From: Ianthella basta
Taxonomy: Eukaryota > Porifera > Demospongiae > Verongiida > Ianthellidae
Length of the DNA stretch: 64,000 nt
Direction: 5' to 3'
Assembly (NCBI GenBank): GCA_964019415.1
Contig: OZ025870.1
Span: 10,233,733-10,297,732, forward strand
Translations under genes and position numbers: made by a program
The notes under the pieces: model-generated
Told to the model about the DNA's origin: nothing
The model's database searches: none
What the model saw: the letters and a program-made list of their open reading frames with translations, nothing else
Part shown: positions 1 to 64,000 of the stretch, piece after piece
Numbering within the stretch: the first letter of the stretch is position 1
How the letters are laid out: every line of letters begins with the position of its first letter

Positions 1-256
1 GGGAATGGAGGGCATTTTGTGTACGGTAAGCTGATAGTGAAAAGGCATGATAGCAGATGGAGCCAATTACTTCGGAATGGTTGTGCATGAGGTAGCTATA
101 TTGCTTCTCAGGTATATATGCAGCCATAGTTGTATATACCTGAGAAGCAATATGGCTACCTCATGCATGCACAACCATTCCGAAGTAAGTGGCTTCATTC
201 GCTGTCATGCCTTTTCACTATCAGCTTACCGTACACAAAATGCCCTCCATTCTCTT
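1..256. repeat. Long foldback (inverted repeat), MITE-like
   Basis: Bases 3-118 are the near-perfect reverse complement of about 133-254, leaving a loop of roughly 15 bases. The arms carry no coding signal; open frames across them are by-products of symmetry. The left end may extend beyond the window. It is probably a non-autonomous DNA element or foldback repeat. No target duplication can be seen because the left flank is missing. Confidence 0.8.
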
Positions 257-300
257 CTCATGTCTGTAAATGGCTTGCATGCCTCATGTACACCATAGCT

Positions 301-1210
301 AGAGCTGTACTAACAACATATAAATGTGTATATATACCTCACAGTATATTCTCATTCTACTATATGCACACAAATATACATACAGCAGTATTGTAGCTTA
401 ATTCATGAACTTGCATGCGTGTAGTGACTGCTGCATTCTAGTATTGCATTCTAGTTCTTCTACTCATTCTGTAGCATGTGGAAGTCAGCAATACATGATT
501 TTTGTGTGCATGCACACCCAGTAGCACACATGTACACCTTCCTGAAGTCTACATGCATGCATGGTGTGCATATAGGCAGATGAATGTCCACTGTTTGATT
601 CATGCCTAGGAGTATGTGCAAAGCGAAGTGTTTATTCATCTTGCAGCATGCAAACCAAGATAGGAGCAATGGGTACGTACATAGTCCTTCATCTTGCTCC
701 AGGCTGAAGTGATTTCCACAACATTATGTTTCTAGCCTAAAACCTACAGTACATTTGTACAGTTTGTATATGGCACCATGAATAACAATATTGATATTAT
801 GAATATGATTATACATTCATTACTTGGGATAACAGTGTTGAGTAAGTCTGTTAACTTACAACTCTGTTAAACCATGATACATAAGCTGTTCTTGCAAGTT
901 AGCAAGATCTTTTACAACTCTGGTAACTAAGGCAGTTGGTGCAGTGACACATACTATGCACATGCACCCACATGAGGCCAACTAAGGCAAGGATGGTAAG
1001 CATCCCTGAGTGTGCGCATGCTCAGCATGTGCCTGCATGTATAGCATGTGGTCTGTACATGGCGTGCACATGCTCACAATTATAGACAGTCTTTGTACAG
1101 ACCCTGTGGCCTGAGCAATATATTATGTGTTTATCACATGATTGTAGGAAAATCAGTCACGGTATTAGTGACGAAGCTTGAAGCTCGTTCTCTGTAATAT
1201 TTTCATTCTT
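301..1210. other. No gene seen; AT-rich sequence
   Basis: This stretch has no supported exon or RNA gene. About 940-1210 is nearly repeated at 48520-48790, so it marks the left part of the duplicated block that precedes copies 1 and 3 of the peptidase gene. Confidence 0.6.
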
Positions 1211-1213
1211 TCT

Positions 1214-1434
1214 AACTACAGAGTTGATTGCTGCGTGAAGAACTGTGCAGGAAGAAATTGTTAAGCATAAACACAGCTAGGCCGTTGGAAGAAGGCCACG
1301 TCCAAAGGCAGGCACGATGGAAGAAGGCTAAGTCCGAAGACCTCTTGGCAACGCGCCAACAAGACACAACCAGCCGGTTGTGTCTTGAATTTCTTCCTGC
1401 ACTGTTCTTCACGCAGCAATTAACTCTGTAGTTA
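1214..1434. mobile_element. MITE-like element with about 46-base terminal inverted repeats
   Basis: The left end (1214-1260, AACTACAGAGTT...) is the near-exact reverse complement of 1388-1434. The interior holds a small palindrome around the ACACAACC/GGTTGTGT words. Part of the interior (about 1270-1350) also matches the reverse complement of 1640-1740, the tail of the neighbouring tRNA-like SINE, so the element seems to have picked up a SINE tail. A second, shorter copy lies at 48793-48979. Confidence 0.7.
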
Positions 1435-1491
1435 TCAACAATTCCTTCAAGCATGGTCTTTAAGGGCTGGAGAACAAGTGGTTGTCAGAGG

Positions 1492-1750
1492 GGCATCGTA
1501 GCTCAGTGGCTAGAGCACTGGCAGCTAAAACTAGATGTCCTGGGTTCAATTCCTGGTGGCGCCATGCACTTTCTTCCCAGCCCTATGTCGTTTCAAAGTT
1601 CTATGGACGGTAATGATGCCAGTTGTGTCATGCATGTGGACAAGTTGCCAAGAGGACTTTGAACTTAGCCTTCTTCCATTGTGCCTGTCTTCAGACGTGG
1701 CCTTCTTCCAACGGCCTATATAGCAGGGTTTACGCTTAAGAATTTCTTTC
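1492..1750 (+). mobile_element. tRNA-derived SINE (tRNA-like head and tail)
   Basis: Bases 1492-1564 fold as a tRNA: acceptor GGCATCG with TGGCGCC (six pairs counting G-U), D stem GCTC/GAGC, and a T arm containing GGGTTCAATTC, giving clear pol III A and B boxes. The anticodon loop AGCTAAA lacks U33 and its stem has a mismatch, so a working tRNA is unlikely. The unrelated tail runs to about 1750. The same head and tail recur at 49035-49270. Confidence 0.65.
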
Positions 1751-1839
1751 TCCATTTTACTTCTTTGATTCCCTTTGTGTGACTGTTTGCATGCTAGGCT
1801 GGACATATCTTATATAATGAAGTGAAAAACTACCTGGCA

Positions 1840-3401
1840 CTAGCTGGCTAATCATACACATTTAGGTCCATATAGCTGCAAGGAAGTTAGGAATGTAAAG
1901 TGAACTCCACAAAAATGTGGCTTATCATAGTGCTGATTTAAGATTGCTCAGTTATACGCTTTTTTTGTTAGCCAGTCCTAAATCCCTTTTCATAATTTTA
2001 CTGGTGGCAGCTTGGAGGAGGTCTTTGAGGATTTCGATCAGCACTGTGGAACGAATGGCAAAGGAGTTAGGTCTCCAACTCAATCTAGACAAGTCAGAAG
2101 TGATTTGTGATGACAGTACCACAAAGTTGGCCATGCTCTGTGCTGTCCCAGGTCTCAGTGTAACAGATTGAGGCCATGCTACCTTGCTTGGGTTTCCCAT
2201 TGGCACTGCCAGCGGCCTTCAAGACACCATACCGAAGAGAACAAAGTCACTTCAGACCCTGGGGAGCAGGCTACAGCTTTTACATACTCACAATGCCTTC
2301 TATCTTTCACGTAATGCCCTTGCCATCCCCAAGGTGCTGTATGTACTGCGCACCTCACCATTCTTCCCCGTTCCAGCCCTGCATGATTTTGACTCCCTCC
2401 TTAGATCTTTATATTGCTGCATGGGCACCATTCTAAATGTCAAGCTCTCTGACTCCACATGGACCCAAGCATCTCTTCCTGTCCGTGCTGGTGGACTACG
2501 AATTCGAAGCACAACCCAGCTTGCACCTCTGCTTATCTAGCATTGGCTGCAGGTTGTGCACATCTTGTGCAGCAGATCTTACCCCAAAGACTGCTGAAAA
2601 TCCTCATTTCCAGCAGCCATGAAAGCATTGGTAGTCTGGCAACAGGGCCTCAAACAACCAATTCCATGTGCCCCCAACTCTTCTCATCAGAATGGCTTGG
2701 GATGGGCCCTTAGTGACAGCAGCAGCAGAAGCCCTTGTGAGGAATGCTCCTGATGAGTTAGCTCATGCTCGTCTGCTGGCATCACAGAGGATGGAGTCAA
2801 GTGAATGACTACAGGCACCTCCAATGTCAGCAGTAAGGCTTCGAATGGATGATGTGGTTTGCATGGCCTTACCTGTAGGAAGAGTCAGGGTCGGCACTCA
2901 AGACATGCAGCAGTGAATGATCTTCTCAAAGGATCATTGGCCTCAGCAAGAACTCCCTCTCTCCTGGCATGGAGGCCACAGGCATTGCTCGCTCTGACGG
3001 AAGGAGGCCAGATAGATGGAATCTTGATGATGCCTTGGAAGAATGGCTAGACACTTGTATGGGATGCCACGTGCCTAGACATATTCGCTCCTTCCCATGT
3101 GGCCATTGCTGCAAGGGAAGCAGGGTTGGTGGCCAGCCAAGCTGAAAAGGCAAAACCCAGAAGTACGCCCTTTTGGGTTCCAGTCACCATTTTGTTCCTT
3201 TCGCCATTGAAAAACATCAGAGCCGGGTGTTTGGGCCAGAGGCCATGTCCTTCATCAAGGAGCTGGGTCGCAGGATTAGAGCTGAGACTGGGGAGCCACG
3301 CTCACTGCAGTTTTTGATTCAGGGAATTGCGGTGGCGGTCCAGCAGGGCAACACAGCAGCGGTGAGGGGTACCTTTCCCCCATCAGACAGTATTTTTATT
3401 T
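1840..3401 (+). mobile_element. Decayed non-LTR reverse-transcriptase fragment, copy 1
   Basis: Translated pieces read as the end of an RT palm (GLQLNLDKSEVI near 2070, then LLGFPIG near 2190), the RT thumb-like part (KVLYVLRTSP, QASLPVRAGGL near 2330-2500), and a C-terminal domain common in invertebrate RT elements (GRRPD...MPW near 3000, FIKELGRRIRAETGEP near 3250). Frames change several times and there are internal stops, so it is dead. The 5' half of an element is absent. It lies sense to the peptidase gene, in the long intron before core exon A. The exact LINE clade cannot be fixed by eye. Confidence 0.7.
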
Positions 3402-4015
3402 GATAATTCACAATCGTCAATAGTAGTGCAGTGGTTTAGGCACTGCCCATTTTCAGTACTAGTAATTAGTTCTTTTATTATAATATTATGCATAATATTA
3501 TATGCAGGCTTTAACCTGACCCTTTATGTATTACTTAAGATATAAATGATGGATAATTGTTGAATTTTTTGTTGACAGTGTTTAGTGTAAAAGTTGAGCA
3601 AAGTTATAACAGAGGAAGAAGACCCAAGGATCAAATGTTCTGTCATTTTAATGAAGTGACTGCTGTGTTTGCATAATATATAGCATTCTATACAATAGTA
3701 CTTTTATATACGTTAAGTAAACATATTCTCCTTCTGTCTCTGTACGTGACTTTCTCCCACCGTATTCCAAACTCTACTCAATATCTATCTGTTTCTTTCC
3801 TCCCTCCATTGCAACCTTCCTCCCTCCCATGCATCCTTTCTTCTCTCCCTCCTTCCTCTCTCCTTCCTCCACTTACTTAATCCGGCCTTTCCTCTACTTA
3901 ACTTCTCTCCACCCTCATTCCCTCTCTCTCTCACATTCACTCGAATTCCATATTTCTCCCTCTTTGCCCTTTTCTGATTTCTACCTCCTTACTTCTCTTT
4001 CTTTTTCTCTCTTAG
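3402..4015 (+). other. Intron end with a very long pyrimidine tract
   Basis: No gene is seen. About 3730-4010 is almost pure C/T on the + strand and ends in CTCTTAG at 4015, the splice acceptor of core exon A. The same tract precedes the core in copy 2 (about 22220-22519) and copy 3 (about 51500-51729). An open frame from an ATG at 3829 runs through the tract, but the frame is not kept in copy 2. Confidence 0.65.
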
Positions 4016-12657
<8,642 letters not shown>

Positions 12658-13207
12658 TACAGTTAATGTTGAATGTAGCGCTGCATTAAACACAAGAAAT
12701 AATACTAGCTGGAGAACTTTAGCATAGTCTATAGTCTGACCTTCAGCTTCATTGACTTTTTGTGCAGTTGTAGTTAGTTATGCACACCATATGAAGGGAC
12801 ATTATATGTAGTGTTGTGCTTTATAGCTATATTGGCCAAGGCCATATGATGCTGATTATAATAGTATGGTAAATATACTTGCAATTGTGTATTCTGCATG
12901 CTTGGTGCATTAACCATTAAAGACAATGATCAATATATTATTATGCATCACTCTAGATCTGTTAACTAAGCATGTAGTTGTTCCTTTTAACAATAAGCCC
13001 TTTTCATCATATTGCTTGTTACACACTAGCCCAAGTTAATAACAGTCACCTTCATCAGTGAATGACTACAAGAAACAAGAAACACTCTAACTGTTTAAAT
13101 ACGGGTGTGATGACAGGACATGATGGGATGTATGAATATCGTTGTGGCATATGAATATAATTACAAAATGAATAAAACTGAAAATCAATTTAAAATTAAT
13201 GCTCTTT
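12658..13207. other. Copy 1 3' UTR and intergenic sequence
   Basis: The first 250 bases match the downstream flanks of copies 2 and 3 (12658-12910 with 35913-36160 and 59792-60060), so they are probably 3' UTR and nearby flank. No further gene is seen. Confidence 0.6.
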
Positions 13208-13774
13208 CATGCAATCCATTACGTATTTCGATGTAACAGCTAGCTGCAGAACCCATGTTCTTTGGATTCATCACTTATGTAGCTATGCATCTTGCTCCAC
13301 CTTAGACCCTGGAAAACCACCCAGCTCAGCTACTAGTACATGTTTTTGCTTACCACTGCTCTTCACTACAGTGCTGCATGCAAACCGGTGTACCCACTTT
13401 CGGGCCCTCTCTGTTTGGCTCTACACTGTTAAAACAGTGGTGGTTTCAGACCATGGCCACCAGTGGTGGTTCTCAGGGACTAGAAGTGGTTTCAAACAAC
13501 CACTATAACTCCTTCAGTCCCTGAGAAACACCAATGGTGGTCTGAATCCAAGACTGTTTACAGTGTACACCAGCACAAACATTGTACACTTCACTGTCAA
13601 CACTTGCAAAGTTCAAATTAACTCCCTGTATCCAGGATGCAAATGGCTTATACAGTGTACAGAGTGCAGCTGTACATGAGCCATGGTGAATGCCAGACTG
13701 CAATTTCTGGCTATTCAGGCTTTCCTCATTAACGCATCAGTCATGTACATGGATGTATGCATGCAGCATAGTGG
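13208..13774. repeat. Duplicated intergenic block with foldback at 13423-13566
   Basis: A block starting TCATGCAATCCATTACG recurs near 17095, 37048, 39070 and 60957. Within it 13423-13566 is an imperfect foldback: ACACTGTTAAAACAGT and GGTTCTCAGGGAC on the left, GTCCCTGAGAAACACC and AAGACTGTTTACAGTGT on the right. Relatives lie at 17301-17450, 37261-37375 (right arm cut), 39219-39365 and 61160-61285 (right arm cut). Confidence 0.6.
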
Positions 13775-13938
13775 TACAGCAGATTTATGCAACCTTGCAA
13801 CAGTTCCCACACCTGGGTAGTCGTTACCTAGGATATGAACAGGGAGACATATAATAGGTGTGTACAGTACCAGACAGTAGCCTAGGCAATGACTACCCAG
13901 GTATGGGAACTGTTGCAAGGTTGTATACATCCACTGTA
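13775..13938. repeat. Foldback element, 164 bases
   Basis: Arms of about 60 bases (TACAGCAGATTTATGCAACC... and ...GGTTGTATACATCCACTGTA) pair around a 40-base loop containing ATAATAGGTGTGTACAG. Full copies of exactly the same length occur at 17660-17823, 37446-37609, 61356-61519 and 63181-63344, and a half copy at 39543-39635. Confidence 0.8.
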
Positions 13939-14783
13939 CATATGTACATGGGAACATGTAGCTGGAATGGGCATATGCATGCAATAGGATAGTCTCCTGT
14001 GGCAACAATTGTTATGGCACACTTACATGTACAATTGCACCAGGGGGGGTCGGACAAGGTCCTGGGATTGTGCAATACCAGCACCTCAATAATTGCATTC
14101 CTGACATTCCAGTCGCGTCTCCATATGTTAGCTGACTGTGCTCCAAGGCCAAATGTGCATACCCTGAGCTATGGCAGGGTCTTGTACTGCATTCGCGCCC
14201 TGGTATGACCCGTACGTACGTAGCCAAGAAGGCATACGGTGGATTGGGTTTAATTGTCTGACCGCTTTCATGATTTAGTTTTGCAAATTATCACAGCGTT
14301 TCTTGAGGATTGCCAGCACACTTAAGCCATTTCTAGCATCCCTGACAAGGTCCTTACTGATTTGATGGTCGAATCAAATGTCTCGCAACACCAATGACAA
14401 CATATGTAGAAGTGTATATTACATATATAGTTGAAAAAGGTGCGACGCTGGGCACACATTGACATGAGTACAGACACCTAACGGGTGACGTGTTTAATCA
14501 ATGGACTTGTACAGAAAAGACCATCCTATGAATACACTGGCATCACAGGAAGCGACCACTGGCTAAATTTGTTTTCATGCCATCACCTCCAACTCTTGAT
14601 GCTAAAGTAGTGCTAAGGTTAATGGGAGCATACATTTTGTGTTGTCATGCTGTGACCCAAAGCTAAGATAAGCACAGCATGATGTAATAACAATCGTAAA
14701 TGATCATGTCCGTAAAAGTGATCTCATCCCATCTGTCTATGGTGAATGTACATTATGCATGTACAGTGCAGGGAACCACCTAC

Positions 14784-15277
14784 CATCAAGAAGAAAGTGT
14801 GCACAGATGAGGTCTTCCAGGACAGGCTGGAGATCATCAGCAATCTTTGGGTAGCTTATATAGCTTTGATGCCTTGAACCAACAATGGTTTCGTAGAAAG
14901 AGGCGGACATACAACTGCTGGGATGCTTCTAAGAGTGTTTGTGGTGGTGGTAGTAGTGGTGGGGTGGGGTACTTCAATGGCACTAGCACGTATAAAGCTA
15001 AGCTTTGCGTACTTCATATACACGACGCATGAAATACGGAATCATACTGCTCTACACCTTACCTACCTTGCAGGTCAGAGAAGTTGCGAAGAAGCGATAG
15101 CATTTCCTCTGAGAACAAGCTTGAGTTGTGCGCATTCTGCAAGACGTGATTCAGAATAGTAAGGAAGTTACGCAGGTAATAGGGCACATTGGGACTGCCT
15201 GCAGTCTTCCACTTGCTTGGGGAGTCGTACAGCTCGCCATCACTGAGTGGCTCAGAACCTACTTCTACGGCCGCCAT
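14784..15277 (-). pseudogene. FAN1-like nuclease 5' fragment A (exons 1-2)
   Basis: Exon 1 (15277 down to 15067) begins MAAVEVGSEPLSDGELYDSP and contains VPYYLRNFLTILNHVLQNA and SLLRNFSDLQ. Exon 2 (14928 down to 14784) has ASQQLYVRLFLRNH and IADDLQPVLEDLICAHFLL. This order matches the region after the start of the conserved part of Fanconi-associated nuclease 1 (PYYLxxFLxVLxxVL...LYVRLFxRKxxW). The exons join in phase 1 with GT-AG ends. Exon 2 has a 4-base insertion relative to fragment B. No SAP-like, TPR or VRR-NUC nuclease exons are visible nearby, so this is a promoter-proximal fragment and not a working nuclease. Confidence 0.75.
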
Positions 15278-15560
15278 TGTAATGACATCACCAGACAAAT
15301 AACGTCATCAGTCCCCCACACTATAGCTAACATTAAACATTCACTGTACAGTACAAAACTGTCGCATGCACGAGCTTGGGTCCAAGGATCGAGGGAGCAG
15401 TTGTTGCACAAGTCCGCTATGAAATTAATTATGTTAGAATACCGTTACGCAAACTTCACCTGACTTCCTGTCTGCACTATATATATAGAATCACAAATTC
15501 GTCACAAGCAGCAGCTCTCCGAAATTCAGAGTGTTCCATGTAGCCTAGGTCGACGAGAAC

Positions 15561-16270
15561 ATGCGCCAAAAGCAACTTTCATATATTCTTCTAGGCATAC
15601 CCTGCCTTAGTAAGAAGAGCAGTTGTAGAATGCATCTAGTAATTGTTTGTTCATTAACACCTGCTGCAGCGACGAAGTGACACTTTATTGCCTGTTCCCT
15701 TCTCCCCTCTTCCCTTCCACCTCCATCCAGCACTCTCTGTAGCTACTAAGCCATGTGTGTTGAGTTTCCACACGGTAAGCAGAAAGAACGCACTGTGTTC
15801 ACAGGTCTCCCGCCTGACAAGAGTGCTACAGTTTTTGATACCGCCACAGGACAGAAACTGATTTGCATCTGCAACAAAACTGCAACCCCCTCTCCAGTGC
15901 ATTGGTTAGATAGGAATGGCAAGGTGCTTCCCAAACTAAAGAAGGCAGTCTACACAGGCTGGATCACAAGCTTAAGAGGAAGAAGTCATGGATAGCTGTT
16001 CAACTCCGCATCAAGATCGGATTTTCTTGTGTGGAGGCAGGAGTGCATACATGTGTTATTGGAGAAAGTAGGAGCGTATTGGTAACTCCAGTAGGTATGT
16101 AACAGACATGGTTGCAATTGCTTTGATAGGAGACCCACACACACTGTAGTGCCAGCTTCACATGAAATATGCCCATTAGGTGTCTTTCTTCCCGGCAGGT
16201 GTAGAATGTCCTTCTGTCTCGCCTTCCCCAACTGTGTCTCCCAGCTCCAGCAGCAGCAAGACCATTAACA
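15561..16270 (+). pseudogene. Signal peptide - Ig module A (broken)
   Basis: Three exons like those of the intact module at 19644: 15561-15609 (MRQKQLSYILLGIPCL), 15731-16094 (Ig domain) and 16199-16270 (Ser/Pro linker). Splice sites are present, although the first donor has changed to A|GTAAG. The Ig exon has lost 4 bases near 15772 and 2 bases near 15951 against copies B and D, and carries an in-frame TAG near 15993, so it cannot make the full domain. It lies upstream of module B, which is intact and nearer to the peptidase core. Confidence 0.7.
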
Positions 16271-16660
16271 GTGAGTGAATGAAGATGAATGCTTACAAGA
16301 ATTGACTGTGTATGCGTGTCACTGCATTTGCTGGCAGCTGGTGAGGATGGCAATTTTTCTATTGTTATCATTATGAATTGCATGACTAGAGCTTCCTTTT
16401 TGGCCATGGGGAATAATGTATAACCGGCGCCAGGCTGTCTTTGGTGGGGCTAGATAGAGATCCCTAGAGTGAGCACAGAGTTGTTGACTTGTAGACTTAA
16501 TTTCATTTCATTGTTGATCCTGTCTGGGAATGATCATGATCAACAAAACTATAGATGGCTTCAGTGCAAGGAAGCTGTACATGTATAATTGTTATATGGC
16601 TTGCCTTCGATCATCTGTTAGTTTACCAGTGTATAAAAATCCTTTAGAATTAAAAGGGAT
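16271..16660. other. Region after Ig module A; possible extra exon
   Basis: Apart from a CTGGCAG|CTGGTGAGGATGGC stretch (16335-16350) that could be a short alternative terminal exon, nothing coding is seen. The equivalent stretches in units B and D give short, differing C-termini, which argues against a conserved exon. Confidence 0.4.
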
Positions 16661-16930
16661 TTAGGAATGGCCAGCAGAAAAAGCATAGAAACAAGCAACA
16701 GTAATTAACTCAACACCATGATGAACCATATTGCCATTAAGTTGGCTATGCATTCCTAATTTCCATGTACAGCTACATGGGTTCAAATGTATAGCTAGCT
16801 AGTCCCATGTAGCTACATGGAAATTAGGAATGCATAGCGAACTTCATGGCAATGTGGCTCATCATGGTGCTGAGTTCCTGCTGCTTGTTTCTATGCTTTT
16901 TCTGCTGGCCTTTCCTAAATCCCTTTTAAT
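16661..16930. repeat. Foldback MITE-like element
   Basis: About 16667-16790 and 16801-16922 are inverted copies of each other around the word AATTTCCATGTAGCTACATG. A second copy with a local duplication is at 44020-44320. Its right arm resembles the sequence just before the LINE fragments at 1840-2000 and 49380-49530. Confidence 0.7.
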
Positions 16931-17300
16931 TGCACTAGTTTGTGCAGATTTAGCATATCCAAAGGACTATGGTTACATCAGATAGATATCAGCGCTGACT
17001 AATACCCCTTCCTTAATCTAGCTGAAGATTGTGAAAGCATCGAGCACAGTTACACCAGATGAAGCCCACCAGATGAAGCCCTTCTGTTCTTCCATGCAAT
17101 CCATTACGTGTTTCGATGTAACAGCTAGCTCTTTGAATTCATTACTTATGTAGCTATACATCTTGTTCCGCCTTAAGCTTGAGGCCTTGGAAAACCACCC
17201 AGCTCAGCTACTAGTACATGTTATTGCTTACCATTGCTCTTCACTACATTGCTGCCAGCAAACCGGTGCACCCACTTTCGGGCCCTCTCTGTTTGGCCCT

Positions 17301-17450
17301 ACACTGTTAAAACAGTGGTGGTTTCAGACCATGGCCACCAGTGGTGGTTCTCAGGGACAAGAAGTGGTTTCAAACAATCACTGTAACACTTTCAGTCCCC
17401 GAGAAACACCAATGGTGGTCTGAATCCAAGACTGTTTTACAGCTAGTGTA
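17301..17450. repeat. Foldback related to 13423-13566
   Basis: Same left and right arm words (ACACTGTTAAAACAGTGG, GTCCCCGAGAAACACC) in the second intergenic unit. The preceding 17095-17300 repeats the 13208 block. Confidence 0.6.
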
Positions 17451-17659
17451 CATCAGCACAAACATTGTACACTTCACTGTCAACACTTGCAAAGTTCAAA
17501 TTAACTCCCTATATCCAGGATGCAAATGGCTTATACAGTGTACAGAGTGCAGCTGTACATGCGCCTTAGTGAATGCAATTAACTGTAATTTCTGGCTATT
17601 CAGGCTTTCCTCATTAGCACATCAGTCATGTACATGAATGTATGCATGCAGCATGGTGG

Positions 17660-17823
17660 TACAGCAGATTTATGCAACCTTGCAACAGTTCCCACACCTG
17701 GGTAGTCGTTACCTAGGATATGAACAGGGTGACATATAATAGGTGTGTACAGTACCAGACAGTATCCTAGGTAACGACTACCCAGGTATGGGAACAGTTG
17801 CAAGGTTGTATAAATCCACTGTA
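17660..17823. repeat. Foldback element, 164 bases (second copy)
   Basis: Same element as 13775-13938, with arms ending TACAGCAGATTTATG and CATAAAT-type sequence ending CCACTGTA. It keeps the full length and pairing. Confidence 0.8.
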
Positions 17824-17984
17824 CATATGTACAAGGGGACATGTAGCTGGAATGGGCATATGCATGCAATAGGATAGTCTCCTGCGGCAACCCTTGTTAT
17901 TGCACACTTTCATGTACAATTGCACTATAATACGCAGGCAGAGAAACGGGATGATAGCAAGACCGCAAGCGCGGCAAAATGTTG

Positions 17985-18248
17985 GCAGATGTAGGGATGG
18001 TGAAAACGTATTCAAAGTCAGCACATGTTAATGACCTGGGTTTTGCATGGACCAGACCGTCTTTTGCGAAGGCGGGGTCTGAGCAAAGATGGCGGTCTGG
18101 CTACGCGAGACTAGCCCTCCTCTTTGTTGCATGGACCGGCTGGCCCCCATCTTTGCATGGACTGGCCCTCATCCTTGTTCCTACGGTTTTCCCGCCAGGT
18201 GGTTTTGCCATACCTTGCAGGTACACACTGCACCATCCCTACATCTGC
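17985..18248. repeat. Inverted-end element with internal GC-rich minisatellite
   Basis: The ends GCAGATGTAGGGATGGTG and CACCATCCCTACATCTGC are inverted repeats. Between them are short tandem units built on GCATGGACCGGCC...CTTGTT. Related copies are 37771-37965, 39779-39983, 61681-61890 and 63488-63759 in the same direction, and 36689-36843 and 60598-60755 reversed. Unit number differs between copies. Confidence 0.65.
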
Positions 18249-18892
18249 CCTGGTTTTTGGAGGAAACATTTACACACATCAATTGTTCCTTGAATTTTAA
18301 TCCATACATCTGGGGTGTGTTGATGGTTGCTTAGCACAAGGTAATGGTGCTGGGATGACGATTCTTTCATTTCCACTTTGTACACAAACACTTCTGATCC
18401 AGAAACTCTGTTTGTCAGTAAGGCCTTCAGTAAGGTACCTTGCACATTGACAAGGTCCTTACTGAAGTGATTGTTGAAACAAATGTCACGCAACAACGGC
18501 AACAGACGTAGAAGTGTATATTACATAGTTGAACAAGGTGTGGCCCTTGCTGGGCACCCACTGGCATGAGTACAGACACACAACGGGTGATGTGTTTGAT
18601 CAAAAATGAATGGACCTTGTACAGAAATGACCATCCTAAGAATACACTGGCATAACAGGAAGCGACCACTGGCTAACTTTGCTTTTATGCCATCACTTCC
18701 AACTCTTGATGCTAAAGTAGTGCTAAGGTTAATGGGAGCATACATTTTGTGTTGTCATGCTGTGGCCCAAAGCTAAGATCAGCACAGCATGATGTAATAA
18801 TAATCGTAAATGATCGTGTCCCTAAAAGTGATCTCATCCCATCTCTCTATGGTGCATGTACGTATGCATGTACAGTGCAGGGAACCACCTAC

Positions 18893-19377
18893 CATCAAGA
18901 AGAAAGTGTGCGCAGATGAGGTCTTCCAGGACAGGTTGGAGATCATCAGCAATCTTTAGGTAGCTTAGCTTTGATGCCTTGAACCAACGATGGTTTCGTA
19001 GAAAGAAGTGGACATACAACTGCTGGGATGCTTCTAAGAGTGTTTGTGGTGGTGGTAGCAGTGTGGAAAGGGGGGTGGGGTACTTCAATGGCACTAGCAC
19101 GTATAAAGCTAAGCTTTGTGTACTTCATTTACACGATGCATGTGATACGGAATCATACTGCTCTACACCCTACCTACCTTGTAGGTCGGAGAAGTTGCGA
19201 AGAAGCGATAGAGTACAAGCTCGAGTTGTGCGCATTCTGCAAGACGTGATCCAGAGTAGTAATGAAGTTACTCAGGTAATAGGGCACATTGGGACTGCCT
19301 GAAGCCTTCTGCATGCTTGGGGAGTCGTACAGCTCGTCATCACTGAGTGGCTCAGAACCTGCTTCTACGGCCGCCAT
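18893..19377 (-). pseudogene. FAN1-like nuclease 5' fragment B (exons 1-2)
   Basis: Exon 1 is 19377 down to 19178 and exon 2 is 19033 down to 18893. Exon 2 reads cleanly (EASQQLYVHFFLRNHRWF, SKLSYLKIADDLQPVLEDL). Exon 1 is 11 bases shorter than in fragments A and C, which shifts the frame after NAHNSSL. As in the other units, no later FAN1 exons are seen on the minus strand. The ATG lies 266 bases from the ATG of Ig module B on the other strand. Confidence 0.75.
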
Positions 19378-19643
19378 TTGTGATGATGTCACCAGACACA
19401 AACGTCATCAGTCCCCCACGCTATAGCTAACATTACATTTACTGTACAGTACAAAACTGTCGCATGCACCAGCTTTGGTCCAGGGATCAAATCCGCTATT
19501 AAATTAATTTTGTTAAAATACCGTTACGCAAACCTCACCTGACTTCCTGCATGCACTACATATATAGAATCACAAATTCGTCACAAGCAGCAGCTCTCTG
19601 AAATTCAGTGTTCGGTGAAGCCTAGCTATAGGTCGACGAGAAC
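19378..19643. promoter_or_regulatory. Head-to-head promoter between FAN1 fragment B and Ig module B
   Basis: The interval holds TGATGTCA and AACGTCAT words near the FAN1 start (ATF/CREB-like; the perfect palindrome TGACGTCA is kept in other units at 38371, 42517 and 62288). A TATA-like TATATAG at 19561 lies about 80 bases before the Ig ATG. The layout suggests a bidirectional promoter. Activity cannot be judged from sequence. Confidence 0.5.
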
Positions 19644-20361
19644 ATGCGCCAAGGGCAACTTTCATTTATTCTTCTATGCTTACTCTGCCTTGGTAAGAAG
19701 AGCAGTTGTAGAATGCGTGTAGTAATTGTTTGTTCGTTACCGCCTGCTGCAGCGACGAAGTGACACTTTATCGCCTGTTCTCTTCTATTCTCTTCCCTCC
19801 CACCTCCATCCAGCACTCTCCGTAGCTACTAAGCCATGTGTGTTGAGTTTTCACGCGGCTGGTAAGCAGAAACAACGCGCTGTGTTCACAGCTCTCCCGT
19901 ATGGCGAGAGTGCTACAGTTTTGGATACCGCCACGGGAAAGAAACTGATTTGCGTCTGCAATGAAACTACAACCCCCTCTCAAGTACATTGGTTAGATAG
20001 GAATGACAAGGTGCTTCCCAAACTAAAGAAGGCGGTCTACTACAGGTTGGATCGCAAGCTTAAGAGGAAGAAGTCATGGACAGCTGTTCAACTCCGAATC
20101 AGGAACGGGTTTTCTTGTGCGGAGGCAGGAGTGTATACATGTGTTATTGGAGAAAGTAGAAGGAGCGTATTGGTTACTCCAGTAGGTATGTAGCGGGCAT
20201 GGTTGCAATTGCTTTGATAGGAGACCCACACACACTGTAGTGCCAGCTTCACATGAAATATTCCCATTAGGTGTCTTTCTTCCCTGCAGGTGTAGAATGT
20301 CCTTCTGTCTCGCCTTCCCCAACTGTGTCTCCCAGCTCCAGCATCAGCAAGACCATCAGTA
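19644..20361 (+). CDS. Signal peptide - Ig domain - Ser/Pro linker exons (module B), probable 5' end of peptidase copy 2
   Basis: Exon 1, 19644-19692, encodes MRQGQLSFILLCLLCLG, a good signal-peptide core. Exon 2, 19814-20185, encodes one Ig domain: Cys in LICVCNE, Trp in VHWLDRN, and the F-strand EAGVYTC. Exon 3, 20290-20361, encodes VECPSVSPSPTVSPSSS. All introns are phase 1, typical of extracellular modules. The last exon ends one base into a codon, and core exon A of the peptidase (22520) starts with the other two bases, so splicing gives an open frame of about 1,199 residues. The linker resembles the start of exon A (SSPSVSPSPSLFP). The Ig module could instead be a separate short gene ending in an exon near 20431, but that end is not conserved. 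The 2.2-kb intron would contain a LINE fragment. Confidence 0.65.
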
Positions 20362-20754
20362 GTGAGTGTATGAGGATGAATGCCTACAAGAATTGACTGT
20401 GTATGCGTGTCACTGCTTTTGCTGGCAGCTGGTGAGGATGGCAATTTTCTATTGTTATCATTATGAATTGCATCACTAGAACTTCCTTTTTGGCCATGAG
20501 GAATAATGTATAACCAGCTCCAGGCTGTCTTTAGTGCGGCTAGATAGAGATTCATATAGTGACTGCAGAGTTGCTGACTTGTAGACTTAATTTCATTTCA
20601 TTGTCAATCCTGTCTGGGAATGATCATGATCGTCAATACTATAAATGGTGTCAGTGCAAGGAAGTTGTACATGTATAATTGTTACATTGCTTGCCTTCGA
20701 CCATCTGTCAGTTTACTAGTGTATAAAACTTCATTTAGAATTAAAAGGGATTAC

Positions 20755-21716
20755 ACATTCTGCTTATCTAGCATCAGCTGTGGGTTGTACACATCTTGTC
20801 CAGCAGATCTTACCCCAAAGGCTGAACTCCTCATTCCCAGCAGCCACAGAGGCATTGGAAGTCTGGCAACAGGGCCACAAAGAACCAGCTCCATGTGCCC
20901 CTGACTGTTCTCATCAGAGGGCTTGGGATGGCCCCTTGGTGACAACAGCAGCAAAAGCCCTTGTGAGGAATGCTCCTGATGAGTTAGCTCATGCTCGTCT
21001 GCTGGCATCTCAGAGGAGGGAGTCGGGTGAATGGCTACAGGCACCTCCAATGACTGCTATTTTTGAATGGAAGATGAGGTGCTTCGGGTGGCAGTGGGGC
21101 TCTACCTTGGGGGTGGCCATTTGCAGACTCCACAAATATCATCAGTGCAGCACTGAAGTGGACTATTTGTGTTTGCATGACCTTAGCTGTAGGATAAGTC
21201 AGGGTCGGTATTCAAGACACACAGCAGTGAATGATGTTCTCAAAGATCATTGGCCTCAGCAAGGATCCCTCTCTCCTGGAAGCCACGGCCATTGCTTGCT
21301 CTGACGGAAGGAGGCCAGATGCGATCTCGGTGATGCCTTGGTCGGACACCAGTATGGGATGCCATGTGCCTAGACACATTCACTCCTTCCCATGTGGCCT
21401 TCGCTGTAAGGGAAGCAGGGTTGGTGGCTTGCCAAGCCGAAAAGGCAAAACCCCAGTAGTACACCTTTTTGGGTTCCAGTCACCATTTTGTTCCTTTCGC
21501 CATTGAAACATCAGGGCCAGGTGTTTGGGCCAGAGGCCATGTCCTTCATCAAGGAGCTGGGTCGCAGGATCAGAGCTGAGACGGGGAGCCACGCTCACTG
21601 CAGTTTTTGATTCAGGGAATTGCGATGGCGGTCCAGCGGGGCAACACGGCAGTGATGAGGGGTACCTTTCCCCCATCAGACAATGTTTACATTTGATTAT
21701 TTGCAATCGTCAATAG
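20755..21716 (+). mobile_element. Decayed RT LINE fragment, copy 2 (5' truncated)
   Basis: Corresponds to the right two-thirds of the 1840-3401 fragment, starting at the ASAxGCxHLVQQILPQRL stretch (20780) and ending FIKELGRRI...RAE (21550-21600). It holds the C-terminal part only and has several frame changes. It lies between Ig module B and peptidase core 2, in the same direction. Confidence 0.65.
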
Positions 21717-22519
21717 TAGTGCAGTGGTTTAGGCACTGCCCATTTTCAGTACTAGTAATTAGTAATTTTATTATAATACAATACTTATAATAATTATTAT
21801 ATGCAGGCTTTAACTTGACCCTTTATGCACAGTTTAAATATATGAATAAATGCATAATTGTTGAAATTTTGTAAACAGAGATAAGTGTGAACAGAAAATT
21901 ATAGGAAATATTTTTTACTACTTCTATCCTAAAAACAATTATATTGTTCATGCAAATATTTAGTGATCATTTGCAGTTATTTTTGTACATGTAACAGAGT
22001 GGCAGCCTGTACAAAGTTCTACAATATGTACATCATAGCGCAAGCAGCTGCAATTGACCCATTGTTTGGGCAGCTGCTTAAAACAATATATTTCTGCAGA
22101 CAGCGGAAGACCTAAGGATCAAAATGTTCTGTCATTTTAATGAAGTGACTGCTGTGTTTGCATAATATAAAACATTCTATACAGTAGTACTTTTATATAC
22201 GTTAAGTATACATATTCTCCTTCTGTCTCTGTATATACATGCCTTTAAATTCTCCCACCGTATATATTCCTAACTCTACTCAATATCTATCTGTTTCTCC
22301 CCTCCCTCCATTGAAACCTTCCTCCCTCCCATGCATCCCTTCTTACCTCCCTCCTTCCTCTCTCCCTTCTCCACTTCCTTAATCCGGCCCTTCCTCCACT
22401 TAACTTCTCTCCACCCTCATTCCCTCTCTCTCTCACACATTCACTCGGATTCCACATTTCTCCCTCTTTGCCCTTTTCTGATCTCTACTTCCTTACTTCT
22501 CTTTCTTTTTCACTCTTAG
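21717..22519. other. Intron remainder before core exon A, copy 2
   Basis: No gene is seen. It ends in the same C/T-rich tract found before cores 1 and 3 and the acceptor CACTCTTAG at 22519. Confidence 0.6.
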
Positions 22520-25500
22520 CCAGTATTAGCCTTTCTACAGCTGTTTCCTCCCCATCTGTTTCTCCGTCACCCTCACTGTTTCCACCAGGAATAGAAGAAC
22601 GGTGCAAAAATGATGCTGAAGTTTGCAAAGGCACAAACAATGCCTTCCAGTACCGAGTCATCACTCTACCCAATGCTTTGAGAGTGCTGCTCATCTCCAA
22701 CAACAAGACATCCACGGCAGCAGCTGCTATGGACGTCCGCTCCGGCACCTTCCAAGACACCATACCTGGGTTGGCTCACTTATGTGCAAACATGCTCTTT
22801 CGTGGAACTCAAAAGTACCCAGCTGAGGATGCCTACTCTCAGTTTTTGACAGCAAACGGTGGTGTTAGAGATGCATACACTGATTCTGAAAACACCAATT
22901 ATTTCTTTTCTGTGAATAGTGACAAATTGGAGGAAGCTCTGGATCAATTTGCACAGTTCTTCATTGGTCCACTGTTTAATGAAGATGCATTAAACCGTGA
23001 AATTAATGCCGTTAACTCGGGGTTTGAGTTACTTAGAGGAGTTCCCTTCTGGCGCACCAACCTATTATTAAAGGATGTTGCTGACCCAAGGAGCAAGTTT
23101 TCAAGGTAATGTTAACATTATTGTTCCTTCTGATGAGTATTGCTTCTTATAAGACTGGTAGCTACTATATATAGCTATGTAGCCATACCAGGAGAGCCTG
23201 CACAGTCATATACGTAGTATAGATTATGTACATTTGTGATGTGTACTATAATTATGTATGACATGAATTTGTATACTTATCTGCATATTAGACAGCACTG
23301 CATAGTGTGATTAAATGCATATTATATATGTGTACACACATTGGTAAAACAAGTGTGTAAGTGTGGTAATGTTTAGCTATTGTAAACCAGGGTAATTTCA
23401 TCACTAGGGTAGTTCCATCAGTATGGTTTAATCTCAACTCTTCTTCCTTTGTGGTGGGCTTTTAGCTCAGCACAACACCGCTATTTTGCAACCTGTCTAC
23501 AACACTCTCTTGATAAGTAGTGACTGTGTGGACTCACATGATGGAGATAATGTGGTAGAGGCTCATGCTACGTTGTCTAGCAGGTTTATGAGGCGTTGAT
23601 GAGCATTCACGTAGCTAAAAAGGAAAGTTCAAGTAAAACGTTTCGACCACGAGGGTCTTCATCAGTTACAAAAAACATTTTTGTTTTTTGTTTTTGTAAC
23701 TGATGAAGACCCTCGTGGTCGAAACGTTTTACTTGAACTTTCCTTTTTAGCTACGTGAATGCTCATCAACGCCTCATAAACCTCACATGATGGAATTATC
23801 CTGCATGGTTTGAAATAGTGATGGTATTACCCCAGTTTACCTTTAATTACCAGTAATGTGAGCATGCATGCATTGTGTGCTCACATGACTGTACAGGTTA
23901 AGATAATTATAGGTTTCTATTGTAATTATGGCCTGGTGCACACTGGTTCTCATCATGAGGACCGTAGGAATATATTGTGAGATTGTTCTGTATTGTTACT
24001 TGAAAGGTTCAACATTGGTAACACTGCCACACTCGCTGTTCCTGGGATTCGGCAGCAAGTCATAGAATACTACCAGAAAAGATACTCTGCCAATATTGTG
24101 AGTGTCCCATTGTCACATAAATGTGAACTACATTGTAGATGATATAGCCAGATGATAACCGGTAGAATATTAATGGAACAAATAATAATTATACTATATA
24201 TTGCAAACGTGAACATCATTGTGATTATTGTAATTGGCCTTAATTGTTCCCATCACTGAGATCGCATTGCCCCATTGTATGGCGATGAAGATCCTCTGGA
24301 AGAGGATTTCAACATAAGGTGGGTCCCCCTGTTTACAATTTCAAGCGATGCCTCGGTTCACGAAGGAGCTTGAGTGCCACCGGGCCACAGACACCTGCTG
24401 TTTCTATATGGCCACAGGTACCAAATGATGACTTGCTTTAAGCTCTGCATACTTTGCCTGCTTCCTTTGCTCTGCCATAGCTGCAACTGCACTTGCCGCT
24501 CTGATGGCCAATGAGGTTGGGGAGGAGGCATACATGTTAGGATAGGTCGTAATTTCTATTTCCATACAGGATGCAATACAGGAGGCAATGTGGTCCCTGT
24601 GATGGGAACAATTAAGGACAAATTCCAATAATATAGTAGTCTAAAATGCCCTAGCTGTAATCTGTTGATTGAATGACACACTTCTAGTGCATATCTGTTC
24701 CCCATTGTTTCATATTCTAATGTATATACAAAAGTATATATCTAGTTGTAGAAATATCTAGTTGTCCATGGTAGTTACAACATGCATGGGCAAGGGCTTA
24801 TGGCATGTGCTTTAGCAGTTACAGTAACTTAGGGCACTTCATGCACAAAATAACTAGATGAATGCAAGGCATTGTGGGGGCGAGCGGGAAGTTTATTTTG
24901 TTTTTGTCCTCAATGGTTTTATTTTTTATTATTATCAAGAACATACATGCACACATGCATACAATTACAATCAGGATTTAGTTAGAAATTAGTTGTAGCG
25001 CATGCTGTCATAATAATATTGCCAGCGGGCAGATGGGTGGGGTCTGGGTATGACGGAGACTACAGCTGATTTCAGAATGGTTGGCTAAAATGGCAAATGG
25101 CAGAACGGCCAAATGGCATGACATCACTAGTAGTTTTGCTGCTTGCTATTACGTCACGCCTATTGTTCAGTATTGCCATTTGCTGTGACATCACATCATT
25201 TGCCATTTGCCATGTTGGCCAGTCATTCTGAAATTAACTGTACATCTGAACAGCCAGGAACTGGCAGCTGCGGTGTGCTAAATATTGCCCAATTCCATAA
25301 TATAGCCAGCAAAAGTAAGAGAACTTAACTATCAAAGCAACAGTACACCTCCAACCTGGCCCATACAGTCCTTGTATGGCTAATCCGGCCAGTTCACCTT
25401 CACTATCTTGACAGTCACCTGTCCAGCAGAAGAGTACACTAAAAGCTGGCACCAGAGACAGCGTAATTGCACCAGCGCAAGAGACAAAAGTACCCCGTCA

Positions 25501-28500
25501 CAGAGGCGGCTGTAGCAAGCAAGCTTAAGAGACCTTAACTACCTACCAACCAGAGACTGCGTAATAGCAATTGCGCAGGAGTCAAAAGTAGCCCGTCACA
25601 GAGGCGGCTGTAGCAAGCAAGCGTAAGAGACCTTACTTACTTACCAAAGATGGTAAACTATTGCGCAAACGCGCAACAACCCCCAAACTATTGCGCAATG
25701 CAGCGAATGTTCCATATAAGGTAAAGTATTGCGCAACCGCGACGTACCAAGACTATTGTGCAACCGCGACGTACCAAAAACTATTGCGCAACCGCGATGT
25801 ACCAAACTTCCGGTTTTCGCACCACCCAGATGAGAGGGGCTTCGCTTCGCTCGCCCCAATTATACTATGCCTTCAGGAAATGTCATATAATTTTATTTTG
25901 TATGCTATTACACTGTTGTATGTATGTCCTTATATACCATGCCTGTGATATTATAATGCATTATGAGAGCTGCATGCAAATTAAAGCCATAATGATACTT
26001 TATGTATAGATAATGATACTATATAGACTAATGCCATGAACCTTTTAACCATCCTGTATTACTAAGTGCCTAGCAACCATTACTAGCAACTTATATGCCC
26101 AAACTATAATAGATGCAGCTAGTCATCTATGGAAAGGAGGATGGTGAGCATCTTGAGGAATGGGCAAGAGAGATATTCTCTAACATCTCCAATAAAGGCA
26201 TCCAACCTCCCCAGCCTCCAAGGCAACCCTTCCCCGCTGGTTACAAGGCAAGGCTGATTGTCTACAAACCACTGACTCCCACTCCCCAGCTCAGAATTAT
26301 ATGGCAGACACCGAGCAGGCAGGACCTGTACAGGTACACAGGATATGGCCTGCATATACAGAGAGCGCATGCTGGCTGGTTGGTTCTAATTGGATATCAA
26401 TGTGTCTCTGCTTCTCTCTATCTCTCTCTCCTCTGTCACTCCATTCTTCATACACACACATGCACACACACACTGCACACACACTGCACACACACATGCA
26501 CACACACACGCACACGCACACGCACACACACACACACATGCACCTTTGAATTTCTTCAGGTTCAGAGTAATGGAGTTTATCTCACAGCTCCTCAACCATG
26601 CAGGAAAGGGGAGTCTCTCTCACTACCTCAAGAACACTCACTCCTGGGCTACTTCCATAATATTCTATCAACCACATAGCACTAGCGGTTTTGCACTCTT
26701 CTTCATTGACATTGACCTGACAGACGCTGGTGTTGCTCATGTGGAGGATGTGGTTACAGGAGTGTTTGGGTACATTGCAATGCTGAAGGACAGTGAGGAT
26801 GATGAGTTGAATGCAGTGTGGGAGGGGCTGAAGGCACTGGACCAGATAAAGTTTGACTATGCACCGCCACCTTCTGGCATTGCATTAACCATCAGGTGAG
26901 CTTCGTGCATGTGTACACATAAGTCCAATCAATCAATAGTATGGATTAAATAAAAAATTCCATATATAGGAATGTGCACAATGTCTTTTTTCCACACAAC
27001 ATTGTGAAGTGCATGTTAAAATTTGCTTCATGCTGTCTGCATTTCTTCATTCGCCTTCTGTATGATCAGTTTCCTCAATCTTTTCATTCAATCAATCAAT
27101 CAATCAATGATCATGAAGGATACATATCTCCAGTTTCTGGAGGTCATCCCTAAAACAATTGCAAGCTGTCTTAAGGCAACATATATCAGTCTGAACATAC
27201 CAGTACATAAATCACTTATATATAAAATTATCACTCCATCTCATCCTTGGTCTACCTCTTGGCCTTCTTCCTTCCATCTCTCCTACATACACCTTCTTTG
27301 TCACTCTGTCGCTGCTCATCTCATTCAATTTGCCCTTCCAATTTTCCTGCTTTCTCCTTATCTGATTCACATCTAATACACTTTCCTGCCCAAGATGCGG
27401 TCTAATGTGTTCACTCCTTATTCTCTCCATTCTACTTACTCTTTGTACTCTTCTTAAAACATTCATTTGCGTTGCCTGCACTTTCGACTGCTGCTGCTTT
27501 GTCAAGCTCCATGCCTCACACCCATACAACAAAGATGGCATTATTGTGGCATTGACTACTTTCAACTTTGTGCCCTTACTTAACTCTCTCCTCCTCAATA
27601 CTGCCTCACTCATTCCTCCAATCATTCTCGTGGCACTCCCAATTCTTGCCTCCATTTCCTTCTGCATCCTACCATCACTACTTAACATCACCCCCAAATA
27701 TTTCATTTCATCTACCTGCTCAATAGCCTGGTCACCAACTCTCACTTCACAGTCACCTGTCTCCCTTGCTACCTTCATCACTTTTTCTTCCTCCAATTTA
27801 CCTTCTAACCATTGCCTCACTCAGTACCTGCAAATTGCTCTGCAGCCCCTCTTCCGACTCTGCCATCAACACCATGCCATCTGCATAGAGTAGCACTCCC
27901 ACCTCACCTGTAGACAGCTTCACCTCTCTCACAAACCCTCCTCTTGCTTCCCTTGTCACCTTATTTACAAATACATTGAACAACCATGGTGATAGTGTGC
28001 AGCCTTGTCTCACACCCCTATTCACCCCAAACCACTCTGACTCTCTATCTCCAATCCTCACACTTGCCTTCCCACCCTCATACAGCGGCTGAATTGCTAG
28101 TAATAATCTTCCCTCGACACCATATTCTTCCAGCACTCTCCATAGCTTTTCCCTATTCACTTTATCATACGCCTTCTCTAAATCTACAAATGCATATACA
28201 CCACCTTGTCCTTTTCAATGGTCTTCTCTATAATCTGCCTCACTGTAAAGATCTGATCATTATAGCCCCAACCAGCCCTAAACTGTCCTTGCTCATCCAT
28301 TACTTTTTCTGCCATTATCAACTTCACCCTGTCATTGAGCACTCCTGCATACACCTTACCAACCACACTCAAAAGGCTTATCCCTCTGTAATCCGAGCAT
28401 TCCAGCCTACTACCCTTCTTGAAGATGGGGATGATCTGTGCTTTTCTCTAGTCTGCTGGGGCCACACCGACTCTCCATACCATATTGAATAACAATACCA

Positions 28501-31500
28501 ACCATTTCATTACCACTTCTCCTCCGGCTTTTAACATCTCTGGCAACACCCCACACCCCAGGTGCCTTCCTCAACTTTAACTTCTTTACTCCCTTTCTCA
28601 CCTCCTCCAACGTTATTTCTCTCAGTCTGTCATCAACTGTTACTACCTCACTATGTCCTGGCCAGACCCTTCCTCAACCCCAAACAGCCCCTTAAAATGC
28701 TCCTTCCATCTCTCAATAACATCCGCCTCATCAACCAAAACCTGGCCATTCTCATTGCGGATGTGGTTCATGCTGTCCTTAGACCTCTGCTATTGACTCT
28801 GGCCCAAAATCTCCGTGGGTTGGCACTCACATCCTTCTCCATTTATCGTCCAAACTGAACCCATTCCTCATTCTTAGCTCTTCTCACCACCCTATTTGCC
28901 TCTATCTTTGCCTCCTTGTATTTCTCCTTAGCTTCTTCAGTGCCTAAGCTCAGTAACCTTCTGTACAGAGCTTTTTTCGCCTCACTGCAACCTTCACCTC
29001 ATCATTCCACCACCTTGTATGTTTCTCACTCCCTTTTCTCCCCTTAACTACTCCACATACATTCCTGGCTGTCCCTACAATACATTCTTTCATCTCTTTC
29101 CACGCCAATTCAATATCTCCCTCCATCCAATACCTCTTCACCTTATGCACCTCATACAGTTCACCCAATCTCTCCTGATATTCTCTCCTCACTTCATACT
29201 CCTTCATCTTGTCAATTTTAATTCGCTGTCTTCCCTTTCTATCCACACGTAAACCCCTTCTCTCCACCTTCAACTTAAGCTTCAACAACACCAGGTAGTA
29301 ATCACTCCCCATCTCTGCCCCTCTCACAACCCTTACATTGACCACCTGCTTCCTAAACTCCTTACCAATCAGGAAGTAATCAATAAGTGACCTGAGACCC
29401 CTTCCTCTACATTCCCATGTGGACAAGTGTATTCTCTTATGAGGGAACCATGTGTTGGCAATCAGTAGGTTGTGTTCACTACTAAACCGTAGCAACCTGC
29501 TCCCATTCTCATTGCATAACTGTTCACCGTGCCTCCCAAGGACCTCCCCCCCAAATGTCTGTCTCACTGCCCACCCTGGCACTCAGATCCCCCATCACAA
29601 TCAGCCGGTCCCTTCGTGCTACTCCCCCAACAGTGTTTTGCAACTTTGCATAGAACTCATCTTTAACATCCTGGCTTCTATCTTCTGTTGGTGAATATAC
29701 CTGTATCAGACTCACCCAGACACCCTCTACTTTCAACTGAACCAGCACAATGTTTTCATTAATACACCTCCACTCCTTCAAAAAGGCTCCAAAACTCATC
29801 GATAAGAGAATCGCCACCCCTCCTTTCGCCCTTCCTTCCTGCACACCAGAATACACACACACTACATCTCCAATCTGCTTCACTCCGTTTCCCTGCACCT
29901 TTGTTTCGCTCACTCCTAATACCTCCAGTAGATACTTCTTTATTTCAGCAACCAGTTCCTCTTCCTTGCCGTTCATTGACCTCACATATCATATTATCTA
30001 CTCTCTTAGAATCATTTCGCTCCTTCTCATTATTCCCCATCCTCCCCCGTTGCTGACCGGCTGTCTTCGACAAAGACCGAGTACTGCGCTCAATCCGCCA
30101 TTTTCAATCACCAGATTTCTTTTCATTCTTTGCTTAAATTACTGCACTTTGGTCATACTCCGTACTCACTTCTCTTTCCACCAGTGACCTAGCAGCAACA
30201 ATGCGGACAGTCAAGGACCCCGCAGACATTCTCTCTCCTCCCCAGCGATCTATATGGAACATCACACAAGTCAGAAGTTTCCTCAGTTACCTCACACCGG
30301 ACAATAGCAACATAGGTTTTGCAAAACCTGGTCTTTTATACAGCAACGAGACAATGCCACCAAGTATCCATGGCAACTGCACCCAACCGGGAACAGCCCA
30401 GCACAACTTCAACGTGTCCACAGCTGATTTATATGAGCCCTACTATGGCACTCTGTATGCTCTGTATTGCACTGACCCAGAGCTAATCAAGAAGTGGGAA
30501 GATCCTGACATTCCCAAGGGCACTTTCATCTTGCCTGATTTTCAAAGTTATGCACCTCACAACCTCACCCTTCTACCCCTGCCGGAGGATCATAGCAAAA
30601 CACCTCATTTGGTACATGATGATCTAAATGGTAAGTGCACATCTAGAAATTTATGTATAATTATACGCATGACATCGACAATATTATATAGGTATTGGCT
30701 GAACTGTAATTGTACAATTGCCAGTGTTTCAGCTACACCTGAAACATTCAGTAGTTCCATTTAATAGATTACAGACTTTTTACAGAACATAAGAAACAAT
30801 AATACAGTGGAACATGTCTAAGATGGTCACTGGCAACCACCTCTCTAAAACAGCAATGCAGCCTCCCTGGCCCCAAATAGCACTATATATTGTAATCTAC
30901 GTACCTCTGTAGAGCAACCACCTCTCTATAAAGGTCAGCTAGAACTGTCATAGACAGGCTCCACTGTATTGCATGCTCTTGATCAATTCTTGATGTGCCT
31001 ACAATTATCTTTTTACATTGCCAGCTTTGTAGCTTGTAATTTAAAGTTTGTTATGCCTGCACACTTTTACTCACATCTCCTCTCAAGGCTACCGAGTGTG
31101 GTGGATGCAGGACTACCAGTTCAGAGACCCTGTTGTGATTGTCAAGTGTCAGGCATACACAGGAGCAGTGGCAGCGACAGTGAAGGACCAAGGTGTGTGT
31201 GTGTGGACAATAGAGGTATTGTATGCAATGCACACTTGCTTTATTGCATACCATTACATTACCAGTTATGTGCAATATGTGTTATTTGAAAGGCGGGTAG
31301 TTCTCCAGCTTGATCAAACAGGGTTTTGAAACATCAGCAAGGTTTCAGACCATCTGGTCGAAACATCTGCAAGGTTTCAGAGCATCTGGTGGAAACATCT
31401 GTAAGGTTTCAGAGCATCTGGTGGAAACATTGGTAAGATTTCAGAGCATCTGGTCGAAATGTTGTCAATGTTTCAAAACCTTGTTAGTTCAAGCTGGTAT

Positions 31501-34500
31501 TTAGAGAACTAACCCCCTTTCTCATGTCAGCTGAGAAGCCCTCACTTTAATATGAGATAATATTTCTCCATTTAAACCAGTTATAATTGCTGGTGAACAA
31601 AAACTATATAATTGCTTTCAATGCAATTATACAAAAGTGTGCTTTGACATTCAAGCAAGTTACACTCAACAGCTAGATACACAAGGCACATTTGAACAAA
31701 CTAAAGAGAAGTGAAAGTTGTTTGTGCAGCCTCAGAACTACTATGGATCCCAAGATAAGATTCCAAGTAGCCCCCACCCACCCCACCCTATCCTTTCACT
31801 CCACTACTACTTGTCCCTTCTGATTGCATTTGCAATACATAATGCTATAATTATGTTTTGTGTATGTTTGTTGTCCTCTCCTGCAGCCCTGTCCCTCGTG
31901 TTTGTCAACTATGTGAATGAACTACTGAATGAAGTGACTGATGTAGCCTCAGCTGCATCATATCTGGTGCACTTTGACCTCTTGCCAAGTGGCCTCACCC
32001 TTCAGTTCTCTGGTTACAGTGACCCAGAAGTGTTAATGAGATTCATGAAGGAGGTGCTGAGTGGTAAGAGATTGAAATGCTATTTCTATAGTATTAGTGC
32101 ATGGCTTTAAATGACATGCTACTGTTATATATATACTGGAGCCCAACGTAAATGATCATTGTAAAGTGTATACGCATGACTTGTGCATAAATTTACAGTA
32201 TTTGAAGTTCACCACACTTGTATGCTTAATACAGCACTATTGCATCTAACTGTTTATGCAGAGGTATCTGATAGATCAGCTGCATCCTTCAGAGTCAATA
32301 TAGACACCCTAGGACTAGCTTACCAACGAGTGGTGAACAATTTGATGGACAACCTGACCTCTACACTACCCTTCAGATATGCAGAAGAACTAACAAGGTG
32401 AGATTCTGAACATGAATTCTGTGCACTGCCACTTCTGAAAGTGTATGGATCGTTTTACTCTCGCATATCTTTACATTAAAGCTAGCAACAAGTCAACCAG
32501 TGTGCCAGCATATATGATTCTGCATGAGAGAGAATTTGACAAAACTTGCTGCTACTTCTTTGTTTTCTCTCTTTAGACTGATGCTGCTGGACCCACGTTA
32601 TTCACACACAGAGTTGTTGGCGGTACTGGACAACGTCACTGTGGACAATTTACCAACTGCTTTGGCTCATTATATGGATGATGTCATAGTTTCCATTTCC
32701 AGGCTGGAGTGCTATGTAACTGGGAATGTGGACCGAGATGGGGTGAGCAATATAAATACATGTCTCCTCTGATTATACGTCTAACTATATGTAGAAATTA
32801 TAGATATAGTTATACATAAATTATTTTGAAGAAGAATATTATAATATATATTTCTTATGCGCTCACTGTACTGTGCACCTACATGGCCTTTCTTCCTATT
32901 TTACTTCAACGTACCTCTCTCTTCTTAGCCTTAGTACATACATATTTCCTTTTTAAAAATTATGGCTTTGCATGGAAATATTTTTGTTTGCACTGAATTA
33001 AGAAATACATCCATACAAAATACCATTAGACATGAGAAGCTGGATTAATACAAATATAGATCTCGTTGCCATGGTAACGGGCCTCTAAACGATGGTTCTA
33101 AATCTCTGAGAAGCATTCCAACTGCATTGTGTGTGATTCTAAATCCCATAATCGTACGTTGCACAGAGTGGAGGGGGTTATAAATCCCATTATAACTATC
33201 TGCAGGAACTCTGTGGGGGCAATTACATCGTAATATAACATCATTCACGCGTACGCCGTCAAGAAGTGAGAGGAAGGCGAAATGTTTGGGTAAGCGAACA
33301 GATTTGAATCTATATCACTTAAATGGCGACCAATCGGTGTCTCTACGCGATTTAGACCACTCAGCATCTGGGCGCTTTGCACCCTCAAGCTTCGTGCTCT
33401 AAATCATGTAGACACTTCTTGGTGGCCATTTAACTATTACGTGTTGCCTTGTTTCTAGCACGGAAATAATCTTGTGTGTGACAGTGTGTTCAGCTATGCA
33501 ACATCTGCATTCATTAGTATAATTATTGAATATGCTGCTCTTTTACTTGCCCTCAGGCCATCGATTACTCTGGAGCAATCCATGAGACATTGCTGCAGAA
33601 CTCCACTTCTGAAGTGAGTCAAGAGGAGGGAGTGAGGGTGGTCAAAATGAAGCAAGGCACCAGAGCACTTGTAACAAGGACTCTCAATCCAGAGGTGGAT
33701 GACAACTCAGCCATCATGGTGGTGAAAGAAGTACGTAAGCATGTAGTTTATCATAGAGTCTGTCTATATGTAGCTAATACATATCATGCTAGTGCAGTGA
33801 TGAACCAGATTTGCTATATGTGGTAGAATTTGTGAAAAGGGTCCACTCGAGGCAACTTGCAAATTTGAGTTAAGCACATAGTGTAAAAGTGCATTCGATG
33901 AGCTTCCTATTGCACTTTACTGCACTTCGCTAGCATGTTCCGTTACCGAGATATACGTGCGTGCTGCAAGTTTGGAATTACGAGTAGTCTGATCTCAAGA
34001 AAACGGCATTCAAACATTTACTTCCGGCAAAACCTCAACATTCCGCATTCTACCATGTTACAAATGATGTCACCACAAAATGACGGATCTGGACAATCAT
34101 GTTACGCAGGTTTTGGCTTCCCAATCATCTCTGAGTATTGCAGACTCTTCTTGGCTGGGCACCACATGATGATTGTAAATGTGTATATACATTAAACACC
34201 ATACCTATATAGATGTGTGTACATATAGATGTGCAGTCCTTTAAGTTCCCTAGCCACCCATTTCTTACTTCAATCTGCCACTCATAAGCCCCACACCCAT
34301 GCATCTACTTTCTCGGATAACTTTCTTAATTCACTCCTTCTTACCCCACTATAAATTACTCAATGAACATCCTTTCCTTCCTCCAGTCTCTTTTTTCACC
34401 TGTTCATCCTCCTCCAGTATACTTTTCACTTCCCTTCTGTATGTAGGTTGGTCCCTTGTGTGATGTTATCACTGACCCTAAAGATGGCTCCCCTGTGACC

Positions 34501-34653
34501 TGTAGTGAGGAGTCTCTGAAGAACACAGTGTACTCTAACGTACTAAACCTGATTATGTCGGTAAGTGAGGACACATGGGACTATGGGGTTAAGGACATAC
34601 ACACACACGCGCGCGCGCACACGCACACGCACACGCACACACACATGCACATG

Positions 34654-34721
<68 letters not shown>

Positions 34722-35912
34722 TGCAAGCACACATGCACACACATATATGCAAGCACATGTACATGCACAAGCACGCAATTTCATGATGTACAGTGAATGC
34801 TATAGAAAAGGCTACTCACACCATATCGCATATATGTACACATTGTACCCCTGCTCTAATATGTCCTCTTAGCCAAAACGTCGATTCCAATCGGTAGGAA
34901 TCATAGAGATCTACCCCACAGCACTTCAACCAGACTTAAGATTGGCTATGTAACACATCAGAATGTATGAATCACTTTTAAACTAATACGATTGGCTGGG
35001 TTATTCATCACTATGGAGTTAGTAATGTATACCTTTGAACTCTCATTCGCTTGGTCTGTATAGTTCGTAGCAACATTGTGTGACATGAGCACATATTAAG
35101 TAAGATGGCCTGGCAGACAAGTTCGCTGACAGAAGACAATTCCACTGCACGCAGCCTGCATGGACTGTTCTATAAATACTAGCGCCTCATCTGTGCAAAA
35201 TAAAAATAGCACAAATGCAATCATTTGTGTGGGTGCATCCTGCTCCTACCTCATTTGTTTTTCTTTCTTTATGTGCTCCTAATGTGTATAATGATAATTA
35301 TTCTAATAATAATTATCACATCACAATGAATGTTCCTGCATGTCCATTTTTCTGTAGAATGCCTGCTTTAATACACTTAGGACGCAGGAGCAACTGGGAC
35401 ATGCAGTTTCGTGCGGCACCTTTACACTTGAAAATTTGGTAACCACCCTATTCTTTCTAGTTCAAAGCTCCTTCAGAGGTCCTCTTTACCTTCTTGATCG
35501 TATCAACAACTTCACTGTCACCTATCTTATGTCTGAGCTAAGCAGTGGATTTTTTGAGCAAGGTTTGGAAGCGTACAAGGTTCTATTAAAAGCAGAGGAC
35601 AAAAATCTTCAAGAACAGGTGAATAGACTGTGGATACAAATTCACAATCAGCATTACAAATTCAATCGCAGAGAGGTCCTGCAGAATATAACTGAGCGTG
35701 TCACCTATGCACAATTTGTTGACTTCTACAAAGCATACCTTCTGGGAAATTTGAACAATGGAGGCCAGACAAGTATTAAGGAGCTGCTTATTGGCACTTT
35801 TAGTGCTAGGGTTGCCAATGTTACCTTTGATGTACCTCGGCAGGTAGAAGAACAAGACCAGTACGAGTCAGTGAGAGAGTTCAAGGAGTCAGCCGTGTAC
35901 TGGGATCAGTAG
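22520..35912 (+). CDS. Insulysin-like M16A pseudoprotease, copy 2 (zinc site lost)
   Basis: Exons: 22520-23105, 24007-24097, 26113-26333, 26560-26895, 30185-30630, 31088-31192, 31887-32063, 32262-32397, 32577-32742, 33557-33730, 34447-34560, 35358-35912 (TAG). Every exon has the same length as in copy 1 except the tenth (one codon fewer), and no stop or frameshift is seen. The fold-defining text is kept (SRQDLYRY, VEDVVTGVFGYIAML, TLRTQEQLG). The catalytic set is not: HFCEH is HLCAN (22777-22791), the third zinc ligand Glu is Gly (23020-23022), and the Tyr equivalent to human Y831 is His (35400-35402). A protein with a full frame and no zinc site is expected to be inactive as a peptidase. It may bind peptides or pair with copy 1, since IDE-type enzymes form dimers; this is inference. 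The gene probably starts at Ig module B (19644). Confidence 0.88.
23380..23843. mobile_element. MITE-like element in intron A/B, copy 2 (interrupted)
   Basis: Same element as 4899-5140, with ends TGTAAACCAGGGTAAT and CCCAGTTTACCTT. A younger hairpin element sits inside it at 23546-23781. Confidence 0.6.
23546..23781. mobile_element. Near-perfect hairpin element with 13-base target duplication
   Basis: Arms of about 95 bases (AGGTTTATGAGGCGTTGATG ... and its complement) meet at a short loop around 23680. The flanks CTCACATGATGGA (23533-23545 and 23782-23794) are a direct repeat, and copies 1 and 3 lack the insert. Each arm contains CTGATGAAGACC...GGTCGAAACG on one strand. The high arm identity points to a recent insertion. 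Confidence 0.8.
24239..24618 (-). mobile_element. TIR-bounded element with an RT-associated domain remnant, copy 2
   Basis: Paralogous to 5532-5912. On the minus strand it reads MEIEITTYPNMYASSP, then AVAAMAEQRKQAKYAEL and LVPVAI, the clearest version of this domain remnant. The ends CCTTAATTGTTCCCATCACT and its complement are inverted. Confidence 0.6.
24857..25857. mobile_element. One-kilobase insertion private to copy 2, with tandem repeats
   Basis: Copies 1 and 3 lack this segment. It includes a palindromic stretch built on CAAATGGCA/TGCCATTTG (about 25075-25215), two copies of an about 95-base unit with CAGAGGCGGCTGTAGCAAGC (25460-25650), and about four units of CTATTGCGCAACCGCGACGTA (25660-25806). 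It ends in GC-rich GGGGCTTCGCTTCGCTCGCC. No coding frame is convincing; family unknown. Confidence 0.6.
26456..26540. repeat. Interrupted (CA)n tract beside exon D acceptor, copy 2
   Basis: CA units broken by TG and CG steps, ending about 20 bases before the acceptor at 26559. It is shorter than in copies 1 and 3. Confidence 0.9.
27090..30117 (-). mobile_element. RTE-like LINE inserted in intron D/E of copy 2
   Basis: The minus strand encodes an AP-type endonuclease (about 29985-29400; SETKVQGNGV, QVYSPTEDRS, VMGDLSARVG), then a reverse transcriptase (about 28610-27800; GVRQGCTLSPWLFNVF, LLYADGMVLMAES), then a C-terminal part with YGCEAWSLT and GRRPRGRPRMRW. It ends in a GATT-type tail at 27090-27107. 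The flanks TCTTTTCATTC at 27079-27089 and 30118-30128 are an 11-base target duplication, and copies 1 and 3 have the empty site. About five frame changes break the ORF, and the usual YADD is YADG. RTE clade is the best fit; a related AP-endonuclease clade is possible. Confidence 0.85.
30805..30966. mobile_element. MITE with CAGTGGAAC ends, copy 2
   Basis: Same locus as 8061-8244, flanked by TA, with small internal losses including the GGCCCACAAGTGG segment. Confidence 0.65.
31320..31485. repeat. Minisatellite of about 32-base units in intron F/G, copy 2
   Basis: Four to five units built on AAACATCTGCAAGGTTTCAG and AGCATCTGGT. Copies 1 and 3 have about one unit at the matching place (8580-8605; 56140-56175), so the array grew in copy 2. 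Confidence 0.8.
33056..33440. mobile_element. Relative of the 9212-9600 element, in intron I/J of copy 2
   Basis: Shares TTGCCATGGTAACGGGCCTC, the TCTAAATCTCTGAGAAGCAT segment and the AAATGGCGACCAATCGG hairpin with 9212-9600, but sits in a different intron, so the two are separate insertions. Confidence 0.65.
33826..34165. mobile_element. Insertion private to copy 2 intron J/K, family unknown
   Basis: About 340 bases between GGTAGAATTTGTG and CTTGGCTGGGCACC have no counterpart in copies 1 or 3. No coding frame or inverted ends are clear. Limits are approximate. Confidence 0.45.
34602..34722. repeat. CA/CG-rich microsatellite, intron K/L copy 2
   Basis: Begins CACACACGCGCGCGCAC and continues as pure CA, just after the donor at 34561. 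It is the counterpart of 11384-11470. Confidence 0.9.
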
Positions 35913-36680
35913 TACAGTTAATGTTGAATGTAGCGCTGCATTAAACACAAGAAATAATACTAGCTGGAGAACTATAGCATAGTCTGTAGTCTGACTTTCA
36001 GCTTTATTAATAACTCTTTGTGCAGTTGTAGTTAGTTATGCACACCATATAAAGGGGCATTATACATAGTATTGTGCTTTATAGCTATATAGGCCAAGGC
36101 CATACGATTCTGATTATTGCTGAACACACTTGGAATTGTGTATTCTGCATGCTTGGCGCATTAACCATGAAAGACCATTGATCAATACATATTATATGCA
36201 TCAGATCTGTTAACTGTATAAGCACGTAGTTGTTCCTTTAATTATAAGCTTTTATAGACACATGCTCTTCACCCTCTGGAGTGCATAATTTCCGGAAAAA
36301 CTACGGAGATGAACAATTAAAGAATATGGATTATAGTCCAAGTACCACTTTACTAGATCAGTGAGGGTGGGTCGTTGAGCAGCAATGCCTCAATACCAGC
36401 CCCTCCAAGTGTTTACAGAGTCAGACTCGGACGACAACTAGGACGAAGATGACTCCTTTGTGTTGGACTACTTGTCTAGACGACCAAAAAGACTTTGCCA
36501 TTGTTCTAAGAAATGGCTCATTCACAAGTGTGTCCATGGTGCTACACACCCTGCCATGATACAGAGAATGTCCCTGTGTTGCCACTGTTGTTTGGAAGCC
36601 TTTAAAGGAGACTGGCCCACGAGTAATTTGCATTCCATATAAAGTAGAGAAACAAGGGTGTGTAAATATGATTCCTCCAA
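35913..36680. other. Copy 2 3' flank and an unexplained block with a short acidic ORF
   Basis: 35913-36250 matches the flanks of copies 1 and 3. From about 36250 a block shared only with 60170-60590 begins. It contains an ATG at 36385 followed by MPQYQPLQVFTESDSDDN and then TAG; the same stop occurs in the other copy (ATG 60291). It may be a remnant of a transposase or host exon. I do not recognise it. Confidence 0.4.
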
Positions 36681-36688
36681 AAACAGGG

Positions 36689-36843
36689 GAAGATGTAGGG
36701 ATGGTGCAGTGTGTACCTGCAAGGTATGGCAAAACCACCTGGTGGAAAAACCGTAGGAACAAGGAGGAGGGCTGGTCCATGCAAAACCTAGGTCATTAAC
36801 ATGTGCTGACTTTGAATACGTTTTCACCATCCCTACATCTGAC
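36689..36843. repeat. Reversed, short copy of the minisatellite-bearing element
   Basis: Ends AGATGTAGGGATGGTGCAGT and TTTTCACCATCCCTACATCT, with a single GGCTGGTCCATGCAAAACC unit inside, reversed relative to 17985-18248. Same layout at 60598-60755. Confidence 0.6.
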
Positions 36844-37047
36844 AACATTTTGCTGCACCTCCTACTACTGCATGTCCATTCCAGCCCTTCAGCTTCCCCT
36901 TTATATACACCCACAGGTACAGCCTTACAACTTTCCCATATTTCTGCTTTGTTGCATGTGCTCTGTACACTAGTAATTTGTCCTTGCAAATTGCTTACTA
37001 CTCAATCTACTTTGCTGTGCTCTAGAATCTAGGCCCTCCTGCTCCTT

Positions 37048-37445
37048 CATGCAATCCATTATGAATTTCGATGTAACAGCTAGCTGCAAAACCCATATTC
37101 TTTGGATTTATCACTTATGTAGCTATGCATCTGAATCCGCCTTAGACCCTGGAAAACCACCCAGCTCAGCTACTAGTACATGTTATTGTTTACCGTTGCT
37201 CTTCACTACATTGCTGCCTGCAAACCGGTGCACCCACTTTCGGGCCCTCACTGTTTGGCGCTACACTGTAAAAACAGTGGTGGTTTCAGGCCATGGCCAC
37301 CAGTGGTGGTTCTCAGGGACAAGCAGTGGTTTCAAACAACCGCTATAACACTTTTAGTCCCTGAGAAACACCAATTTCTGGCTATTCAGGCTTTCCTCAT
37401 TAGCGCATCAGTCATGTACATGTATGTATGTATGCAGCATGGTGG
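37048..37445. repeat. Duplicated intergenic block with partial foldback
   Basis: Counterpart of 13208-13774. The foldback at 37261-37375 lacks most of its right arm after GAGAAACACCAAT. The same truncation appears at 61160-61285, so it predates the duplication of this block. Confidence 0.6.
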
Positions 37446-37609
37446 TACAGCGGATTTATGGAACCTTGCAACAGTTCCCATACCTGTGTAGTCGTTACCT
37501 AGGATACGAACAGGGTGACATATAATAGGTGTGTACAGTACCAGACAGTATCCTAGGTAACGACTACCCAGGTATGGGAACTGTTGCAAGGTTCATAAAT
37601 CCGCTGTAC
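37446..37609. repeat. Foldback element, 164 bases (third copy)
   Basis: Ends TACAGCGGATTTATGG and CATAAATCCGCTGTA pair around the ATAATAGGTGTGTACAG loop. Confidence 0.8.
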
Positions 37610-37770
37610 ATATGTACATGGGAACATGTAGCTGGAATGGGCATAGGCATGCAATAGGATAGTCTGCTGTGGCAACCCTTGCTATGGCACACTTACATGT
37701 ACAATTGCACTATAATACATAGGTGGAGAAATGGGATGGTAGCAAGACCGCAAGCGCAGTAAAAAGTTGG

Positions 37771-37965
37771 GAGATGTAGGGACGGTGAAAAGTCAGCGCA
37801 TGTTAATGACCTGGGTTTTGCATGGACCGGCCTTTCTCCTTGTTGCATGGACCAGCAGGCCCCCCTCTTTGCATGGACCGGCCCTCCTCCATGTTCCTAC
37901 GGTTTTTCTGCCAGGTGGTCTTGCCATACCTTGCAGGTACACACTGCACCATCCCTACATCTGCC
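37771..37965. repeat. Minisatellite-bearing inverted-end element
   Basis: GAGATGTAGGGACGGTG ... CACCATCCCTACATCTGCC with about three GCATGGACCGGCC-type units. Confidence 0.6.
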
Positions 37966-38154
37966 CTTGTTTTTGGAGGAAACATTTATACACACCCTTT
38001 GTTCCTGAAATTTTAATCCATACATCCAGGGTGTGTTGATGGTTGCTTAGCACAAGTTTATGGCTAGGCACTAGCACGTATAAAGCTAAGCTTTGTGTAC
38101 TTCATATACAGGATGCATGTGATACGGAAACATACTGCTCTACACCCTACCTAC

Positions 38155-38365
38155 CTTGTAAGTCAGAGAAATTGCGAAAAAGCAATAGCATTTCCTCTGC
38201 GAACAAGCTCGAGTTGTGCACATTCTGTAAGACGTAATTCAAAATAGTAATGAAGTTACGCAGGGAATAGGGCACAGTGGGACTGCTCGAAGTCTTCCGC
38301 TTGCTTGGGGAGTTGTACAGCTCACCATCACTGAGTGGCTCAGAACCTACTTCTACGGCCGCCAT
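38155..38365 (-). pseudogene. FAN1-like 5' fragment C (exon 1 only)
   Basis: The exon (38365 down to 38155) is open and the same length as in fragment A: MAAVEVGSEPLSDGELYNSP, then VPYSLRNFITILNYVLQNV and LLLFRNFSDLQ, with a donor at 38154. The exon-2 region is missing, replaced by the sequence of the 18000 to 18300-type repeat, so this is an orphan first exon. TGACGTCA lies at 38371-38378, directly before the start codon. Confidence 0.7.
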
Positions 38366-38648
38366 TGTGATGACGTCACCAGACACATATAGTCATCAGT
38401 CGCCCACACTATAGCTAATATTACACTCACTGTACAGTATAAAACTGTCCCAAGCACGAGCTTGTGTCCAAGGATCGAGGGAGCAGTTGTTGCACAAGTC
38501 CGTTATGAAATTAATTATGTTAGAATACCGTTACGCAAACCTCACCTAACTTCCTGTTTGCACTATATATATATAGAATCACAAAATCGTCACAAGCAGC
38601 AGCTCTCCAAAATTCAGAGTGTTCAGTGAAGCCTAGGTCAACGAGAAC

Positions 38649-38974
38649 ATGCGCCAAAGGCAACTTTCATTTATTCTTCTATGCTTACTCTGCCTTGGTA
38701 AGAAGAGCAGTAACTGTTGTAGAATGCATCTAGTAATTGTTAATTTGTTTGTTACCGCCTGCTGCAGCAACGGAGCAACACTTTATCCCCCGTTGCCTTC
38801 TCCCCTCTTCCCTTACACATCCATCCAGCACTCTCCGTAGCTACTAAGCCATGTGTGTTGAGCTTCCACGCGACTGGTAAGCAGAAACAACGCGCTGTGT
38901 TCAAAGGTCTCCCGCTTGATGAGAGTGCTAAAGTTTCGGTACCGCCACGGGACAGAAACTGATTTGCGTCTGCA
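38649..38974 (+). pseudogene. Signal peptide - Ig module C (truncated)
   Basis: Exon 1 (38649-38697) is intact: MRQRQLSFILLCLLCLG with a GGTAAG donor. Exon 2 starts at 38829 but has one T fewer in the AGTTTTCGG stretch (near 38937), a change shared with module E. It then stops matching at about 38974, where unrelated repeat sequence joins. The Ig Trp and second Cys are absent. Confidence 0.7.
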
Positions 38975-39069
38975 TGTGCTCTGTACACTAGTTATTAGGT
39001 TTATCCTTGGAAATTGCTTGCTACTCAATCTACATTGCTGTCCTCTAGAACCTAGGCTCTCCTGCTCTT

Positions 39070-39635
39070 CCATGCAATCCATTACGTGTTTCGATGTAAC
39101 AGCTAGCTGCAGGACCCATAGTAACAGCTAGCTGTAAATGATATTGTTTACCATTGCTCTTCACTACATGGCTGCCTGCAAACCGGTGCACCCACTTTCG
39201 GGCCCTCACTGTTTGGCGCTACACCGTAAAAGCAGTGGTGGTTTCAGGCCATGGCCACCAGTGGTGGTTCTCAGGGACAAGAAGTGGTTTCAAACAACCA
39301 CTATAACACCTTCAGTCCCTGAGAAACACCAATGGCGGTCTGAACCCAACACTGTTTTACAGTGTACACCAGCATAAACATTGTACACTTCACTGTCAAC
39401 ACTTGCGAAGTTCAAATAAACTCCCTGTATCCAGAATGTAAATGGCTTATACAGTGTACAGAGTGCAGCTGTACATGCGTCATGGTGAACGCTAGAATGC
39501 AATTTCTGCCTATTCAGGTTTTCCTCATTAGCGCTTCAGTCAGACATATAATAGGTGTGTACAGTACCAGACAGTAGCCTAGGTAACGACTACCCAGGTA
39601 TGGGAACAGTTGCAAGGTTGAATAAATCCACTGTA
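39070..39635. repeat. Duplicated intergenic block with foldbacks
   Basis: 39219-39365 is the full foldback related to 13423-13566. 39543-39635 is the right half of the 164-base foldback, its left arm deleted. Confidence 0.6.
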
Positions 39636-39778
39636 CATACGTACATGGGAACATGTAGCTGGAATGGGCATATGCATGCAATAGAATAGTCTCCTGTGGC
39701 AACCCTTGTTATTGCACACTATAATATGCAGGCGGAGAAACGGGATGGTAGCAAGACCGCAAGCGCAGCAAAATGTTG

Positions 39779-39983
39779 GCAGATGTAGGGATGGTGAAAA
39801 CATTCAAAGTCAGCGCATGTTAATGACCTGGGTTTTGCATGGACTGGCCCTCCTCCTTGTTGCATGGACCAGCTGGCCCCCTTCTTTGCATGGACCGGCC
39901 CTCCTCCTTGTTCCTACAGTTTTTACGCCAGGTGGTTTTGACATACCTTGCAGGTACACACTGCACCTTCCCTACATCTGCCT
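39779..39983. repeat. Minisatellite-bearing inverted-end element
   Basis: GCAGATGTAGGGATGGTG ... CCTTCCCTACATCTGCC with about three GC-rich units. Confidence 0.6.
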
Positions 39984-40054
39984 TTGTTTTTGGAGGAAAC
40001 ATTTATACACACCTATTGTTCCTTGAATTTTAATCCATACTTCTGAAGTGTGTT

Positions 40055-41431
40055 CACTGTTAAAAATATGGTGTGCCTGTCACACCACTCAGTGCTCACA
40101 CCAAGGGTGTGATCAGTCACACTATTACTTTAGTGTGACATTCACACTGACACCAGTATCCACACTGTTGTATTATTTCTGATAGAGACTTTGGAGTAAT
40201 TTATATGCAAATATGAGGGTTTACTTGGATACTTATGAGCTATGTAAGTACATATATAGCTACCCAGGATACAGCTTAGCCTGACGGTATGTTGTGTACA
40301 GTGGAAGGACCTCGTCAAAATAAATGTGCAATTTAATGTACCATAGGTACTTTATGTCACCCACAAACAATCCCACCACGTGGTACGTATGTTGTGTACT
40401 ATTCGTAGGCAAATCTTCAAAGTAGTGTACCATATCTGTAGTGAAATGTATCATGTACTAATTATCACATGACCGTGAGGGCGCTCGCTAATTTATCACA
40501 CGAGGGCGCAAAGCGCCCAAGTGTGATAAATTAGCGAAACGCCCGAGGGGCCATGTGATAACTGGCTTGTTACAGTTTGAACTGAAACAATTTGCGCTTG
40601 AATTCCCTTGCGGTCGAATCATTTCACTGAACAAACTGGACTGTAATTACTACATAAACCGGAGAACACGCTATTCTTGATTAAGAGAGGTGAAGGACTA
40701 AGCGTAGTGAAGGTAAAGGCTGTCAGCGGCCTCTCCTTCTGAATAAGGCGATGGCGGTGTTTGAGTCGGCGCTATGGCGGATGATTTGAAGACCTGCTAA
40801 CTGCGTATGAACTCAGAGCTTCCCTGCAGAATGCAGACTGCATGGAATTGGAAGGTCTGTAGAGCTTGGAGAGTGGAGGGACCTTCTTTCACACTAAAAT
40901 CCCATTCAGAAAACTCTAAAGATATTGCATGCACGATTCCAAGTCTCTGCCATCAAACATGCATGTGCAGTGCTAGGCATAAATTTTTGGGGATGACCAT
41001 TTCTAAGTGCCATGCACTCATCATTGAGGAGCCAAAGCTCATGTGAACGTTCACAAGGTGCTGAATATCAAAGGGATTTTGCTAAAACAGCAGAGAAAGT
41101 GTTTACATAAGGCTAGAAAATGACTGGATATGTCAATTAGAGCCCCTTTCAAAGCAGTGCATTATTAAACAAACAATGCATTATACGCTTCCAAATAAGG
41201 CAACTGTGCGATATCCAGTGCATTTGCCAAAATAACGCACAGTTGTTTCCTTTGATGTATGGCTTCATCATGTAACAAGAAGTGCATAGTCTCTTACAAA
41301 CGGTTCACATAAAATGTATGCTGTGTACTGCATGGTTGGAGTGAACATCACACTGTAAATTGGTGTGCTCACAGTGGCAACCAATTCACATCAATTATGG
41401 GTGTGATCGTCACTCCCTGTTTTTAACAGTG
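40055..41431. mobile_element. Non-autonomous DNA transposon, about 1.4 kb, CACTGTTAAAAA ends
   Basis: The ends CACTGTTAAAAATATGG and CCTGTTTTTAACAGTG are inverted, flanked by TT on both sides. Many GTGTGAT/ATCACAC words lie just inside the ends. The empty site is seen at 18315-18325 (GTGTGTTGATGG). An internal palindrome (40459-40562, TTATCACATG ... CATGTGATAA with GAGGGCGC) is a separate hairpin. No transposase frame is visible. A second copy starts at 63831. Confidence 0.7.
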
Positions 41432-42007
41432 TTGATGGTTACTTAGCACAAGTTAATGGTGTTGGGATGACGATTCTTTTATTTCCACTTTGTACAAAAA
41501 CACTTCTGATCCACAAATTCTGTTTGTCAGTAAGGCCTTCAGTAAGGTACCTTGCACAATGACAAGGTCCTTACTGAAGTGATTGCTGAAACAAATGTCA
41601 TGCTACACCAATGACAACAAATGTAGAAGAGTATATTACATAGTTGAACAAGGTGCGGCCCTTGCTGGGCACTCACTGGCAAGAGTATTGAGTACAGACA
41701 CACAACGGGTGACGTGTTTGATCAATGGACTAGTACAGAAATGGCCATCCTATGAATACACTGGCATCACAGGAAATGACCGCTGGCTAACTTTGTTTTC
41801 ATGCCATCACCTCCAACTCTTGATGCTAAAGTAGTGCTAAGGTTAATGGGAGCATACATTTTGTGTTGTCATGCTGTGGCCCAAAGCTAAGATAAAGCAC
41901 AGTATGATGTAATAACAATCGTAAATGATCGTGTCCCTAAAAGTGATCTCATACCATCTGTCTATGGTGAATGTACGTATGCATGTACAGTGCAGGGAAC
42001 CACCTAC

Positions 42008-42511
42008 CATCAAGAAGAAAGTGTGCGCAGATGAGGTCTTCCAGGACAGGCTGGAGATCATCAGCAATCTTTGGGTAGCTCAGCTTTGATGCCTTGAACT
42101 AACGATGGTTTCGCAGAAAGAACCGGAAGTACAACTGCTGGGATGCTTCTATGTGGTGGTGGTGGTAGTAGTGGGGGGGGGGGGGGGGGGGGGGGAGGGG
42201 GGTGGAGTACTTCAACGGCACTAGCATGTTTAAAGCTAAGTTTTGTGTACTTCATATACACGATGCATGTGATACGGAATCATACTGCTCTACACCCTAC
42301 CTACCTTGTAGGTCGGAGAAGTTACGAAGAAGCGATAGCATTTCCTCTGAGAACAAACTTGAGCTGTGCGCATTCTGCAAGGTGTGATTCCAAATAGTAA
42401 GGAAGGTACGCAAGTAATAGGGCACATTGGGACTGCGCGAAGCCTTCCGTTTGCTTGAGGAGTTGTACAGCTCGTCATCACTGATTGGCTCAGAACCTAC
42501 ACGGCCGCCAT
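42008..42511 (-). pseudogene. FAN1-like 5' fragment D (exons 1-2)
   Basis: Exon 1 is 42511 down to 42305 and exon 2 is 42148 down to 42008. Exon 1 has lost four bases just after MAAV, giving an immediate stop. In exon 2 the Trp codon of NHRWF is TAG. The intron contains a run of about 25 G on the + strand (42172-42200). TGACGTCA is at 42517-42524. The fragment is dead, but its promoter side is well kept. Confidence 0.7.
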
Positions 42512-42776
42512 TGTGATGACGTCACCAGACACATAACGTCATCAGTCGTCCTTGCTATAGCTAACACTCACTATACAGTACAAAACTGTCACATGCACGA
42601 GCTTGGGTCCAGAGACCGAGGGAGCAGTTGTTGCACAAGTCAGCTATGAAATTAATTATGTTACGCAAACCTCACCTGCTTCCTGTTTGCACTATTATAT
42701 ATAGAATCACAAATTCATCACAAGTAGCAGCTCTCCGGAATTCAGAGTGTTCCGTGAAGCCTAGATCGACGACAAC
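42512..42776. promoter_or_regulatory. Head-to-head promoter between FAN1 fragment D and Ig module D
   Basis: Contains the perfect palindrome TGACGTCA (42517-42524) and a second AACGTCAT word, both ATF/CREB-like, and TTATATATAG at 42705-42714, about 65 bases before the Ig ATG. Confidence 0.5.
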
Positions 42777-43491
42777 ATGCGCCAAAGGCAACTTTCATTT
42801 ATTCTTCTATGCTTACCCTGCCTTGGTAAGAACAGCAGTTATAGAATAGTTGTTTGTTCGTTACCGCCTGCTGCAGCGACCGAGCGACACTTTATCGCCT
42901 GTTCCCTTCTCCCCTCTTCCCTTCCACCTCCATCCAGCACTCTCTGTAGCTACTAAGCCATGTGTGTTGAGTTTCCACGCGGCTGCTAAGCAGAAACAAC
43001 GCGCTGTGTTCACAGCTCTCCCGTATGACGAGAGTGCTACAGTTTTCGGTACCGCCACGGGAAAGAAACTGATTTGCGTCTGCAACGAAACTACAACCAC
43101 CTCTCAAGTGCATTGGTTAGATAGGAATGGCAAGGTGCTTCCCAAACTAAAGAAGGCGGTCTACTACAGGTTGGATCGCAAGCTTAAGAGGAAGAAGTCA
43201 TGGACAGCTGTTCAACTCCGAATCAGGAACGGGTTTTCTTGTGTGGAGGCAGGAGTGTATACATGTGTTATTGGAGAAAGTAGAAGGAGCGTATTGGTAA
43301 CTCCAGTAGGTATGTGACGGACATGGTTACAATTGCTTTGATATTGGAGACCCACACACACTGTAGTGCCAGCTGCACATGAAATATATATGCCCATTTG
43401 GTGACTTTCTTCCCTGCAGGTGTAGAATGTCCTTCTGTTTCGCCTTCCCCAACTGTGTATCCCAGCTCCAGCATCAGCAAGACCATCAGCA
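42777..43491 (+). CDS. Signal peptide - Ig domain - Ser/Pro linker exons (module D), probable 5' end of peptidase copy 3
   Basis: Exons 42777-42825, 42938-43309 and 43420-43491 have exactly the lengths found in module B (49, 372 and 72 bases), with GT-AG ends, phase 1 throughout and no stop. The Ig exon keeps Cys (LICVCNE), Trp (VHWLDRN) and EAGVYTC. The linker reads VECPSVSPSPTVYPSSS. The next phase-matched exon downstream on the + strand is core exon A of copy 3 at 51730, about 8.2 kb away across repeats. This would give a secreted Ig-M16 protein of about 1,200 residues. The long intron makes this link less sure than for copy 2. Confidence 0.55.
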
Positions 43492-44019
43492 GTGAGTGTA
43501 TGAGGATGAATGCTTACAAGAATTGACTGTGTATGCGTTTCACTGCATTTGCTGGCAGCTGGTGAGGATGGCAATTTTCTATTGTTATCATTGCAAATTG
43601 CATGACTAGAGTTTCCTTTTTGGCCATGGGGAATAATGTATAATCAGGTCCAAGCAGTCTTTAGTGGAGATTCCTATAGTGACCACAGAGTTGCTGACTT
43701 GTAACTTAGTTTCACTTCATTGTCAATACTGTCTGCGAAATATCATGATCGACAATACCATAGATGGCTTCAGTGCAAGGAAGCTGTACATGTATAATCA
43801 AGGGCAGATCCAGGGGTGTTTCCAAGGTTTCCAGAAACTGGTCAGATCACCCCTGGTTAGTATTTGCATGTATCAGTCTTTAAATGTCTATGCTTCCTTA
43901 TAGCTATACCTTTATATATTGGAAACCCAGTCATAAAAATTTCTCATTCCGCCCTAGATAATGGCTTGCCTTTGATCATCTGTCAGTTTACCAGTGTATA
44001 AAAATTACTTTGGGAATTA
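43492..44019. other. Start of the long intron after module D; no exon seen
   Basis: Nothing coding is convincing. A CTGGCAG|CTGGTGAGGATGGC stretch near 43555 is the counterpart of the possible alternative exon in units A and B, here followed by a stop after about 15 codons. Confidence 0.4.
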
Positions 44020-44330
44020 GGAATGGCCAGCAGAAAAAGCATTGAAACAAGCAACAGTAACTCAACACCATAATGAACCACATTGCCATGAAGTTCGCTA
44101 TGTATTCCTAATTTCCGTGTACAGCTACATAGGTCCAAATGCCTAACTAGCTAGTCCCATGTAACTACAAGGAAATTAGGAATGCATAGCGAACTTCATG
44201 GCAATGTGGTTCATCATGGTGTTGAGTTCCTGTTGCTTGTTTCTATGCTTTTGTGGTTCATCATGGTGTTGAGTTCCTGTTGCTTGTTTCTATGCTTCTT
44301 CTGCTGGCCATTCCTAAATTCCTTATAATT
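44020..44330. repeat. Foldback MITE-like element with local duplication
   Basis: Counterpart of 16661-16930. The right arm contains a direct duplication of about 48 bases (TGTGGTTCATCATGGTGTTG ...). Confidence 0.7.
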
Positions 44331-44711
44331 CTAAAGCGATTTTATACACTAGTTTGTATAGTTTTTGCATATCCAAAGGACTATGGTTACATCGGATAGA
44401 TATCAGCGCTGACGAATACCCATACCTTAAATTAGCTGAAGATTGAGCAGAGCATCGAGCACAGTTACGCCACTTTAGATGAAGCAGCTGCTGTGTACCG
44501 TACAGTATACTAGTGCAACAAAATGGCGGCTTTAGGGTATCTTTAATACATGGGGAGGACCAATGTCCTGCCCACTCCAGCGCTGTACTTTATGGGTTGC
44601 CACCGGCGTTCAGATCTTAGTCCTAGGTATGTAAGTCTTCGTACACAGCTTGGGTCGTAGGCGCCCTGTGTCGGGGCGAAGAAGAAGAATCTCTTTATAA
44701 CATACTTAGTA

Positions 44712-45056
44712 CATGCACCATTCGCACCACAATGTGCCAGAAAGTAAATGCGCTCAATGGCTGAAGAAAAAGACCACCAGCGCAAGTTACAGCCGGTCAG
44801 AACCTGCACCACCGCCATTGGAGTTCACACTGCAGCAAGCAAATGTAAGCTTGCCTAAGGGCATGCCATTGAATTGAGGGTGCATGGGAAGAAATTAAAT
44901 GGCATACCCTTAGGCAAATTACATTTGCTTGCTGCAGTGTGAACTCCAATGGCAGCGGTGCAGGTTCTGACCGGCTGTAACTTGCGCTGATGGTCTTTTT
45001 CTTCAGCCATTGAGTGCATTTACTTTCTGGCACATTGTGGTGCGAATGGTGCGTGT
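44712..45056. repeat. Inverted repeat with about 160-base arms
   Basis: 44712-44873 and 44898-45056 are near-perfect inverted copies around a 25-base loop (GAATTGAGGGTGCATGGG). The arms contain CACCATTCGCACCACAATGT and GAACTCCAATGGC. Frames across it are mirror images. Confidence 0.8.
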
Positions 45057-45430
45057 ACTGACCCGGGGCCACTGTAACTTGCACTGGTGGTCTTTTTCTA
45101 TGACCAACTAGCGCAGATACTCTACTGGCACATGTGGTTGTGGCTACTGTATCTTGCACTGGTGGTCTTTTTTGTGACCAACTGGCACAGATACTCTACT
45201 GGCACAGGTGGTGGTGGCTGTGATATTGTAACTTGCACTGTGTGGTGGTGGTGGCAGTCATTTTCATCTGGGAATGCATGTGGTGGTCGTAATATTGTAA
45301 CTTGCACTGTGTGGTGGTGGTAGTAGTAGGGCCTGATGTGCATGGTGGTCTGTTTTCTTGCAGCTGTAGCACATAATATGCTACTCATTGCAACTTCCAC
45401 TGTGGTGGTGGTGATGGTAGTAGATAGATG
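45057..45430. repeat. Degenerate tandem array, GT-rich
   Basis: About six irregular units built on TAACTTGCACTG, GGTGGTCTTTTT and GTGGTGGTGG follow the inverted repeat and use its terminal words, so the array probably grew from one arm. Confidence 0.65.
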
Positions 45431-47228
45431 GAAAGAAATTCAATGGCATGCCCTTAGGCAAGTTACAAACTAAAATCCTAAATGTTATTTTAATATATAT
45501 ACGTAACGCACATTTTTGTTGTCAGGGATATTCACCTTCAATTCGGGACAGAACGTCATGAACTTGGAAGGATTACGACGAGGTGTAGTGTGAGTAACCT
45601 TGCAGAGCCGAACATTGGTTTAAAGTCGTTCCTTTGGAGTTCTTGCCACTTTTACGATCCCCGTCATATCTATAAGAGATAGGGAAAAGATCATGTTTTG
45701 TTGTCCAATTTTTCACCAATCTACCCCAAACTTAGAAGAGCACATCACGGCAATACGGGGGGTGACCTAAGGTGGTTAGTGCCTTCGCTATCGGACTCCT
45801 TGAGACGAAATGGATTAACATAAGTAATTTCTGTGTGTGCCGAGTTTTACGGAGCGAGTCTACACAATGCTACCAATTAAATGGACGGTTTTGATTGGTT
45901 AAACGCTCAAATTTCAAACAGTAGACTGGGAACCCACCCGAAGGGCGAGCATTCAGCTAATAATATGAAAAGAACAAATGGGGTACGAGCAGCCTATGAC
46001 ACTTTTCTCCTACGTGGATTCCAGGTTGCCTTTGGGTGCGCTGCTGACTTCAATATCTCCAAAGAGGCCTATCCATGCCCTTTAATTGTTGTTTGCCACC
46101 GCCGTTTGGCTAGTTTCGCCGAAACACGCTAATACATTAAGATAGGAGAAGCCATTTTGTACCGGGCACATTCCTAAATAGACATCATAAGTGCGACGTC
46201 TGATTAAGGGTTGCTGCAGGCAGTCTCTGTAAAATTATTGTTTTCATTTTGACATTGTTTTGTATGGTTTCGTGTCCCGCTTCCTGTGGTATGTTGGTAT
46301 GTTTATATAATACGTTAACTGCAGATGTATATCAGTCCTTGCATTTATATAATAATGCATCCACGTAAGTATTGAAGATAGGGAATTTATATTGTCGGTC
46401 ATTCTGTGCCTCTCTCACGCTGGAAGGATCAATGGAAGGACCTTGAAACCGGCTTCCAAATGTTGCTCCGTGCAGAGCATAGGCGTCTTCTGCCTTTGAA
46501 AGTTGTAGAACAAGCAACCACACCACCTCTAGTCTGAAGACATACAGAAAGCAGCGGGATAACACCCAGCGTTCGGCGCCTTGATTCACATGACGCTTTC
46601 AATCATGCCCTGTTGAAGGACTCCAGTTTCCTGTCTCAGAGACATGACAGGAGCAAGGTAGAACTTGGTGAGTCTTGCGAGTTCTGTACACAAACTATTG
46701 CTAACGGTCTATAGCTTAAAAGCTTAAGTGCACTCAGTTATGCTTCGAAATTTCCTCCAGATCATGCGCGTACTGCGGTACAGCAAACTGCCTTCTGCCA
46801 CAACAAACCCTAACCGCTGCAATGACAGTGGGTGTGCTGTAAAGCACTTGCAGGTATCTGTGTGTCCTCCATCTATGTCCCTATCCTCTCATCCATATCT
46901 TTTAGAGAGCATGCATGTATGTTTGCATGTGTGTGTTTAGCATATCTCTCTCTGTGTGTGAGTGCGTGTGTGTGTTTATGTGTGCGGGCAAGTACTAGAT
47001 TGTGTTTTTGGCAACTCTGATGAGAATGTGCAAACTGCGTATAAGGTATGCAAGTTCATGTACTGTGCTGTTGTGCAAATGTGTGTGAAAAATACTTTTG
47101 ACTCTATTCATGTCCGTTCAATCATTTAGGTTCATTCTTGCCTACAAAGTGTATTCATGAATTACACAAAATTCGTTGCAATAGCTACTATATATTGACA
47201 ACACAGCAGCGACTGGTGGGAGCAAGTA
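45431..47228. other. Low-repeat stretch without a recognised gene
   Basis: No homology that I can recognise. Short frames (for example 45881-46132, 83 codons) have no motif and no splice context that convinces. A possible exon begins after GTTGTCAG at 45524 (RDIHLQFGTERHELGRITTR) and meets GTGAG at 45589, but no partner exon is seen. Confidence 0.4.
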
Positions 47229-47236
47229 TTTCGAGT

Positions 47237-47942
47237 AAAGTTGCACCAATAATCGGATCGGCAATTGGTATCGGGTCTCTGTAACCTTATCGGTAATTGT
47301 TTTTTTCCTTCATCCCCTACCAATTATGTCACCTCGAGCACGTGACGTTCGCGAGTAAAGTGTTATGCGAGTGGTTACGTTGTTGCAGCATTTGCCGTTG
47401 GTTTGTTCTGGGTCTGCGGCGCATGGAATCGCCAGGAAGAAAGATTCACCAGCATGGGACTACTTCACTGTCGACGAGTACCTCAACTTCGTAGTGTGCC
47501 AGGCCTGAAACAAGAAGGACTCCGCGCGGCGGTAGGAATTGCACAAGTTATATTATGGAATTATACGAATTTGGTGCAAGCACGCTCAACTACACAGAGA
47601 GTTGCAACAAAAGGTTGAGGTGCAGAATGCAGTGACTTTATCAAGTGGTCCAGCGCCTTTCTGGCAAATATCGCTTCGAGCCTGAAAGTGAAGATCGCAT
47701 ATGAATCTGTAGGCTAAGCTGTATTAGTGATGCGTGCACACAGCGTATTCACGGGAGAACTGGTGAGATGATTGCACTCGATTGTCAGCCGTTCTTTGTG
47801 ACTGAGGACCAGGGCTTCAGGCAGTAGATCAAAGAAACCAAGGTACACATTGTGAAGCAAAAATAGGAATATCAGGTCGGTATCGGGACTTAAAAATCGG
47901 AAATTGGATAATCGGTAAAAACCTATATCGGTGCAACTCTAA
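47237..47942 (+). mobile_element. Relic hAT transposon with BED-finger remnant
   Basis: The ends AAAGTTGCACC and GGTGCAACTCTAA are inverted, with TATCGG words just inside, as in many hAT elements. The flanks TTTCGAGT (47229-47236 and 47943-47950) are an 8-base target duplication, the hAT hallmark. Inside, + strand text near 47440-47620 reads SPAWDYFTVDEYLNFVVCQA, then CNKKDSA and TSYIMELYEFG, which fits the start of a BED zinc finger of a hAT transposase. Only about 700 bases remain, so it cannot move by itself. Confidence 0.75.
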
Positions 47943-48135
47943 TTTCGAGTTGGGGCGGCAGCCCCACGAGTTTTTTTCTAACTGGAAGTACTTGTTTATT
48001 ATAATAGCATGCATCCCATAATTCTTGCAATATTAAACATTGTGCATTATTGTGATTTGCAGATGCAATTGGAATATATGTAAAGGCTGAGTGCAAGGAT
48101 ACGTGTATGTGTGTATATATTTAACGTATTGTATA

Positions 48136-48347
48136 ATACAGTGAAAACTGTCTATGACGGTCACTGCATATAATTAGCAACGTCTTTTAATCAGCCACGT
48201 CAGGCCCCTTGTCCCAAATAGCACTGCATAGCACTAAGACATTGCAGTACACCTCTGTAGAGCAGCCACCTATATTACATAAGTTATGTATAACTCCATG
48301 GTGCACATGTGGCTGTCTTAGTTTTTAGACAAATTCCACTGCATTAT
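48136..48347. mobile_element. Diverged CAGTGGAAC-type MITE
   Basis: Shares CCCAAATAGCACT, ACACCTCTGTAGAGCA and the ends CAGTGAAAACTGTCTA / AATTCCACTG with the MITE at 8061-8244. Confidence 0.55.
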
Positions 48348-48792
48348 AGTATGCTGGATGCACAGTATAGCAAGAACAGTTCAAATGACATTTGTGCAAT
48401 GTCATGGATAGCATATGCATGAGACATCTACCATGCATGATTTTCTTTGTCAACTGCTAAAGTAGTCTTAATAACAGTAAGACATGCATGCTGTTCTTGC
48501 AGACTATAATATTTCACATCACACATACTATGCACATGCACCCACATGAGGCCAACTAAGGCAAGGATGGTAAGCATCCCTGAGTGTGCGCATGCTCAGC
48601 ATGTGCCTGCATGTATAGCATGTGGTCTGTACATGGCGTGCACATGCTCACAATTAGACAGTCTTTGTACAGACTCCGTGGCATGGGCAATATATTATGT
48701 ATATACACCACATGTAGGAAAATCAGTCACGGTATCAGTGACGAATTCGAAGCTTGAATCTCATACTCTGTAATATTTTCCTTCTTTCTAAT

Positions 48793-48979
48793 TACAGAGT
48801 TAATTGCTGCATGAAGAACTGTGCAGGAAAAAATTCTTAAGCGTAAACACAGCTAGGCCATTGGAAGAAGGCCATGTCCGAAGACCTCTTGGCAACACAT
48901 CGACAAGACACAACCAGCCGGTTGTGTCTTGAATTTCTTCCTGCACTGTTCTTCACGCAGCAATTAACTCTGTAGTTAT
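48793..48979. mobile_element. Second copy of the 1214-1434 MITE
   Basis: Inverted ends TTACAGAGTTAATTGCTGC and GCAGCAATTAACTCTGTAG, with the same internal palindrome but a shorter interior than at 1214. Confidence 0.65.
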
Positions 48980-49034
48980 CAACAATTCCTCAAGCATGGT
49001 CTTTAAGGGCAGGAGAGTGAGTGGTTGTCAGTGG

Positions 49035-49270
49035 GGCATCGTAGCTCAGTGGCTAGAGCACTGGCAGCTAAAGCCAGATGTCCTAGTTTCAATTCCCGGC
49101 GGCGCCACTATCTTTCCAGTCCTATGTCGTTTCAAAGGTCTACGGACAGTAATGACACCAGTTGTGTCATGACCACGCATTGCCAAGAGGTCTTTGGACT
49201 TAGCCTTCTTCCATTGTGCCTGTCTTTGGACATAACCTTCTTCCAACAGCCTAGCTGGGTCTGCGCTTAA
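49035..49270 (+). mobile_element. tRNA-derived SINE, second copy
   Basis: The head 49035-49107 has the D stem GCTC/GAGC and a perfect anticodon stem CTGGC/GCCAG, but the loop AGCTAAA again lacks U33 and the T stem is weakened. The tail matches 1565-1750. Confidence 0.6.
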
Positions 49271-49379
49271 GAATTTCTATCTGCATTTTCCTTCTTTGAT
49301 TCCCTTTGTGTGGCTGTTTGCATGCTAGGCCAGACATATCTTATATGATGAAGTGAAAAGCTACCTGGCACTAGCTGGC

Positions 49380-50960
49380 TAATCATATACATTTAGGTCC
49401 ATATATAGCTGCAAGGAAATTAGGAATGTAAAGTGAACTCCACAGAAATGTGGTTCATCATAGTGCTGATTTAAGGTTGCTTAGTTATACGCCTTTTCTG
49501 TTGGCCAGTCCTAAATCCCTTTTCATAATTTTACTGGTGGCAGCTTGGAGGAGATCCTCAAGGATTTCAGCACTGTGGAACGAATGGCAGGGGAGTTAGG
49601 TCTCCAACTCAATCGAGACAAGTCAGAGGTGATTTGTGATGACAGTACCACAAAGTCGGCCATGCTCCGCACTGTCCCAAGTCTCAGTGTAACAGATTGA
49701 GGCCATGGTACCATACTGAAGAGAACTAAGTCACTTCAGACCCTGGGGAGCAGGCTACAGCTTTTACATGCTCACAATGCCTTCTATCTTTTACGTAATG
49801 CCCTTGCCATCCCCAAGGTGCTGTATGTACTGCGCACCTCACCATGCTTCCTCGTTCCAGCCCTGCATGATTTTGACTACCTCCTTAGATCTTTGCTGCA
49901 TGGGCACCATTCTAAATGTCAAGCTCTCTGACTCCACATGGACCCAAGCATCTCTTCCTGTCCATGCTGGTGGACTAGGAGTTCGAAGCACAACCCAGCT
50001 TGCACCTCCTGCTTATCTAGCATCGGCTGCGGGTTGTGCCCATCTTGTCCAGCAGATCTTACCCCAAAGACTGCTGAACTCCTCATTCCCAGCAGCCACA
50101 GAGGAATTGGTAGTCTGGTAACAGGGCCTCAAAGAACCAGCTCCATGTGCCCCTGACTGTTCTCATCAGAGGGCTTGGGATGGCCCCTTGGTGACAACAG
50201 CAGCAAAAGCCCTTGTGAGGAATGCTCCTGATGAGCTTGCTCATGCTCGTCTGCTGGCATCTCTGAGGAGGGAGTCAGGTGAATGGTTACAGGCACCTCC
50301 GATGTCGGCTATAGGGTTTTGAATGGAAGAAGGTACTTTGGGTGGCAGTGGTGCTCCACCTAGGGGGTGGCCCTGTGCAGATTCCACAAATGTCATCAGT
50401 GCGGTGCCGAAGTGGACCATTTGGGTTTGCACGGCCTTAGCTGTAGGAAGAGTCAGGGTTGGCACTCAAGACACACAGCAGCGAATGATCTTCTCAAAAG
50501 ATCATTGGCCTCAGCAAGGATCCCTTCTCTCCTGGAGGCCACGGGCATTGCTCGCTCTGACGGAAGGAGGCCAGATGGGATCTCGGTGATGCCTTAGAAG
50601 AATGGTTGGACACTAGTATGGGATGCCATGTGCCCACACACAGTTGCTCCTTCCCATGTGGCCCTTGCTGTAGGGGAAGCAGGGTTGGTGGCTAGCCAAG
50701 CTGAAAAGGCAAAAGCCCAGAAGTACGCCCTTTTGGATTCCAGTCACCATTTTGTTCCTTTCGCCATTGAAACATCAGGGCCGCGTATTTGGGCCAGAGG
50801 CCATGTCCTTCATCAAGGAGTTGGGTAGCAGGATTAGAGCAGAGACTGGGGAGCACACTCACTGCAGATTTTGATTCAGGAAATTGCGGTGGCGGTCCAG
50901 CAGGGCAACAAGGCAGCAGTGAGCAGTACCTTTACCCCATCAGACATTGTTTTTATTTGA
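49380..50960 (+). mobile_element. Decayed RT LINE fragment, copy 3
   Basis: Same layout as 1840-3401: GLQLNRDKSE near 49600, VLYVLRTSP near 49820, QASLPVHAGGLGVRSTTQLA near 49960 and GRRPDGISVMP near 50575, with the C-terminal domain to 50960. It has several stops and frame changes, with some segments missing (for example after 49705). Confidence 0.7.
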
Positions 50961-51729
50961 TTATTTGCAATCATTTAGTAGAGCAGTGGTTTAAGCATTA
51001 CCTATTTTCAGTATACTAGTAATTAGTAATTTTGTTATAATAATAAATGTATAAGCAGGCTTTAACTTGACTCTTTATGTATTACTTATGGTATAAATTA
51101 TGTATAATTGGTAAATTCTTGTAATCACAGATAAGTGTGAACAAAAAGATTACAGGGAATATTTTTACTACTCCTATTATAACAATTATATTGTTCATGC
51201 AAATATTAATTTTTGTGATCATTTGCAGCTATTCTTTGTACATGTAACAGAGTGGCAGCCAGCACAATTTGTACAATGAGTACATCATAGCGTAAGCAGC
51301 TGCAAATGACCCAATGTTTGACCAGCTGCTTAAAGCATTATAATTTTTCAGAAAGTGTTTAGTGAAAGAGTTGAGCAAAGTTATAACAGAGGAAGAAGAC
51401 CTAAGGATCAAAATGTTCTGTCATTTTAATGAAGTAACTGCTGTGTTGGCATAATATATAGCATTCTATACAATAGTACTTTTGAATATGTTAAGTATAC
51501 ATATTCTCCTTCAGTCTCTGTACGTGACTTTCTCCCACCGTATTCCAAACTCTACTCAATATCTGTCTGTTTCCTCCCTCCCTCCATTGCAACCATCCTC
51601 CCTCCCATGCATCCCTTCTTCCCTCCCTCCTTCCTCTCTCCCTCCTCCACTTACGCGGATTCCATATTTCTCCCTCTTTGCCCTTTTCTGATCTCTACCT
51701 TCTTACTTCCCTTTCTTTTTCACTCTTAG
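50961..51729. other. Intron remainder and pyrimidine tract before core 3
   Basis: No gene is seen. The C/T-rich tract begins near 51500 and is shorter than in copies 1 and 2. The acceptor is CACTCTTAG, ending at 51729. Confidence 0.6.
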
Positions 51730-54276
51730 CCAGTATTAGCCTTTCTGCAGCTGTTTCCTCCCCATCTGTTTCTCCGTCACCCTCACTGTTTCCCAAAGTA
51801 ATAGAAGAACGGTGCAAAAATGATGCTGAAGTTTGCAAAGGCACAAACAATGCCTTCCAGTACCGAGTCATCACTCTACCCAATGCTTTGAGAGTGCTGC
51901 TCATTTCCAACAATAAGGCATCCACAGCAGCAGCTGCAATGGACGTCCGCTCTGGCACCTTCCAAGACACCATACCTGGGTTGGCTCACTTATGTGCAAA
52001 CATGCTCTTTCGTGGAACTCAAAAGTACCCAGCCGAGGATGCCTACTCTCAGTTTTTGACAGCAAATGGTGGTTTTCAATTTAGATTGACTGATTCTGAA
52101 AACACCAACTATTACTTTTCTGTGAATAGTGATAAATTGGAGGAAGCTCTGGATCGATTTGCACAGTTCTTCATTGGTCCACTGTTTAATGAAGATGCAT
52201 TAAACCGTGAGATTAATGCCATTAACTCGCAGTTTGAGTTACTCAGAGGAGCTTCCTTCTGGCGCACTAACCTATTATTAAAGGATGTTGCTGACCCAAG
52301 GAGCAAGTTTTCAAGGTAATGTTAACATTATTGGGATTGTTCCTTCTGATCATGATGAGTATTGCTTCTTATAAGACTGGTAGCTACTATAGCTATGTAG
52401 CCATACCAGGAGAGCCTGCACAGTCATATACGTAGTATAGATTATGTACATTTGTGATGTGTGCTATAATTTCGTATGACATTAATTGCATACTTATCTG
52501 CACATTAGACAGCACTGCATGGTGTAATAAGATGAATATTATGTGTACACACATTGGTAAAACAAGTGTGTAAGTGTGGTAATGTTTAGCTATTGGTATA
52601 AGGTAAACCGGTGTAATTTTGTCACTATAGGGTAGTTCCATCAGTATGGTCTAATTTCAACTCTTCTTCCTTAGTGGTGGGCTTTTAGCTCAGCACAACA
52701 CCGCTATTTTGCAACCTGTCTACAACACTCTCTAAACATAAGCAGGAGTGAATGTGCTTATTCTTGATAAGTAGTAACTGTGTATACTCACATGATCGAA
52801 TTATCCCGTTTTGAAATAGTGACGGTATTACCCCAGTTAACTTGTAATTATACGAGTAATGTGAGCATGCATGCATTGTGTGCTCACATGACTGTACACA
52901 TTAAGATAATTATAGGTTTGTATTATAATTATGGCCTGGTGCACACTGGTTCTGATCATGAGGACCGTAGGAATAATATTGTGAGATTGTTCTGTATTGT
53001 TCCATGAAAGGTTTGACATTGGTAACACTGCCACACTCGCTGTTCCAGGGATTCGGCAGCAAGTCATAGAATACTACCAGAAAAGATACTCTGCCAATAT
53101 TGTGAGTGTCCCATTGTCGCATAAATGTGAACTACATTGTAGATGGTATAACTAGACAATTACAGGTAGAATATTAATGGAACATAATAATTATACTATC
53201 TATTGCAAACATGAACGTCATTGTGATTGTTGCAATTGGCCTTAATTGTTCCCATCACTGAGACTGCATTGCCTCACTGTATGGCAACAAAGATCCTCTG
53301 GCAGAGGATTTCAACAGAAGGTGGCTCCTCCTGTTTACAATTTCCCGCGATGCCCTGGTTCATGAAGGAACTTGAGTGCCACCGGGCCACAGACAACTGT
53401 TGTTTCTAATGCCACAGTTACCAAATGATGACTTGCTTCAAGCTCTGCATACTTCGCTTGCTTCCTTTGCTCTGCCATAGCTGAAACTGCACTTGCCGCT
53501 CTGATGGCCAGCGTGGTTGGGAAGGAGGCATACATGTCAGGACAGGTCATAATTTCTATTTCCGTACAGATGGACAATGTGGTCCCAGTGATGGGAACAA
53601 TTAGGACAAATTCCAGTAATAAAGGAGTCTGAAATGCCCAAGCTGTAATCTGCTTAGTGATGACACACTTCTAGTGCATATCTGTTCCCCATTGTTTCAT
53701 AATGTATTTTGTATAATGTATTATCTTATTATCTTAAATTCAATGATATTATAATGTATTATGAGAGCTGCATGCAAATTAAAGCCATAATAATACTATA
53801 TAGACCTGTGCCATGACCTTTGAACCATCCTGTATTACTAAGCAGTCGACTAGCGACCATTATAATTACTAGCAACTTATATGCCCAAACTATAATAGAT
53901 GCAGCTAGTCATCTATGGGAGAGAGGATGTTGAGCAGCTTGAGGTATGGGCAAGAGAGATATTCTCTAACATCTCCAATAAAGGCATCCAACCTACCCAG
54001 CCTCCAAGGCAACCCTTCCCCGCTGGTTACAAGGCAAGGCTGATTGTCTACAAACCACTGACTCCCACTCACCAGCTCAGAATCTTATGGCAGACAACGA
54101 GCAGGCAGGACCTGTACAGGTACACAGGAAATATATGGCCTGCATATACAGAGAGCTAGCGACGAGAGCGCATGCTGGCTGGTTGGTTCTAATTTGATAT
54201 CAATGTATCTCTGCTTCTCTCTATCTCTCTCTGTCACTCCATTCTTCATACACACACATGCACACACACACTGCAT

Positions 54277-54355
<79 letters not shown>

Positions 54356-57300
54356 CACCTTTCTTCAGGTTTCGAGTAATAGAATTCATCTCAGAGCTCC
54401 TCAACTATAGAGGAAAGGGTGGTCTCCCTCACTACCTCAAGGACACTCACTCCTGGGCTTCTTCCATAATATTCCATCAACTAAATATCACTAGCGGTTT
54501 TGCTCTCTTCTTCATTGACATTGACCTGACAGACGCTGGTGTTGCTCATGTGGAGGATGTGGTTACAGGAGTGTTTGGGTACATTGCAATGCTGAAGGAC
54601 AGTGAGGATGATGAGTTGAATGCAGTGTGGGAGGGGCTGAAGGCACTGGACCAGATAAAGTTTGACTATGCACCGCCACCTTCTGGCTCTGTGTTCGAGA
54701 TCAGGTGAGCTTTGTGCATGTATACACATAAATCCAATCAAATATAAAGAATTCCATATATATATAGGAATGTGCACAATGTCTTTTTCCACATAATATT
54801 GTGAAGTGCATGTTAAAATTGGCTTCATGCTGTCTGCATTTCTTCTTTTGCCTTCTGCATGATCAGTTTCCTCAATCTTTCCATTCTTTGCTTAAATTAC
54901 TGCAATTACTAATTACTAAAAAAAATTACTACTTAATTTTCTGCACTTTGGTCATACTCTGTGCTCACTTCTCTTTCCACCAGTGACCTAGCAGCAAAAA
55001 TGCGGACAGTCAAGGACCCTGCAGACTTTCTCTCTCCTCCCCAGCGGTCTATATGGGATATCACACAAGTCAGAAGTTTCCTCAGTTACCTCACACCGGA
55101 CAATAGCAACATTCTTTTTGCAAAACCTGACCTTTTATACAGCAACGAGACCACACCTCTAAGTATCCATGGCGACTGCACCCAACCAGGAACAGCCCGA
55201 CACAACTTCAACGTGTCCACAGCTGATTTATATGAGCCCTACTATGGCACTCTGTATGCCCTGTATTGCACTGACCCAGAGCTGATCAAGAAGTGGGAAG
55301 ATCCTGACATTCCCAAGGGCACTTTCTTCTTGCCTGAGTTTCAAAGGTACGCACCTCACGACCTCACCCTTCTACCCCTACCGGAGGATCATAGCAAAAC
55401 ACCTCATTTGGTACTTGATAATCTAAATGGTAAGTGCACATCTAAAAATTTATGTATTATTATATGCATGACGTCGACAATATAATATAGGTATTGGCTG
55501 AACTGTAATTGTACAATTGCCAATTTTTCAGCCACACCTGAAACATACAGTAGTTCCATTTAATAGATTATAGACTTTTTTGGAACATAAGAAACAATAA
55601 TACAGTGGAACTGTCTAAGATGGTCACAGTATTAGGCAGCCTCCTCTCTAAAACAGCCATGCAGCCTCCCTGGCCCCAAATAGCACTATATAAGACATTG
55701 TAATCTACCACTGTAGGGCAACCACCTCTCTATAAAGGTCAGTTAGAACTGGCCCACAAGTGGCTGTCATAGACAGGTTCCACTGTATTGCATATTCATG
55801 ATCAATTCTTGATGTGCCTGCAATTATCTTTTTACATTGCCAGTTGTGTAGCTTAGAATTTTAATCTTTGTTATGCATGCACACTTTCCCTTACTTCTCT
55901 CCTCAAGGCTACCGAGTGTGGTGGATGCAGGACTACCAGTTCAGAGACCCTGTTGTGATTGTCAAGTGTCAGGCGTACACAGGAGCAGTGGCAGCGACAG
56001 TGAAGGACCAAGGTGTGTGTGTGTGTGTGGACAATAGAGGTATTGTATGAGAACACTTGCCTTATTGCATACCATTACAATACCAGATACATGCAAAATG
56101 TGTGATTACTCCTAATTCCAGTTCTCTAGCTTGATCAAACATCTGCAAGGTTTCAGAGCATCTGGTCGAAATGTTTCAAACTCCTGTTTGTTCAAGTTGG
56201 TAATTTGAGAACTAACTCCTTGCTCATGTCTACAACAGCTGAGAAGCCCTCACTTCAGTATGTGATATCATTTCTTCATTAAACCAGCTATGTTTGCTCG
56301 TGAACAAAAGCTATATAATTGCTTTCAATGCCATTAATGCTATAGAAAGGTGTGCTTTGATATTCAAGCAAGTTACACTCAACAGCTAGATACACAAAGC
56401 ACATCTGAGCAAACTAATGAGATGTGAAAGTTGTTTGTGCAGCCTCAGAACTACTATGGATCCCAAGATAAGATTCCAAGTAGCCCCCACCCACCCCACC
56501 CTATCCTTTCACTCCACTGCCACTTGTCCCTTCTGATTGCATTTGCAATACATAATGCTATAATTATGTTTTGTGTATGTTCTTTTTTCTCTCCTGCAGC
56601 CCTGTCCCAAGTGTTTGTCGACTATGTGTATGAACTACTGAATGAGGTGACTGATGTAGCCGCAGATGCATCATATAGAGTGTACTTTAACCTCTTGCCA
56701 AGCGGCCTCACCCTTCAGTTCTCTGGTTACAGTGACCCAGAGGTGTTAATGAGATTCATGAAGGAGGTGCTGAGTGGTAAGAGATTGAAATGCCATATCT
56801 ATAGTATTAGTGCATGGCTTTAAATGACATGCTACTGTTATATTTAATATGTACTGGAGCCCAACGTAAATGATCATGAAAATTGTATACGCATGACTTG
56901 TGCATAAATTTACAGTTACTGTATTTGAAGTTCACCGCACTTGTATGCTTAATACAGCACTATTACGTCTAACTGTGTATGCAGAGGTATCTGATAGATC
57001 AGCTGCTTCCTTCAAAGTCAACATAGACACCCTAGGACTAGCTTACCGACGAGTGGTGAACATCCTGAGGAACTACCTGACCACTGCATCACCCTACAAC
57101 CTTGCATCAGAGCTAATGAGGTGAGGCTCTGAACATGAATTCTGTGCACTGCCACTTCTGGAAGTATATGGAGTGTTTTACTCTCACATATCTTTATAAT
57201 AAAACTAGCAAAAGTCAACCAGTGTGCCTGCATAATTCAATTGTAGTTTCTACACGAGAGAAAACTTGACAAAATTTGCTTCTACTTCTCTGTTTTTTCT

Positions 57301-59791
57301 CCTTAGAGTGATGCTGCTGGACCCACATTATTCACGCGCAGAGGTGTTTGCGGTACTGGACAATGTCACTGTGGACGATTTACCAACTGCTTTGGCTCAT
57401 TATATGGATGATGTCATAGTTTCCATTTCCAGACTGGAGTGCTATGTAACCGGGAATGTGAACCAAAATGGGGTGAGCAATATAAATATACGACTCCTTT
57501 GATGATACATCTAACTATACGTGCAAATTATAATTATAGTTATACGTAAATAATTTATTTTGAAGAAGAATATTATAATAATTATAAATTTCTTATGCAC
57601 TCACTGTACTGTGCACCTGCACATGGCCTTTCTCCTATTTTATTTCAGTGTACCCTCTCTTCCTAGCCTTAGTACATACATATTTCCTTTTTAAAAATTA
57701 TGGCTTTGCATGGAAATATTCTTATTTGCACTGTACTAATACATACATACGTACAAATATACCATTAGACATGAGAAGCTTGATTTATACAATTGCATTG
57801 CCTTGTGTCTAGCACAGAAATAATCTTGTGTGTGACAATGTGTTGAGCTATGCAACATCTGCATTCATCAGTATAATTATTGAATGTGCTGCTCGTCTAC
57901 TTGCCCTCAGGCCATTGAGTACTCTAAAGCAATCCGTGAGGCGTTGCTGCAGAACTCCACTTCTAAAGTGAGTCAAGAGGAGGGAGTGAGGGTGGTCAAA
58001 ATGAAGCAAGGCACCACAGCACTTGTAACAAGGACTCTTAATCCAGAGGTGGATGACAACTCAGCCATCGTGGTGGTGAAAGAAGTACGTAAGCATGTGG
58101 TATATCACAGACACTGTCTACAATACGTATCGTACTAGTCCAGTGATGAACCAAATTTGCTAGTACCAAAACATAGATTGGATAACTTTATGTTGATTGT
58201 AAAGGACTTAGGTAAACACCTTAATTTCCTATAGATGCATGTATGTATATGTGTGTAGCCCTTTAAATCCCTTGCCACTTTTTTCTTATTTCACTCTGCC
58301 ACTTGTATAAGCCCCACACCCATGCATCTGCTTTCTCGGGTATCTCCCTTCACTCCTCCTTACTCCACTAAATTGCTTAATCAACATCTTTTCCTTCCTC
58401 CAGTCACTTTTCTCCTCTGTTCATCCTCCTCCTCAATTGTAGGTTGGTCCCTTGTGTGATGTTATCACTGACCCTAAAGATGGCTCCCCTGTGACCTGTA
58501 GTGAGGAGTCTCTGGAGAACACAGTGTACTCTAACGTACTAAACCTGATTATGCCGGTAAGTGAGGACACATGGAACTATAGCTAGGGGACTTGTCATGC
58601 ACACGCACGCATGCACGCACATATGAATGCACATGTACATGCACATGCATGCAACTTCATTTTCAAATTATGACAGTGCACGAATGCTGTATAAAAGGCC
58701 ACTCCCACGAATATTGTACATAGACATTGAGCCCATGCTCTAATTATGTTCTCTTAGCCAAAACTTCCAATAGGCAAGAATCATAGAGATCAACCCAATT
58801 AACAGCACTGCAACCAAGATTGGCTGTGTAACAACATCTGAATGTATGAATCAATCTTAAACTAATGGCATTGGCTGGGTTATTCATCACTATGTGGAGC
58901 TAGTGATGCATACCTTCAAATTCTCATTCACTTGGTCTGTACTATATGTCTGTAGCAACAGGTATTATGAGATACGTACGTGTAACAGAAGCGCATAATG
59001 AGTATAAGACAGCCTGGCAGACCGGTTCGCCGACAGAAGACTATTCCACTGCACACAGCCTGCATGTACCATTCTAAAAGTAGCGCCCCAACTGTGGGAA
59101 ATTAAGTATCGCAAATGCAATTATTTGCGTAAGCACATCCCTCTCCTACCCTTTCCATTTTTGCATTATGTGCTCCTCTTGCTTATTATAAATTAGCAAT
59201 TACCACATCACAATGAATCTTCCTGCTTGTCCATCCTTTCTGTAGAGTGCCTGTTCTACTACACTTAGGACGCAGGAGCAACTGGGACATGATGTTTTCT
59301 GCGGCACCTTTACACTTGAAAATTTGGTAACCACCCTATTCTTTGTAGTTCAAAGCTCCTTCAGAGGTCCTCCTTACCTTCTTGATCGTATCAACAACTT
59401 CACAGTCACCTATCTTACGTCTGAGCTAAGTAATGCATTCTTTGAGCAAGGTTTGGAAGCGTACAAGGTTCAATTAAAAGCACAGGACAGAACTCTTCAA
59501 GAACAGGTGAATAGACTGTGGATACAAATTCACAACCAGCATTACGAATTCAATCGCAGAGAGGTCCTGCTGAATATGATAGAGCGTGTAACCTACAAAC
59601 AATTTGTTGACTTCTACAAAGCATACGTTCTGGGAAATTTGAACAAAGGAGGCCAGACAAGTGTTAAGGAGCTGTTTGTTGGCACTTTTAGTGCTAAGGT
59701 TGCCAATGTTACCTTTGATGTACCTCGGCAGGTAGAAGAACAAGACCAGTACGAGTCAGTGAGAGAGTTCAAGAAGTCAGCCGTGTACTGA
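51730..59791 (+). CDS. Insulysin-like M16A pseudoprotease, copy 3 (zinc site lost)
   Basis: Exons: 51730-52315, 53011-53101, 53899-54119, 54369-54704, 54984-55429, 55908-56012, 56600-56776, 56985-57120, 57307-57472, 57911-58084, 58443-58556, 59246-59791 (TGA). The frame is open throughout. A Trp-to-stop change removes the last three residues present in copies 1 and 2. HFCEH is HLCAN (51987-52001), as in copy 2. The third zinc ligand is Gln (52230-52232), different from copy 2. The Y831-type Tyr is His (59288-59290). The edge strand that holds substrate in IDE (human N139-A140-F141; NAY in copy 1) is FRL here. The protein should fold as an M16 clam-shell but lack zinc. The gene probably begins at Ig module D (42777). 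Confidence 0.87.
52600..52842. mobile_element. MITE-like element in intron A/B, copy 3
   Basis: Ends AAGGTAAACCGG and CCCAGTTAACTTG; counterpart of 4899-5140, without the hairpin insert of copy 2. Confidence 0.6.
53238..53607 (-). mobile_element. TIR-bounded element with an RT-associated domain remnant, copy 3
   Basis: Counterpart of 5532-5912. The minus strand reads TEIEIMTCPDMYASFP, AMAEQRKQAKYAEL and CGPVALKFLHEPGH. The ends are GGCCTTAATTGTTCCCATC and its complement. Confidence 0.6.
54253..54353. repeat. (CA)n microsatellite beside exon D acceptor, copy 3
   Basis: Pure CA run ending 15 bases before the acceptor at 54368. Confidence 0.95.
55603..55785. mobile_element. MITE with CAGTGGAAC ends, copy 3
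   Basis: Same intron and TA flanks as 8061-8244. Confidence 0.65.
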
Positions 59792-60597
59792 GATCAGTAG
59801 TACAGTTAATGTTGAATGTAGCGCTGCATTTAACACAAAAGAAAAATACTAGCTGTAGAACTTTAACATAGTCTGTAGTCTGACCTTCAGCTTCATTGAT
59901 AACTCTTTGTGCAGTTGTAGTTAGTTATGCACACCATATGAAGGGACATTATACGTAGTGTTGTGCTTTATAGCTATATAGGCCAAGGACATACTGTGTG
60001 ATGCTGATTATAGCTGAATAGTATGGTGGATATACTTGCAATTGTGTATTCTGCATGCTTGACGCATTAACCAAGAAAGACAATTGATCAATATATATTA
60101 TATGCATCAGATCTGTTAACTGTATAAGCGTGTAGTTGTTCCTTTTAATTATAAGTTTTTATAGACAAATGCTCTCGCTCTCCGGAGTGCATAATTTCCG
60201 GAAAAACTACGGAGATGAACAATTAAAGAATATCGATTATAGTCCAAGTACCATTTTACTAGATCAGTGAGGGTGGGTCGTTGAGCAGCAATGCCTCAAT
60301 ACCAGCCCCTCCAAGTGTTTACAGAGTCAGACTCGGACGACGACTAGGACGAAGATGACTCCTTTGTGTTGAACTACTCTTCTAGACGACCAAAAAGACT
60401 TTGCCATTGTTCTAAGAATTAAATGGCTCATTCACAAGTGTGTCCATGGTGCTACACACCCTGCTATGATTCAGAGAATGTCCCTGTGTTGCCACTGTTG
60501 TTTGGAAGCCTTTAAAGGAGACTGGCCCATGAGTAATTTGCATTCCATATAAAGTAGAGAAACAAGGGTGTGTAAATATGTTTCCTCCAAAAACAAG
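59792..60597. other. Copy 3 3' flank and the unexplained acidic-ORF block
   Basis: Matches 35913-36680 throughout, including the ATG (60291) and conserved early TAG of the MPQYQPLQVF block. The ATTAAA present after copies 1 and 2 is changed here (ATTTAA). Confidence 0.5.
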
Positions 60598-60755
60598 GGA
60601 AGATGTAGGGATGGTGCAGTGTGTACCTGCAAGGTATGGCAAAACCACCTGGCGGAAAAACCGTAGGAACAAGTTGGAGGGCCGGTCCATGCAAAACCCA
60701 GATCATTAACATGTGCTGACTTTGAATATGTTTTCACCGTCCCTACATCTGCCAA
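60598..60755. repeat. Reversed minisatellite-bearing element
   Basis: Counterpart of 36689-36843. Confidence 0.6.
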
Positions 60756-60956
60756 CGTTTTGCTGCACCTCCTACTACTGCATGCCCATTCCAGCCCTTC
60801 AGTTTCCCCTTTATATACACCCACAGGTACAGCCTTACAACTTTCCCATATTTCTGCTTTGTTGCATGTGCTCTGTACACTAGTAATTTGTCCTTGCAAA
60901 TTGCTTGCTACTCAATCTACTTTGCTGTGCTCTAGAATCTAGGCCCTCCTGCTCCT

Positions 60957-61519
60957 TCATGCAACCCATTACGTATTTCGATGTAACAGCTAGCTGCAAA
61001 ACCCATATTCTTTGGATTCATCACTTATGTAGCTATGCATCTGAATCCACCTTAGACCCTGGAAAACCACCCAGCTCAGCTATTAGTACATGTTATTGCT
61101 TACCACTGCTCTTCACTACAGTGCTGCCTGCAAACCGGTGCACCCACTTTCGGGCCCTCTCTGTTTGGCTCTACACTGTAAAAACAGTGGTGGTTTCAGG
61201 CCATGGTCACCAGTGGTGGTTCTCGGGGACAAGCAGTGGTTTCAAACAACCAATATAACACCTTCAGTCCCTGAGAAACACCAATTCCTGGCTATCCAGG
61301 CCTTCCTCATTAGCGCATCAGTCATGTTCATAGATGTATGCATGCAGCATGGTGGTACAGCGGATTTATGGAACCTTACAACAGTTCCCATACCTGGGTA
61401 GTCGTTACCTAGGATACGGACAGGGTGATATATAATAGGTGTGTACAGTACCAGACAGTATCCTAGGTAACGACTACCCAGGTATGGGAACTGTTGCAAG
61501 GTTGCATAAATCCGCTGTA
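60957..61519. repeat. Duplicated intergenic block and 164-base foldback
   Basis: 60957-61355 repeats the 37048 block with the same truncated foldback. 61356-61519 is a full 164-base foldback ending CATAAATCCGCTGTA. Confidence 0.7.
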
Positions 61520-61680
61520 CATATGTACATGGGAACATGTAGCTGGAATGGGCATAGGCATGCAATAGGATAGTCTCTTGTGGCAACCCTTGTTATGGCA
61601 CACTTACATGTACAATTGCACTATAATACACAGGTGGAGAAACAGGATGGTAGCAAGACTGCAAGCACTGCAAAATGTTG

Positions 61681-61890
61681 GCAGATGTAGGGATGGTGAA
61701 AACATATTCAAAGTCAGCACATGTTAATGACCTGGGTTTTGCATGCATGGACTAGCCCTTCTCCTTGTTGCATGGACCGGCCGGCCCCCCTCTTTGCGTG
61801 GACTGGCCCTCCTCCTTGTTCCTACGGTTTTTCTGCCAGGTGGTCTTGCCATACCTTGCAGGTACACACTGCACCATCCCTACATCTGCC
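61681..61890. repeat. Minisatellite-bearing inverted-end element
   Basis: GCAGATGTAGGGATGGTG ... CACCATCCCTACATCTGCC, with about three GC-rich units. Confidence 0.6.
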
Positions 61891-62079
61891 CTTGTTTTTG
61901 GAGGAAACACTTATACACACCCTTTGTTCCTGAAATTTAAATCCATACATCCGGGGTGTGTTGATGGTTGCTTAGCACAAGTTTATGGCTAGGCACTAGC
62001 ACGTATAAAGCTAAGCTTTGTGTACTTCATATACAGGATGCATGTGATACGGAATCATACTGCTCTACACCCTACCTAC

Positions 62080-62282
62080 CTTGGAGACGTTGCGAAAAGC
62101 AACAGCCTTTCCTCTGCAAACAAGCTCGAGTTGTGCACATTCTGTAAGACACAATTCAGAATAGTAAGGATGTTACTCAGGTAATAGGGCACACTGGGAC
62201 TCCCTGAAGCCTTCCGCTTGCTTGGGGAGTCGTACAGCTCGTCATCACTGAGTGGCTCAGAACCTACTTCTACGGCTGCCAT
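62080..62282 (-). pseudogene. FAN1-like 5' fragment E (exon 1 only)
   Basis: 62282 down to 62080 reads MAAVEVGSEPLSDDELYDSP and VPYYLSNILTILNCVLQNV, then shifts frame near 62095, where bases of the LLRNFSDLQ end are lost. There is no exon 2. TGACGTCA lies at 62288-62295. It pairs with fragment C as the product of the same block duplication. Confidence 0.7.
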
Positions 62283-62574
62283 TGTGATGACGTCACCAGA
62301 CACATATAGTCATCAGTCGCCCACACTATAGCTAATATTACACTCACTGTACAGTATAAAACTGTCCCAAGCACAAGCTTGTGTCCAAGGATCGAGGGAG
62401 CAGTTGTTGCACAAGTCTGCTATGAAATTAATTATGTTAGAATACCGTTATGCAAACCTCACCTAACTTCCTGTTTGCACTATATATATAGAATCACAAA
62501 ATCATCACAAGCAGCAGCTCTCCGAAATTCAGAGTGTTCAGTGAAGCGTTGAGAGTGAAGAGAAGAGGTGAAAG

Positions 62575-63020
62575 GTAACTTTCATTTCTTCTTCTATGCT
62601 TACTCTGCCTTGGTAAGAAGAGCAGTTGTAGAATGCATCTAGTAATTGTTAATTTGTTTGTTACCGCCTGCTGCAGCGACGGAGCGACACTTATCCCCCA
62701 TTTCCTTCTCCCCTCTTCCCTTCCACCTCTATCCAGCACTCTCTGTAGCTACGCTACTAAGGCATGTGTGTTGAGTTTCCATGCGGCTGGTAAGCAGGAA
62801 CAACGCACTGTGTTCAAAGGTTTCCCGCTTGACGAGAACGCTACAGTTTCGGTACCGCCACGGAACAGAAACTGATCTGTGTCTGCAACGAAACTACAAC
62901 CCCCTCTCCAATGCATTGGTTAGATAGGAATGGCAAGGTGATTCCCAAACTAAAGAAGGCGGTCTACTACAGGCTGGATCACAAGCTTAAGAGGAAGAAG
63001 TCAGGGACAGCTGTTCAACT
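62575..63020 (+). pseudogene. Signal peptide - Ig module E (broken)
   Basis: The first exon has lost its ATG: the sequence before FHFFFYAYSA-type text is replaced by GAGAGTGAAGAGAAGAGG. Its donor is kept at 62612. Exon 2 starts at 62737, carries the same one-base loss as module C, continues through the Trp region (MHWLDRNGKV in the original frame) and ends at about 63020, where repeat sequence joins. The second Ig Cys and the linker exon are missing. Confidence 0.65.
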
Positions 63021-63180
63021 CAAGTTCAAATGAACTCCCTATATCCAGGATGTAAATGGCTTATACAGTGTACAGAGTGCAGTTATACATGCGCCATGGT
63101 GCACACTAGACTGCAATTTCTGGCTATTCAGGCTTTCCTCATTAGCGCTTCAGTCGTATACATGGATGTATGCATGGTGG

Positions 63181-63344
63181 TACAGCGGATCTATGCAACC
63201 TTACAACAGTTCCCATACCTGTGTAGTCGTTACCTAGGATACGAACAGGGTGACATATAATAGGTGTGTACAGTACCAGACAGTATCCTAGGTAACGACT
63301 ACCCAGGTATGGGAACTGTTGCAAGGTTGCATAAATTCACTGTA
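63181..63344. repeat. Foldback element, 164 bases (last copy)
   Basis: Ends TACAGCGGATCTATG and CATAAATTCACTGTA, with the same loop as the other copies. Confidence 0.8.
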
Positions 63345-63487
63345 CATCTGTACACGGGAACATGTAGCTGGAATGGGCATATGCATGCAATAGAATAGTC
63401 TCCTGTGGCAACCCTTGTTATTGCACACTCTAATATGCAGGCGGAGAAACAGGATGGTAGCAAGACTGCGAGTGCAGCAAAATGTTG

Positions 63488-63759
63488 GCAGATGTAGGGA
63501 TGGTGAAAAAGTCAGCGCATGTAATGACCTGGGTTTTGCATGGACCGGCCCTCCTCCTTGTTGCATGGACCGACTGGCCCCCCCTCTTTGCATGGACCGG
63601 CCCTCCTCCTTGTTGCATGGACCGGCCCTCCTCCTTGTTGCATGGACCAGCTGACCCCCTTCTTTGCATGGACCGGCCCTCCACCTTGTTCCTACAGATT
63701 TACGCCAGGTGGTTTTGCCATACCTTGCAGGTACACACTGCACTTTCCCTACATCTGCC
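63488..63759. repeat. Minisatellite-bearing element, expanded
   Basis: About six tandem units of GCATGGACCGGCCCTCCTCC type lie between the inverted ends, the largest number among the copies in the window. Confidence 0.75.
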
Positions 63760-63830
63760 CTTGTTTTTGGAGGAACCATTTATACACACCCTTTGTTCCT
63801 TGATTTTAATCCATACATCTGGGGTGAGCT

Positions 63831-64000
63831 CACTGTTAAAAATATGGTGTGCCTGTCACACCACTCAGTGCTCACACCAAGGGTGTGATCAGTCACACTA
63901 TTACTTTATTGTGACGTTCACACTGACACCAGTATCCACACTGTTGCCACATCATTTCTGATAGAGACTTTGGAGTAATTCATATGCAAATATGAGGGTT
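63831..64000. mobile_element. Left end of a CACTGTTAAAAA DNA transposon, cut by the window edge
   Basis: Matches 40055-40224 almost base for base and sits at the matching place after a minisatellite-bearing element, so it was probably duplicated together with its surroundings. Confidence 0.7.

Follow-up and report, generated by a model that had tools for sequence, protein, structure and literature searches.

Within the window, the whole 64,000-nucleotide stretch of Ianthella basta DNA analysed here, the gene designated c2 is read as specifying a secreted, probably catalytically dead protein of the insulin-degrading enzyme (IDE; M16A) type with an N-terminal immunoglobulin (Ig) domain, which would have arisen through replacement of a membrane anchor and would act as a binding protein; on sequence evidence, the probability of this reading is put at about 0.6.

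The c2 gene comprises 15 exons and 14 introns, all 14 of the latter bounded by GT-AG, and runs on the plus strand from ATG 19644 to TAG 35912 with exactly 3,600 coding bases (1,199 amino acids), a total which depends on exon C starting at 26113 and not at 26119. With exon C so placed the open frame proposed in the first-pass annotation was reproduced, as were the sizes of the first three exons (49, 372 and 72 b), phase 1 at both the linker end (20361) and the start of exon A (22520), and the PSVSPSP text present in the linker exon and exon A. The same annotation had found no start codon belonging to exon A; upstream of it lie 69 open codons with no in-frame ATG, the first Met being codon 70, inside the core. 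On sequence evidence this reading frame is a real gene, in which the spliced join of linker to exon A is predicted. Its exons are as follows:

19644..19692 (+), exon 1, ATG and signal peptide (MRQGQLSFILLCLLCL..); open frame with GT donor, 49 b, the top hydrophobic segment
19814..20185 (+), exon 2, Ig-like domain, 372 b, phase 1-1
20290..20361 (+), exon 3, Ser/Pro linker, 72 b, phase 1-1
22520..23105 (+), exon A, Ser/Pro stretch and start of M16 domain 1; HFCEH changed to HLCAN, third zinc ligand E to G
24007..24097 (+), exon B
26113..26333 (+), exon C
26560..26895 (+), exon D (IDE exosite region)
30185..30630 (+), exon E
31088..31192 (+), exon F
31887..32063 (+), exon G
32262..32397 (+), exon H (IDE residues 668-673)
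32577..32742 (+), exon I
33557..33730 (+), exon J
34447..34560 (+), exon K
35358..35912 (+), exon L with stop; R824 retained, Y831 changed to H

The signal peptide is the sole strongly hydrophobic segment of c2 (mean 2.29 versus 1.46 for the next), as judged by hydropathy alone and without a signal-peptide program. By the same measure no further membrane segment is present, which is the make-up of a secreted protein, and the product contains 14 N-glycosylation sequons. A type II ectopeptidase is not indicated, as c2 has no N-terminal membrane helix besides the signal peptide and the anchor relict described below is broken. The Ig exon matched the Pfam V-set family with an E-value of 0.004 and 17.8 bits, under the gathering score of 26. 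A profile search of the PDB with the Ig part listed 34 sequences (E no higher than 1), almost all of them bearing the names of Ig-containing proteins. The exon contains a Cys...Trp...YxC pattern, a mark of Ig domains, which is invariant across 10 aligned relatives. This pattern and the likeness to profiles of solved Ig domains suggest that the exon belongs to the Ig superfamily, an assignment weaker than that of the M16 part. An AlphaFold2 model of it reached a pLDDT of 34 from an input alignment of 10 close sequences and gave no usable fold.

The gene lies in a tandem array, and in eight of the nine plus-strand copies read the signal peptide, Ig domain, linker and M16 core follow one another in phase. 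Since exon order, splice sites and phases repeat in 8/9 of the cores, the predicted c2 architecture is beyond chance and not a lone fusion. Five of the eight Ig-M16 copies (c1, c2, c4, c6 and cend) have an uninterrupted frame throughout. Copy c3 has a premature TGA 3 codons ahead of the usual stop. The signal-peptide exon of c5 is disrupted by a 1-base insertion and the Ig exon of c7 by one of 5 bases; the ninth copy, c5b, is a partial pseudogene with a broken core and no Ig trio. Two stops also interrupt an exon L at 10412190. Because of these lesions part of the array is regarded as decaying. The other features located in the window are:

4016..12657 (+), c1 M16 core exons A-L; HFCEH...E and R/Y, with the signal peptide, Ig and linker exons before the window
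15561..16265 (+), second, broken signal peptide-Ig-linker copy upstream of c2
36385..36528 (+), relict of a type II membrane-anchor exon; 48 codons matched, in-frame TAG
42777..43491 (+), c3 signal peptide, Ig and linker exons
51730..59800 (+), c3 M16 core exons A-L; HLCAN...Q, early TGA
60291..60434 (+), relict of a type II membrane-anchor exon behind c3; TAG and TAA

The contrast drawn earlier between this protein and cytosolic IDE overlooks nearer relatives. Two M16A paralogs read in the same array (L003 and L001) are predicted type II membrane proteins with a Ser/Pro stalk and HFCEH, and a protein from a public set (P0031) is likewise a type II M16 protein, in which HFCEH is accompanied by a tail, a membrane helix and a Ser/Pro/Thr stalk. 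The array paralogs resemble c2 in the core (71% between c1 and L001), in the layout of its exons and in the Ser/Pro stalk. Both R and Y are kept in the first exon L downstream of L001, which was assigned to L001 by order, exon K not being seen. All three proteins differ from c2 in having retained the anchor and HFCEH, and no Ig domain was seen in them.

Remnants of the anchor exon sit behind Ig-M16 genes, and in six of seven homologous places they share a break where the membrane helix begins. This common break points to the signal peptide-Ig cassette as having most likely taken the place of the anchor, and the Ser/Pro text on the exon A side is most likely the old membrane stalk. On contig C19, similar Ig exons (42-44% identical to that of c2) with identical phase 1-1 boundaries adjoin FN3 and membrane segments; where c2 has M16, these receptor-like stretches, which are not gene models, continue with FN3 domains, a membrane helix and a tail that contains Tyr. 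A single genome would in this way contain the breakpoint, the paralogs that are still membrane-anchored and a likely source of the Ig domain, and so illustrate a route from membrane enzyme to secreted Ig fusion.

The M16 part of c2 contains PF00675, PF05193, PF16187 and PF22456 domains above cut-off (E 4e-14 to 2e-38) and matches human IDE at an E-value of about 1e-103; the presence of four M16 domains in a single chain of about 1,000 amino acids indicates descent from the M16A insulysins. Human IDE residues H108, E111, H112 and E189 correspond to H/A/N/G in c2 (HxxEH...E to HLCAN...G). In domain 4, where an R/Y pair is a motif described for M16A in the available text of PMC12731061, R is kept and Y831 has become H. 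The protein lacks the HxxEH motif and downstream Glu ligand of an active M16A enzyme and has an incomplete R/Y pair, and judged from these residues peptidase activity is very unlikely. Of the proposal in the first-pass annotation, the secreted Ig-M16 protein stands, with the signal peptide, the sequons and the duplication of Ig trio and core together and in phase in 8 copies in its favour, but the label 'peptidase' has to be withdrawn for c2. Copy c1 alone among the eight retains the motif, Glu and R/Y pair (HFCEH/E/RY), HFCEH together with the downstream Glu ligand being found also in the two membrane paralogs read. The corresponding residues are HLCAN/G/RH in c2, HLCAN/Q/RH in c3, NLFVN/Q/RN in c4, NFCTN/Q/RH in c5 and c7, NFCTN/Q/RN in c6 and HLFVS/Q/RH in cend. 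The catalytic Glu, zinc ligands and R/Y tyrosine are lost in seven of the eight copies, with the core frame maintained (the partial c5b being left out).

Core dN/dS was below 1 in 26 of the 28 pairwise comparisons of Ig-M16 copies. In the eight gene-like cores which the stop test covers (broken c5b left out), one stop was present, whereas a simple neutral model with 758 tree events predicts about 29 (P about 7e-12), and no frame-breaking indels were found in them. Loss of catalytic residues with the frame under constraint, the pattern of a pseudopeptidase, was found in a test on the eight copies retained, again without c5b, and these copies illustrate how catalysis may be lost while the frame stays constrained.

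Diversity at H108, E111, H112 and E189 was 0.58 versus 0.11 for the core, a value equalled or exceeded in 1 of 996 circular shifts, and the ratio of nonsynonymous to synonymous events (N:S) at these four codons was 16:0 versus 442:217 elsewhere (Fisher P 0.002). For all 35 residues named in papers, a set which includes H332 in the N:S test and not in the circular-shift test, the ratio was 40:6 (P 0.005); minus the four catalytic residues it was 24:6 (P 0.16), and minus Y831 as well 21:6 (P 0.30). Among the six residue sets in the circular-shift test, just the catalytic and the combined sets stand out; the R/Y pair (124), exosite (128), residues 668-673 (181) and residues 820-831 (393 of 996 shifts), taken singly, were not unusual. 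Amino acid change thus clusters at the four catalytic positions, and a wider chamber excess is without significant support. A pN/pS of 1.42 versus 0.49 for the first chamber segments was set aside because those segments had been chosen once the variable sites were known, and the claim of a diversifying chamber was dropped, the excess being non-significant with the four catalytic residues removed. HLCAN is common to c2 and c3, which the tree does not place as sisters; gene conversion between tandem copies makes the copies non-independent. Much of the catalytic-site excess could be explained by relaxed constraint after the loss of catalysis.

Relaxation is also central to a reading of the array as a decaying paralog cluster of functionless Ig-M16 copies, in which catalytic loss is nothing else. 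The broken c5, c7 and partial c5b, the two stops in the exon L at 10412190, the two pairwise dN/dS values above 1 and the lack of significant excess at published chamber residues outside the catalytic four are in keeping with it, but the deficit of stops in the eight cores, an N/S per site of about 0.5-0.6 outside the chamber residues and the splice sites retained in 8 copies render it rather unlikely. It is unlikely, too, that Ig trio and M16 core are two genes, or that the trio also ends within the intron and yields a small secreted Ig protein. A phase-1 linker donor and a phase-1 exon A acceptor are retained in 8 copies, seven of the eight have no in-frame ATG in the open stretch before exon A and their first Met within the core, and the anchor exon, the former source of the core's start, is broken off. 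On the other side are the distances from linker to exon A (2.2 kb in c2, 8.2 kb in c3 and 11.3 kb in c4), the extra Ig trios of the array that have no core of their own, the trio-less core c5b, and one in-frame ATG in c1, 189 bases upstream of exon A and within a pyrimidine-rich stretch; moreover, read-through past the c2 linker donor meets a stop after 11 codons, so that a short Ig product is possible.

That c2 remains a peptidase with an altered metal site is highly improbable. The M16 match, the one His retained and a modified motif, YFVEH, mentioned with low activity in the available text of the review PMC12731061 could be taken in its favour, but the second His, third-ligand Glu, catalytic Glu and R/Y tyrosine are all substituted, and the single change E111Q leaves IDE almost inert according to the accessible part of PMC10604886.

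Under the preferred reading, that of a secreted protein which binds without cutting, a signal peptide-Ig cassette would have inserted itself into exon 1 of a membrane M16 gene and removed its anchor, and the Ig-M16 unit would have been amplified afterwards. The dead copies may be secreted binders which enclose peptides uncut, as a decoy or sink, and/or may form pairs with the membrane M16 enzymes and modulate them, while the Ig domain may dock the protein to a partner. IDE-type proteins enclose peptides by closing around them, and for this reason a secreted non-cutting form would naturally suit the role of peptide sink or receptor. Catalysis-deficient IDE mutants can still bind or trap substrate, as stated in the portions available of PMC8836115 and PMC10604886. 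The peptide trap is somewhat favoured over the enzyme regulator; as the catalytic-looking c1 and the membrane paralogs lie beside the dead copies, the two models are directly testable. A bolder and unlikely proposal is that one exon-shuffling event turned a membrane IDE-type ectoenzyme into tandem secreted Ig-tagged peptide-capture receptors, the ex-catalytic site diversifying in each copy, and that the chamber of a dead protease would have become the basis of a recognition system (immune, self/non-self or peptide-signal).

The Ig-linker part (residues 20-215) found no relative at E 0.001 among 2,756 candidates, and no Ig Pfam accession was present in 29 M16 relatives from one whole-protein search or in the best 120 of 1,646 M16 proteins from another; these results are weak evidence of the absence of Ig-M16 proteins, because the search is biased towards proteins of similar length that have 5-residue words in common with the query. 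By title or the start of the abstract, no Ig-M16 protein was found in the open-licence literature on M16/IDE, sponge, allorecognition and pseudoenzyme topics. The alpha subunit of mitochondrial processing peptidase, an M16B pseudopeptidase, resembles c2 in having the M16 fold without HxxEH, but is mitochondrial, about half the size and partnered with an active beta subunit, with no Ig domain described in the available text of PMC11266112. Human IDE shares with c2 the four-domain M16 core, relatives being at about 30% identity; to this core c2 adds the signal peptide, Ig domain and Ser/Pro linker, and it has lost the catalytic residues.

The first-pass annotation had joined a signal peptide, an Ig domain and a linker to an M16 peptidase core in a single frame. 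This exon model of the gene (c2) was borne out, all 14 introns being GT-AG and the 3,600 bases, stop included, open; exon A proved, as had been claimed, to lack a start of its own, with no in-frame ATG upstream within its open stretch. The exons in window positions are:

19644-19692, 19814-20185, 20290-20361, plus strand, signal peptide, Ig and linker exons of c2
22520-23105, 24007-24097, 26113-26333, 26560-26895, 30185-30630, 31088-31192, plus strand, core exons A-F of c2
31887-32063, 32262-32397, 32577-32742, 33557-33730, 34447-34560, 35358-35912, plus strand, core exons G-L of c2

Four Pfam M16 families match the c2 core with scores above cut-off, and its match to human insulin-degrading enzyme (IDE) has an E-value of about 1e-103. 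Hydropathy analysis, which revealed no second helix, and the 14 sequons of the protein suggest that it is secreted. Before exon E, c2 has an intron about 3 kb longer than its counterparts in the paralogs c1 and c3, and by eye the extra DNA (27050-30130) resembles a non-LTR retrotransposon on the minus strand. A recurring segment containing similar open frames, also found by eye, lies upstream of exon A in the window's three copies (2453-3400, 20780-21670 and 49701-50931) and is perhaps a mobile element predating the amplification.

The genome comprises 209 Mb in 96 contigs, and 16 of its 22 peptidase M16 matches fall within C3:10.238-10.567 Mb; the window itself occupies C3:10233733-10297732. 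The stretches analysed (200 kb of the array region and its left side, plus shorter stretches) contain nine Ig-M16 cores on the plus strand. In eight of these (c1 to c7 and cend) signal peptide, Ig and linker exons precede twelve core exons with identical splice phases; c5 and c7 use the same exon A acceptor as the others and carry 87 additional in-frame bases of Ser/Pro text. The ninth, c5b, has several exons missing, a broken frame and no Ig trio, and was excluded, leaving eight copies. Five of the eight are open from end to end; c3 has a stop three codons early, and small frame-breaking insertions occur in the signal-peptide exon of c5 and the Ig exon of c7. Some later places in the array score identically or nearly so to places about 118-119 kb before them, reflecting either recent segmental duplication or assembly duplication, and were also excluded from the copy counts:

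C3:10300483-10345207 versus C3:10419703-10463436, recurring Ig and M16 places

The zinc ligands and base of IDE are H108, H112, E189 and E111 (available text of PMC10604886). At the level of sequence these catalytic residues have been replaced repeatedly and variously, as the states in c1, c2, c3, c4, c5, c6, c7 and cend, in that order, illustrate:

H108: HHHNNNNH
E111: EAAVTTTV
H112: HNNNNNNS
E189: EGQQQQQQ
Y831: YHHNHNHH

R824 is unchanged in 8/8 copies, and one copy of the eight looks catalytic. In IDE, E111Q alone renders the enzyme almost inert (PMC10604886, in part).

Pairwise dN/dS of the cores ranged from 0.32 to 1.12, with 26 of the 28 pairs below 1; pN/pS of the Ig exon was 0.57 (seven copies, without c7). 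Among 758 substitution events mapped on a tree of the eight cores, a single stop occurred where a simple neutral model predicts about 29, a count conditional on the exclusion of c5b. A prior residue set was taken from the parts available of published papers: the exosite (PMC8836115, PMC3280214), 668-673 and 821-830 (PMC5910022), and F820 and R824 (PMC4580987). The catalytic four were much more diverse than the core (reached by 1/996 shifts) and the combined 34 residues moderately so (16/996); taken singly, the R/Y, exosite, 668-673 and 820-831 sets were not unusual in diversity by the shift test. In counts for which the eight copies are non-independent, N:S events were 40:6 at 35 residues versus 442:217 in the rest (P 0.005) and 16:0 at the catalytic four alone (P 0.002). 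Without those four the ratio was 24:6 (P 0.16); the excess resides in the catalytic four, and these counts do not demonstrate a wider diversifying chamber. Gene conversion among the copies is likely.

Proceeding by inference as to binding, partner and tissue, we propose that c2 would be a secreted, non-cleaving binder whose M16 chamber would enclose peptides and whose Ig domain would dock a partner, the protein serving as a sink or regulating membrane M16 enzymes. The trap idea arises because H108 mutants of IDE retain insulin binding (PMC8836115, in part). A dead-live heterodimer is possible, since IDE dimerises through contacts between its C-terminal halves (PMC5910022, in part).

The Ig domain scored below cut-off against Pfam V-set (E 0.004). 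A profile search of solved structures returned 34 sequences with E no higher than 1; these include an 'immunoglobulin-like domain protein' (E 0.0013), neuregulin-1 (0.004), obscurin, FGFR1 and 2, neurotrimin, DSCAM and T-cell receptor chains, as well as a single tail protein. In the genome the Ig exon matched 40 pieces, two being possible per exon: 26 in the array, seven on contig C19 and seven on C1, C2, C11 and C21. The C19 Ig open stretches share phase 1-1 boundaries with the array Ig exons; behind them, in the same orientation, lie FN3 domains (E 2e-6 and 5e-7), along with a membrane segment and a tyrosine-containing tail:

C19:320001-338000 (L031, L032), Ig/FN3/membrane cluster, tails with YASV and YVTV

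These are possibly signalling receptors, and C19 may be donor or sister of the array Ig module. The M16 fold, Ig domains and pseudopeptidases are each already known; limited searches of protein sets and literature found no described Ig-M16 protein.

Membrane-anchored M16 paralogs occupy the same array. L003 begins about 0.5 kb behind cend. Its first exon specifies a tail and a membrane helix and, beyond a long Ser/Pro stalk, the first part of an M16 core with HFCEH; no exons G-L were found in the stretch behind its exon F, which contains a run of N. L001 (minus strand, 10.55 Mb) has the exon layout of the core as well as HFCEH and the third Glu, and the R and Y lie in the next exon L downstream on the same strand, assigned to it by order. 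A third candidate place, at 10.567 Mb by match score, was partly read. In alignments with the first exon of L003, sequence behind the Ig-M16 genes stops matching at one shared point in six of seven places (query base 745-747, about codon 46, where the membrane helix starts); behind c1 the match stops earlier. Homology returns within exon A, at base 1510; in c5 and c7, which retain more stalk than the other copies, the corresponding point is base 1353. The anchor-exon relicts behind c2 and c3 contain stops. In the simplest history, a signal peptide-Ig cassette would have been inserted once, between anchor and core, and the unit then amplified.

A 72-aa FAN1-like fragment (FAN1_HTH, E 0.024, weak) has 19 genome matches, all on C3:10.22-10.49 Mb and head to head with Ig modules, and probably travelled as a passenger with the inserted cassette:

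15062-15277, 19186-19377, 38150-38365, 42300-42503, 62094-62282 (window), minus strand, FAN1-like fragments just before signal-peptide exons

A public protein set contains a relative of type II membrane M16 form, P0031 (1,166 aa), with a membrane helix, a Ser/Pro/Thr stalk and HFCEH. The 1,158-aa predicted protein P0030 opens with a second C-terminal M16 piece (LRTKEQLGY) ahead of a whole M16 core, either a tandem fusion or an effect of gene calling.
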